Shown here: positions 1 to 46,667 of the stretch, piece by piece
Numbering within the stretch: position 1 is the first letter of the stretch
How the letters are laid out: each line of letters opens with the position of its first letter
Origin: Bacillota bacterium
GTDB taxonomy: Bacteria; Bacillota; Clostridia; Lachnospirales; Lachnospiraceae
Direction: 5' to 3'
DNA length: 46,667 bases
Assembly: GCA_030526045.1 (NCBI GenBank)
Contig: JAUNDN010000020.1
Span: 1 to 46,667 of the forward strand
Notes under the pieces: model-generated
What the model was told of the DNA's origin: nothing
Seen by the model: only the letters and a program-made list of their open reading frames with translations
The model's database searches: none
Made by a program: the position numbers and the translations under genes

Positions 1-104
1 AATTCACATCTTATTATCAATTCTTCAAACAATTCATCACAATATCTCGGTCTATATTTGTCAAAGCTTTCAGGTATTTTGTCAAAGGTTTTTCTAAAAT
101 CCAT
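1..104 (-). CDS. N-terminus of a class I SAM-dependent methyltransferase (cut by window edge)
   Basis: The first 34 codons are visible and read into the window edge. The N-terminus (MDFRKTFDKIPESFDKYRP) has the F-D-x-x-x-x-x-[YF]-[DE]-K-x-R-P pattern that opens many small class I methyltransferases, and it closely resembles the start of the neighbouring methyltransferase (FDTVASKYEKLRPGYTDELY). The start is supported by GAGGAG ten bases upstream of the ATG. No catalytic motif is included, so the substrate cannot be guessed. It lies 107 bp downstream of the next methyltransferase in the same direction, suggesting a tandem duplication. Confidence 0.6.
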   Translation of the reverse strand, partial: MDFRKTFDKIPESFDKYRPRYCDELFEELIIRCE

Positions 105-141
105 TGTCCTTTATCTCCTCAAATCCCGATCCTCAATTTGC

Positions 142-168
142 TATAGCAATCATCTGTATTTTTGCTAA
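142..168 (-). promoter_or_regulatory. Promoter-like module, copy a
   Basis: On the minus strand this reads GCAAAAATA, about ten bases, then TTGCTATA. It matches the copy at 1703-1729 at 22 of 27 positions and lies 38 bp upstream of the partial methyltransferase start. The -10 equivalent is TATAGC rather than TATAAT, so it would be the weakest of the three copies. Confidence 0.4.
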
Positions 169-211
169 TAACTATTTTGGACTAATCATTTATCGGGTAG
201 CACAAAAACGC

Positions 212-1009
212 TCAAGGTTTCCGTGCAAGCTGCAAATCAATAGTATCATATAATGTAAATGAACCACCATATTGATTTATTTTCTCTTCTATTTTTGAAA
301 AAAATTCAGTTCTAATCCTTTCTTCAATAGCAATATGATCTGAATATGTTCCCAGTAATTCGATATACTCTTTAGCAGAAAAAGTTCTCGTCCTATAAAA
401 TAAGGCATACTTTATATCGATAAAACCGTATTTTTCAGCAATTTGAGCTCTCTGTACAGCACGCTCTTCACTATATTCTTTTTCGGATTTTATATCTATG
501 CCATAGTATTCATAATAATACTTAGAATATAGTTTATCTATTTCTTCCGAAAGGACTGTATTCCCCTTATCACGATATGGGTGATTTGCAAATCTTGCAA
601 AAGCTCCTCCACGTTTCAACATAGCATACACCTTTGAATACCCAATTTCCTCCGGCACCCAATGAAATGCTGATGCAGAATATACCAGATCATACTTAGA
701 ATCAGCAAAAGTCACGTTCTCAAATTTATCTGTTATAACAGAAAATTTCCCATATTCCTTAAACTTTTCCTCACACAATTTTGCAAAGTTTTCTCCACGT
801 TCAATCCCCGTTAAGGTGCATCCGGTTTTCAAAATTGGCAATGTTGCTTGTCCGCCTCCAATTCCAACCTCAACAACATTAGATAAACTATCAATAGTAA
901 TATAATCAAAAATCTTTTTATAGAGCTCATCTGTATATCCCGGACGAAGTTTTTCGTATTTACTCGCAACCGTATCAAATGTCCATTCCAAACCTTTGAT
1001 TATTGGCAT
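212..1009 (-). CDS. Class I SAM-dependent methyltransferase, unknown substrate
   Basis: This 265-residue protein has the class I methyltransferase fold signature. Motif I is VEVGIGGGQATLP near residues 46-58, followed by an acidic residue at the end of strand 2 (GIERGENFA) and a motif II/III region (YDLVYSASAFHWV, about residues 105-117), which is typical of the UbiE/methyltransf_11 type. No signal peptide or membrane segment is visible, so it should be cytoplasmic. The start has a good ribosome binding site (AAGGAG, eight bases upstream) and a promoter at 1043-1071. The N-terminus resembles that of the partial gene downstream, so the two are probably paralogs. Neighbouring genes give no clue to the substrate: small molecule, lipid or antibiotic targets are all possible. 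Confidence 0.85.
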   Translation of the reverse strand: MPIIKGLEWTFDTVASKYEKLRPGYTDELYKKIFDYITIDSLSNVVEVGIGGGQATLPILKTGCTLTGIERGENFAKLCEEKFKEYGKFSVITDKFENVTFADSKYDLVYSASAFHWVPEEIGYSKVYAMLKRGGAFARFANHPYRDKGNTVLSEEIDKLYSKYYYEYYGIDIKSEKEYSEERAVQRAQIAEKYGFIDIKYALFYRTRTFSAKEYIELLGTYSDHIAIEERIRTEFFSKIEEKINQYGGSFTLYDTIDLQLARKP

Positions 1010-1042
1010 AAAATCTCTCCTTCAATTTACGTTTTTTAGTTT

Positions 1043-1071
1043 ATTATAACAGTTATAACTATTTTTGCATA
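1043..1071 (-). promoter_or_regulatory. Promoter of the methyltransferase gene (module copy b)
   Basis: Minus strand TATAAT at 1048-1043 lies 34 bp before the methyltransferase ATG. Seventeen bases upstream sits TATGCA, part of ATGCAAAAATAG, in place of a normal -35. The same block occurs at 1717-1729. Confidence 0.5.
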
Positions 1072-1072
1072 T

Positions 1073-1180
1073 GATGATGGAATAAAACTCCTTGTAATTG
1101 AAGGTCTGATTGCTGTTGTAAGTCTCGTACTTACTGCATTCGGTCTCGGATATACAATTGGTAATAAATCACAAAAATAA
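1073..1180 (+). pseudogene. Remnant of a small membrane peptide, possibly a type I toxin
   Basis: A plus-strand frame encodes a hydrophobic segment (LLVIEGLIAVVSLVLTAFGL) followed by a short polar basic tail (GYTIGNKSQK) and a stop. That is the layout of small holin-like or type I toxin peptides in Firmicutes. The frame has no ATG, GTG or TTG. Three consecutive ATG codons at 1071-1079 lie one base out of frame and run straight into a stop, so a one-base change may have killed the gene. The stop codon falls within the hairpin at 1176-1214. It could also be chance coding in a decayed region. Confidence 0.3.
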
Positions 1181-1694
1181 TCGCCTCTGTCAGCTAAACA
1201 AGTAGGCGATTATTCGACTATTAATATGTGGACTAGCCTTCTATCGGTAGTGCCCTTTTCTAATTTTATACTAATCTGAATAAGTATTATTATCAACTGT
1301 TATTTTACAAAAGAAATCCTTAAATTAAGGTTTGTCGAGTTCCACTGGTTGCAATTGGTGTTTATAAGTCGAAAGTAGTTGAGTCTCCCGTAGCTCAAGT
1401 TGCCTACTGCTTATGTTTCATTTCCTATGATTCGAGCAGTAATTTTGTTTGTTGTTTTTAGCTTGGAGGCTTGTGTTTACGGCTTAGTCTTTTCATTTAT
1501 CTTGCTTAAGCAGTATATCTTGGATATGGATATCCTTTAGCCTCACTTATTTACTGCCTGTGCGTTACGTAAGGTTTTTATAGGCAGTAACTGGTATTCT
1601 ATAACTATTTTCCGACACCGGTATATCATATTGCCCTCCGGACAAGAAGCATCCCTCGCTCTAAAGGGCTCGGTCAATTCTAATTCGTCTTTCT
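1172..1694 (-). ncRNA. Candidate structured non-coding RNA of about 520 nt
   Basis: The minus strand has an extended -10 promoter at 1701-1709, no convincing coding frame, several complementary segments, and a hairpin followed by five T at the end. In RNA order the pairings are: a nested GCCCT/AGGGC closed by CCGA/TCGG near the 5' end; TTACTGCCT/AGGCAGTAA (about 1550-1590), a perfect 9-bp stem; TACTGCT/AGCAGTA; TTGAG/CTCAA; then the terminator. I do not recognise the family. A large ornate RNA (ROOL or similar) or a long antisense RNA to the small plus-strand frame are the options I would test. This call is inference from structure and flanking signals. Confidence 0.4.
1173..1214 (-). terminator. 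Intrinsic terminator of the candidate RNA
   Basis: An 11-bp perfect inverted repeat (AATAATCGCCT at 1176-1186, AGGCGATTATT at 1204-1214) has a 17-nt loop. On the minus strand it runs directly into TTTTTG. On the plus strand no T-run follows, so it points to a minus-strand transcript. Confidence 0.65.
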
Positions 1695-1700
1695 GCTGGC

Positions 1701-1729
1701 ATTATAGCAAATATCTCTATTTTTGCATA
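1701..1729 (-). promoter_or_regulatory. Extended -10 promoter of the candidate RNA (module copy c)
   Basis: The minus strand reads TTTGCTATAAT, an extended -10 (TGN before TATAAT). A block ATGCAAAAATAG lies about 11 bases further upstream. Initiation would be near 1694. There is no good -35 hexamer. Confidence 0.5.
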
Positions 1730-1793
1730 GAATGATACACAAAACTTCTTGCATAAATCAGATAACATGTATGTACATACATTTTCACCACAT

Positions 1794-1832
1794 AAAAAAA
1801 GAGAAAACATTGAATTTATCAGTGTTTTCTCT
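1794..1832 (-). terminator. Terminator of the tRNA transcript
   Basis: A perfect 10-bp stem (TGTTTTCTCT with AGAGAAAACA) with a 13-nt loop is followed on the minus strand by a run of T, starting 12 bp after the 3' end of tRNA-Leu. Confidence 0.85.
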
Positions 1833-1843
1833 ACTCTTAATAC

Positions 1844-1927
1844 TGCTGGTGGCCGGACTTGAACCGGCACGGGATTGCTCCCGAGGGATTTTAAGTCCCT
1901 TGCGTCTGCCTATTCCGCCACACCAGC
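1844..1927 (-). tRNA. tRNA-Leu (anticodon TAA)
   Basis: The minus strand folds as a class II tRNA of 84 nt. The acceptor stem is GCTGGTG with CACCAGC plus discriminator A, the T arm is GCCGGTTCAAGTCCGGC, and there is a long variable arm (CGGGAGCAATCCCG), as expected for leucine. The anticodon loop CTTAAAA gives anticodon TAA at 1891-1893. The 3' CCA is not encoded. It is downstream of tRNA-Tyr and ends just before a strong terminator. Confidence 0.95.
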
Positions 1928-2033
1928 ATAAATAAGGAGCGCAGCGACTCTTTAGCGGCGTACAAAAGTACGTCCTCGTCTCACGCTCTTTGGTGGGTAT
2001 CATGCGCCAGTCCGAAGGACTGTGTGCATCATT

Positions 2034-2060
2034 CATTTCATCTGCAAAGCAGATGAAATG
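2034..2060 (-). other. 12-bp perfect hairpin at the 3' end of tRNA-Tyr
   Basis: CATTTCATCTGC, AAA, GCAGATGAAATG form a perfect 12-bp stem with a 3-nt loop. It overlaps the last two bases of tRNA-Tyr and occupies the start of the tRNA spacer. No T-run follows on the minus strand, so it is more likely a processing signal or a weak pause than a terminator. A smaller CAGTCC/GGACTG hairpin lies at 2008-2022. Confidence 0.5.
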
Positions 2061-2140
2061 GATGGAGGTGGATTCGAACCACCGAAGCAATTTGCAGCAG
2101 ATTTACAGTCTGTCCCCTTTGGCCACTCGGGAATCCATCC
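2059..2140 (-). tRNA. tRNA-Tyr (anticodon GTA)
   Basis: The minus strand folds as an 82-nt class II tRNA. The acceptor stem is GGATGGA with TCCATCC plus discriminator A, and the T arm is GGTGGTTCGAATCCACC. The anticodon loop CTGTAAA gives GTA at 2104-2106. CCA is not encoded. It is the first gene of a two-tRNA transcript, with a promoter at 2184-2212 and tRNA-Leu 131 bp downstream. Confidence 0.95.
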
Positions 2141-2183
2141 ATATGTCAGATCAGAAGCATGCCTCTGAACATGACCATATTAA

Positions 2184-2212
2184 GTTATATCATAACGCTA
2201 CCTAAAAAGCAA
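2184..2212 (-). promoter_or_regulatory. SigA-type promoter of the tRNA operon
   Basis: Minus strand TTGCTT, 17 bases, TATAAC, ending 44 bp before the tRNA-Tyr 5' end. The -35 lies within the last codons of the GH13 gene upstream. Confidence 0.6.
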
Positions 2213-4327
2213 GAAATTTTTGGGCTCCTTCCTCTCGTAGTGAAGAACGATTGCCGATGTTGCCGGTAACGTAATATTAAGCTTACCTGCCACAATCGGG
2301 TGTTCATGCAATTCCGTTGAGAATCCATCTGCACTCGTGAGCATGAGTCTCTTAAGCACGCTTTCCTTGGGAATGCCCAGATGCCATACAGCTACTTCCC
2401 GCGTTACTTCGTGGTCGTTATTATTTATCATTACGACGATAACAGACTTCCGGTTAAATCTTCCGTAACCAAGTATATTATAGTCCCCGTCAATATACTT
2501 CAAAGATCCTGTGCGGATTTCCTCATATTCCTTATGAATGCGGATCATTTCCTTGTGAAACCGTATCAGCTCATGATCCTCTCTTCCCCAGGGATAGCTT
2601 CGTCTGTTGTCAGGATCGGTAAAGCCGCACACACCGGCCTCGTCTCCGTAATAAATCGTAGGCGCTCCCGGCCAGGTCATCTGAATCACTACCGCTTCCC
2701 GCATAACCGCCTTGTTGATGCCCTGGTTTGCTGCCTCCGGTCCCAAGGTGTTGATTCTGCCCACTTTCTTATTGGTTCTTGTAAGAAACCTGGAATGATC
2801 ATGATTGGACAGCTCGTTCATTGCAATCTGCAGGGAAGGTGTTGTAAAGCTTGCCATATGATGTCTCATTGCTCCCATGAAGTTATCGGCATTACCATAC
2901 AGATCACCTCTATAGTCATCACTATGCTTCTGCATACCGGTAAGAAACCAGGTCACAGGCTCCATAAACGCATCATAGTTCATGACAGTATCCCATTCCT
3001 TACCGTTCAGCCAGTCTCTTGGACTTCCATAATGCTCCGCAAGAACAATCGCCTCCGGGTTTGCATTCCGCACCGCTTTGCGAAATTCCCTCCAGAAATA
3101 ATGGTTGAACTCCGGGCTGTGACCTAAATCTGCTGCCACATCCAATCGCCATCCATCCGCGTTATACGGTGGTGAAACCCATTTGGCAGCAATTCTCATC
3201 ACATAGTCAAACAACTCCTTTGACTTTTCGTAGTTGAGCTTAGGCAAGGTGTCATGCCCCCACCAGCCGTCATAGCTTGTGTTGTAGGGCCATGCACTTT
3301 CATTATAAAACTGAAAATAGTCACGGTAAGGACTGTCCGCACAAATATGGGCACCCTTCTCATATCCGGGCGCATTCTCATAGATTCTTTCTCTGTCCAT
3401 CCACTTGTTAAAGGATCCGCAATGATTGAACACGCCGTCCAGAATAACCTTCATTCCTCTTTTGTGAGCCTCTTCAACCAACTTTGCAAAAAATTCATTG
3501 CTTGCTTCCAGATTCTTCTTATTTGTTACTCTGTCAATATATCTGGTCGCAAATCGATTCTCATGCTGATCCTGTGAAAGCAGCTCACCCTCATCGGATA
3601 CAATTTTTCCGATATGAGGGTCAATATAGTCATAATCCTGAATATCATACTTATGGTTGGATGGCGAAACAAACAATGGATTAAAATAAATAACTTCTAT
3701 CCCCAAATCCCTCAAGTAATCCATTTTGTCCAAAACACCCTGCAAGTCCCCTCCATAAAACTCACGGACACCCATCACTGCAGGATATTTGTTCCAGTCA
3801 TCCACATGTACCGATTTATCCCCAATGTATTCATACTCTGAGGTAAGTACATCATTGGAAGGATCACCATTGTAAAAGCGATCCACATAAATCTGGTATA
3901 TCACAGCGCCTTTTGCCCACTTAGGTGTCTTAAATCCCGGTATTACACGAAATGCATATTCCGGCAAAGCTTCCTTTGCCACACCTCTGCAGTCATAAAC
4001 ACAATTTATTTTTCCTACCTGCACTTCAAAATGATAGGAAAACTCAACATTCTCAATCTCTGTTTCACAGGCATAATAGTCAAAATACTCATCATGACTT
4101 TCCTTCATCATCAGGTGACGTATTCCCTGATTCACCATAAATACTCTGTCAACATTATTAATAGCTGTACGGAACCTGATCTTAACCTGTGAATACGGAT
4201 TAGGCTCTGAAGGAGAAAAATAATCCTCTGTAGTATCACTGAACAATGCTTTTCTATTAAAAACAGGACGCATGCCTGATATATATTGCCTGTCCTGCTC
4301 TATTTTCATTAATCGGTTAATGTCCAT
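2198..4327 (-). CDS. GH13 neopullulanase/cyclomaltodextrinase-type alpha-glucan hydrolase
   Basis: The protein of about 709 residues has an N-terminal beta-sandwich (about 20-125, CBM34-like) and a GH13 barrel. Conserved regions are visible: DGVFNHCG (297-304), DGWRLDVAAD with the nucleophile D396, VLAEHYG with the acid/base E431, and LSNHDHSR with the transition-state stabiliser D510. An N-terminal extra domain with no signal peptide fits cytoplasmic enzymes that hydrolyse maltodextrins or cyclodextrins. A start 36 bp further upstream is possible, but GGAG nine bases before this ATG favours the shorter form. A promoter-like sequence precedes it at 4368-4396, so it may be transcribed apart from the xylan genes. 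Exact specificity (pullulan, cyclodextrin or maltodextrin) cannot be read from sequence. Confidence 0.9.
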   Translation of the reverse strand: MDINRLMKIEQDRQYISGMRPVFNRKALFSDTTEDYFSPSEPNPYSQVKIRFRTAINNVDRVFMVNQGIRHLMMKESHDEYFDYYACETEIENVEFSYHFEVQVGKINCVYDCRGVAKEALPEYAFRVIPGFKTPKWAKGAVIYQIYVDRFYNGDPSNDVLTSEYEYIGDKSVHVDDWNKYPAVMGVREFYGGDLQGVLDKMDYLRDLGIEVIYFNPLFVSPSNHKYDIQDYDYIDPHIGKIVSDEGELLSQDQHENRFATRYIDRVTNKKNLEASNEFFAKLVEEAHKRGMKVILDGVFNHCGSFNKWMDRERIYENAPGYEKGAHICADSPYRDYFQFYNESAWPYNTSYDGWWGHDTLPKLNYEKSKELFDYVMRIAAKWVSPPYNADGWRLDVAADLGHSPEFNHYFWREFRKAVRNANPEAIVLAEHYGSPRDWLNGKEWDTVMNYDAFMEPVTWFLTGMQKHSDDYRGDLYGNADNFMGAMRHHMASFTTPSLQIAMNELSNHDHSRFLTRTNKKVGRINTLGPEAANQGINKAVMREAVVIQMTWPGAPTIYYGDEAGVCGFTDPDNRRSYPWGREDHELIRFHKEMIRIHKEYEEIRTGSLKYIDGDYNILGYGRFNRKSVIVVMINNNDHEVTREVAVWHLGIPKESVLKRLMLTSADGFSTELHEHPIVAGKLNITLPATSAIVLHYERKEPKNFLLFR

Positions 4328-4367
4328 ATATAGCATCTCCGTTTCCAAAAAATACAAATACATGTAT

Positions 4368-4396
4368 ATTTTATACTATACAAAACACATAATCAA
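4368..4396 (-). promoter_or_regulatory. Candidate promoter of the GH13 gene
   Basis: Minus strand TTGATT, 17 bases, TAAAAT (or 15 bases to TATAAA). The -35 overlaps the stop codon of the GH115 gene, so the GH13 gene may be served both by read-through and by its own start. Confidence 0.4.
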
Positions 4397-7284
4397 TAGA
4401 CATTATCCTTACTTCCCGTTTCCAAACGGCCTTTCCCGGGTCCCAGATAGGTCTGCGCTACAGGCATATTTCGAGGTGAAATAATAATTTTTTGCAGGAC
4501 AAAGGAAGGACTGAGGGCCTGCAGAGTAATACTGTTTTCTCCCTTTCTGCACTCTATTTGTATCTGATTGATACGTATATTATCAAGGACACCCCTTTGC
4601 CAACATTCCTGACCGTTCTCCACACGATAGCCCTCCGGCACCGCATTACAGATTTTCAGCTCATCCTGGTTCAGGCAAAAGCCATACAACAGCTTTTGAT
4701 CCGTAAATGCCGGATTACAGGGGGACATATACAGGGTCACCACATATTCGGATACCTCTGGCACAAAGAAGGAATAGCAAAGTGACGGTCCCTTCCCCGG
4801 TGTAAAGGAACGATTGACGGGAAATGCTTTCATTGCCGATCTGGTTCTTCCATACTCCGGCAATTCTTTAAAGCACCCCTCGGAGGTATCCAGCTTCTGC
4901 GAATAGTCAGCCGCCTCAAATACAATGTATTCCTGCTCGCTTACAGTACCCTTTGCTGCAGCCGACACTTCGACCTGCACATTTCCGCCTGCTTGTGTAT
5001 GAACAGTAAAACTTCCCTTTTTCTCTGTCAAAACAACAGTTCTGTCAATTTGAACCTTTAATACAACAACTCCGCCGGCAGGTACGATGCCTTCTTTGCT
5101 GTCAAACGAAATCCAGGTATCCTCGCAGGAAATACTGTATGCGGCATCCTGCATAGAACCGGAATACAGATGCACGACTGCTTCCGATACATCCGGGTCT
5201 TGAAATACCTTCATCCTTAATGTTCTGCGAGTCCAGTCCCCACCCTCCGTATGCTGTCCGGTTCCCGGGATTTCCACAATGATTCGTTTCTTATTTGCCG
5301 GTGCAAATTCATACAGGACAGGATACTGACATTCCTCTTCATTCCAATTCCGGAAACCGATATGCTCCGACATCCCCATACCATACCAGCGGCCACCCTC
5401 TATGGTGTGCAGCTCTTCCACCAGTTCTTTATCAAATTCGAGCGCCCGTCGTACTTTTTCTGCATAGGATGCAGCAATTGTTGCCTTAATATCGGCTAAA
5501 TAATGATTTATGGCCACATCCGTCCAGAGCTTATGAATATTCAGATTTCCCATTAACGGATAGTATACCAGCTGGAAGAAAGGGAAATCCGAAATCTCTG
5601 GCAAACGTTCCCTCAGCTTTCTGCATTCTTCCATCAATGCAGCGCAGAGCTTACCGTGTCTTGGCGCTTCCTCATAGGCAATGCGATACACTTCGGCATT
5701 CATGGCCTCAGGTCTTCTGGTACCGGCAATCTTGGTATAGCTCATGAGCAGATCCTCTGTCTTTTGCAAATCTGCCTTTTCCATACGCTCACCAAACTGT
5801 CTTTCTACCCACTGCTTTGTATATTCTCTGGGAGCATTCAGATTGTTGATTCCCCATGTATCATAGTCATACGCAAGATCCAGGAAAAAGGATAAGGGAT
5901 ATTCCATGCTAAAAAGATCTCCCACATTAACAATCCACAGTTCCCTGATGCCAAACTCATAAGCACTTGTCATCTGCTCCCAGATTTTGGGAAGATAGGA
6001 GGAATTCACCCATTCATAAGAAATGGGGCTGCCATGATAATCAAAATGATAATACATACCAAAACCACCGGGATGGGTTTTCATTTGCTCTGTAGGTACT
6101 GTACGTAGGTTCCCGAAATTATCATCGCAAAGCATCAGTGTTACACCATCCAACTCCCGGCAGTCCATTAAGCCCTGCGTCTTCTCATCTCCGTAGTAGA
6201 AGGGTTCCACCTCTTTATAAAGAGCAAACATGCGGGGTACCTTTTCAAGATCCGGGTTCACATAGCTGCGAATCAAATCATTCTGACATTTTAAGACCTT
6301 TCGCAACAGATCAATATTGTCCTTCAGGGTCGCGTCCTCTCCCATAATTGTGGAGTCCGCTTCCCCACGCATACCCACAGTGATCACATTTTCATACTTT
6401 CCGCTGCGAATCAGCCCGTCCTTCCAAAAACGAGTGATTCCGGCTTCATTTTTCGAAAAATCCCAGGCATCCCCGTAAACAGAATCCTTTCCGCGCAGAT
6501 ACTTATATTCCTCTCCATGGCGCAGACAGGGCTCATGATGTGATAACCCCATCACAATCCCAAGTTCATCTGCCAGCTCTGCATTTAAAAGCCCCGGTCC
6601 GTCATCTGAAAAAATGGAAGACCACATGGCAGGCCAGAGATAATTCCCCTTCATTCTAAGTAACAATTCAAAAATATCTGCATAGCAGTCCTTTGTAAAT
6701 CCCCCAAAATGCCGATTGCACCAATTCCCAAAGGCGGGCCACTCGTCATTAATGAAAAAGCCGCGGAACCGCACGGAAGGCTCCCGGGATATGATTTGAT
6801 CCCGCTCCGTGACAGACACGCGGCTCCTTTTTACAGGCCGTACCTGATTCCATTTTACAAGAGGTGATACTCCAAGCAGCTCCGATAAATGGAACAATCC
6901 ATAAATGGTGCCTCGTTTATCGGAACCTGCAATCACCAAGGAAGGTGCACTGCCTCCTTCAGGACATTCCAACAACAAAAATGCATAGACCTCCCGTTTT
7001 CCTCGAATCTCTTCAAAGGATAACAGCCCCTGACTCTCTATTTGCTCAAGCATCCGGCTGTGTCCCAGGGTTCCTATCATAATTCCCTGCACCGAAATGA
7101 TCTCCTTAAGATCAGGCTGCTTCGTTATGTCACGAAAAAGGATTTCCGGTGCTGTGCCAAACACCAGCTCCATGTCATGAGCAACCGTCCCTGCTATTCT
7201 TTTTACTCCCGGCAGTGCATTGCCATCCAGTAGCATTTTACACTCTTTATGGTTTAATTTTTCAGTTGAAATAATATATTCCAT
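4393..7284 (-). CDS. GH115 xylan alpha-1,2-(4-O-methyl)-glucuronidase
   Basis: This protein of 963 residues has the GH115 layout. An N-terminal alpha/beta domain (about 1-150, with LVIAGSDKRGTIYGLFHLSE) precedes the barrel, which carries the family hallmarks VRFRGFFINDEWPAFGNW, MKGNYLWPAMW and GLSHHEPCLRHGEEY. A C-terminal beta-sandwich (about 680-960) follows. GH115 enzymes remove (4-O-methyl)glucuronic acid from internal xylose units of xylan or its oligosaccharides. There is no signal peptide, so the enzyme should act on imported oligosaccharides. The ATG six bases inside the longest frame is preferred because AGGA lies six bases upstream of it. It is the last xylan gene of the left operon, 13 bp after the first U32-like gene. 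Confidence 0.93.
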   Translation of the reverse strand: MEYIISTEKLNHKECKMLLDGNALPGVKRIAGTVAHDMELVFGTAPEILFRDITKQPDLKEIISVQGIMIGTLGHSRMLEQIESQGLLSFEEIRGKREVYAFLLLECPEGGSAPSLVIAGSDKRGTIYGLFHLSELLGVSPLVKWNQVRPVKRSRVSVTERDQIISREPSVRFRGFFINDEWPAFGNWCNRHFGGFTKDCYADIFELLLRMKGNYLWPAMWSSIFSDDGPGLLNAELADELGIVMGLSHHEPCLRHGEEYKYLRGKDSVYGDAWDFSKNEAGITRFWKDGLIRSGKYENVITVGMRGEADSTIMGEDATLKDNIDLLRKVLKCQNDLIRSYVNPDLEKVPRMFALYKEVEPFYYGDEKTQGLMDCRELDGVTLMLCDDNFGNLRTVPTEQMKTHPGGFGMYYHFDYHGSPISYEWVNSSYLPKIWEQMTSAYEFGIRELWIVNVGDLFSMEYPLSFFLDLAYDYDTWGINNLNAPREYTKQWVERQFGERMEKADLQKTEDLLMSYTKIAGTRRPEAMNAEVYRIAYEEAPRHGKLCAALMEECRKLRERLPEISDFPFFQLVYYPLMGNLNIHKLWTDVAINHYLADIKATIAASYAEKVRRALEFDKELVEELHTIEGGRWYGMGMSEHIGFRNWNEEECQYPVLYEFAPANKKRIIVEIPGTGQHTEGGDWTRRTLRMKVFQDPDVSEAVVHLYSGSMQDAAYSISCEDTWISFDSKEGIVPAGGVVVLKVQIDRTVVLTEKKGSFTVHTQAGGNVQVEVSAAAKGTVSEQEYIVFEAADYSQKLDTSEGCFKELPEYGRTRSAMKAFPVNRSFTPGKGPSLCYSFFVPEVSEYVVTLYMSPCNPAFTDQKLLYGFCLNQDELKICNAVPEGYRVENGQECWQRGVLDNIRINQIQIECRKGENSITLQALSPSFVLQKIIISPRNMPVAQTYLGPGKGRLETGSKDNVY

Positions 7285-7297
7285 TTTCATTCCTGCT

Positions 7298-8206
7298 CTA
7301 TTTTCTTATATTTTTCCTTGCCTGCGCCAATTCCTGCAGACGTTTGTGAATACAGTCCCGGATATATTCCTGTTTTTCTTCCTTGACCAGATAATAAATA
7401 TAGGAATCCTCTACCATCTGCTGAGGCAGTCCCCTTCCGACCAGCTTAAAATTCACAAAACCTCTTTCCACATAGGCCTTGATTTCATCCTTTGAAATAA
7501 AGGCAGGACGTTTTTTGCAATCCTCAAAGCTCCGAATGTTTTGACGGTTCTGGCAGGGAAAGGGTGCCGCTATTTCATACTCCAGCTGCTTTTGAGATTC
7601 ATCCCGGTAATGCTCCACTCGTCTCGGGCACCCGGGAAAACAAATTTCATCTACCAGAATCTCCACACGGTCTGCGCAGGGAGCTAATGCGCTTAGTACT
7701 TCTTCGTTATGATTCAGGTCATAATCCAGAACTACCATAAAATAGTCCTTTTCCATTTCTTCCTGCAAAAGCTCCGGATCAAGAAGGCGCTTGGTTGTCG
7801 AAGAAATATATTGATAGCCCGGATACCTTTGACGAAGGTACTGTTCCAACACATCCGTATTAACCAGTACCTGATTCATCCCGTTATCCGAAAGCCGCAT
7901 GATCAGATTACAATAGGTATCCTGCAGATGCTCCTTCGTAAGGAGGGAATTTGTCCAGGTAAAGCGTACAGGAACCCCTTTGGCATTATAGCTGCCAAGA
8001 ATCTTCTCCATATCATTTTTGGGTGTAAATCCAAGAACAGTTCTGCCTCCATTCCAGATTGCTCCCGGAAAGGTTCCGTATACGCTGCCGATACGATAAC
8101 CTTCATGAAAGCATTCAGGATTCTTACGCATCAAATCAATTAATATATGATTGAGACTGCGAAAATAACAAAAACCCGGCAGATGCCAGTACACAGTTGT
8201 TGCCAT
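7298..8206 (-). CDS. U32-like TIM-barrel protein A, function unknown
   Basis: The 302-residue protein has no signal peptide. It shares its whole length with the next gene: MATxxxxxLPG start, WNGGR (51-55), GVP[VI]R[FY]T[WY]TN (77-86), D-x-YCN near 96-100 followed by DNGMN (107-111), CFPGCPRRVEHY (189-200) and NFKLVGRG (252-259). This order resembles peptidase U32-family barrels: a TLN-like strand, a GVD strand, a C-x3-C strand, and a late FKIEGR-like strand. Four cysteines (189, 193, 218, 230) match the number that bind [4Fe-4S] in U32 proteins such as UbiU, UbiV and RlhA. The start has AGGAGG ten bases upstream. It is co-transcribed with GH115 and GH43 genes. The family link is my reading of motifs, and the role is unknown. 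Confidence 0.6.
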   Translation of the reverse strand: MATTVYWHLPGFCYFRSLNHILIDLMRKNPECFHEGYRIGSVYGTFPGAIWNGGRTVLGFTPKNDMEKILGSYNAKGVPVRFTWTNSLLTKEHLQDTYCNLIMRLSDNGMNQVLVNTDVLEQYLRQRYPGYQYISSTTKRLLDPELLQEEMEKDYFMVVLDYDLNHNEEVLSALAPCADRVEILVDEICFPGCPRRVEHYRDESQKQLEYEIAAPFPCQNRQNIRSFEDCKKRPAFISKDEIKAYVERGFVNFKLVGRGLPQQMVEDSYIYYLVKEEKQEYIRDCIHKRLQELAQARKNIRK

Positions 8207-8228
8207 GGCTGTAACCCTCCTTTTCCTT

Positions 8229-9179
8229 TTAGGGCCATTTAGACGGACGAGGCTTGCTGATATTGATCACACCTGCCCGTACCAGATTGTTGATCAGCAG
8301 TAATCTTGCCTCACCGATGCATTCCGGCTTCATCATAAACAGACAGTACGTATCAATCAGTGAAAACAAATTTGCTGTTCTTCCCTCGATCTTAAAGTTG
8401 GTAATACCCATGGGAATATATTTTTCCCAGATATCATCAGGACTGATAAAAGTGGGATAATCCTGAATGGTATGTACACAATTCTTATCTCCATACTCAC
8501 AGTGCCAGGGAACGATAGGAATCTGCTTGTCCGGGGGCATCTTGCGGTTCATTAAGGCAATACGTTGATTCTTTGCTATATTTTTGTAATGATCGCCCCT
8601 TCGGGGACAATTGGGTATACATAGGGTATTGACTAATACCTCCAGTTTCTCCGGTTTCTTAACCTGGCGTAGGAATTCCCATTGATTATTTAAATTATAG
8701 TCAAGAACCACGTACTTGTAGTCCTTTTCAATTTCTTCATTCAGAGCATCTATATCCTTGATCTCCTTACAGGTAGAACTGTTCAGTTTGTAGGAGGGAT
8801 ACTTCTCACGAATATATTTCTCTAAAACAGGAGAAAAGATCATGACCTCATTCATGCCATTGTCTGCAACCTGCATACAGAAATTGCAGTAAGGATCCTC
8901 AAGATCATTTTCATTCAGCAATGGATTGGTATAGGTATATCGAATGGGAACCCCCTGGTCGTTGATATTTTTTACCACCATCCGAATAAACTTTTCATCA
9001 CACTGGTCATGATTGCTAAATCGCCCGCCGTTCCATAAAGACATGGGAAATTCACCAAAGCAGGAGCCAATCTCCACATCACGAAAATATTCGGGATACT
9101 GCTTAAGCATATTGATCCAGAACATGTTCAGGGGATAGTTATACCGCAATCCGGGTAAATGAAATCTTGCAGTTGCCAT
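8229..9179 (-). CDS. U32-like TIM-barrel protein B, paralog of A
   Basis: The 316-residue protein starts MATARFHLPG. The upstream gene stops one base before this ATG, and GGAG lies in that gene's end, so translation is probably coupled. It matches protein A through WNGGR (49-53), GVPIRYTYTN (76-85), DPYCNFCMQVADNGMNEV (95-112), CIPNCPRRGDHY (187-198) and FKIEGR (262-267). Cysteines 187, 191, 227 and 234 are candidates for an iron-sulphur site. Two adjacent, diverged U32-like proteins recall the UbiU-UbiV heterodimer, so A and B may form a pair. Nothing here tells whether they act on carbohydrate, RNA or another substrate; placement between GH43 and GH115 suggests a link with glucuronoxylan use. 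Confidence 0.6.
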   Translation of the reverse strand: MATARFHLPGLRYNYPLNMFWINMLKQYPEYFRDVEIGSCFGEFPMSLWNGGRFSNHDQCDEKFIRMVVKNINDQGVPIRYTYTNPLLNENDLEDPYCNFCMQVADNGMNEVMIFSPVLEKYIREKYPSYKLNSSTCKEIKDIDALNEEIEKDYKYVVLDYNLNNQWEFLRQVKKPEKLEVLVNTLCIPNCPRRGDHYKNIAKNQRIALMNRKMPPDKQIPIVPWHCEYGDKNCVHTIQDYPTFISPDDIWEKYIPMGITNFKIEGRTANLFSLIDTYCLFMMKPECIGEARLLLINNLVRAGVINISKPRPSKWP

Positions 9180-9180
9180 A

Positions 9181-10773
9181 TTATTTTTCTCCTTTTTCCA
9201 CGCCTGCCGCCTCCTCGGGAGTAATGCGCCTGTAGGTAAAGAGCTTAAAGACTGCTTTAACGGGATCCTCTCTGACCTCTTCATCTGTCGCGTACATTCC
9301 CAGTGTACAACCCACAAATCCACCGGCTACCTCGGTGGAAAGTGCGGAAATGTCAATACCGGTGGCAATTGGCTTTACCAGCTTTCCCGCGCCCATCAAA
9401 AGTGTCGCCTTGGTTCCCACAACCTGTAACACCAGAGAAATCAATCCCTCCGGCATTAACTCAGAAGCAAGTATCTCTTCCTTTCCGTTCCTGCAAAGAA
9501 TCGCATAACCGCGTAATCCTGCATATTCCAGACGCAAGTGAAATTCATTGCTCTGCAAAAGAACAATACCTGCCTTCGCCCCGTCAAACAGGTTTGAAGT
9601 GTCAAGCACGGCAGATGCTTCAAACACGTGAGAGTCCTGCCTGATACCTACAAAGGACGGGCTTTTTTCCTCCGTCATCTTTACGTTCCGGCAGGTCAGT
9701 TTCAATCCCTCTCCGGGAACCAGCTCTGCAGCATCTTCTTTGGGATTTCGCAGATATAAAAATTCCGGTCCTAACTTCTCCATCTGCGAAAATTTGTAAA
9801 GTCTGTTAACGCCCGGAATCGTTGCACCTTCCTCAGGCTGCCATTCCGGCAGATTGATGATCAGCTTGTCCGACAGAATTCCCAAGCCGGGATTAACAAC
9901 CGGCCAGCCGTTTTCCCAAATGACTCTGGCCATGAAGGTTTCACGCCCCATCATGGTATAGCCGCCTGCCGGACGGACCGCCAGCATTACCATATACCAA
10001 TCCCCGTTTGCTGCCTGAAACAAATCTGCATGCCCCACATACTTGACAGGGTAACGCGTACCCAGATGCCTGTGAGTAAAGATCGGGTTGCAGAAATTAT
10101 TTTCATAAGGGCCAAAAACAGCACGGCTACGCGCTACGCTGACCGCATGCTCCGGTCCGGTACCGCCCTCTGCATGGATAATATAATAGTAATCATCAAT
10201 CTTATACAGGTGGGGACCCTCCGGCCAATGGACACCGCGCAGGGCACCATTCCACACATTATGAACCTCTCCCACCAGTGTAAAGGTATTCAGATCAAGC
10301 TCCTGAATCCAAATAAAGTAGTCACCGTCATAGCGGCAGCCGTCAGGATTCGGATGGGTCCCAATATAATAGCATTTCCCATCATCATCAAAGAACAGGC
10401 TGGGATCAATGCCGTCTGCCCCCTCAAGATAATGCGGCTCAGACCATGGACCAGCCGGGTCCTTAGCTGTAACAATAAAGTTACCCCCAAAGGATACGTT
10501 GGTACAGATGACATAAAAAGTTCCCTCATGGTAGCGGATTGTCGGTGCAAATAGACCTCTGGAATGACCTGTTTCACCAAGCGGCAGCTGAGATGCCCGA
10601 TCCAGTACATTTCCGATCTGTTCCCAATGCGCCAGATCCCTACTGTGCATAATAGGCAGGCCGGGAAAATAAGCAAATGACGAATTGACCAGATAATAAT
10701 CCTCCCCAACGGCACAAATGGACGGATCCGGATAGAATCCCGCAAGAATAGGATTTTTAGCTGTTACTGACAT
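9181..10773 (-). CDS. GH43 beta-xylosidase with C-terminal beta-sandwich
   Basis: The 530-residue enzyme begins with NPILAGFYPDPS, giving the general base D16. D123 (GIDPSLFFDDDG) is the pKa modulator and E185 (HWPEGPHLY) the acid. The five-bladed propeller ends near residue 310 and is followed by a concanavalin-like domain (about 320-520), the architecture of GH43 beta-xylosidases that cut xylose from xylo-oligosaccharides. No signal peptide is present, so it should act in the cytoplasm. It lies 17 bp after the AbrB-fused ATPase gene and directly before the U32-like pair, with one base between stop and start. Arabinofuranosidase side activity is common in this family and cannot be excluded. 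Confidence 0.9.
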   Translation of the reverse strand: MSVTAKNPILAGFYPDPSICAVGEDYYLVNSSFAYFPGLPIMHSRDLAHWEQIGNVLDRASQLPLGETGHSRGLFAPTIRYHEGTFYVICTNVSFGGNFIVTAKDPAGPWSEPHYLEGADGIDPSLFFDDDGKCYYIGTHPNPDGCRYDGDYFIWIQELDLNTFTLVGEVHNVWNGALRGVHWPEGPHLYKIDDYYYIIHAEGGTGPEHAVSVARSRAVFGPYENNFCNPIFTHRHLGTRYPVKYVGHADLFQAANGDWYMVMLAVRPAGGYTMMGRETFMARVIWENGWPVVNPGLGILSDKLIINLPEWQPEEGATIPGVNRLYKFSQMEKLGPEFLYLRNPKEDAAELVPGEGLKLTCRNVKMTEEKSPSFVGIRQDSHVFEASAVLDTSNLFDGAKAGIVLLQSNEFHLRLEYAGLRGYAILCRNGKEEILASELMPEGLISLVLQVVGTKATLLMGAGKLVKPIATGIDISALSTEVAGGFVGCTLGMYATDEEVREDPVKAVFKLFTYRRITPEEAAGVEKGEK

Positions 10774-10790
10774 AATATACTCCTTTCTGT

Positions 10791-11687
10791 CTACTCCGGT
10801 TTACTGACAATGATCTCATTGCCTCTGGCAGACACCTTCACCTTATTATCTTCCAAATTTAAATCCTTCAACAACTGTGACGGAATCTGTAGTCTCCCTG
10901 CACGGTCCAAAACCACATATTCGTCCTGAGTATCCTCCTCTAGGAAGCTGATTCCGCTCTCCTTGACGCGATCTGCATATTGCTCCTTCAACACTCTCTC
11001 ACTGCTGATCTTTCCGTCCCTGATGGCGACCACACGATTTACCTTTTTGGACAGCTCTATATCATGAGTGACAATCAGAATTGTCTGTCCGTTCCGGTTA
11101 AGCTCTGAAAACAAATCAAAAATATAATCCGCTGTTTTCCGGTCTACGCTACCGGTAGGCTCATCTGCCAGCAGAAGCTTCGGGGAATTGGAAAGCGCAA
11201 TGGCAATGGCTATTCTCTGCTGTTCTCCACCGGACAGCATATTCATACGGCTGTTTTTTTTCGCAGCAAGACCCACCATTTCAAGCAGCTCCAGTGCTCT
11301 TTCTCTTTTCCTTCTGCCGCCGGAAATCTGCATAGGCAGCATAATATTTTCAAGAGCAGATAAATACGGTAGCATGTTGCGACCGTTATTCTGCCAGACA
11401 AATCCGACGGTATTCTGCTTATACAGAACAAGCTCCTTTTCGGAAAGAGTAAACAGATTTTTACCGTCCACAAGCAGAGACCCTGCACTGGGACGGTCCA
11501 GACCGCCGATCATATTTAAAAATGTGGATTTTCCGCTCCCGCTGTTTCCGATGATTGCTGTCAGTTCGCCTTCACTCACCTTTAGATCCAGTCCTTGAAG
11601 TGCTAATACTTCGGTAGTCTTCGTCTTGTAGATTTTGACCAGTCCCTCTGCCAGAATCATTGCATTCTGTTCTGCATATTCAGCCAT
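10791..11687 (-). CDS. ABC exporter ATPase fused to a C-terminal AbrB/SpoVT-like domain
   Basis: Residues 1-220 form a MacB/LolD-type ATPase with Walker A GNSGSGKS (about 47-54), signature LSGGEQQR, Walker [10 protein letters not shown] and the switch histidine in VTHD. The last 44 residues (about 255-298) read as a swapped-hairpin AbrB motif: VVLDRAGRLQIPSQLLKDLN, then a short beta strand ending EIIVSKPE. Such domains normally bind DNA as dimers. The ATG at 11687 is chosen because GGAGAG lies seven bases upstream; it overlaps the previous gene by 8 bp. The gene is the second ATPase of one exporter cluster. The tail might regulate transcription or simply dimerise the ATPase. Confidence 0.85.
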   Translation of the reverse strand: MAEYAEQNAMILAEGLVKIYKTKTTEVLALQGLDLKVSEGELTAIIGNSGSGKSTFLNMIGGLDRPSAGSLLVDGKNLFTLSEKELVLYKQNTVGFVWQNNGRNMLPYLSALENIMLPMQISGGRRKRERALELLEMVGLAAKKNSRMNMLSGGEQQRIAIAIALSNSPKLLLADEPTGSVDRKTADYIFDLFSELNRNGQTILIVTHDIELSKKVNRVVAIRDGKISSERVLKEQYADRVKESGISFLEEDTQDEYVVLDRAGRLQIPSQLLKDLNLEDNKVKVSARGNEIIVSKPE

Positions 11688-12390
11688 TGATCCGCTCTCC
11701 ATTTTCCAGTTCAATCAGCATATCTGCCGCTCCCATCAGTCCCGCATCATGAGTTGTCATAAGCACTGTGACTCCTTCTTCTGCAGACATCTTTTTAAAT
11801 AGTTCCGTAACGGCAGCCGCCATGGCGCTGTCCAGCTCTGCTGTAGGTTCATCTGCAAGAAGCAGCCTGGGGCGATGCGCCATTGCCTTAGCGATGGCTA
11901 CTCTCTGCTGTTCACCACCGGACAACTCCGCAGGCATGTGCTCCATACGGTTGCCAAGACCCACATGCTTTATGCATTCCTCCGCACGGCTTCTCAATAC
12001 TTTTTGATCCTTTTCTCCTGCAAGACGCAGAGAAAATTCCACATTTTGTATTACAGAAAGAGAGGGAATCAATGAAACAGACTGGAACACAAAGCCCAGT
12101 TCCTTCCTTCTCAAATTTTCCCGTTCCCTCTCACTCATCCTTCCGATTTCCCTGCCATCCAGCCAAATACTTCCCTCCGTCGGGTCATCCAGCGTGCCGA
12201 TCAGATTCATCAGTGTCGTCTTTCCGGAGCCGGAACGCCCTTTCAGAATGACAAAGGTTCCCTCCGGGATCTCCAGATTAATCTTTTTAAGCGCCGTAAA
12301 CTCACCCCCCGGTACAGGAAATACCCGGGTAAGATCCTTCACAAGAATCAATTGATTTTGCTCTTTTTTTGGGGTTACAACAGTATCCAT
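11680..12390 (-). CDS. ABC exporter ATPase, MacB/LolD type
   Basis: The 236-residue ATPase carries Walker A GRSGSGKT (about 51-58), a Q-loop in [15 protein letters not shown], signature LSGGEQQR, Walker [13 protein letters not shown] and TTHD. This is the nucleotide-binding subunit type that drives FtsX-like permeases. Its start codon overlaps the stop of the permease gene (TAATG), so the two are translationally coupled and very likely form one transporter. It differs from the next ATPase in having no extra C-terminal domain. Confidence 0.9.
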
Positions 12391-15191
12391 TATTCCTCTC
12401 CAAGCTTCAGGGCTTTTGTTATGTTCATTCGTTGCAGGATCCAGATCAAAACTACCAGGCAGATCATCATGGCACAGGCGATTACACCATAAAGCCTTAA
12501 CATGTCCATTCGGTCAACAATCATTCGCATAGGGAGAGACTGGTCTGCTGAAGCATAAGCATACTGTAATATCGGTATATACAGTCTTGAAGTTAAACCA
12601 CCGATCAACGCACCTGCAAGGCAGGAAAACAGGCCTGCAAACAGCTGCTCACTAAACAGCATGGATATCAGCTCTTCTCTGTGAAAACCACACGCGCGCA
12701 GAACCCCGAAAACCAGCTCACGTTCTTTAACCGACATAATCCAATAGATCAGATAACCTATGACGCAAAGCAGGATCGTCACTACAAATCCCAATGTCAA
12801 GACACCATTCGTTCCCTGTAGCAAAGGATCCTCCAGTACGCTCCTGATATCCTGAGACTTATTCACATACTTTTTAATTTGTATTTTATGATCCTCAATA
12901 AAATCGTAAACGTCGCCGGAATCATATCCATCCTTAGTGGTCATCCATACCTCATAGGGTAATCCTTGCCATGCCTTACGTAAAAGTTCAAAATGCGTCA
13001 CAATCAGATATCCCTCTTCCGTATAGGCTGTCCCGTCTGCTTTCAGACTGCTTCTTGAAGTGGCAAATCCCGGCCAGTAATCCACAAAATCAACAATTTT
13101 TCCGGAAGCCTGTGTTCCGCCGGACGACCGGTAATAGATGGTATCTCCGATTTCCAGTCCGTATTTCGTACGGAAATTTGAGGAAACCAGCACCCCGTCA
13201 GCAGAACGTGCCAGTTCATTCAGATATGTATGATAGCTTTTTTCATTCAGTGTGTCAGAGAGCGATGTAAGGCTTCCGAATTCCCTGGTATGGATACCCA
13301 TTACCGTGATTGTTTGCCTGTCGTTTTTGTTTTCCGAATAGTAAGCGTCATCGTCATAGTAAACCCGGGTGCAATCCTTTACAAAATCAGCCGTCATATA
13401 CTTCTGGTAGTCCGGCTCTCTATATGCGCCTGTTGCTATACCATCCGCATCTCTTATCTGCTCCCATTTTTCCATCAGGACTACATCTGCTCCGTCCAGA
13501 TATTCCCTGTTTTCCAGTGCATTATCCAAAATTGTTCTGGCTACGATTGCATGGTACATTCCCAATGATATCGTCATGATCAGAAAGAGCATGATCATTT
13601 GCTGCTTTCTGCCATTCTTACGATTTTCCATAAAGGAAATATAGCCTGCCGGCCCCCAATGCTTTTTACCGGTCAGATAGATCAGTTGCACCAGCCAGGG
13701 TTGTAATCTCAGGTAAAGAAGTCCTGCCCCCAGAATAAACAGCGCGGAACTGATATACAGGAGCGGATCCAGACTTTCTCCTGACAGCACCGTATTGCTG
13801 ATGGATGTCAAGTCCTTGTGAAAGCTGTAATAGCCGTAAAGCGCAACTCCCAAAAGGATCACATCCAGAAACAGCTTCTGCCATAATGGCTTTCTGCCTG
13901 CGTTCTTCTTTTGCTTTAGGTTTACAATGGTGATACCACTGTGTGAAATTGCAGGCAGTGTCAGACAAATCAGACTGAATATCATACCGGCCAGGGCAAA
14001 CAGAAATCCCTGTCTATGAAATGAAACGGAAAAAGCTGACTCACCACTGAAGGACAAAAAGTTTCTTGTGGCACCCAGTACGGAAGCAAAAAGTTTTCCC
14101 AGACCGGTTCCGGCAAGTCCGCCTACTGCTGTCAGCAGCAGATTCTGATATAAATAGAGCAAAAAGATTTGGCGGCGATAGCTGCCACGACTCTTAATTA
14201 CAGAAATCTCATTTTTCTCCAGCTCATACATCTGATTTGAGATCATGATCAAAAAGGCAGCCAGCATAATCAGTACCGGAATCTGCAGAATCCTCAAAGT
14301 CCCAGCAATCCTGGTCTGCTTGCTCTGGTATTCCTCTAGGATCTCCTGGTATGGCGGATTGCGGAAAACACTTCGGTACGCGCTCTTTTCCGTCATATAG
14401 CGGGTTGTCTCATGAAGAGCCGATACCTGCTCATACGAAATATCCTGATAAGAAAACAGTTGAAAATAGGTACAGGTAATATTATATTTACCCACACGTT
14501 CTCCCAAAAAAATCTGGCGAAAGAGATCTTCTTTCATAAAGCAGCTACCGATCAGCTCCAGCTTATCGATCTGCCAGTAAAAGTCTTCATTCCGGGAGGT
14601 GTCAAAGACACCCTTTATCTTTACCCTGAAAGGATTTCCCTCACTGTCTAAGATCGTGTCCATAATAATGGTCTCTCCGATCAGAAGTCCCTTTTCCACA
14701 AGGCAGGATTCCTCAACAAGCACCTCAATGGCGCCGTCCTCCGTAATACCGGTGTCTGAAAATGATTCTCCGTATCTGATTTCGGCGTGATTTTCCAAAT
14801 CACTCATTGATGCCAGTTTCAAAAACTTGCCGCTTAAATCCGGGCGGTTCATCTCTGAATGAATATCAGAAGCTGTCAGGGAATAGCAGGCAATCGACTG
14901 GGTTTCGGTTACACCCAGCGTATCGGCCAGCTCTGTCACAAATTTCTCCATCTTCTCAATCGTGGTACCCTTCTTATCTCTCTTGGAAAAGGTTACCATG
15001 GTATTACTTGTAGGCCATTTTCCCTCATTAGCCAGATAGGTCTCAAACTCATCCTGAAGCATCCGGTCATAGGCAGCGTGCTCATACAGAGGAAAGCTGA
15101 CCAATGTAGCCACCAGCAGGGTAATACCCAGAAACAGACAAAGATTCATCCATCTTTTATGCCACATTTTTTGAAGCATCAATCCAAACAT
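12390..15191 (-). CDS. FtsX/MacB-like ABC permease
   Basis: The 933-residue membrane protein has an N-terminal transmembrane helix after KMWHKRWMNLCLFLG, a large extracytoplasmic domain (about 45-310), then several helices (about 315-540). A second helix, a second extracytoplasmic domain (about 570-810) and a last group of helices to residue 930 follow. This duplicated FtsX organisation is that of MacB-type or LolCE-type permeases that act on substrates at the outer membrane face rather than in a classic channel. The start at 15191 has GGGA and GGAG just upstream and overlaps the adaptor gene by 13 bp. Likely substrates of such systems are peptides, antibiotics or lipoproteins; none is indicated here. 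Confidence 0.87.
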   Translation of the reverse strand: MFGLMLQKMWHKRWMNLCLFLGITLLVATLVSFPLYEHAAYDRMLQDEFETYLANEGKWPTSNTMVTFSKRDKKGTTIEKMEKFVTELADTLGVTETQSIACYSLTASDIHSEMNRPDLSGKFLKLASMSDLENHAEIRYGESFSDTGITEDGAIEVLVEESCLVEKGLLIGETIIMDTILDSEGNPFRVKIKGVFDTSRNEDFYWQIDKLELIGSCFMKEDLFRQIFLGERVGKYNITCTYFQLFSYQDISYEQVSALHETTRYMTEKSAYRSVFRNPPYQEILEEYQSKQTRIAGTLRILQIPVLIMLAAFLIMISNQMYELEKNEISVIKSRGSYRRQIFLLYLYQNLLLTAVGGLAGTGLGKLFASVLGATRNFLSFSGESAFSVSFHRQGFLFALAGMIFSLICLTLPAISHSGITIVNLKQKKNAGRKPLWQKLFLDVILLGVALYGYYSFHKDLTSISNTVLSGESLDPLLYISSALFILGAGLLYLRLQPWLVQLIYLTGKKHWGPAGYISFMENRKNGRKQQMIMLFLIMTISLGMYHAIVARTILDNALENREYLDGADVVLMEKWEQIRDADGIATGAYREPDYQKYMTADFVKDCTRVYYDDDAYYSENKNDRQTITVMGIHTREFGSLTSLSDTLNEKSYHTYLNELARSADGVLVSSNFRTKYGLEIGDTIYYRSSGGTQASGKIVDFVDYWPGFATSRSSLKADGTAYTEEGYLIVTHFELLRKAWQGLPYEVWMTTKDGYDSGDVYDFIEDHKIQIKKYVNKSQDIRSVLEDPLLQGTNGVLTLGFVVTILLCVIGYLIYWIMSVKERELVFGVLRACGFHREELISMLFSEQLFAGLFSCLAGALIGGLTSRLYIPILQYAYASADQSLPMRMIVDRMDMLRLYGVIACAMMICLVVLIWILQRMNITKALKLGEE

Positions 15192-17341
15192 ATCTCCATC
15201 CCTTCCGTCAAGCCCTCTGCAACCCAATAATTAGCTAAGTCGGCACCACCCGGTATGAAGCTCCTGTAGGATACACCTTCCTTGCTCTTTACGCGGACAT
15301 AGCAGCTTCCGTTTACTTCCTTTACAGCCGTCTTGGGTACCAACACTACATTCTCCATAGCTCTGACTGTTGTTTCCACCGTAAAGCGGGTGCGGTACCA
15401 TCCCGAATCATTCTTTTTCCCGCTTCCTGACATAACCATGCTTTCTAAGTCCTCCGGCTCAATTGCCACAAGGGCGTAACCAATGGCCAATTCACTGCTA
15501 AGACTCATCTGATTAACACTAACCACCCGGCCACGGGCAGTCTGCTTCATGGAAACAGCATCTTTATAAGTGATGGTTACCTCATTTCCGTAGCTGAGAC
15601 GACCATCACCGTCCTCCACCAGAATATAGCACTGACTGAAGCTGCACAGCTCTGCCAATGCCTCCTTGTTTTCTATGAGATCTCCCTCCTCGCGCTCAGT
15701 GGTAGCCATGACAATGCCCGCACCGGGTGCTGTAATCTCTTGAATTCCGGCATACTGCTGCAATTTATCAATCTGTTCATTGAGTTTCGTTATGGATTTA
15801 TTCCTGGCACGAATTGCCCGCTCCCTGGTATAATTGATCTTTTCGCTGTAATCCTTACTCTTTTCCTCCTCAAGCTGGGCCAAACGTTCCTTTTCACGCT
15901 GAATCTTGCGCTCCAGACGTCCTATCTCTACAGTATCCGGTATCACTTCAATTCTGGCCAGAACCTGTCCTTTCTCCACCTGTTCATAATCGCTGACACA
16001 GAGTTCCTTTAAGTAGCAGGTTCCTGTTTTTGCCGGATTTTTGATCCATTCCGAACAAGGATAAAACAAAAATCCCGTTTCAGAGAACTCTCCTGTGATA
16101 GAACCCTTTTTCAGTTTTTCCACAGTCTTTCCCGTAGGTACTGACTGATCGGACAAGACCTTATCACCGGAGGCAATTCCCGTTAGTATCTCCGTGTATA
16201 GGCCATCTCTCATTCCAATCTTAACCTCTGTGTGAATGGTATCTCCGTTATCATAAACATTCACATAATAGGCAGAGCCTTCCTTCTTTACCGCATCCGT
16301 TGGAACACACAGTACATCCTCCTTCATTTCCGCAACGATGACAATCACGCCATACTGCCCTAACGGAAGATCCTCTCCGTTCTCCACATGAAAAGTGGTA
16401 TACACGACTCCGTTCTGAGCCTGCAGGCGTTGGTACTGGGTCTTATCAATGATTTCCGGAGTTACCTCGTAACGTACACCATCCACCAGCGCATAAATGT
16501 CCTGTGCCCTTTTCAGAATACTCTGATCAATAAATTCCGTCTGAAACTGCCGTGTATTTAAATCTGCCACAGCCATTACGCTGGTGCCCTGTGCAATGGC
16601 TGACCCTGCAGCATAAAGACCGGCGGCAACAACATTGCCCGGACTGTCAGCTTTGACGACCACATCATTCCGATCCTTTTCAAGCAATTCCAGAAGCTTC
16701 TGATTGTGGGCTGCAGTCAATTCATAGGTTTCCCTTAATTCCTTTATCTGCTGCTCTATCCTTCTGCTGGAAAGCGCAGCCTTCTTATAGGCTCCCTCCT
16801 GAGGCATTACCATTTTTGCGAACCCTTCATAGGCACTGCTCTCCGGCTCAGGCCCGTTTGCCAGTATTGCATTCAGGTCTGTTCCCAATAATCCCTCTTT
16901 CTCTTTCGCCTCTGCCAGATCCTGCGTATAATCTGCAAGATCTTCCCCGTAGGCAACCTCTTCTTCTCTTATGCTCTTATTCAGTTCCTCAATCTGCTCG
17001 TCAATGTCCTCAGTATTTCCATACAGCAGAACATCTCCTGTTTCAACCGCTTCGCCCGGAAGCTTACCATAGCTTCCGAAGGCCTGCTCCGTCTCATAAG
17101 TATATTCCTCTACCGCAGGACAAACCAGAGTCGGGTAAACCTCTGCATCATATAGTGTCCGATAAGCAGCCACATCATAAGCCGGTATCCCTACCACGGG
17201 ATCAATCAGCTCTTCATCTGCCTCATTCTTATCAGAAACCCCATTACCGTTTGCAGACGTGATCCCACAGCCGCTGAGCAATCCCACAACCAGCAGAATG
17301 CTTATCCCTCTTTTGAAATGATTCCAATTCATACGCCCCAT
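15179..17341 (-). CDS. Large adaptor lipoprotein with two tandem HlyD/MacA-like modules
   Basis: The 720-residue protein starts with a lipoprotein signal (GLLSGC, cysteine about 25). It contains two adaptor units in series. The first has a lipoyl-like strand pair split by a coiled coil (about 95-230), then barrel and membrane-proximal strands to about 410. The second repeats this: GQVLARIEV, coiled coil with ERLAQLEEEKSK (about 465-535), ITAPGAGIVMATTE and barrel strands to the end. Ordinary MacA-like adaptors have one unit and about 370-450 residues. The ATG overlaps the preceding stop (TAATG); a second ATG nine bases later is equally possible. It probably works with the FtsX permease. Confidence 0.8.
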   Translation of the reverse strand: MGRMNWNHFKRGISILLVVGLLSGCGITSANGNGVSDKNEADEELIDPVVGIPAYDVAAYRTLYDAEVYPTLVCPAVEEYTYETEQAFGSYGKLPGEAVETGDVLLYGNTEDIDEQIEELNKSIREEEVAYGEDLADYTQDLAEAKEKEGLLGTDLNAILANGPEPESSAYEGFAKMVMPQEGAYKKAALSSRRIEQQIKELRETYELTAAHNQKLLELLEKDRNDVVVKADSPGNVVAAGLYAAGSAIAQGTSVMAVADLNTRQFQTEFIDQSILKRAQDIYALVDGVRYEVTPEIIDKTQYQRLQAQNGVVYTTFHVENGEDLPLGQYGVIVIVAEMKEDVLCVPTDAVKKEGSAYYVNVYDNGDTIHTEVKIGMRDGLYTEILTGIASGDKVLSDQSVPTGKTVEKLKKGSITGEFSETGFLFYPCSEWIKNPAKTGTCYLKELCVSDYEQVEKGQVLARIEVIPDTVEIGRLERKIQREKERLAQLEEEKSKDYSEKINYTRERAIRARNKSITKLNEQIDKLQQYAGIQEITAPGAGIVMATTEREEGDLIENKEALAELCSFSQCYILVEDGDGRLSYGNEVTITYKDAVSMKQTARGRVVSVNQMSLSSELAIGYALVAIEPEDLESMVMSGSGKKNDSGWYRTRFTVETTVRAMENVVLVPKTAVKEVNGSCYVRVKSKEGVSYRSFIPGGADLANYWVAEGLTEGMEICLD

Positions 17342-18453
17342 TATTTCTTTACTACCATTTCCCCTTCAGAAAGTCCCTCCAGGATTTCTGTCCGGTCATT
17401 CCCTTCCAATCCTGTCTTTACATACTGTACTGTTTTCATGCCATTCTCATCCAGCACATAGACATATCTGTCTTCCCCCGCTGTATGAACACAGCCGTTT
17501 GGCAGGGATAAAGCCCCGTCCTTTCTTTCAATCGGTACTTCAATGGTACCCTTTGTCCCTACGCTGAGAATGCTTTCCTCCGGTTCAGTGAGGATTTCCA
17601 GATACTGCTTCTCCGCCCAGGAATCCATCTGAAAAGGAGTCAGTTCATAATCACCTGCTGCTTCCCCATAGGTAATATTCATCTTAAGGATCGTATCACT
17701 GCCACAGATGCCCATTGCATCAGCGTCTTCTGTGACAAAATACCCCTCTGATTCATCTACAATTGTCATGATCACCTGATCCTTCCGGGTAGTTGCCCCT
17801 TGCAGGTCATCCTCGATTTTATAGACCATTCCGTTTATTTGCGCATAAACCCGGCTCTGTGCCAGCTCCTGTTGCAGCTTTTCAAGTTCGAGTCTGTCAA
17901 ACTCCAGCGCATCCTGATAATCTTCCTTTTGATACTGATAGTTTTGTTCCACTTGATCTACACTTTTTTCATAAGCCTCCAGCTGCTCTTCCGTCTCAAG
18001 CCCGGATCCGTATACATAACCGTAATAAGTCTCATCCAAGGCAAATTTCTCCTGCGTCTCCAGATAAGATAGCTGTAACTCGTTAAGTGAAATCTGATAA
18101 GAAAGATTTTCGATACGCTCCTCCAGATTGTCATCAGCTAACCTAAGCAGTACATCCCCGGTCTTAACCTGATCACCTTCCCGTACACATACCTGTTCAA
18201 TTCTTCTTCCGCCGCTTTGCAGTACAACCTCCTGCTGCGCCGCCTGCACATACTCACAACTCACACTGGCGGTCAATACCACATCCTCCCGTTCACAGGG
18301 AACAAGAGAATAAATACCTGTCTCTTCCTCCGTATCCACGATCACCAGAGGCTCCTCTGACGTCTGCCCACAGCCTACGCAGAAAAAAAGAAGAATGACT
18401 TCTGCTGCTATGAAATTTTGTATTCTTCTGTTTTTCTTCATAAACATACGCAT
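17341..18453 (-). CDS. HlyD/MacA-like adaptor lipoprotein
   Basis: This single-unit adaptor of about 370 residues has a lipoprotein signal (LLFFCVGC), a lipoyl half-motif (REGDQVKTGDVLLRL), a coiled coil (about 110-205), the second half-motif (VYAQINGMVYKI) and beta-barrel strands. It sits one base from the larger adaptor gene. The start is uncertain: four in-frame ATG codons occur in the first nine codons. I chose the third because GAGG lies six bases upstream. With the 720-residue protein it gives one exporter two different adaptors. Confidence 0.8.
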   Translation of the reverse strand: MRMFMKKNRRIQNFIAAEVILLFFCVGCGQTSEEPLVIVDTEEETGIYSLVPCEREDVVLTASVSCEYVQAAQQEVVLQSGGRRIEQVCVREGDQVKTGDVLLRLADDNLEERIENLSYQISLNELQLSYLETQEKFALDETYYGYVYGSGLETEEQLEAYEKSVDQVEQNYQYQKEDYQDALEFDRLELEKLQQELAQSRVYAQINGMVYKIEDDLQGATTRKDQVIMTIVDESEGYFVTEDADAMGICGSDTILKMNITYGEAAGDYELTPFQMDSWAEKQYLEILTEPEESILSVGTKGTIEVPIERKDGALSLPNGCVHTAGEDRYVYVLDENGMKTVQYVKTGLEGNDRTEILEGLSEGEMVVKK

Positions 18454-18488
18454 AAACATCCTCATATTACTATTATATTATACTTAAA

Positions 18489-18519
18489 GTGGGACGATGC
18501 CCGGAAAACACCATCCCAC
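18489..18519 (-). terminator. Weak terminator or attenuator between binding-protein and exporter genes
   Basis: An 11-bp stem with two G-U pairs (GTGGGATGGTG with CATCGTCCCAC) and a 9-nt loop is followed by TTTAAG on the minus strand. The T-run is short, so partial read-through into the exporter genes is likely. TATAATATAAT directly after it could also serve as a -10 for the exporter genes, though I see no good -35. Confidence 0.5.
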
Positions 18520-18553
18520 CCAAAATAATTATCAATTCCGCTAATCCGAAAGA

Positions 18554-20020
18554 TTACTGATTAGCTTCATCCACATAAGCCTTCCAAGTGTCTCTGATTG
18601 CTTCAATCTGCTCAGAAACTACACAGTTAGGTACAATGTTCCATACAAAATCAGGTCCGAGATTCAGGTTAGGAATCAAGCCGTGGAAAGCAATCGTACC
18701 ATGCTCAGGGTTCATCATCATGGTGATGGTCTCGTCTACAGCTCTTGAATCGAAGACACCTGCACGGGCATTGGACAGATCCATGTAGTCCTCATAGCCT
18801 GCGGGCTGATCTGTATAAAGGTTCCAAGCAAATGCAATCTTCCATGCCTTCTCTGCATCATAGCAAGCAGGGATTGCAACCGGATTGTTGCTCCATACGT
18901 TAATATAAGTATCACCCTTAGGTCCCTTAGGGAACATTACGAAACCAACTTCGTCTTCCATATCCTGCAGGAAGTTTCCGGGAGTACCAGCGTACTCGTC
19001 TTCAACCATGAATGCAGCCTGTCCGTTGACAAACTCTTCTTTATAGTAATCCCACTCAGCACCCTCAGGATCATGCTGATCATACTTGGTGAACATCTCA
19101 ACAGTCCATTCTAATGCTTCCAGAGTTTCAGCACTTTCCAGATTATAGTAATATCCATCTGCATTTTTGCCAACATAAGATCCATTGTTGGAGAAGATTG
19201 CAGCAGTTGTCATGTTTCCTTCGTTAACCGTGAGACCATACACATCAATCACACCATCGTTGTCTGTGTCACGATGAACGGTATTCATAAGTTCATCAAA
19301 TTTATCCCATGTCCAGGTTCCGTCTGCCTGCATATCATAGATAGTCTCAGGATCAATTCCGGCCTCGGTCAACAGTCTCTTATTGAAGTAAACACCGGTA
19401 CGTGCCTCAGAATAGCCGGCATACATAGCATAAATTGCATCTCCCTTAGCATACTGTTCATGCAATTTGTTTCTTGTAAACTTTGCATCCGTGAAATCCA
19501 GACAGTCTAATGTAGACAGATCATACATAAGACCGGTTGCCATTGCAGATGTGATAGCCGGATCATCACGAAGAACAAATGCATAATATTCATCACCACC
19601 GGTGGTAGCATAATCTACGAAATCAGCAGGAGTTGAACCCCAGTCAGAAATAGCAGTCTGCTTGATGGTAAAGTTGTAGGTTTCCTGAATCCACTCACGA
19701 TACTCGTCACGAGCTTCCTCATAATCATTGGTAGGTTCTGCAGGATCTCCTGACCACCAGTCACGGATAATGATCTCTACACCACCAAGATCAATGGGAT
19801 CACCATTCTCATCAGTGATAACGGTATAAGGACTTACTTCTTCTTCCTCAACCTCTGCTTCTGCCTCTGCTTCTTTTGTTGCTTCCTCAGTTTTTTCTGC
19901 TTCTGCGTTGTCTGCTTCTGCAGCAGGAGCTGTTGTTTCAGCAGGTGCTCCACAGCCTGTCATTGCAACTGCAGTTACGGAAGCAAGAGCAATGATTTTT
20001 TGAACCAAACGATTTTTCAT
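18554..20020 (-). CDS. Extracellular solute-binding protein, CUT1 sugar importer 2
   Basis: The 488-residue lipoprotein (signal with VAMTGCG, cysteine about 23) has an Ala/Glu-rich linker to about residue 65, then a family 1 solute-binding fold (about 70-488), with aromatic patches usual for oligosaccharide binding (DWWSGD, EEFVNGQAAFMVEDEYAG). It is attached to the outer face of the membrane and should deliver an oligosaccharide to the permeases encoded just upstream. The start has GGAGG ten bases before the ATG. It ends the importer gene set and is separated from the permease gene by 111 bp, which contains no strong terminator, consistent with extra expression of the binding protein. Confidence 0.9.
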   Translation of the reverse strand: MKNRLVQKIIALASVTAVAMTGCGAPAETTAPAAEADNAEAEKTEEATKEAEAEAEVEEEEVSPYTVITDENGDPIDLGGVEIIIRDWWSGDPAEPTNDYEEARDEYREWIQETYNFTIKQTAISDWGSTPADFVDYATTGGDEYYAFVLRDDPAITSAMATGLMYDLSTLDCLDFTDAKFTRNKLHEQYAKGDAIYAMYAGYSEARTGVYFNKRLLTEAGIDPETIYDMQADGTWTWDKFDELMNTVHRDTDNDGVIDVYGLTVNEGNMTTAAIFSNNGSYVGKNADGYYYNLESAETLEALEWTVEMFTKYDQHDPEGAEWDYYKEEFVNGQAAFMVEDEYAGTPGNFLQDMEDEVGFVMFPKGPKGDTYINVWSNNPVAIPACYDAEKAWKIAFAWNLYTDQPAGYEDYMDLSNARAGVFDSRAVDETITMMMNPEHGTIAFHGLIPNLNLGPDFVWNIVPNCVVSEQIEAIRDTWKAYVDEANQ

Positions 20021-20131
20021 TTTTTACCCTCCACATGTTTTGGTTTTCTAAATGCTTTATATCATAAACTGTAACAAAGAATTTTCCGGTAATCCTAAGC
20101 CACAGCTTTATGCATAATAGTAAGATACGAT

Positions 20132-21133
20132 TTACATCTTGATACCTGAGCTGCTGATACTCTCTACAAATGCTCTCTGTGCAAACAGATAAAGAATGAT
20201 CAACGGTGCAATGATCATCAGTGTACCTGTTGCAAGAATACAGTTAGAATAAGCAACAGAAACAGTTGTTAAGGTACCGGTAATTCTCTGAATGTATGCC
20301 CCCAGACTGTCAACAAGTCGTGCAAGACTGGTGCTCACCAAGGTGGTAGTTCCGAGGAACATCTTGGAATAAAAGCCATCCGTCCACTGCCATACAAATG
20401 AAAACAAAAAGCAGGATGTCAATATCGGTTTTGCTTCCGGCAGCATGATTCGCACAAATGTCTTCAGCGTTCCGCAGCCATCCACATATGCAGCCTCCTC
20501 CATATCAACCGGAATGTTGCGGAAGAACTGTCTGATCAGAAAGATATATAAACCATTTTTCAGTCCCATACACCCTGTACTCATCAGATAATACGGAAGG
20601 ACCGATCCTCTAAGGTTAATGGCTTCTCCCCTGATCAGCTTAAAAATCCCAAAAACATCAAAAAATCTGAAGTGAAGAAACAGGGAACTGGAAATGGTCT
20701 GCGGCGGAATCAGGATCACCAGAATTACGCAGGCAAACCAAAACTTCTTAAACGGAAATTCAAATCTGGCGAAACCATATCCAACCAATGTACAAACAGA
20801 AATCTGTAGTATCGCAATTGTCAGAGAAACCACAAAGGAATTGAAAAGCGCCTTGCTGTAGTTCATCAATTCTGCAGCCAGCAGATAGTTTGCTGTGGTA
20901 AAATGTTCCGGAATCGAAACAACAATAGGATTATACAGATCCTCCTCCGTCATAAAACTGACAGATATTTTGTTCAAAATCGGCTGTAAAATTAAAAAAC
21001 ACATACCAAACAGCAGGATAAATCTGCAGATGCTGACACCAATGTTCATTAACTTCTTTTTCAGAAGATATCCGCCGGAGAGCCTGTTCTTTTCCCAAAA
21101 GCTTTTCTGCTCCTTCGCCTTTGCTTTAGTCAT
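20132..21133 (-). CDS. Carbohydrate ABC transporter permease, MalG type (importer 2)
   Basis: The 333-residue inner-membrane protein has six predicted helices. The conserved cytoplasmic EAA-type loop, which docks the ATPase, reads EEAAYVDGCGTLKTFVRIMLP (about 218-238). The C-terminus is short and polar (SSSGIKM), typical of the MalG group. A GGGGGG run lies nine bases upstream of the ATG. The gene overlaps the MalF-type gene by 8 bp, so the two are co-translated. No ATPase gene is near; CUT1 importers of this kind generally use a shared MsmX-like ATPase encoded elsewhere. Confidence 0.92.
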   Translation of the reverse strand: MTKAKAKEQKSFWEKNRLSGGYLLKKKLMNIGVSICRFILLFGMCFLILQPILNKISVSFMTEEDLYNPIVVSIPEHFTTANYLLAAELMNYSKALFNSFVVSLTIAILQISVCTLVGYGFARFEFPFKKFWFACVILVILIPPQTISSSLFLHFRFFDVFGIFKLIRGEAINLRGSVLPYYLMSTGCMGLKNGLYIFLIRQFFRNIPVDMEEAAYVDGCGTLKTFVRIMLPEAKPILTSCFLFSFVWQWTDGFYSKMFLGTTTLVSTSLARLVDSLGAYIQRITGTLTTVSVAYSNCILATGTLMIIAPLIILYLFAQRAFVESISSSGIKM

Positions 21134-22034
21134 AATAGTAAACCCCCCTTGAGATGATCAATGAACTGATTCCGATAAATGCCAAAATAAGTACAAAGTA
21201 AACCCAGGACATGGCACTGGCAAGTCCGTATTTCATCTGTGAGATCATAACATCCTGAATTTTTTCAATGACCTCATTGTCTGAACGCATACAGAAATCA
21301 ATGACTGTATAGATCCAGTTTACCAGGAAGAGAGAACTGATCATCGGAAATGTAATTTTCCAAAGACTTTCCCACTTTGTACAGCCCTCAATTTCAGCCG
21401 CTTCATACATACTCGAGGAAATCGTCTGCAGTCCTGAAAGGAAAATAATAATCTGGATACCGGAGGCGATTGCCACATCATATATATTATCAATAATTTC
21501 AAAAACCTTCTCAAAGGCTCTCACACCGACACCTGCAGTACGCAGAATGTCTTCCAGTGTCGCTGTAATACTAATATTGGAGGTCGTCTGCTCAATGGTC
21601 TGCTCCAAAGCTGCCATCAGCTGGTTGTCTGTCTCCAGTCCCAGTATAACACCTGATGAGAGAATAACGGGCAGGAAAAATATGGCTCTTACCAGGGCTC
21701 TTCCTTTAAATTTTTGGTTTAAGATCAAAGCGACAAAAAAACTAAATACAATAATGGCAAGAGAATACACCATCATTCGGGCAATTTCCTCAACCAGAAG
21801 TCTGTTGTACTCGGGATCGACGGTAAACGCATAAGTATAGTTTACGATTCCTGCAAAAATCGGATTAAAGTTTGCAGCACCCAATTCCACATTGCAAAAA
21901 CTCATCCACAAGGACTGCAGAAGTGGTTTCAGCATAAATACAAGGAATCCAAAAATAAACGGTGAAATAAACAGATATCCGGATATTGCCTTGCGCTTTT
22001 GAAGCCCCGCTAATTTATTTTTCTGTTTCTTCAT
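21126..22034 (-). CDS. Carbohydrate ABC transporter permease, MalF type (importer 2)
   Basis: The protein of about 302 residues has six helices and the EAA loop YEAAEIEGCTKWESLWKITFP. The MalF/UgpA-type start FISPFIFGFLVFMLKP is visible. A GTG further upstream would add 13 residues, but AAAGG nine bases before the ATG at 22034 supports the shorter form. It is an unusual member in having a polar insertion in its first periplasmic region (EQTIEQTTSNISITATLEDI). It follows the DUF5696 gene by 38 bp in one operon and pairs with the MalG-type gene. Confidence 0.88.
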   Translation of the reverse strand: MKKQKNKLAGLQKRKAISGYLFISPFIFGFLVFMLKPLLQSLWMSFCNVELGAANFNPIFAGIVNYTYAFTVDPEYNRLLVEEIARMMVYSLAIIVFSFFVALILNQKFKGRALVRAIFFLPVILSSGVILGLETDNQLMAALEQTIEQTTSNISITATLEDILRTAGVGVRAFEKVFEIIDNIYDVAIASGIQIIIFLSGLQTISSSMYEAAEIEGCTKWESLWKITFPMISSLFLVNWIYTVIDFCMRSDNEVIEKIQDVMISQMKYGLASAMSWVYFVLILAFIGISSLIISRGVYYYD

Positions 22035-22072
22035 AATTGTTATCCTTTCAACCAATACTGTCTGCAGATTCA

Positions 22073-24673
22073 CTACCTGACTACAACATAATCTCTGGCA
22101 GGAACTGCTGTCCCGTCTTCCGTCACAGCTTCACTGTATCCGTAATTAACGTATACCTTTGTACCGTCTGCATATTCCGTACAGGAAAGTTCCGATGTAA
22201 GGTTCTTATGACCAGTCATTTCCTGATTAAAGGTATGTCCCAATTCATCATTATACCGATTATAGATCTCTACCACTCTGTCATGTGCTGATTCATAAGC
22301 AGAACCATAATATCCTGTATACAAGGTCTTCTGTAATGCAAATGCGCTCTCATACATTAATGTAAAGGAAAGACCTGCACCGTATTCTGCGGAATAAAGC
22401 AGCTCATCCTCCTCATTTCCGCAGATATTTAAGGATTCACCCGTATAATTGACATAGCCATGTAATGCCAGCTGGTAGAACGGAATACATTCATCCAGGA
22501 TTGTGTATTCGCTACCCCTCAAATCCATGTTGGTGACCATATCCGCATAAGGCATCGCGTAATCATTCCCCATGTTGATCATGATCTTCGTTCCGGCATC
22601 ATCCGCCTTCTGAAGCTGATCCTGCTGCAGATGTAATACTGCTTCACGGGAATAGGGTTTCTTCCGATAGTAATCTGCTGAAAGATCCTCTCCGTTATCT
22701 TCAAAGGAAGCACCTGCTCCGTAGGAATCAGCAGTGCTGATCAAATTATCAGCCATTTGCTGCGCCAGCTCGGTATGAAGCAAATAATACGGATCCAAGT
22801 CATCCCTTTGTGTAAAAGTAATCGCACTATATTCCAGTAATTCCGCTCTTTCCTTACTAATGAACTTTGCTGCATCCCTGTACGAGAAAAAGCCATTTAG
22901 AAGAGTACTCTCATATGCGTATTGGGTAACACCGTTTAAATACAAATCTATACCCAGATCATTGCTTGTATTTACCAGATGCTGTAAATCCTTTTTGCTT
23001 CCAAGATCGCTGATTGGTCTTGCCTTCTTTAGGAGCTTTTGCTTAACACCACCATTACACCAACCAGTCAGCTTCACCGACATATTTTTAAAACCTTCTG
23101 AAGACAGCTGTGAAATCATCTCCTCCGCTTCCTCATAGGTAGTCAGCTTTAAAGGTCTGGATACCGGTACACCCACAATCTGCTTTACCTTATCAACCGC
23201 GCCTACCACCTCAATATTAACCGGAGCTTCGGTATCCTCATTCAGAGTTAAGTAGCTTCCGTACTGATCCTTCAAGTAGGTTCCGTAATTCTTTGCCATA
23301 TCCACATAGTCCCCGGAATCAACAAATCTGTATCTTTGACGGATTGTCTCATCCGGAAGCTTGGAAATATATTCGTAAATATCACTGTTGGCAATATCGC
23401 CCACATCATATTTTTCTCTCTGACATAACCTATAGATTGCATTGGCGTAATTATAGCTGTTGTTCTTGCCACTGATATCTGCCTGTACAGCCGCATAAGC
23501 CTTCCCGCTCTCCAGTACGCAAACAAAAGAAGCATTCTCCCTTGCGATACCAAAAAGATTGTAATAGTTCATGGTACTATGTACTACAGCATCTCTTGAG
23601 ATACACATATCCCAGCCATACATACTTGCATAGTAGCTGTTCTGGGAAGTCTTGCCATTATTAAAATTAATGGTAGCTCCTCCACCTTCCGGGACAACAA
23701 GATAGCCCTTGTCATCTGTACCGCCTGCTCCAAAAAACGGAAGCGGTGTAATACTGTACATCGGATAATCAGATTTGTACTCCAGCTCGCTCATGGGAAT
23801 CTCAACTAAGAAGTCATCTCCATCCAGGCGATATACAACGGTAACATTAAATACCGGATTGTCAGATGATTTCGAGGAATTGTCATATTCCTTATCTGCC
23901 AGATAGTCCTCATAGGTATATCCTGCACCGGCAAAAATCTCTTCCATTTTCTTGCGGACATTTTCCTTAGTGGTATCTCTGAGAACGTAAATCACTTCAT
24001 CTGCCAGAATCGGATAATCCGCCAGTAGCTGTTCCTTATCATCCTTCTTTCCCAGCTTCTTGATGTTATACTTTTTGTAATACTGCTGAACCAGATTGAT
24101 TCCATCTGTATCCATTTTTTCAGTCCAGGCATCAAACTGATCCTTGGTCGTTACCGGTGGAATCACATATTCCTTCTCCACCTTACCCAGTGAATAATGA
24201 ACCTTTACGCAATCCTCATCGCTTTCAATCTCATAAATACCGTTTTTCACACTATATTCATAAGAATTATAGGTAACCTCAAGCCCGGAAGTAATAGCGT
24301 AGGACATCAAAATGGTCGAACGCAGCTTGTTCTTCTCCTCCGGCAATGCCAGCAAATCATTCTCCGCTTCCTCCGGATTGGAATACCAGACCTGCCCGCT
24401 GCTCTTATCAAGTACGGTGAACTGTGTTGTTTCAGGGTTCATCGTAAATAATAAGGAATCGTTTTCCATGACCACGTCTGAGTCTATCGGATCATAGGTG
24501 TGGATCGGAATGATTTCCTCTTCTTCCTGCTTATTCTGATAATTAATGATAACAAAAATGCCGATACCAATCAACGCGCAAAGCACAACCGGAAAAATCA
24601 TGCTTTTTAATGTACTGATCATTGCATTTCTGCGTTCTGTTTTTATTTCGTTACTTACCGGTCTTCTTCCCAT
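22073..24673 (-). CDS. Membrane-anchored DUF5696-type protein, possibly glycosidase-like
   Basis: The 866-residue protein has one transmembrane helix (about 25-44) and a large outside part. Residues 65-470 look like a beta super-sandwich (TMNPETTQFTVLDKSSGQVW, VVPEGGGATINFNNGK). Residues 490-800 look like a TIM barrel (EEMISQLSSEGFKNMSVKL, GWCNGG, LGIDLYLNGVTQ, GASFEDNGED). A small beta domain ends it (822-866). I recognise this as the DUF5696 group seen beside sugar importers in Firmicutes. The super-sandwich plus barrel order is that of several glycosidase families, and E658 or D659 would sit where catalytic acids often lie. Enzymatic activity is inference. The start has GGAG nearby, and YIP1 and permease genes flank it. 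Confidence 0.7.
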   Translation of the reverse strand: MGRRPVSNEIKTERRNAMISTLKSMIFPVVLCALIGIGIFVIINYQNKQEEEEIIPIHTYDPIDSDVVMENDSLLFTMNPETTQFTVLDKSSGQVWYSNPEEAENDLLALPEEKNKLRSTILMSYAITSGLEVTYNSYEYSVKNGIYEIESDEDCVKVHYSLGKVEKEYVIPPVTTKDQFDAWTEKMDTDGINLVQQYYKKYNIKKLGKKDDKEQLLADYPILADEVIYVLRDTTKENVRKKMEEIFAGAGYTYEDYLADKEYDNSSKSSDNPVFNVTVVYRLDGDDFLVEIPMSELEYKSDYPMYSITPLPFFGAGGTDDKGYLVVPEGGGATINFNNGKTSQNSYYASMYGWDMCISRDAVVHSTMNYYNLFGIARENASFVCVLESGKAYAAVQADISGKNNSYNYANAIYRLCQREKYDVGDIANSDIYEYISKLPDETIRQRYRFVDSGDYVDMAKNYGTYLKDQYGSYLTLNEDTEAPVNIEVVGAVDKVKQIVGVPVSRPLKLTTYEEAEEMISQLSSEGFKNMSVKLTGWCNGGVKQKLLKKARPISDLGSKKDLQHLVNTSNDLGIDLYLNGVTQYAYESTLLNGFFSYRDAAKFISKERAELLEYSAITFTQRDDLDPYYLLHTELAQQMADNLISTADSYGAGASFEDNGEDLSADYYRKKPYSREAVLHLQQDQLQKADDAGTKIMINMGNDYAMPYADMVTNMDLRGSEYTILDECIPFYQLALHGYVNYTGESLNICGNEEDELLYSAEYGAGLSFTLMYESAFALQKTLYTGYYGSAYESAHDRVVEIYNRYNDELGHTFNQEMTGHKNLTSELSCTEYADGTKVYVNYGYSEAVTEDGTAVPARDYVVVR

Positions 24674-24717
24674 TCCTTTGCTCCCAGTTCGTTATTTGTG
24701 CTTCTTACTGACCTATA

Positions 24718-25374
24718 TTACAGCCTGAACAAAAGCTCTCTTGCCAGCGAAACAAAATATGATATACCCTGTGATATCATACTGAAAAATATCATCAGAA
24801 TAAAAATCATAACTAACATTGCAAACAGTGTCGCTACTGTAAAAAGCAGATTCTTTCCTGCTGAGTATTCATGGATCTGTCCCATGGCAACCACAATCAG
24901 AACAGCTGCATAAATCAGGCTGAGTGCACTGATTACCATGTAAAACTCAGCTTCATCCACAGTAACAAAATTGCTGAATATCATCAGAGGAAACTGCACC
25001 AGCGGATAGGGTGCAAGCGCGTAACAGGTTGCCATATATACCTGTCCAAGCCTTCCTTTACCGTCAAACAACGTGGTCAGCGCCCAATTTCCGATAACCC
25101 AGAGAACAAACGGGAACAGCACGCTGGCAATATACAGAAAGATATTCAGTCCCTCCCAATATACCCTCATGAAGATAAAGCTGGTATACCGCAATTTCAA
25201 AACACGCATGAGCAGTGTTGCAATCAATATGGTATTTGCCGCTGCATAAGTTCCCCGCTTCTCATGTGTAAGATCCCAGAATCCATCCAATGGATGAGAT
25301 ATACAGTACAGGGCAAACTTCAGAGAATCTAAATATTTCTGATAAGTTTTGTTTTGTGTAATCTTTGAAATCAT
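24718..25374 (-). CDS. YIP1-family integral membrane protein
   Basis: The 218-residue protein has five or six hydrophobic helices. An N-terminal amphipathic stretch contains the family-typical HPLDGFWDLTHEKRGT (about 27-42), and a Tyr/Pro-rich motif YALAPYPLVQFPLM lies near residues 118-131. YIP1-domain proteins in bacteria are of unknown function. The gene is 8 bp after the NHL/TPR gene (AGGA six bases before ATG) and 44 bp before the DUF5696 gene. Conserved linkage of these three genes suggests a membrane complex that assists or gates sugar uptake; that is inference. Confidence 0.8.
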   Translation of the reverse strand: MISKITQNKTYQKYLDSLKFALYCISHPLDGFWDLTHEKRGTYAAANTILIATLLMRVLKLRYTSFIFMRVYWEGLNIFLYIASVLFPFVLWVIGNWALTTLFDGKGRLGQVYMATCYALAPYPLVQFPLMIFSNFVTVDEAEFYMVISALSLIYAAVLIVVAMGQIHEYSAGKNLLFTVATLFAMLVMIFILMIFFSMISQGISYFVSLARELLFRL

Positions 25375-25382
25375 ACGTTATC

Positions 25383-26888
25383 CTAATTTCTCCTTGTGAA
25401 AAATTCATCTGTGTCAATCTCATGCTTGATTGCCTTAATCCTGCCCACTGTCATTGGCACCAGGAAAAGTGCAAGAATGACGATCACAATGATCACAATA
25501 TGTTCCTCTACCCACTCTTTTCGGTATTGCTTGTAAGCCTTGGAATAATTTTCGTCATCATATTTCAATTCGAAATAGTCCATTGCTTCCCGATACCGCT
25601 CTTGTCTTAAGAGTGACCTGCCGATGCCGATATACGCTAGATCATAATTGCCGTTGATCTGCATAACCTGCTCCCAGGATTCTCCGGATCCGGTATAATC
25701 TCCCTGATCAAACTGATCAATTGCCTGATATACCAGCTTGCCGTATTCCGTAGGAATCATCAGAGTAATGGCACCATCCAAAGGATCCAGGACAAGCAGA
25801 TCATAACCGCTGTGCTCCAGTGAAACAGGCTGTCTGAAATATCCGTCCATGTTACCGGCACCTCCAAAGGCAAATACCATATTTCCCTGATCATCATATC
25901 CAAAAAGTCTGCCTCTGTTGCGGTCCAGACATACATAGATATCATTATCCAATACCGTCACATCTGCAAAATAGGAGTGCCCATCATAGCCGCCGCCGGA
26001 ACCCATATACAGATCGCCGACAATATTCCATTCCCCGTTTCTGACCAGAATATCATTACCAATCAAATTCAGCTTGCGAACTGCATCCGCTTCTCCCGTT
26101 TTCAGATCTGCATCATCAGGTGCACCTGTCACTACATAGATAAAGCCTTCCTGATCCATGAACAGATTGTCATATTCCGTCGGAACAAAGGATTCCATCA
26201 GGGCTCTCTGTGCCTGTGTTGCCAGCTTTTTCCACACATAATCTGTCCAGTCAAAATCAACCGGCGTAGCTCCGATAAATCCGGAAAATGTTCCATCGCT
26301 TTCATACTTTACAAGACCCTTGTTGATACCGGTTGCAATGCAATACACGCGGCCCGCTGTGTCAATTACCAGCTTTTTAGGCTGGAACACCAGATCCTTG
26401 TCTAAAGTATTATCCACCGGCTTTACAAACTCCATCATATAGTTGAGCCCACTGTCCAGTTTCAGGATTCTGGCATTTCCCTGATCTGCAATGAAGAACT
26501 CACCCTCTTCAGAGACAGCTATATCCGTGGGATTTGAAAAGGTGTTTGGTCCCTCTCCTCCCTGAAAAGAATCAATAATCCGAACAACCTCCATTGTCTC
26601 AGTGCTTGTTCTCTTCATTTCAACAATTCTGTTGTTTCCGCTGTCACAAATGTAGATAAGATCCTTATAGCAATATATGCTCTGCGGGTTCTTCAGCATG
26701 ACATCAAGACCCAGATCCGAGGAAGTAAAAACCCTGCATACGGAATACAGATCCGGACTGTCCTGTACATCACCCCAATAGTCATATATATAGGTATAAC
26801 TTGTTTCTTCCGCAAACGCTGTCATGGGAATCATCAGGATCAGAATGCTCATCATGACTGCGCTTATTTTTGCTATTTTCGCCTTCAT
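25383..26888 (-). CDS. Secreted NHL-repeat beta-propeller with TPR and C-terminal membrane anchor
   Basis: The 501-residue protein has a cleavable signal (LILMIPMTAFAEE). NHL-type repeats follow: LKNPQSIYCYKDLIYICDSG (about 65-85), FSNPTDIAVSEEGEFFIADQ (about 117-136), then further blades to about residue 380, including GYFRQPVSLEHSGYDLLVLD. Two TPR-like helix pairs (about 390-460: GESWEQVMQINGNYDLAYIG, SLLRQERYREAMDYFELKYD) lead to a transmembrane helix (about 467-487) and a short basic cytoplasmic tail. The propeller therefore faces outside. Such proteins bind ligands or partner proteins; none is known here. It follows the permease gene of importer 1 by 17 bp. Confidence 0.8.
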   Translation of the reverse strand: MKAKIAKISAVMMSILILMIPMTAFAEETSYTYIYDYWGDVQDSPDLYSVCRVFTSSDLGLDVMLKNPQSIYCYKDLIYICDSGNNRIVEMKRTSTETMEVVRIIDSFQGGEGPNTFSNPTDIAVSEEGEFFIADQGNARILKLDSGLNYMMEFVKPVDNTLDKDLVFQPKKLVIDTAGRVYCIATGINKGLVKYESDGTFSGFIGATPVDFDWTDYVWKKLATQAQRALMESFVPTEYDNLFMDQEGFIYVVTGAPDDADLKTGEADAVRKLNLIGNDILVRNGEWNIVGDLYMGSGGGYDGHSYFADVTVLDNDIYVCLDRNRGRLFGYDDQGNMVFAFGGAGNMDGYFRQPVSLEHSGYDLLVLDPLDGAITLMIPTEYGKLVYQAIDQFDQGDYTGSGESWEQVMQINGNYDLAYIGIGRSLLRQERYREAMDYFELKYDDENYSKAYKQYRKEWVEEHIVIIVIVILALFLVPMTVGRIKAIKHEIDTDEFFTRRN

Positions 26889-26905
26889 ACGCTTTCCTTT
26901 CCTGT

Positions 26906-27808
26906 TTAATCTTTCAAACCGGAGCTCGCCATTGTCTCCAAAATTTGACTCTCTGATAAAATGAATATAATAATCGGTACGATCATAACAACAACCAGTA
27001 CTGCCGCACCCTGACCGGTTCTTGCGATACCGCCGCTCTGGATCTGCTGTAACGCATATACCAGTGTCTTGCGTTCTTCCGAATAAATATAGGTGGATGC
27101 TTTGTTATTCCACAGAGCCTGCACGGAAAAGATGATCAATGTCATCCAGGCAGGCTTTACATTTGGCATAACGATGTTTGCAAAGACCTTCCACTCACCG
27201 GCACCGTCTATTTTAGCTGCCTCAATCAATGAGGTGGGTAATCCTTCCATAAACTGTTTCATCAGGAACAGACCCATGGGAGAAGCAAATGCCGGAATAA
27301 TGATTGCCCAGTAGGTATCTATCCAGCCCAGCTTATTCAGGATCAGATAGTTGGGAATCTGTGTTACATAACCGGTAAACATCATGGCAACCGTAACTGT
27401 CTTAAAGAAAGTTTTATTTCCCGGAAAATCATATTTTGCAAGGACAAATGCTGCCATGGAAGCTATAATCAGATGTCCGATGGTTCCTACTGCAGTGATA
27501 AACACAGTGTTAAATAAATACCGGGAAAAGGTCACCCAAGATTTCCCCATGGTAACAAACAGATCCGAAAAGTTATCCAGCGTCGGATTCTGAGGGAATA
27601 CCTTAGGCGGGAATTTAAACAGCTCATCCAGCGGCTTTAACGCGGAGCTGACTGCATAAATAATGGGAAATGCCATTACAAATGCTATAAACAATAAAAA
27701 CAAATACAGGAAGATATCTCCCACAATGGAACGATTCGGTTTTCTTCTTTTGATCAGTTTTTTCCGATATACTTTTTCAGTTTCAACTTTTTTGGCTTTT
27801 CTACTCAT
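26906..27808 (-). CDS. Carbohydrate ABC transporter permease, MalG type (importer 1)
   Basis: This 300-residue protein has six helices. The EAA loop is IEAAKIDGAGEWKVFANIVMP (about 195-215), and the C-terminus is ASSGLKD, a standard MalG-group end. It overlaps nothing but starts one base after the MalF-type gene stops. The N-terminal cytoplasmic tail is strongly basic (KKLIKRRKPNR). It should form a heterodimer with the next permease. Confidence 0.92.
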   Translation of the reverse strand: MSRKAKKVETEKVYRKKLIKRRKPNRSIVGDIFLYLFLLFIAFVMAFPIIYAVSSALKPLDELFKFPPKVFPQNPTLDNFSDLFVTMGKSWVTFSRYLFNTVFITAVGTIGHLIIASMAAFVLAKYDFPGNKTFFKTVTVAMMFTGYVTQIPNYLILNKLGWIDTYWAIIIPAFASPMGLFLMKQFMEGLPTSLIEAAKIDGAGEWKVFANIVMPNVKPAWMTLIIFSVQALWNNKASTYIYSEERKTLVYALQQIQSGGIARTGQGAAVLVVVMIVPIIIFILSESQILETMASSGLKD

Positions 27809-27809
27809 A

Positions 27810-28748
27810 TCAGGTACCTACTCTACTCAACAGGCTCTGGATTGCTTTATTACAAAGAATCATAATTAAGAATAACACAGTTGCGATTGCACATGCATAT
27901 CCCATTTCAAATCGGGAGAAACCATAGTCAAACAGGTGCGTTACAATGGTTCGTGCCGCGTAGTCAGTACTGGGATACCCGCATAGGGCCATAGTCACAT
28001 CACAGACACCAAAGGCCTGGGTAATAGACATAACCGCACCAAACATTAGCATGGGTTTCATATTCGGCAGAGTAATGAACCAGAGCTCCTGCCAACGGTT
28101 TTTGATACCATCCATATATCCCGCTTCAAACTGTGACCGGTCCACGCCCTGCAGACCTGCAACGAAGGAAAGGAAGCCTGTACCAAGGCTCATCCACAGG
28201 ATAACCAGCATACAGATTGGAAGCATGTAGTCCGGATTGATCAACCACAAAATCGGTGCGTTAATGATTCCCAGATCGATCAGGAATGCATTAACATAAC
28301 CGTAAGCATCGCCTCTGAAGAATACAGAGAAAATTACGTAACAGTTACCGGCTATTGACGGTGCATAAAATACAATAACCGCGATGGAACGAATCCATCT
28401 GGGCAACTCATTGATCAGCCATGCGAACAGAAAGGATAAAACGTATCCCAACGGACCTGTCACGATTGCTATCATGAATGTATTCTTGATACTGGTCAGG
28501 AAAATATCATCCTCCAGGATCAACGCTATGTAGTTCTGAAGTCCGATAAATCTAGGGGCTTCCAGGATATTGTAATAAGTAAAGCTGTAAAATATGGAAG
28601 CCACTACCGGGAAAATAAAAAACATGGTAAACAGGATTGCGTAGGGAGCCAGAAAGAGATAACAATTCTTGCTCCTCTTTGCCTTTTTCCAGGCAACCTG
28701 TGCATTATGCTTGCGCAGGGCAACATACTTTTTTAAATACTCTGTCAT
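27810..28748 (-). CDS. Carbohydrate ABC transporter permease, MalF type (importer 1)
   Basis: The 312-residue protein shows six helices and begins its first with NCYLFLAPYAILFTMFFIFP, typical for MalF/UgpA permeases. The EAA-type loop is FEAGYMDGIKNRWQELWFITLP. The gene lies 15 bp after the unusual binding protein gene and one base before the MalG-type gene. No ATP-binding subunit is encoded near it. Confidence 0.92.
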   Translation of the reverse strand: MTEYLKKYVALRKHNAQVAWKKAKRSKNCYLFLAPYAILFTMFFIFPVVASIFYSFTYYNILEAPRFIGLQNYIALILEDDIFLTSIKNTFMIAIVTGPLGYVLSFLFAWLINELPRWIRSIAVIVFYAPSIAGNCYVIFSVFFRGDAYGYVNAFLIDLGIINAPILWLINPDYMLPICMLVILWMSLGTGFLSFVAGLQGVDRSQFEAGYMDGIKNRWQELWFITLPNMKPMLMFGAVMSITQAFGVCDVTMALCGYPSTDYAARTIVTHLFDYGFSRFEMGYACAIATVLFLIMILCNKAIQSLLSRVGT

Positions 28749-28763
28749 TTAAGCACTTCCCTC

Positions 28764-31709
28764 TCATTCATCAACCGGCATGCCGAATTCTTTTCGTTTC
28801 TTAGTAATTTCTTCATCAATCTTGATGGAGTAGTCGATAATGGTCTCACGCGTATCGTCCTTATCATTGATTACCTTTCGGATTGCATTAGAGATATGAC
28901 GTCCGGTATAGTAACCGCCGGGAACCTCGCGAATGCCGACTGTCTGATCCCATTGTGCATTGAGCACCTCGATATCATCAGAGCTCCAGGACAAATTGGA
29001 GAACGCATCCCTGTTTGCAGTGGCGTATCGTGCTGAAGAACCAAGCAGTGCCTCGATTTCACGTCCGAACCGGATCTGGGTATCCGGCTGTGCCCACCAT
29101 TTCATGAATTCCCAGGAGGCTGCCTTCAATTCCTCATCCTCTGTGGCTATCATCATGGTTGCACTTCCTGTAATAAAGTCAGAACGATCAATATAGGTAT
29201 TACCGTTTTCATCGATATACTCTGTACCGGGAATCAGTGTGAAATCCCAAAGTCCACGGATTTCCGGTGCGGATACCATTAATGTATTGTAGGTTGAGTA
29301 TGCCGCCACACCAATAGGCATTTCACCCGAACGGAAACGACTGACAAAATCATAAACCGTCGGAATGCCATAATCGTTGAAGTAACGGATGTAATCATCA
29401 AATGCCTTGATACCGGCTTCATCATCTACCGTAGTTTTAGTGCCTGCTTCATTGTACATATCGCCACCGTATTGATACAGTAACGAGAAATACATGGATA
29501 AGTCCGGTACATTTGACATAACCGCGGTGGTCGCTGTTGCGGTAGTACTGCTTCCTGCTGCAGTAGGAAGTCCTACAGACAGGTTATTGCCCTGGATCGT
29601 GGGTAACATCTCAATCAGTTCCTGCCATGTCTGCGGAATTCCCAATCCCAGTTCTTCCAAGACATCCTTACGATAGAACATCACATTGAAGGTCTGGGTC
29701 TCAGGTATGGCATAAATATGATCATCCAGCCTATACTGTTCATAGGAGCTTTCCGAATAATGGGAAAGAACCTCTTCACAATCTTCAAATTGTGTAATAT
29801 CCACTGCCGCGTTACGCAAAGCATAGTTGACAGGCTGATCGGCGCCAACGGAAAGAACCACATTCGGGCCTCTTCCTGCCAATACGGCATTTAACAATGC
29901 ACTAGGATCCACAATTTCCACATTGACCTTGATTCCCGACTGTGGAATAAAGGTATCATCTACCATGGTCTTTAAGATAGTACCCTGATCGCGACCTGTC
30001 AGCACCCATACCTTAACAACTTCTTCGTCATCCTCATATACATCACCGACAGCATTGTAATCCACGAAGAAGGAAGCAAAGAAGGATTTAATTTCATGCC
30101 ATAGCTTGGAAAAGAAATTTGCTTTGTCCTTTTCAGGCTTCACATCCACTCCCGAAACCACCAGATAATCCACATCCAGCTTCGTCTCGCTCATCTTCAG
30201 GGATGCTGTACCCAGCGCGGTAATATTATCCTTGAAGGAAACAAACTCGGTTGTTATCTTATTGGGCTTTTCACAGAAGCGCTCCAGCTGTTGTGCCACA
30301 GTCTGTGCAGTTGCAATCTGATCAGCCTTCTGTCCGCTGTAGTCCACCATATCATCCACGATCTTATATAATCGTCTGGATTCCAGATCCATGGCCTGCA
30401 TGATTTCAGGATAGGTAGTATCAATATGATAATCTCTGTACTGGTCAGGTGTCGCGCCGGTATAGACCAATACCTTTCTGTAAATCTGATTCAAGCGATA
30501 GGTGGAATCCTCTAAATCCTCAAGAATTTCGCCCATACCGCCCAGGGTTGCTTCCATCCGGATTGTATGTACTCCCTTGGTCAGATAAAACTGATAAGGT
30601 TCTCCGTTTTCGTCCGCCAGATCCTTGCATTCCCAGTCATTCGCATAAGCATAAGAAATCTCTTCCAATCCTTCAAAAGGTATCTCCCCGTCTATATACA
30701 CAGTTCGATTGGATACACTTCCCCGGGAGTAATTCTGACGGCCTTTGATCATGATATTGTAATAACCATCCTCAGGTACCTCAAATTCCCATTCTATCCA
30801 TTGTCCTGAGCTCCGCCAGGTTTCCCCTCCAACATAATTCAGCACTGTATTGGTAACACTGTTCGGATAAGTGGTGGGTGAAGACCTGTCATACTTTGCG
30901 TAAAGAGAAGATTCTGACCGCCTTGTTGAGGTTTCTCCCTCAATACGCTGTAGGTAGTCTTTCCCGCCGGATACTGCCGGTTGCTTTGCCAGATACTCTT
31001 CATAGGTATCTCTTTTGCTGATTGGCATCAATTTTAGGCTCTTTAATACCAGCGGTTCATTTTCAGCCCCCAGAGAAATGGTGTTTTTCCCGTTCTCAAA
31101 ATAGAATTGATAAGGCTCTACAACATATCCCATATCATCCCTAAAATAGGAAGCCTGCCAATCATATACCTCAACCTGCATAGGTCTGATTTCATTTCCC
31201 TGATTATCCACCCGGACAACTCCGCCGTCTTCCCAGATACGTGAAAACGCAATACTTCTGGCATCCTCAAATGGAATCTCGCCATTGATGTAGACAGCCC
31301 GTTCTGCTGCCACACCTCTTGACTCCGGAATCAGGTATTCCATATACAAATTGTAAAAACCGGCCTCCGGAATATCTACTTCCCAGGTTACAAGCGAATT
31401 ACTCTCCGTCAAAAGAGCCTTCGTCGCTCCCTCATAATCAGTGCATACACTGGCTTCTCCTTCGTCCACCGTATATGAAAAAAGCTCAATCTCTACCGTA
31501 GACTCTGCTGCCTTCGCCTCCTGATGTTCATCCAGATAACCCGTATAGGCTCCAACCCTCTCCATGCCTGCTATGTCTGTCGTCAAATCCGTGCCCGCGT
31601 ATTTCTCCCTGAAATTCGGCACCTCACGCATAGACAACAAAACGCATACTGCTGTAATAACAGCAATAACAGCTATGAAAATGGTTACTCTTTTGGCTGT
31701 CTTGTTCAT
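28764..31709 (-). CDS. Membrane-anchored binding protein with two beta-sandwich domains (importer 1)
   Basis: The 981-residue protein has an uncleaved N-terminal helix (about 8-26, no lipobox). Two carbohydrate-binding-like beta sandwiches follow (about 72-230 and 255-395), each with the same sub-motifs: VDIPEAGFYNLYMEY/VPEDGYYNIMIKG, then RAVYINGEIPFE/RTVYIDGEIPFE, then PYQFYFENGKNTI/PYQFYLTKGVHTI. A helical section (400-550) leads to a family 1 solute-binding domain (about 565-965, with RSGEMPIGVAAYSTYNT). Normal binding proteins have about 400-550 residues. GGAGG six bases before the ATG fixes the start. It presumably captures long xylo-oligosaccharides released by the GH10 enzyme encoded just upstream. 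Confidence 0.85.
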   Translation of the reverse strand: MNKTAKRVTIFIAVIAVITAVCVLLSMREVPNFREKYAGTDLTTDIAGMERVGAYTGYLDEHQEAKAAESTVEIELFSYTVDEGEASVCTDYEGATKALLTESNSLVTWEVDIPEAGFYNLYMEYLIPESRGVAAERAVYINGEIPFEDARSIAFSRIWEDGGVVRVDNQGNEIRPMQVEVYDWQASYFRDDMGYVVEPYQFYFENGKNTISLGAENEPLVLKSLKLMPISKRDTYEEYLAKQPAVSGGKDYLQRIEGETSTRRSESSLYAKYDRSSPTTYPNSVTNTVLNYVGGETWRSSGQWIEWEFEVPEDGYYNIMIKGRQNYSRGSVSNRTVYIDGEIPFEGLEEISYAYANDWECKDLADENGEPYQFYLTKGVHTIRMEATLGGMGEILEDLEDSTYRLNQIYRKVLVYTGATPDQYRDYHIDTTYPEIMQAMDLESRRLYKIVDDMVDYSGQKADQIATAQTVAQQLERFCEKPNKITTEFVSFKDNITALGTASLKMSETKLDVDYLVVSGVDVKPEKDKANFFSKLWHEIKSFFASFFVDYNAVGDVYEDDEEVVKVWVLTGRDQGTILKTMVDDTFIPQSGIKVNVEIVDPSALLNAVLAGRGPNVVLSVGADQPVNYALRNAAVDITQFEDCEEVLSHYSESSYEQYRLDDHIYAIPETQTFNVMFYRKDVLEELGLGIPQTWQELIEMLPTIQGNNLSVGLPTAAGSSTTATATTAVMSNVPDLSMYFSLLYQYGGDMYNEAGTKTTVDDEAGIKAFDDYIRYFNDYGIPTVYDFVSRFRSGEMPIGVAAYSTYNTLMVSAPEIRGLWDFTLIPGTEYIDENGNTYIDRSDFITGSATMMIATEDEELKAASWEFMKWWAQPDTQIRFGREIEALLGSSARYATANRDAFSNLSWSSDDIEVLNAQWDQTVGIREVPGGYYTGRHISNAIRKVINDKDDTRETIIDYSIKIDEEITKKRKEFGMPVDE

Positions 31710-31731
31710 TTTGACCTCCGAATACAAATCG

Positions 31732-33144
31732 TCATTCTACAAAAACCCAGAAGCAGGGCTTGGGTTCATAATTTTCATCAAACAAAAGCGGACACTGGGG
31801 TAGTCCTGTTGTATTGCCACCACCTACATTTGAACGGTTCTGCAACCAGGAATAATGATCTGCCGTCCCCCAGAAGGTAATTCCGGTCACATTGACCCCT
31901 TCCTTTTGATTTGCGGCATCCATAGCAAAATAAAGCATTTTATAGCGCTTTCTCTGCTTCTCGTATTCTGTCTCCTTTGCCGCATCACTTCCGTCATAAT
32001 CGCTGCTTGCAGTAATGTCCAGCTCTGTAATCTGCACATTGCCTACAACCTTACCGTAGGCTTCAATCGAGCTTTGCACTTCCGAAAAAGAAGGATTGTC
32101 TATTCCGTAATGTCCTTGCATACCCATGGCACTGATTCTGGTGCCCTCACCTGGTTTCCCTTCTCTTTCCTTTACCGCCTCTAACAGCTTGATAATGCCG
32201 CTTCTCTTTACAGCATTGCATTCATTATAATCGTTATAATAAAGATCAAGGCTTTCCGGTGCATATTTATTGGCATACAGGAATGCATTGATAATATACT
32301 CTTCGCTTTCATAAATATGCCACCAGCTGGAATTGCTTCCATGTCTGTCCTCTGAGAGAGACTCTGAAGGATTTTCGTTATCTGTCCGGTATTTTCCTCC
32401 GTTGTCACTGACTGCTTCATTAACCACATCCCAGCCATAGAACAGATCACGGTATTTGCTCTCCTGCCCGGTAAAATGGGTCAGCACAGTCTTGATGTAC
32501 CACTCCAGGCGAAGATTCATGGTTTCTTTATCTACATATTCTTTTGATTTATCATAATCTTCATGAAAGAACCATTCCGGGGTCTGGGAATGCCACACCA
32601 ATACATGACCTCTCACCTTAATCATCCTGTCGGGATTTGCTTCGTTCCAGGCAAGTATCTTATCCAGCATTTTCTCTGCACGGGAATAGTCAAGAACCGG
32701 AACCTCTATTTCCCGGTCATTTACAGTATCTGTTGTCACCCCCGGGCAAGTGCTGCAGCTATAATCAAAAAGTGCATCCGGCTTCAATTCGTTGCCAAAG
32801 GTTACGGAATTAAAATGAGTGGTGATAATCTCCCATACCTTCTCATCTTCGATTTCCGACGCCGTAACCGCCGCACCGGCCATACAGCCCATTTTTTCTT
32901 CTACGCAGTCACTCAGAATAGGAATTTCCACCGTTTCCGTCTCCGTTTCTGTTTCTGTTTCAGCTTGTTCTTCTTTTTCGGGAGCAGACGTATCATCAGC
33001 CGTGTTCTGCGGAATTGCTTCCTTGGCAGATACCTCCTCCTGTACCTGGCCCGCATCGGAAGAACACCCCAAAACTGATATTCCGATATAGCAGCTCAGG
33101 ACGAGAACAAGTATTCTTTTAGCCGCCTTCATTGCAGAACTCAT
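31732..33144 (-). CDS. GH10 endo-1,4-beta-xylanase, surface lipoprotein
   Basis: The 470-residue protein has a lipoprotein signal (VLGC, cysteine 27). A low-complexity acidic linker with repeated Glu-Thr pairs (about 61-72) leads to a GH10 catalytic domain (about 85-470). Hallmarks are FNSVTFGNELKPDAL, VRGHVLVWHSQTPEWF, the acid/base E243 in WDVVNEAV, the nucleophile E374 in QITELDIT, and GITFWGTADHYSW near the C-terminus. It should cut xylan at the cell surface. It is the first gene of the long minus-strand operon and is divergent from the AraC regulator. Its weak ribosome binding site is AGGA ten bases before ATG. Confidence 0.95.
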   Translation of the reverse strand: MSSAMKAAKRILVLVLSCYIGISVLGCSSDAGQVQEEVSAKEAIPQNTADDTSAPEKEEQAETETETETETVEIPILSDCVEEKMGCMAGAAVTASEIEDEKVWEIITTHFNSVTFGNELKPDALFDYSCSTCPGVTTDTVNDREIEVPVLDYSRAEKMLDKILAWNEANPDRMIKVRGHVLVWHSQTPEWFFHEDYDKSKEYVDKETMNLRLEWYIKTVLTHFTGQESKYRDLFYGWDVVNEAVSDNGGKYRTDNENPSESLSEDRHGSNSSWWHIYESEEYIINAFLYANKYAPESLDLYYNDYNECNAVKRSGIIKLLEAVKEREGKPGEGTRISAMGMQGHYGIDNPSFSEVQSSIEAYGKVVGNVQITELDITASSDYDGSDAAKETEYEKQRKRYKMLYFAMDAANQKEGVNVTGITFWGTADHYSWLQNRSNVGGGNTTGLPQCPLLFDENYEPKPCFWVFVE

Positions 33145-33255
33145 AAATTTAATATCCTATTTTATATTTTTCTACATTTAAAACAAATTCAGCACTTTTT
33201 CGTTTTATATCTTTATCTTAATAATTTCTATATTGATTTTCTTCCCAATCAATGC

Positions 33256-33297
33256 GTTATACTCCTCAAGTTTTGCTACATTTTGTCCGTGCAAAAT
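33256..33297 (-). promoter_or_regulatory. Candidate regulated promoter of the GH10 operon
   Basis: Minus strand TATAAC (33261-33256) is preceded by a poor -35, and ATTTTGCAC (33297-33289) lies 27 bases upstream of the -10. That is the usual place for an AraC-type activator next to a weak -35. Leader length to the ATG would be about 105 nt. An inverted repeat ATTGATT/AATCAAT lies in the leader. Confidence 0.3.
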
Positions 33298-33318
33298 ATC
33301 AAAATAGCTCTTCTCTCT

Positions 33319-33376
33319 ATGCACAATCAGTAAAAAAAAGAAGATTTATGCAATTATTCTAACATAAATGCACAAT
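33319..33376. promoter_or_regulatory. Repeated ATGCACAAT motif, possible AraC-type operators
   Basis: ATGCACAAT occurs exactly at 33319-33327 and 33368-33376, with a shorter ATGCAAT at 33348-33354 and a related GTGCAAAAT at 33289-33297. All lie between the divergent GH10 and AraC genes. Same-orientation repeats are the usual binding-site form for AraC-family proteins. Binding is inference. Confidence 0.4.
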
Positions 33377-33382
33377 TTGTGT

Positions 33383-33388
33383 TATAAT
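33383..33388 (+). promoter_or_regulatory. -10 element of the AraC regulator gene
   Basis: TATAAT lies 35 bp before the chosen ATG. The -35 region (TAACAT) is poor and overlaps the end of one ATGCACAAT repeat's spacing, which fits autoregulation. Confidence 0.45.
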
Positions 33389-33423
33389 TTTCTTGATAAC
33401 ATAGAAGCACAAAAGTGAGAAAT

Positions 33424-34377
33424 ATGGCAAAAAACAATTATTCTTCTGAAACAATTGAAAATAATCCTGACTTCAATTACTGGCAGGCCAACTTGGATTT
33501 TACAGGCACCAGGAAGCTGCAGGGTTCTCACGAACTGGTAGAATTTCGCGCCAAATCCATGCACCGGATCTGGATGAATGACCTTATGGTTCCTTATGAA
33601 TCCCACTGGCATTCTGCCTTGGAGATTATTATGCCCATTGAGAACTACTATGAGGTAATAGTGGGAGATACCCTCTATCATCTGGAGCCTGATGAGATTC
33701 TGATTATTCCTCCCGGTGATATCCACGAAATCCTAATGCCTCCCCCCGTCGGTATTCGGTTTGTCTATATGATGAACATAACATCAATCTCCAAGCTTAG
33801 GAGTTTTTCCGGGATACAGCCGATTTTGTCTTCACCATTGTACCTGACCGCTGAAACCTATCCCAGAATATATGATGATATCTACAATATTTTATTACAG
33901 ATTCGTTCTGAATATTTCAACGAAAACGAATTTGCCGAGCTGACCATTCAGTCACTCCTCTTAAATATGTTCGTCAAGCTGGGAGAAAACCGAAGTCAGG
34001 AAAAGGATCTGTTTTCCAAATCCCGGCCTGCGAAACAGCATGAATACATACAGCGTTTTAATGCTGCTCTGGAATACATTGACACGAATTATGCGGAAGA
34101 TATTACTCTGGAGTATCTGGCAGACCAGATCGGCTTCAGTAAGCATCATTTCTCCAGATTGTTTAAGCAATATACAGATTATAACTTCAGTGATTATCTC
34201 TGTATTCGCCGCATCAAAGCCGCAGAAGATTTATTAGGGGATACGAGCTATTCCATTACCGAGGTTGCCTTAAACTCCGGCTTTTCCAGCATTTCCACCT
34301 TTAACCGCATTTTCAAGCAGCGGAAAGGGATCACACCCAGCGAATATCGCAAGAAGCATTCTGCCCGTTCTTCATGA
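33424..34377 (+). CDS. AraC-family transcriptional regulator with cupin sensor
   Basis: The protein of about 317 residues has an N-terminal cupin-like sensor (about 35-130: HWHSALEIIMPIENYYEVIV, LEPDEILIIPPGDIHEI). At its C-terminus are two AraC helix-turn-helix motifs (about 210-310): YIDTNYAEDITLEYLADQIG and FSKHHFSRLFKQYT, then ITEVALNSGFSSISTFNRIF and KGITPSEYRKK. It is the only large gene on the plus strand, is divergent from the GH10 operon and convergent with the GH43/SGNH operon. It most likely activates both when xylo-oligosaccharides are present. A GTG nine bases upstream is an alternative start; neither has a strong ribosome binding site. Confidence 0.92.
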   Translation: MAKNNYSSETIENNPDFNYWQANLDFTGTRKLQGSHELVEFRAKSMHRIWMNDLMVPYESHWHSALEIIMPIENYYEVIVGDTLYHLEPDEILIIPPGDIHEILMPPPVGIRFVYMMNITSISKLRSFSGIQPILSSPLYLTAETYPRIYDDIYNILLQIRSEYFNENEFAELTIQSLLLNMFVKLGENRSQEKDLFSKSRPAKQHEYIQRFNAALEYIDTNYAEDITLEYLADQIGFSKHHFSRLFKQYTDYNFSDYLCIRRIKAAEDLLGDTSYSITEVALNSGFSSISTFNRIFKQRKGITPSEYRKKHSARSS

Positions 34378-34412
34378 ATGTAGAAACTTGCGCAGCAAAG
34401 CGCACATGATGC

Positions 34413-34453
34413 AAAACCTCTGCATGAACGTTATCAATTCATGCAGAGGTTTT
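34413..34453. terminator. Bidirectional terminator between AraC gene and GH43 gene
   Basis: A perfect 16-bp stem (AAAACCTCTGCATGAA at 34413-34428, TTCATGCAGAGGTTTT at 34438-34453) with a 9-nt loop has A and T runs on both sides. It lies 35 bp after the AraC stop and two bases from the convergent GH43 stop, so it serves both genes. Confidence 0.92.
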
Positions 34454-34455
34454 TA

Positions 34456-35994
34456 TTAGTCCGGCAGGTATGTAAAATCCTTAAAGACCGCTTCTCCGCC
34501 GGTCTCCTGGGTTGAGTAAACAAACAATCCGAATCGATACCCGGTAAAATGATCCAGCCGGTACACAAGCTTATGTGATGTACCCACCTTAACCAGATGT
34601 CCATTCTTCTTATAGTAAAAATCCAACTTATCCTTCAGATTCTCAAAATCTGCCTTCAGGCATAGTCTGATACGTGACTGTGACAAACGGATCTTCTCTA
34701 CAACTTCTCCCGGCATACAGTCGCCCATACAGGGACTGTGTTTCAGCTTATCCTCCGTTCGTATCACCTTCACAAGGTAATAATTACCGGCTACCTTCGA
34801 AATGCCTAAAAAGCCATAGCAGCTTTGCAGTGCACAGATTCCTGCCACATCTCCGTTATGCAGACCGGAAGCATCCACCGTGACCGCTGCCATGCAGCGG
34901 GGATAAAGCATCCTTTGGGTCAAACAGTTCCTGGCATGAGTCACATTGATTGCAAGCTTATCCGTCCTCAGAACCAGCCCTCCTTCAGGAAGGATATCCC
35001 AAAGCCTTTGATCCGGCTGATGGTTCCACTGCCACTGGAGCTTCAATGCATAGCTGCCATCCTCCTTTGGCACATAAGAAAATGAATCCGAAGTGTATAC
35101 AGGTTCATAAGAATATTCCCTATCATTGGATGGTACCGAAAAATACTTGGAAGTTCTGCCGTTTTCCCCGTAAACAGGCCAGTCATCTTCCCAATGTAGC
35201 GGTAAAAGCACCGGAATCCTTCCCACTGCACCGGTGTCCTGAAACAAAACACTGTACCACTCTCCGGACGGTGTATCTACTATTCCTCCCTGCGCCACAC
35301 CCTGCTTAAAAAATCCAAGGTCATCCTGCAGGATATCGCGCCCTTCAAAGCTTCCCTTAAGAGAGTCACTTCGATAGCAGGTCTGCGTACGTATACTGCC
35401 CTTAGGCCAGTGAATCAGAAACACATAATAATATCCGTTTTGTTTGTAAATATGCGAACCCTCATAGCCCAGTCCGTTCACAGCCTTTTGCTGAATAATA
35501 ACCCGGGAAAGACCGCCCTCTTTGGGTCCGGATAAGTCCGGCTTAAGCTCTAATAAATGAATCTTTGTATTTCCGTAGGTCAGATACACCCTTCCATCCT
35601 CATCAAAGAGAAGGGAACAATCATGATAATATTGATCATACACCTTTCTCTCCCAGGGTCCATCAATCCGGGATGAGGAAAAAAGATAAGTCCTTCCTCC
35701 ATCGGTATGACTGGCAAAGATCACATAAAATGTGCCGTTGTGATAGCGCAGGCAGGGAGCCCACATACCACCGGAATAATTAACCATCTCTCTTTCCAGG
35801 CGTTCTCCCGGCGTATTATCCAGTTGATCAAACAGATAGGTTACAATTTCCCAATGTACAAGATCATAAGAACGCAGAATCACACCACCCGGGAAAAAGT
35901 GCATGGTGGTACTGACCATATAATAAACATCGCCTACCCGGATTACATCCGGATCAGGATAGTCCATACGAAGTATTGGATTAATTTGTTGCAT
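34456..35994 (-). CDS. GH43 beta-xylosidase/alpha-arabinofuranosidase
   Basis: The 512-residue enzyme begins NPILRMDYPDPD (base D14). It has D125 (YYHDCSLLFDEDG) as pKa modulator and E178 (LGYEGSHIYK) as acid. The propeller is followed by a concanavalin-like C-terminal domain (about 300-512). This resembles GH43 enzymes acting on arabinoxylan oligosaccharides (subfamily 12 type); xylosidase and arabinofuranosidase activities cannot be separated by eye. No signal peptide, so cytoplasmic. GGGGG five bases before the second ATG supports this start over one 12 bases upstream. It is the last gene of the three-gene operon and ends at a strong terminator. Confidence 0.9.
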   Translation of the reverse strand: MQQINPILRMDYPDPDVIRVGDVYYMVSTTMHFFPGGVILRSYDLVHWEIVTYLFDQLDNTPGERLEREMVNYSGGMWAPCLRYHNGTFYVIFASHTDGGRTYLFSSSRIDGPWERKVYDQYYHDCSLLFDEDGRVYLTYGNTKIHLLELKPDLSGPKEGGLSRVIIQQKAVNGLGYEGSHIYKQNGYYYVFLIHWPKGSIRTQTCYRSDSLKGSFEGRDILQDDLGFFKQGVAQGGIVDTPSGEWYSVLFQDTGAVGRIPVLLPLHWEDDWPVYGENGRTSKYFSVPSNDREYSYEPVYTSDSFSYVPKEDGSYALKLQWQWNHQPDQRLWDILPEGGLVLRTDKLAINVTHARNCLTQRMLYPRCMAAVTVDASGLHNGDVAGICALQSCYGFLGISKVAGNYYLVKVIRTEDKLKHSPCMGDCMPGEVVEKIRLSQSRIRLCLKADFENLKDKLDFYYKKNGHLVKVGTSHKLVYRLDHFTGYRFGLFVYSTQETGGEAVFKDFTYLPD

Positions 35995-36012
35995 TTTATC
36001 CCCCATATTATC

Positions 36013-37734
36013 TTATTTAACAATTCCGAAGCCCAGAATGGTAAAATCCCGGTCTTCACTTCCTTCTTTCATCTTTACTTCCACGTGATGCGGCCCAGAG
36101 ACCTCCCCGCGAAATACAATCACAGGATTACAGTGGGTCCAGCCCACCTCATGCGGATTTAATGTCAGCCTTTGCACTCCATCTACATAAACCTCAGCCT
36201 CTCCTACCTGAACAGATGCTGAGTCCTTAAAAATCACCAACAGTGCACGGCAGGTTACGTCCAGCTGAAAGCTCTTAGCCTCTCTGCCTGCTGTTCCTCT
36301 ATACATCCAGTTCTCACCAAACTCCGGGCTGCCCTTAAGGTCCAGATTTCGTTCCACATACTGAATATCCGTGTCGATATCCGTAAAATCTCCCGGACAG
36401 ATTGCAAGATCATTCCCGGCAGATTTGCGGTCAACCAGATAAACCTGCTCAAAATCCCCTCCAATGGGCGGTTTCACATCCGAAATAGAGTACTCTTCAT
36501 CCTCGCCGGCTGCATCCGCGCAGGACAACATATACAAAATACCATCTGCCATAATGCGGTGCCCTGCATTAGCAGGATGAAACAGATCATAGAAGAACTG
36601 GTTTTTGGAAATCACATTTCCTTGCTCCTTTGTCTGATAGAACTGCTCCACTACACTTTGGCGGGTGCTGACCATGGGAAGATGATAGGTCTGCCCCACA
36701 ATCCCCAGCCGTTCCTCCAGATTCCAGTCATCGGCAAAGACTGCAAAAAGAAGAATTACCGCAGGAGCGCCGGGGCCATTGTAAACCTTACGGACAAGCG
36801 AATCATAGCACTCACCCTTCGTTTCATCCCCTTCATCATTTACCGCAAATTCAATTACCACGATGTCGGGCACGATCTCTCCGTCAGAAAGCACATCCCG
36901 CTCATAGCGGAGCATTCCCAGCTCAGAGGGTGTGCCTCCCACACCTGCCTTTACATAGTGGATATTTTCATCCGTCCCTCTGCCCATCTGCCTGCAAAAG
37001 CCTTCGAAGGTCAGGTAAGCATAGCAGGCCGTGTTGATAGGTACTGCTCCGGCTCCCTGTGTAATGGAACCGCCTATAAAAGCCATTGTAACGTCCTCAC
37101 CGTTTCTGGCTTTTTTGATTGCTCTCTTCAATCTGGCATTATTTCCCGCCTGAATGAGAGATTTCTCAATCATTCTCTGATAATTTTCAGATGAGAAATC
37201 TACCGGATTCTCTTCCGGCTGCAGAGGTGCCTCAAAGCCGTCCCGCAGGTAAAGAATCACCGATACCTCGGCAAATATCCCTGACCGGGCAAATTCAAAA
37301 CGAATCTGACCGGGCACATTGTCATCCTCCGACCAGTCTGCCCCATCCAGCTCATACACATATTCCATACCGTCAGAAGGCACATCCATCACAAGCGTTG
37401 TCCCGGAGACATATGGATCGGACTTTCCGTACATCTGAAATGCAAAACGCACAGGCTCTCTGCTGTCCTTCGCTTTAACGCTGACGCCAATACTGTGTAC
37501 CAGACTGCGCAGTCCCTGCACGGTACCCATAAGCTGCAGGATACGTTCTTCTTCCACATTTCCTACCAGCCTTGCACTGCTTTCCAGCCTTCCGTTGTCC
37601 TCATAAATAAAACAGACTCCCGTACCGTCTTCCCGTGGTGCGGCGCTGATATTTTTACCTCTCATAATATAAAAGCCCGGGCGCTTTACCGTCGGGTCCT
37701 TAGGTGCAACCGGACCTCTTTGATCTATACTCAT
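36013..37734 (-). CDS. SGNH/GDSL hydrolase with flanking beta-sandwich domains, probable acetyl xylan esterase
   Basis: The 573-residue protein has an N-terminal jelly-roll-like domain (about 20-170) and an SGNH hydrolase core (about 205-400). The nucleophile is S223 in AFIGGSITQG; GVGGTPSELG holds the block II glycine, VIEFAVND the block III asparagine, and D383 and H386 lie in DLFHPANAGH. A C-terminal beta-sandwich (about 430-573) follows. The core fits carbohydrate esterases; removing acetyl groups from imported xylo-oligosaccharides is the likely role because GH43 genes flank it 18 bp and 38 bp away. There is no signal peptide. GGGGAG seven bases upstream supports the start. Other acyl esters remain possible. 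Confidence 0.82.
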   Translation of the reverse strand: MSIDQRGPVAPKDPTVKRPGFYIMRGKNISAAPREDGTGVCFIYEDNGRLESSARLVGNVEEERILQLMGTVQGLRSLVHSIGVSVKAKDSREPVRFAFQMYGKSDPYVSGTTLVMDVPSDGMEYVYELDGADWSEDDNVPGQIRFEFARSGIFAEVSVILYLRDGFEAPLQPEENPVDFSSENYQRMIEKSLIQAGNNARLKRAIKKARNGEDVTMAFIGGSITQGAGAVPINTACYAYLTFEGFCRQMGRGTDENIHYVKAGVGGTPSELGMLRYERDVLSDGEIVPDIVVIEFAVNDEGDETKGECYDSLVRKVYNGPGAPAVILLFAVFADDWNLEERLGIVGQTYHLPMVSTRQSVVEQFYQTKEQGNVISKNQFFYDLFHPANAGHRIMADGILYMLSCADAAGEDEEYSISDVKPPIGGDFEQVYLVDRKSAGNDLAICPGDFTDIDTDIQYVERNLDLKGSPEFGENWMYRGTAGREAKSFQLDVTCRALLVIFKDSASVQVGEAEVYVDGVQRLTLNPHEVGWTHCNPVIVFRGEVSGPHHVEVKMKEGSEDRDFTILGFGIVK

Positions 37735-37772
37735 AAAATTTCTCCCCTTCTAATTATTTTGATTATTTTCAG

Positions 37773-39170
37773 CTATGAAAGTTTAAATGACAACAGACTT
37801 GCTTCTCCTGTTCCGCGGTATGTCAGATAGATTGCATGTATACCGTCCGGTATGGATATGGGTGCGGAATAAGTCTCCCAGACATTGGAGGATTCTGCTG
37901 CAATCCTGCCCAGCACCTCGCCATCCCAGCTGGTTTTCACCTCAAAGCAGCCATGAAAATATGCCCTTGTCTTAATGCTGATTTCATGTACATCCCTGCA
38001 ATCAAAATATTTAAATCCAATGGTGGCAGAGTCCTTGATATTAGCAATATAACCCGGCTCCTCATCCCCATCACGACCATCCTGCATAATCTTAGGAAAC
38101 CGCTGATCTCCCACATAAAGAGATTCCGTATCCGTAAACATATTGCATGCAAGATATGCTCCGTACTCGCCCTTTCCAATAAGCGGACCACCATTTAACC
38201 CGCAGGAGGTAATCTCCACCTGCGGAATTCTTCCGTCAGGAAGAACTGTCAGTTTCTCAGCACAGCCCTGCCTGGAAAACCAGGTTCCATTGGTGTGGCG
38301 GTGATAAAAGATATACCAGTCTGCTCCGATCTGCACCATGCTGCCATGATTATTGGCGCCGTAAGCAGCAGGCATCTCAGCCGGCTTATAGGTATCAATA
38401 TGAAGATCTGCGTTGCTCACCAGCACACCGCCATAGGAAAAGCCTGCAAGAGGATTCCTGCTGGTAGCGTAGCAAAGCTCGTGCATGACTTCAGATGAAT
38501 AAATGAAGTAATATGTATCCCCAATCTTACGAATAGATGATGCTTCAAAAAAGGCATGCCCTTCAAATTCTGTTCCTGCCGCATAGGCATCCCCCGGAAC
38601 CACCACCACCGGATCCGTCTCCAGCGTCAGCATATCCGGTCCCAGCACACATGCCTTAGCGCCGGTTCGACTCTTATCACCATTACCGCAAAATCCGGAG
38701 TACAAATATGTTTTATTCCCCTCCGTCAGAACACCCGGATCAAACTGGGGCTCGTCGCCTTCCCGCTCCCCCAGCCTTGTTCCGTCTGCATAATGCACAT
38801 AGCCGTAAAATTCATATCTGCCTGCAGGCGTATCCGATACCGCCACAGACATTACACCAACCTTATCAAGTACATAGTACAGATAATATCTTCCATCCGG
38901 TCCAACTGTCAGATCCGGTGCATACAAACACATCTTCCCTTCCGGATTCAAAGGATCTGCTGTCTTGGGATAGATAACTCCCTCATACCGCCAATCCCCC
39001 AGATCATCAATGGGTGCTGACCAGCAGACATAGTCCCCCAGACAAAAAACATGACCGTTGTAGCGATCATGGGAGCCATATACATATACCCTGTCACCAA
39101 ATACATAGGGTTCTCCATCCGGGATATACTCCCATGACGGCAGGTAAGGATTATAAGCCTGTTTTTTCAT
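37773..39170 (-). CDS. GH43 enzyme with C-terminal CBM6, probable arabinofuranosidase
   Basis: The 465-residue enzyme has the GH43 start NPYLPSWEYIPDGEPYVFGD with base D18. D144 (PQFDPGVL) is the pKa modulator and E209 (GHAFFEASSI) the acid. The propeller ends near residue 325 and a CBM6-like beta-sandwich (about 335-465) follows. Enzymes with this architecture usually remove arabinose from arabinoxylan or arabino-oligosaccharides. No signal peptide is seen, so a CBM6 in the cytoplasm would act on oligosaccharides. It is the first gene of the second xylan operon; GAGGG seven bases before ATG. Confidence 0.9.
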   Translation of the reverse strand: MKKQAYNPYLPSWEYIPDGEPYVFGDRVYVYGSHDRYNGHVFCLGDYVCWSAPIDDLGDWRYEGVIYPKTADPLNPEGKMCLYAPDLTVGPDGRYYLYYVLDKVGVMSVAVSDTPAGRYEFYGYVHYADGTRLGEREGDEPQFDPGVLTEGNKTYLYSGFCGNGDKSRTGAKACVLGPDMLTLETDPVVVVPGDAYAAGTEFEGHAFFEASSIRKIGDTYYFIYSSEVMHELCYATSRNPLAGFSYGGVLVSNADLHIDTYKPAEMPAAYGANNHGSMVQIGADWYIFYHRHTNGTWFSRQGCAEKLTVLPDGRIPQVEITSCGLNGGPLIGKGEYGAYLACNMFTDTESLYVGDQRFPKIMQDGRDGDEEPGYIANIKDSATIGFKYFDCRDVHEISIKTRAYFHGCFEVKTSWDGEVLGRIAAESSNVWETYSAPISIPDGIHAIYLTYRGTGEASLLSFKLS

Positions 39171-39184
39171 TGAAATACCCTCTA

Positions 39185-39213
39185 ACCATACTAATTTTAC
39201 CTATAGTTTACAA
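39185..39213 (-). promoter_or_regulatory. Candidate promoter of the GH43/SGNH operon
   Basis: Minus strand TTGTAA, 17 bases, TATGGT, ending 14 bp before the ATG. The -10 is weak, consistent with activator control. TGCACATT at 39247-39254, related to the ATGCACAAT repeats near the AraC gene, lies upstream. The leader would be very short, so the true start could lie further up. Confidence 0.3.
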
Positions 39214-39291
39214 TACATAGCATCCAATTTCTTCCTATCCTTTGCTTGCACATTATCAGATTTTGCGTACTTCCAAATAATTCTGCATAGT

Positions 39292-39321
39292 AAAAAGAAC
39301 AGTACAAGTACTGTTCTTTTT
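39292..39321. terminator. Bidirectional terminator downstream of ftsH
   Basis: AAAAAGAACAGTAC at 39292-39305 and GTACTGTTCTTTTT at 39308-39321 form a perfect 14-bp stem with a 2-base centre and U-runs on both strands. It separates the ftsH block from the xylan operon. The remaining gene-free sequence from 39322 to 39501 holds a G7 run at 39374-39380 with a C5 partner at 39405-39409, and otherwise nothing I can assign. Confidence 0.85.
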
Positions 39322-39501
39322 AGAGAAGGTATTTCTTTCTTATGGGGTATAGCAAAAAACTATATAATGTATTGGGGGGGTTACAAGTAGTATAATAGCA
39401 TACGCCCCCTTTTGCGTAAATACTCACGATTCACAAATATTACAATTTGCTACACTTGTTTTTGTGCATTTTCACCAAACAATCCAACGATCTTAAACTA
39501 T

Positions 39502-41343
<1,842 letters not shown>

Positions 41344-41385
41344 CCTCAATACCTCACTTGCCGGAACAATTACCGGCTTCGCTTA

Positions 41386-41910
41386 TTAGTCCAACTCCAC
41401 CACACCGATATAGGGCAGATTTCTGTACTTCTGGTCATAATCCAGTCCGTAGCCTACCACAAATTCATCGGGGATCTGGAATCCTGTATAGTCCACATGT
41501 ACATCCACAACTCTTCTGTCCGGCTTATCCAGCAAAGTACACAGTCTCAAACTTGCAGGTCCCCTGTCCTTGAGCATTTCCATCAGGTAACTCAGGGTAC
41601 GTCCCGAATCCACAATGTCCTCAATCACAATTACATCCTTGCCCTTAAGAGGTTCATCCAGATCCTTCACGATCTTGACCACTCCGCTGGATTTGGTCTC
41701 GCTTCCGTAGCTGGAAACAGACATGAAATCCAGAGAAACCGGTACGGTAATCCTCTTTGCAAGCTCACACATAAAAAAGCTTCCGCCCTTGAGCACGCAT
41801 ACCAGGTGAACCTGTTTTCCCGCATAGTCTTTGCTGATCTGCTCACCGATCTGCTGAATTTTGGCGTCCACTTCTTCTTCCGAAAGCATTACTCTGATTT
41901 TTTCAGCCAT
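41386..41910 (-). CDS. hpt: Hypoxanthine phosphoribosyltransferase
   Basis: The 174-residue enzyme carries the PRPP-binding motif VIVIEDIVDSGRTLSYL (about 95-111), the flexible-loop segment SVSSYGSETKSSG and a C-terminal EFVVGYGLDYDQKYRNLPYIG typical of HPRT. It converts hypoxanthine or guanine with PRPP to IMP or GMP in purine salvage. AAAGGAG eight bases before the ATG defines the start, 19 bp after tilS. The order tilS-hpt-ftsH is conserved in Firmicutes. Confidence 0.96.
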   Translation of the reverse strand: MAEKIRVMLSEEEVDAKIQQIGEQISKDYAGKQVHLVCVLKGGSFFMCELAKRITVPVSLDFMSVSSYGSETKSSGVVKIVKDLDEPLKGKDVIVIEDIVDSGRTLSYLMEMLKDRGPASLRLCTLLDKPDRRVVDVHVDYTGFQIPDEFVVGYGLDYDQKYRNLPYIGVVELD

Positions 41911-41929
41911 TATCATGACTCCTTTCTTC

Positions 41930-43345
41930 CTACTGTATCTTCTCTTCCATAGCAGGTATGGTAACCTGCAAAATATTACAGGTAGCTTCACTTACCTTAT
42001 AGTATTCACTGATTCTGTGGCCCGGTATCCATAGGATATGAGACTGCTCTGTAAGCATAAAGATTTCTGATCTTCTATCCTTGGGAATCTTTTGATTTAC
42101 AAAATAGTCCTGCAGGGATTTATGCCCTGTTCCTGCCTTACTCTTGATGGTAAGATAATCGCCCGGTCTTTTCGTCCGAAACACCACAGACGAAGTTATT
42201 TTATCATAATCAAACCATTTCGTATATGTTTTTTCTGGAATATTTTGAGATTTTAAACCCGAAAACACCGCAAATTCCACTCTTCCAAGACCCGGAACCA
42301 TAATTTCACCCGGAATGGTAACCGCATATTCCCGCTGCTTCTCCTCTACTGCAGGGACAATGTTCTCACCTTTGACATTCCTTTTTATCATACCCAGATC
42401 ATATTTTTTATAAACCATGATTTCATAAGGCAGCTGCAGCTGTTTGCTTCCCGTCGCCGCAAAAAGCTTTTCCACCGCCCGGATATGCGCTGCTGTGATG
42501 TCCTTTTTTGAGCCTGCTGCTTTTCCCAGACAGGAAAGAAGAATTCTTCCCTTCAGATAATCATCCTCTACTGCAAATGCCCGAAGGTCGATTAAGAGTT
42601 CACCTTCCCCTTTCTCCTTTACACACCGCTCCATGCCCTGCTTTGTCTTGCGGCTGATAAATTCCTCTGCGCCCAGCAGATCATCTGCCGCCCGGTTCAT
42701 ATTGACCACCGCACCCTGACAGATTTGTTCCTCCGCATAAGGCAGAATATGGTGTCTGATACGATTTCTCGTGTAATGATCCTGCGCATTGGTACTGTCC
42801 TGGCAGAAGGAAATTCCTTTTTCCGAAAGCCATGCCTCAATTTCCTCCCTAGTCACGCAAAGAAGCGGACGGATAATTTTCCCGTTGACAGGACGGATTC
42901 CGGATGCCCCGGTAAGCCCGGTTCCCCGGAACAAATGAAACAGCATGGTCTCTGCTCGGTCGTTGCTGTTATGTGCTACAGCAATCCTGCCCTCAGTTTC
43001 GCCAAGCACTCTCTCAAATGCCTGATAACGGACCAGGCGTCCCTCCTCCTCCTCGGAAACCCCGGACTGCTTCGCCCTTTCCCTCACTTGCTCTTCCACC
43101 AGATAAAAGGGCAGCTCATAGCGGGAGCAGAGCGCTTCCACGAAACGCGCGTCCTCTCCTGCATCCTCCCGGATTCCATGGTTGACATGCACCACTTTAA
43201 GCTGAAAGGGAATCTGCTTTTGCATTTCAAGCAGTACAAAAAGGAGGCAGACAGAATCTGCGCCTCCTGAAATTCCGGCCACTATGGTATCATGAGGTCT
43301 GATCATATGATACTTTTTGCAATAGTCCATCACTTTCTTTATCAT
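41930..43345 (-). CDS. tilS: tRNA(Ile)-lysidine synthetase TilS
   Basis: The 471-residue enzyme has the N-type ATP pyrophosphatase P-loop SGGADS (about 26-31) and downstream motifs VVHVNHGIREDA and AVAHNSNDRAETMLF. A substrate-binding middle part and the TilS C-terminal domain (TKRPGDYLTIKSKAGTGHKS, KDRRSEIF) follow. It modifies C34 of tRNA-Ile(CAU) to lysidine and is essential. The first ATG has no clear ribosome binding site; a second ATG 15 bases on has only a weak one, so the start is somewhat uncertain. It lies 39 bp after spoIIE. Confidence 0.95.
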   Translation of the reverse strand: MIKKVMDYCKKYHMIRPHDTIVAGISGGADSVCLLFVLLEMQKQIPFQLKVVHVNHGIREDAGEDARFVEALCSRYELPFYLVEEQVRERAKQSGVSEEEEGRLVRYQAFERVLGETEGRIAVAHNSNDRAETMLFHLFRGTGLTGASGIRPVNGKIIRPLLCVTREEIEAWLSEKGISFCQDSTNAQDHYTRNRIRHHILPYAEEQICQGAVVNMNRAADDLLGAEEFISRKTKQGMERCVKEKGEGELLIDLRAFAVEDDYLKGRILLSCLGKAAGSKKDITAAHIRAVEKLFAATGSKQLQLPYEIMVYKKYDLGMIKRNVKGENIVPAVEEKQREYAVTIPGEIMVPGLGRVEFAVFSGLKSQNIPEKTYTKWFDYDKITSSVVFRTKRPGDYLTIKSKAGTGHKSLQDYFVNQKIPKDRRSEIFMLTEQSHILWIPGHRISEYYKVSEATCNILQVTIPAMEEKIQ

Positions 43346-43384
43346 ACTATATAATATAGCGGAACTTTAAGGAAAAAGAAAGTA

Positions 43385-44590
43385 TCAGTCGTTCTTTTTC
43401 CAGATTCCGATCACAAGGATCGTCATATCATCCCGGATATGTCCTCTGCACTGATGAATGCAAAAGTTCAGCAGAGCATTTGCCATCTCACCGGGATTCT
43501 CCAGGTTGCTCCCGCCAATCAGCTCCGAAAGCATATCCTCCCCGATTCCCTGGGACAAGGCATCCAACACGCCATCCGAAACCATGATGATGTAATCTCC
43601 GTCCATCAGTGTTCTGGAAACTGCCTCCATATCCGGCTTCTGGAAAATACCAAGCGGAAGATTCCCGGAAGAGATCCGGTCTACCAGATGCTGCCTTTTA
43701 ATATAGGAGCTGGCACTTCCTACTTTTACGAAACGGCATTCCCCGTTATAAAGATCCAGGCTGCAAAGGTCAAGGGTAGACATATTGGCATTTTCTCCCT
43801 CACCAAGTAATGCACTGTTGATCATCTTAATTGCCACCTCCATCTGAAAGCCGGCTTCCAAAAATTTCTGCATCAGCTCTACCACCATTGTACTGTCCGC
43901 GCAGGCCTTTTCCCCGGAACCCATACCGTCAGAAAGCACAGCCGTCAGATTTCCCGTGTCTTTCTCAAAAAAAGCATAGTTATCCCCGGAAATTCTCTCT
44001 GTTTCCTTCACTGCCTTTGCTATACCTGTCAGCACATGGAATTTTGCCTCCTCCACATAATAAAAGGTCTGCCAGTCCATCCCAATGAAAAAGGCATTGT
44101 CCTGTGCACTCACCAGATGCATTCCCAGAAGCACCGAAAGAAGATCCCCCACATCCTCGGCAGAAAGATGATTTTCCTTGATATTCTTCATGGTCAGAGA
44201 CACCTCTATGCGCCCCGTTTCATTTTCTATCAAATACAGATTTCTGATCTGAATATCCACTTCTTTTAGTGCATGAGCAATCTGCTTAAACCTCCGCTCA
44301 CCCATAGGTACACACCTTCTGGTTTCCTCTGCCAGACCGGTCATGATCTGTGCCATCTCCTGAAGGTGTGCCACCATCAGTTCTTTGTTCTCCATAAGAC
44401 GCTTCTGCCATATGTAATCTTTACGATCCGCCGGCTCCTTTTTTAGAAGGATTTCCTGATTGCTCTCTGTTTCCTTAAAGCTGCCTGCAAGTTCCCTGAT
44501 AGAATCCGCATAGGTGAGCAGCTTTCTCCTGCCATATTCCGGAAGTATGCTGTTAAATTCTTCTCTTTGGTCCAAAATCTGCTTTCTCAT
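43385..44590 (-). CDS. spoIIE: SpoIIE-type PP2C phosphatase lacking the membrane domain
   Basis: This 401-residue protein holds the linker helices (about 60-125, MVAHLQEMAQIMTGLAEETR) and the C-terminal phosphatase domain of SpoIIE. Metal-binding motifs LSDGMGSGEKA (about 217-227), MVSDGVLDAL (about 335-344) and HIRDDMTILVIGIW near the end are visible. SpoIIE dephosphorylates SpoIIAA to activate SigF in the forespore. Usual SpoIIE proteins have about 800 residues with some ten N-terminal helices; here the helices are absent. The gene is not visibly broken: it has its own promoter and a GGAGG site, and a terminator precedes it. The position between divIC and tilS matches the spoIIE locus. Confidence 0.87.
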   Translation of the reverse strand: MRKQILDQREEFNSILPEYGRRKLLTYADSIRELAGSFKETESNQEILLKKEPADRKDYIWQKRLMENKELMVAHLQEMAQIMTGLAEETRRCVPMGERRFKQIAHALKEVDIQIRNLYLIENETGRIEVSLTMKNIKENHLSAEDVGDLLSVLLGMHLVSAQDNAFFIGMDWQTFYYVEEAKFHVLTGIAKAVKETERISGDNYAFFEKDTGNLTAVLSDGMGSGEKACADSTMVVELMQKFLEAGFQMEVAIKMINSALLGEGENANMSTLDLCSLDLYNGECRFVKVGSASSYIKRQHLVDRISSGNLPLGIFQKPDMEAVSRTLMDGDYIIMVSDGVLDALSQGIGEDMLSELIGGSNLENPGEMANALLNFCIHQCRGHIRDDMTILVIGIWKKND

Positions 44591-44616
44591 ACAACCGCCT
44601 CCTCCTGCAAAGGACT

Positions 44617-44682
44617 ATTATACAAAAGGTGGGAAGCAGTATTTGTCAAACTCTGACATCAAACCGGTAAAATATTTTGACA
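44617..44682 (-). promoter_or_regulatory. spoIIE promoter with Spo0A-like arrangement
   Basis: Minus strand TTGACA (44649-44644) and TATAAT (44622-44617) are perfect hexamers but 21 bases apart, too far for normal SigA use. That spacing is known for Spo0A-activated promoters such as Bacillus spoIIE and spoIIG. Two sequences one base from the 0A box (TGTCGAA or its complement) occur: TGTCAAA at 44682-44676 and TTTGACA at 44650-44644. The ATG lies 26 bp after the -10. Confidence 0.6.
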
Positions 44683-44712
44683 AAAAAAGCAGGCGCCTTC
44701 AAAACGCCTGCT
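44682..44712 (-). terminator. Terminator of divIC
   Basis: An 8-bp stem (AGCAGGCG with CGCCTGCT) with a 9-nt loop and a run of seven T follows on the minus strand. It overlaps the last base of the divIC stop codon and isolates spoIIE from the upstream operon. Confidence 0.85.
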
Positions 44713-45017
44713 CAGTTCTCATCCTTAAATAAAATTTCACCCTCATACACAAGTCCAAGCTTATCCCGCGCCACTTCCTCGATGTATTTCTTGGTCTGTG
44801 TATACTTCTCATATTCTTCTATTTCAAGCGCACGTTCTTCCTCTGCCTCGATCTGCTCCTTGAGCGCCAGCTCCTTCTGCTGATAGGCTGCCTTCTTTTC
44901 TCGAAGCTCTACACTGCTGACAGCCACTACGATCAGCATCATCAGCATTGCAATCGTAACCAGAAACATGCCGAAACGGTTTTGCCTTTTCTTCCTGTAT
45001 GCGACTCTTCTTGCCAT
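44712..45017 (-). CDS. divIC: Septum formation initiator, DivIC/FtsB family
   Basis: The 101-residue protein has a basic cytoplasmic start (MARRVAYRKKRQNRF), one transmembrane helix (about 17-37), an extracytoplasmic coiled coil (about 38-80), and the family C-terminal motif YIEEVARDKLGLVYEGE. DivIC acts with FtsL and DivIB in the divisome. It follows yabQ by 35 bp and has its own promoter inside yabQ. Confidence 0.9.
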   Translation of the reverse strand: MARRVAYRKKRQNRFGMFLVTIAMLMMLIVVAVSSVELREKKAAYQQKELALKEQIEAEEERALEIEEYEKYTQTKKYIEEVARDKLGLVYEGEILFKDEN

Positions 45018-45052
45018 AATAATACCAAACCCCTCGACTTTTGTATTATGTA

Positions 45053-45547
45053 CTATGATTTATGTTTACATAATGTTATTTTAAGTAATTTAAACCCTCG
45101 CGTCAACTTTTTTTTCACATATTTCCCCGCTTTCCTTCCCTTTCTACCAGAAACCCGTAAAATACAGCACATTTTCTGACCCAAAAATCGAACGGGACGT
45201 AATAAAAATTGCAAAATATAGTACAAAATATGACATACGCGCTTAATTATTGTTGACATAATATCAATAAACAATGGGCTGATACTCTTTTTATATGCCA
45301 GCATGCCAAGGGTAGCACCAAACACAGCAAACCATCTGAGAATTCCGTTATTTTCCTCATACAGCATATAGAAAACCCCAATGGCACAGGCAATCCAGAA
45401 AATCATATCCTCCAGCGAAATAAGCAACAGGTTATGCGGTATCAGTCTGCGCAGTATCAAAAAGCCGTCATACACAAAGGTGATAACAATACCCAATAAA
45501 AAGGAGTGAAAAAGGAACACAACCTCAGCAATAATATTCTGACTCAT
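45053..45547 (-). CDS. yabQ: Spore cortex biosynthesis protein YabQ
   Basis: The protein of about 164 residues has four hydrophobic segments in its first 110 residues, with the YabQ pattern FLFHSFLLGIVITFVYDGF followed by LRRLIPHN. A basic C-terminal tail follows. YabQ is needed for spore cortex formation in Bacillus. A GTG six bases upstream is possible, but the AGG just before the ATG at 45547 fits better. It follows yabP with no gap. Confidence 0.88.
   Translation of the reverse strand: MSQNIIAEVVFLFHSFLLGIVITFVYDGFLILRRLIPHNLLLISLEDMIFWIACAIGVFYMLYEENNGILRWFAVFGATLGMLAYKKSISPLFIDIMSTIIKRVCHILYYILQFLLRPVRFLGQKMCCILRVSGRKGRKAGKYVKKKLTRGFKLLKITLCKHKS
45078..45106 (-). promoter_or_regulatory. 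Promoter of divIC inside yabQ
   Basis: Minus strand TTGACG, 17 bases, TAAAAT, about 60 bp before the divIC ATG. It lets the division gene be made in growing cells independent of the sporulation genes upstream. Confidence 0.55.
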
Positions 45548-45553
45548 ATGCAC

Positions 45554-45844
45554 CTACTTAAACAATCTGGCAAGAAGAGACTCTCCCCTGGCTGCCATAT
45601 TTGACTGTTCAGAATAGGTAAAGCTGTCAATGCGCCCGTCCACATCCACCTCGCCCTTATCCAGCATGAGTCTGTTCACATGGAGCTCGTTTCCCTTAAT
45701 CATAAGCATTCCCTGTTCCGTTTCCAGAATAATTTCATTTTCATCAAAGGACAGGACATCATTAATCCCTGTGAGATTACATGTCCTTCTATTATTCAGG
45801 ATCAGCTTATGTGTCCGTTTATTTACATTTGTCAGTTCTTCCAT
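45554..45844 (-). CDS. yabP: Sporulation protein YabP
   Basis: This 96-residue protein matches the YabP/YqfC family: HKLILNNRRTCNLTGINDVLSFDENEI followed by a hydrophilic beta-rich domain, with GNELHVNRLMLDKGEVDVDG. YabP is a SigE-dependent protein needed for late spore development. The ribosome binding site AGGAG (45857-45853) lies within a terminator-like hairpin, eight bases before the ATG. Confidence 0.9.
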   Translation of the reverse strand: MEELTNVNKRTHKLILNNRRTCNLTGINDVLSFDENEIILETEQGMLMIKGNELHVNRLMLDKGEVDVDGRIDSFTYSEQSNMAARGESLLARLFK

Positions 45845-45891
45845 AAAAAAATCTCCTGATACAATCTCTATAAAAGATTATATTAGGAGAT
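45845..45891 (-). terminator. Terminator of rqcP that also covers the yabP ribosome binding site
   Basis: A 17-bp stem with two wobble positions (arms 45875-45891 and 45851-45867, 7-nt loop) is followed by six T directly before the yabP ATG. It lies about 29 bp after rqcP. The AGGAG for yabP is within the 3' arm. Confidence 0.75.
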
Positions 45892-45905
45892 ATCATGATA
45901 TATTC
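45877..45905 (-). promoter_or_regulatory. Possible SigE promoter of yabP
   Basis: Minus strand GAATATA, 14 bases, AATATAAT. This agrees at 6 of 7 and 6 of 8 positions with the known SigE elements KMATATT and CATACAMT at a normal spacing. Initiation would fall near 45870, in the hairpin loop. Confidence 0.45.
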
Positions 45906-45919
45906 TATAAAAATGAATC

Positions 45920-46159
45920 CTATAAATACCGGAACAGCTCCTTCGCCTCTTCCTTGCGGACGGTTTCCTGTACACTTAAGACCTCAACCTTCACTTCCTT
46001 ATTTCCGAATGCAATGATGATAATGTCACCTTCCTTCACATCAGCAGAAGCCTTGGCAATCTTGTCATTAATCAGAACCCTGCCCGCATCACAGGCTTCA
46101 TTTGCTACTGTTCTTCTCTTGATCAGCCTTGAAACCTTCAAATATTTATCTAATCTCAT
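45920..46159 (-). CDS. rqcP: S4-domain RNA-binding protein, RqcP/YabO type
   Basis: The 79-residue protein is a single S4 domain: MRLDKYLKVSRLIKRRTVAN, then DAGRVLINDKIAKASADVKEGD and a final beta strand region. RqcP (YabO) takes part in ribosome-associated quality control with RqcH in Firmicutes. The HU-rqcP-yabP order is the standard one. AGGAG six bases before ATG. HU's terminator precedes it, so it is transcribed by read-through or an unseen promoter. Confidence 0.9.
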   Translation of the reverse strand: MRLDKYLKVSRLIKRRTVANEACDAGRVLINDKIAKASADVKEGDIIIIAFGNKEVKVEVLSVQETVRKEEAKELFRYL

Positions 46160-46177
46160 ATAATTCTCCTATGATGT

Positions 46178-46204
46178 AAAAAGGACCTGTAGATACAGGT
46201 CCTT
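46178..46204 (-). terminator. Terminator of the HU gene
   Basis: An 11-bp stem (AAGGACCTGTA with TACAGGTCCTT) with a very small loop is followed by a T-run on the minus strand, 14 bp after the HU stop codon. Confidence 0.85.
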
Positions 46205-46217
46205 AAGACATTCACAC

Positions 46218-46493
46218 CTATGCGTTTACTAAATCCTTTAAAGCCTTACCAGCTTTGAACTTAGGAGCCTTGGAAGCTGCAATCTTCATAACTGCGCCGC
46301 TCTGAGGATTTCTTCCTTCTCTTGCTGCTCTCTTGGATACTTCGAATGTACCGAAGCCAACTAACTGAACCTTTCCGTCTTTCTTCAATTCAGCTGCAAC
46401 AACATCTGTGAAAGCCTTTAAGGCCTTTTCTGCATCTTTCTTGGATAAGCCAGCCTGGTCAGCCATAGCTGCTACTAATTCTGTTTTGTTCAT
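46218..46493 (-). CDS. hup: Histone-like DNA-binding protein HU
   Basis: The 91-residue protein is a typical HU: MNKTELVAAMADQAGLSKKD at the start, the DNA-contacting arm RAAREGRNPQSGAVMKI (about 53-69) and the end AGKALKDLVNA. It binds and bends DNA as a dimer and organises the nucleoid. GAGGAGG lies close before the ATG, and a strong promoter is at 46559-46587, consistent with high expression. Confidence 0.97.
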   Translation of the reverse strand: MNKTELVAAMADQAGLSKKDAEKALKAFTDVVAAELKKDGKVQLVGFGTFEVSKRAAREGRNPQSGAVMKIAASKAPKFKAGKALKDLVNA

Positions 46494-46558
46494 TTGAACT
46501 CCTCCTCTTTATATGAGTGTTTTTTTCCTAGATGTCTCTTTTGAAACGCCTATATTAA

Positions 46559-46587
46559 TATATATCGTTTTTGACTATATTTGTCAA
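46559..46587 (-). promoter_or_regulatory. Strong SigA promoter of the HU gene
   Basis: Minus strand TTGACA, 17 bases, TATATA, about 66 bp upstream of the HU ATG. No other feature is visible between it and the window end. Confidence 0.8.
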
Positions 46588-46667
46588 GAAAATTTTGCCC
46601 TTTTCTCCACTTTTTATGCGGTTTTCCGATATTTTTACTGATTATTGATCTGTGTACTGCCACTATC

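Follow-up and report, generated by a model that had tools for sequence, protein, structure and literature searches.

A DUF5696, YIP1 and NHL gene trio conserved beside carbohydrate permeases suggests a machine for oligosaccharide import at the cytoplasmic membrane

In a 46,667-nucleotide stretch of a Lachnospiraceae contig (JAUNDN010000020.1; hereafter the window), ORF listing and Pfam analysis delineated nine consecutive minus-strand genes running from 31727 to 18554. In order of transcription, they encode an anchored oversized binding protein (BigSBP), two permeases, an NHL protein, a YIP1 protein, a DUF5696 protein, two further permeases and a lipoprotein binding protein (SBP2; Table 1). 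These parts and their order recur in relatives, DUF5696 co-occurs with YIP1 at the genome level, and NHL and YIP1 have fused repeatedly. Such data reveal genes that remain linked; they do not demonstrate a complex. A role of the operon in oligosaccharide uptake is nonetheless very likely, and because many other bacteria have the trio in the same gene setting, a single, previously undescribed machine for the uptake of polysaccharide pieces is the most likely explanation. Judging from sequence, the operon probably encodes an oligosaccharide importer that sits in the cytoplasmic membrane, is built from several components and is conserved.

An earlier, sequence-only reading of this DNA had placed three genes of one direction between two CUT1 importers, separated by small gaps. 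This was borne out: all lie on the minus strand, and the gaps between the nine genes, in transcription order, measure 15, 1, 17, 8, 44, −1, −8 and 111 bases. The BigSBP ORF starts at a TTG at 31727; position 31709, where that reading had ended, is an internal ATG of the same ORF. Between 18300 and 34500 there are 14 terminator-like sites (11.1 expected), none of which falls in a gap between the nine operon genes. The GH10 gene and BigSBP are likely to share a transcript. Between the convergent ends of the AraC and GH43 genes lies an inverted repeat (34413–34453) with perfectly matched 16-nt arms and a 9-nt loop, which may terminate both genes. The operon is followed by an export-like gene set on the minus strand (10791–18465); in the flanks of named relatives (see below), 7 of 86 hand-picked proteins contain FtsX and 2 contain HlyD_3.

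Table 1. Features of the window discussed in the text (aa, amino acids).
Feature	Position	Strand	Description
ABC ATPase	10791–11714	−	Export-like set
ABC ATPase	11680–12390	−	Export-like set
FtsX-type permease	12390–15227	−	Export-like set
Protein without Pfam match	15179–17341	−	Export-like set
Biotin_lipoyl_2 match below cut-off	17341–18465	−	Export-like set
SBP2	18554–20020	−	Lipoprotein solute-binding protein; SBP_bac_1 above Pfam cut-off
PermD	20132–21133	−	MalG-type CUT1 permease; BPD_transp_1 above cut-off
PermC	21126–22073	−	CUT1 permease; BPD_transp_1 above cut-off; directly after DUF5696
DUF5696	22073–24673	−	Pfam E 3.5e-193; predicted membrane-anchored; by profile, remote relative of GH129-like glycosidases
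YIP1	24718–25374	−	Yip1-family integral membrane protein; Pfam E 3.2e-12; separate gene in the window
NHL protein	25383–26888	−	NHL beta-propeller; Pfam E 4e-10; TPR-like region in relatives
PermB	26906–27808	−	UgpE/MalG-type CUT1 permease; BPD_transp_1 above Pfam cut-off
PermA	27810–28748	−	UgpA/MalF-type CUT1 permease; BPD_transp_1 above Pfam cut-off
BigSBP	28764–31727	−	987 aa; predicted to be membrane-anchored at its N-terminus; N-terminal half resembles CBM35 and golvesin domains; extracellular solute-binding domain in the C-terminal half (SBP_bac_8/_1 above Pfam curated cut-offs)
GH10 xylanase-like	31732–33144	−	4 bases before BigSBP
AraC-type regulator	33415–34377	+	Divergent
GH43 with GH43_C2	34456–36006	−	
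GDSL esterase/acylhydrolase	36013–37734	−	
GH43 (second)	37773–39170	−	

Gene order was read in two sets of relatives, the ORFs of which were annotated with profiles grown from the window proteins. The sampled loci comprise the DNA around 44 DUF5696 matches from 26 genomes, chosen by DUF5696 alone and not independent of one another. The named loci, one genome per species, are the best 80 drawn from at least 595 stretches and at least 399 confirmed NHL relatives; they were chosen by NHL similarity, so the presence of NHL there is by construction. They come from Lachnospiraceae, other Clostridia, Paenibacillus, Thermobacillus, three Treponema metagenome-assembled genomes (MAGs) and others. Counts include only loci with enough flanking DNA on the side concerned and leave out ORFs on the opposite strand and those of up to 200 aa that matched no profile; related genomes do not count as independent evidence. 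Among sampled loci, YIP1 was the next gene upstream of DUF5696 in 41 of 42, NHL was no more than two genes away in 39 of 39, and two permeases followed directly downstream of DUF5696 in 41 of 41. In the sole YIP1 exception (L054), the contig edge leaves only the end of YIP1; positions 1–1250 of this locus contain an extra 263-aa ORF between that end and DUF5696. The named loci agree, with YIP1 in 78 of 78 and the two permeases in 68 of 68 with room for them, and DUF5696 in 78 of 80, the other two (L093 and L101) stopping at a contig edge after YIP1. Median YIP1–DUF5696 gaps were 12 and 15 bases (ORFs taken from their furthest start). Adjacency of SBP2 is not constant among relatives. AraC-type regulators adjoin many loci, and one named locus (L153) ends in a BigSBP-like ORF of 1542 aa, compared with the usual 960–1030.

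At the genome level, a sample of 299 genomes from the phylum, among them that of the window, contained 26 with DUF5696 above its cut-off; matches of any strength extended to 33 genomes, the additional 7 holding weak partial matches only. The YIP1 subfamily profile (A8) also matched 33 of 299 genomes at E ≤ 1e-5. Its strong matches (E ≤ 1.1e-29) fell in exactly the same 26 genomes as DUF5696, as compared by eye, and those in the 7 other genomes were weak (best E 8.1e-9 to 5.9e-6). Co-occurrence of the trio is not due to chance. The neighbourhood analysis proposed in the sequence-only reading, with lack of co-occurrence elsewhere as the outcome that would speak against it, thus came out clearly in its favour (26 of 26 genomes; conserved order), and its grouping of the three genes with one another and with the importers holds.

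The tie to the upstream importer is looser. BigSBP followed by two permeases lay upstream in 17 of 29 sampled loci, and 20 of 29 had BigSBP at some point along the DNA compared. In the 12 loci without this upstream arrangement, it was directly downstream in 3 (L065, L072 and L073), and 9 lacked BigSBP throughout the DNA compared; the importers are therefore not necessarily parts of a single complex. This pattern fits an alternative in which there are two separate, ordinary CUT1 importers, with NHL, YIP1 and DUF5696 serving only PermC/PermD, as factors for their assembly or quality control, as does the divergence between the pairs (PermA/PermC and PermB/PermD are 21–22% identical). We regard this as rather unlikely, given that the same upstream arrangement was present in 66 of 70 named loci and that the N-terminal half of BigSBP (profile A12), which matched 33 of 298 genomes, was found in all 26 core genomes; in one (G103), the match was only a contig-edge fragment (E 3e-43). 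Two genomes (G104 and G154) have this half at E < 1e-150 with neither DUF5696 above cut-off nor a YIP1 match; in both, the contig ends approximately 1.95 kb downstream of it. Weaker matches in ORFs of 246–561 aa occur in five genomes of one family (f14; G007, G054, G093, G127 and G157) without DUF5696 above cut-off. The core of the module consists of NHL–YIP1, DUF5696 and PermC/PermD, with the N-terminal half of BigSBP in every core genome but not beside every core copy.

Both permease pairs have the CUT1 make-up of two MalF/MalG-type permeases plus a solute-binding protein; their relations to NCBIfam models lie below the equivalog cut-offs. The best solved relative of PermA is AlgM1 of the alginate importer (E 1.9e-17). 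The EAA loop is where the ATPase docks in such importers; its strict pattern is found in 96 of 97 PermB, 98 of 115 PermC and 106 of 109 PermD sequences but in only 3 of 98 PermA sequences, the window's PermA reading EAGYMDG in this region and carrying an additional residue ahead of the proline. Pfam detected no ATPase among the nine operon genes. Because three MalK-type (OB_MalK) ATPases are encoded elsewhere in the genome, the ATPase would come from outside the operon, any pairing with the operon permeases being putative.

Of the two binding proteins, SBP2 carries a lipobox, and its match to an arabino-oligosaccharide-binding protein is weak (E 1.3e-4). BigSBP has a single N-terminal helix (residues 14–32, by hydropathy) without a lipobox. 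Apart from weak matches to coiled-coil designs, its solved relatives (best 60 of 80) are solute-binding proteins aligned over the C-terminal part only. At E ≤ 0.01, members of the family match Golvesin_C in 19 of 37 cases and CBM_35 in 14 of 37, and the window protein's own matches to both fall below the Pfam cut-offs. The oversized binding protein of the sequence-only reading is real, with regions resembling carbohydrate-binding modules in its relatives.

The same reading had described two of the trio as anchored, one of them with TPR beside its propeller, and YIP1 as integral. Hydropathy agrees: DUF5696 has one N-terminal helix (25–43) without a lipobox, YIP1 has three clear helices at the threshold used, and the NHL protein has a signal-like N-terminal helix (8–26) and a C-terminal helix (464–482) followed by a basic tail. 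Pfam found no TPR part in the window's own NHL protein; TPR_2 appears in 11 of 38 rows of the alignment of relatives (A6), 16 of which are YIP1 only. The window's YIP1 scores 47.1 bits against the Yip1 (PF04893) cut-off of 28.6.

The strongest argument for contact comes from gene fusion. Among 121 YIP1 domains compared, a set that includes the window's unfused one, 35 are fused to NHL (29 of 41 in sampled loci and 6 of 80 in named loci). On a quick tree of 99 rows, after 22 near-copies had been dropped, the fused or split state changed 7 times, at least 5 of the changes being forced by well-supported branches; the exact number is unsure because of long branches near the root. The predicted topology, in which YIP1 would follow the last NHL helix and the basic tail, fits such fusions, and we lean towards NHL–YIP1 acting as a physical hub. 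The same predicted topology, together with the AraC-type regulators beside many loci, would also suit a sensor, in which the propeller would detect substrate or the occupancy of binding proteins on the outside and signal inward through YIP1. Because Pfam matched none of the three proteins to a signalling family, we consider a sensor improbable.

DUF5696 is, by profile comparison, a remote relative of GH129-like glycosidases (background on GH129 in PMC8106489). Against the PDB, profile A5 matched DagB (5opq, E 3.6e-14; 8rzg and 8rzk, with the same matched letters, approximately 3e-14) and the GH129 enzyme NagBb (5wzn/5wzq, E 2.8e-7). The DagB match comprises an N-terminal stretch and the beginning of the barrel; a further C-terminal piece is not significant alone. 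The NagBb match is confined to the beginning of the barrel. A barrel-only profile recovered NagBb at 8.4e-4 and did not find DagB. The Pfam GH129 model (PF11308) matched none of 18 DUF5696 members at E ≤ 1; it also matched none of 298 genomes, but controls gave no match either, so that search says nothing about absence. The DUF5696 profile also gave weak matches, two of which were checked with Pfam: an alpha-amylase in the window's genome (L079, 7842–9149) and a DUF6259 protein (L076, 8302–10290), which hint at a shared barrel ancestry.

Whether DUF5696 is an enzyme is a closer call. An active membrane glycosidase that trims incoming oligosaccharides, which is the processing role of the sequence-only reading, with the other parts serving as scaffold, would be consistent with this kinship and with the near-invariance of R676 (121 of 122 sequences), E763 (117), D727 (114) and D667 (111). 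The candidate nucleophile D659 is Asp in 86 of 122, the window included, and is replaced in 35 (2 by Glu) and gapped in 1. N703 lies 44 residues further on, at the position that by spacing would match the second catalytic residue of NagBb; it is Asn in 104, Phe in 7, Tyr in 7, Asp in 2, His in 1 and a gap in 1, and never Glu. The residues seen at N703 and the substitutions at D659 speak against an active enzyme. Catalytic residues were mapped from NagBb by spacing, not by structure, so loss of catalysis is a suggestion rather than a result. According to PMC5698469, DagB, which its authors assign to a new family rather than to GH129, is active although it retains just Asp435 of the NagBb catalytic pair. 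Because Asp435 is the one kept, the nucleophile would sit on a later strand than the xGW motif, and we dropped a candidate at that motif (T536). All PDB alignments, that of the barrel-only profile included, end before this later strand. On balance, we put the chance that DUF5696 is non-catalytic at about even, and an active trimming enzyme somewhat below that.

The steady link to carbohydrate permeases, together with hydrolase-rich flanks, is the strongest argument for function. Among the 25 of 102 families listed for 96 flanking proteins from 22 loci of two families (f46 and f61) were GH10 and GH43 (4 each), GH42, Melibiase_2 and GH130 (3 each), and GH31, GH29, GH3 and apiosidase (2 each). 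In the named loci, GH10 was found in 14 and GH43 in 9 of 86 flanking proteins, hand-picked from 138 of 34 loci (282 across all 80). The window's version is thus probably for xylan. For the module in general, xylan specificity, towards which the growth tests of the sequence-only reading were directed, was rejected because flanking enzymes elsewhere include GH42, alpha-galactosidase (Melibiase_2), GH130, GH31, GH29, GH3 and apiosidase families. In Butyrivibrio proteoclasticus, the binding protein Bpr_I0182 was seen only on xylan, according to PMC5217386; we rejected it as direct proteomic support because Agu67A is Bpr_I0177 and the nine-gene order does not fit. The main text of PMC4765114, on Paenibacillus sp. 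JDR-2, mentions neither Yip1 nor NHL.

Copy number was determined in seven genomes chosen for several DUF5696 or YIP1 matches. DUF5696 gave 11 matches in 10 genes in G062, 10 in G135, 8 in G165, 11 in G040, 22 in approximately 20 places in G082, 3 in G101 and 2 in G066, the counts for G040 and G082 including contig-end pieces. The first five of these genomes, of 2.2–3.0 Mb, thus carry DUF5696 in 8–20 places, and about ten copies suggests a main uptake route there. The window's genome has one DUF5696 above cut-off. DUF5696 genes also occur on plasmid records of Butyrivibrio fibrisolvens (NZ_CP146964.1) and Paenibacillus cellulosilyticus (NZ_CP054609.1). Contrary to the sequence-only reading, the operon is not strictly Gram-positive: three loci from Treponema MAGs (L129, L132 and L134, the last up to the contig end) carry it, and among 198 genomes of the phylum of one Treponema (G299), 7 have DUF5696 above cut-off, 5 of them, G299 included, at full length. 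Neighbours in diderm hosts were read from these three loci only, and binning error is possible in MAGs.

We therefore propose the following working model. Secreted enzymes (here GH10, GH43 and GDSL) would cut the polysaccharide, and the products would be bound by anchored BigSBP, through its CBM-like modules, and by lipoprotein SBP2. The NHL propeller, on the outer face and carried by the YIP1 membrane domain, would act as a hub for binding proteins and permease pairs. Anchored DUF5696, next to PermC/PermD, may orient or edit the chain before these permeases import it, and PermA/PermB would form a second channel fed by BigSBP, with ATP hydrolysis by a MalK/MsmX-type ATPase encoded elsewhere. 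Capture and processing may be carried out by one complex. A bolder version, which we hold to be doubtful, is a carbohydrate-uptake supercomplex of a kind not described before, with two ABC importers and two binding proteins, gathered by a propeller–YIP1 hub and by a non-catalytic glycosidase-fold subunit that would thread oligosaccharides; it would be re-deployed for many polysaccharides by duplication, as an ABC-based functional answer to SusCD.

In our judgement, long-oligosaccharide import in bacteria without SusCD is less well understood than in those with it. A fixed trio of uncharacterized proteins beside carbohydrate permeases in every locus with room, in records from Lachnospiraceae, Paenibacillus and Treponema, offers a role that can be tested for both DUF5696 and this YIP1 subfamily. 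Public annotation already names the gene as a DUF5696 domain-containing protein in two plasmid records; in open-licence PMC papers, we found no mention of DUF5696 by name and, among the papers listed for combinations with Yip1 or NHL, no description of the operon.

How does the operon compare with known systems? With GH129 (NagBb) and GH129-like (DagB) enzymes, DUF5696 shares partial PDB profile matches, but it differs in its predicted membrane anchor, its tie to permeases and the lack of a PF11308 match. The window's YIP1 belongs to the Yip1 family by its Pfam score, whereas its subfamily goes together with the DUF5696 module in the genomes sampled from the phylum and is often fused to a beta-propeller. 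Like CUT1 importers with a shared MsmX/MalK-type ATPase, such as AlgM1M2SS–AlgQ2, the operon combines an extracytoplasmic binding protein with a pair of MalF/MalG-like permeases for each importer; it differs in having two permease pairs together with NHL, YIP1 and DUF5696, a combination that, to our knowledge, is found in no known CUT1 system. The sequence-only reading had seen a possible counterpart of Bacteroidetes Sus systems. In some genomes, the many copies (8–20 places) beside varied glycoside hydrolases do resemble a Sus-like expansion, but the operon is not a Sus system. Neither the TonB-dependent SusC nor the SusD lipoprotein that define SusCD was found by Pfam among the 20 window genes scanned, and the operon has ABC permeases instead; together with the helix anchors and the lipobox, these point to a predicted cytoplasmic-membrane machine. 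In Treponema, it would work behind the outer membrane and so would not be a surface Sus analogue. Gram-positive PULs (gpPULs) are defined by a degrading enzyme, an importer and a regulator in one locus. The window locus contains all of these (GH10, GH43, AraC, solute-binding proteins and permeases), whereas its extra conserved envelope trio, present also in Treponema MAGs, sets the operon apart.
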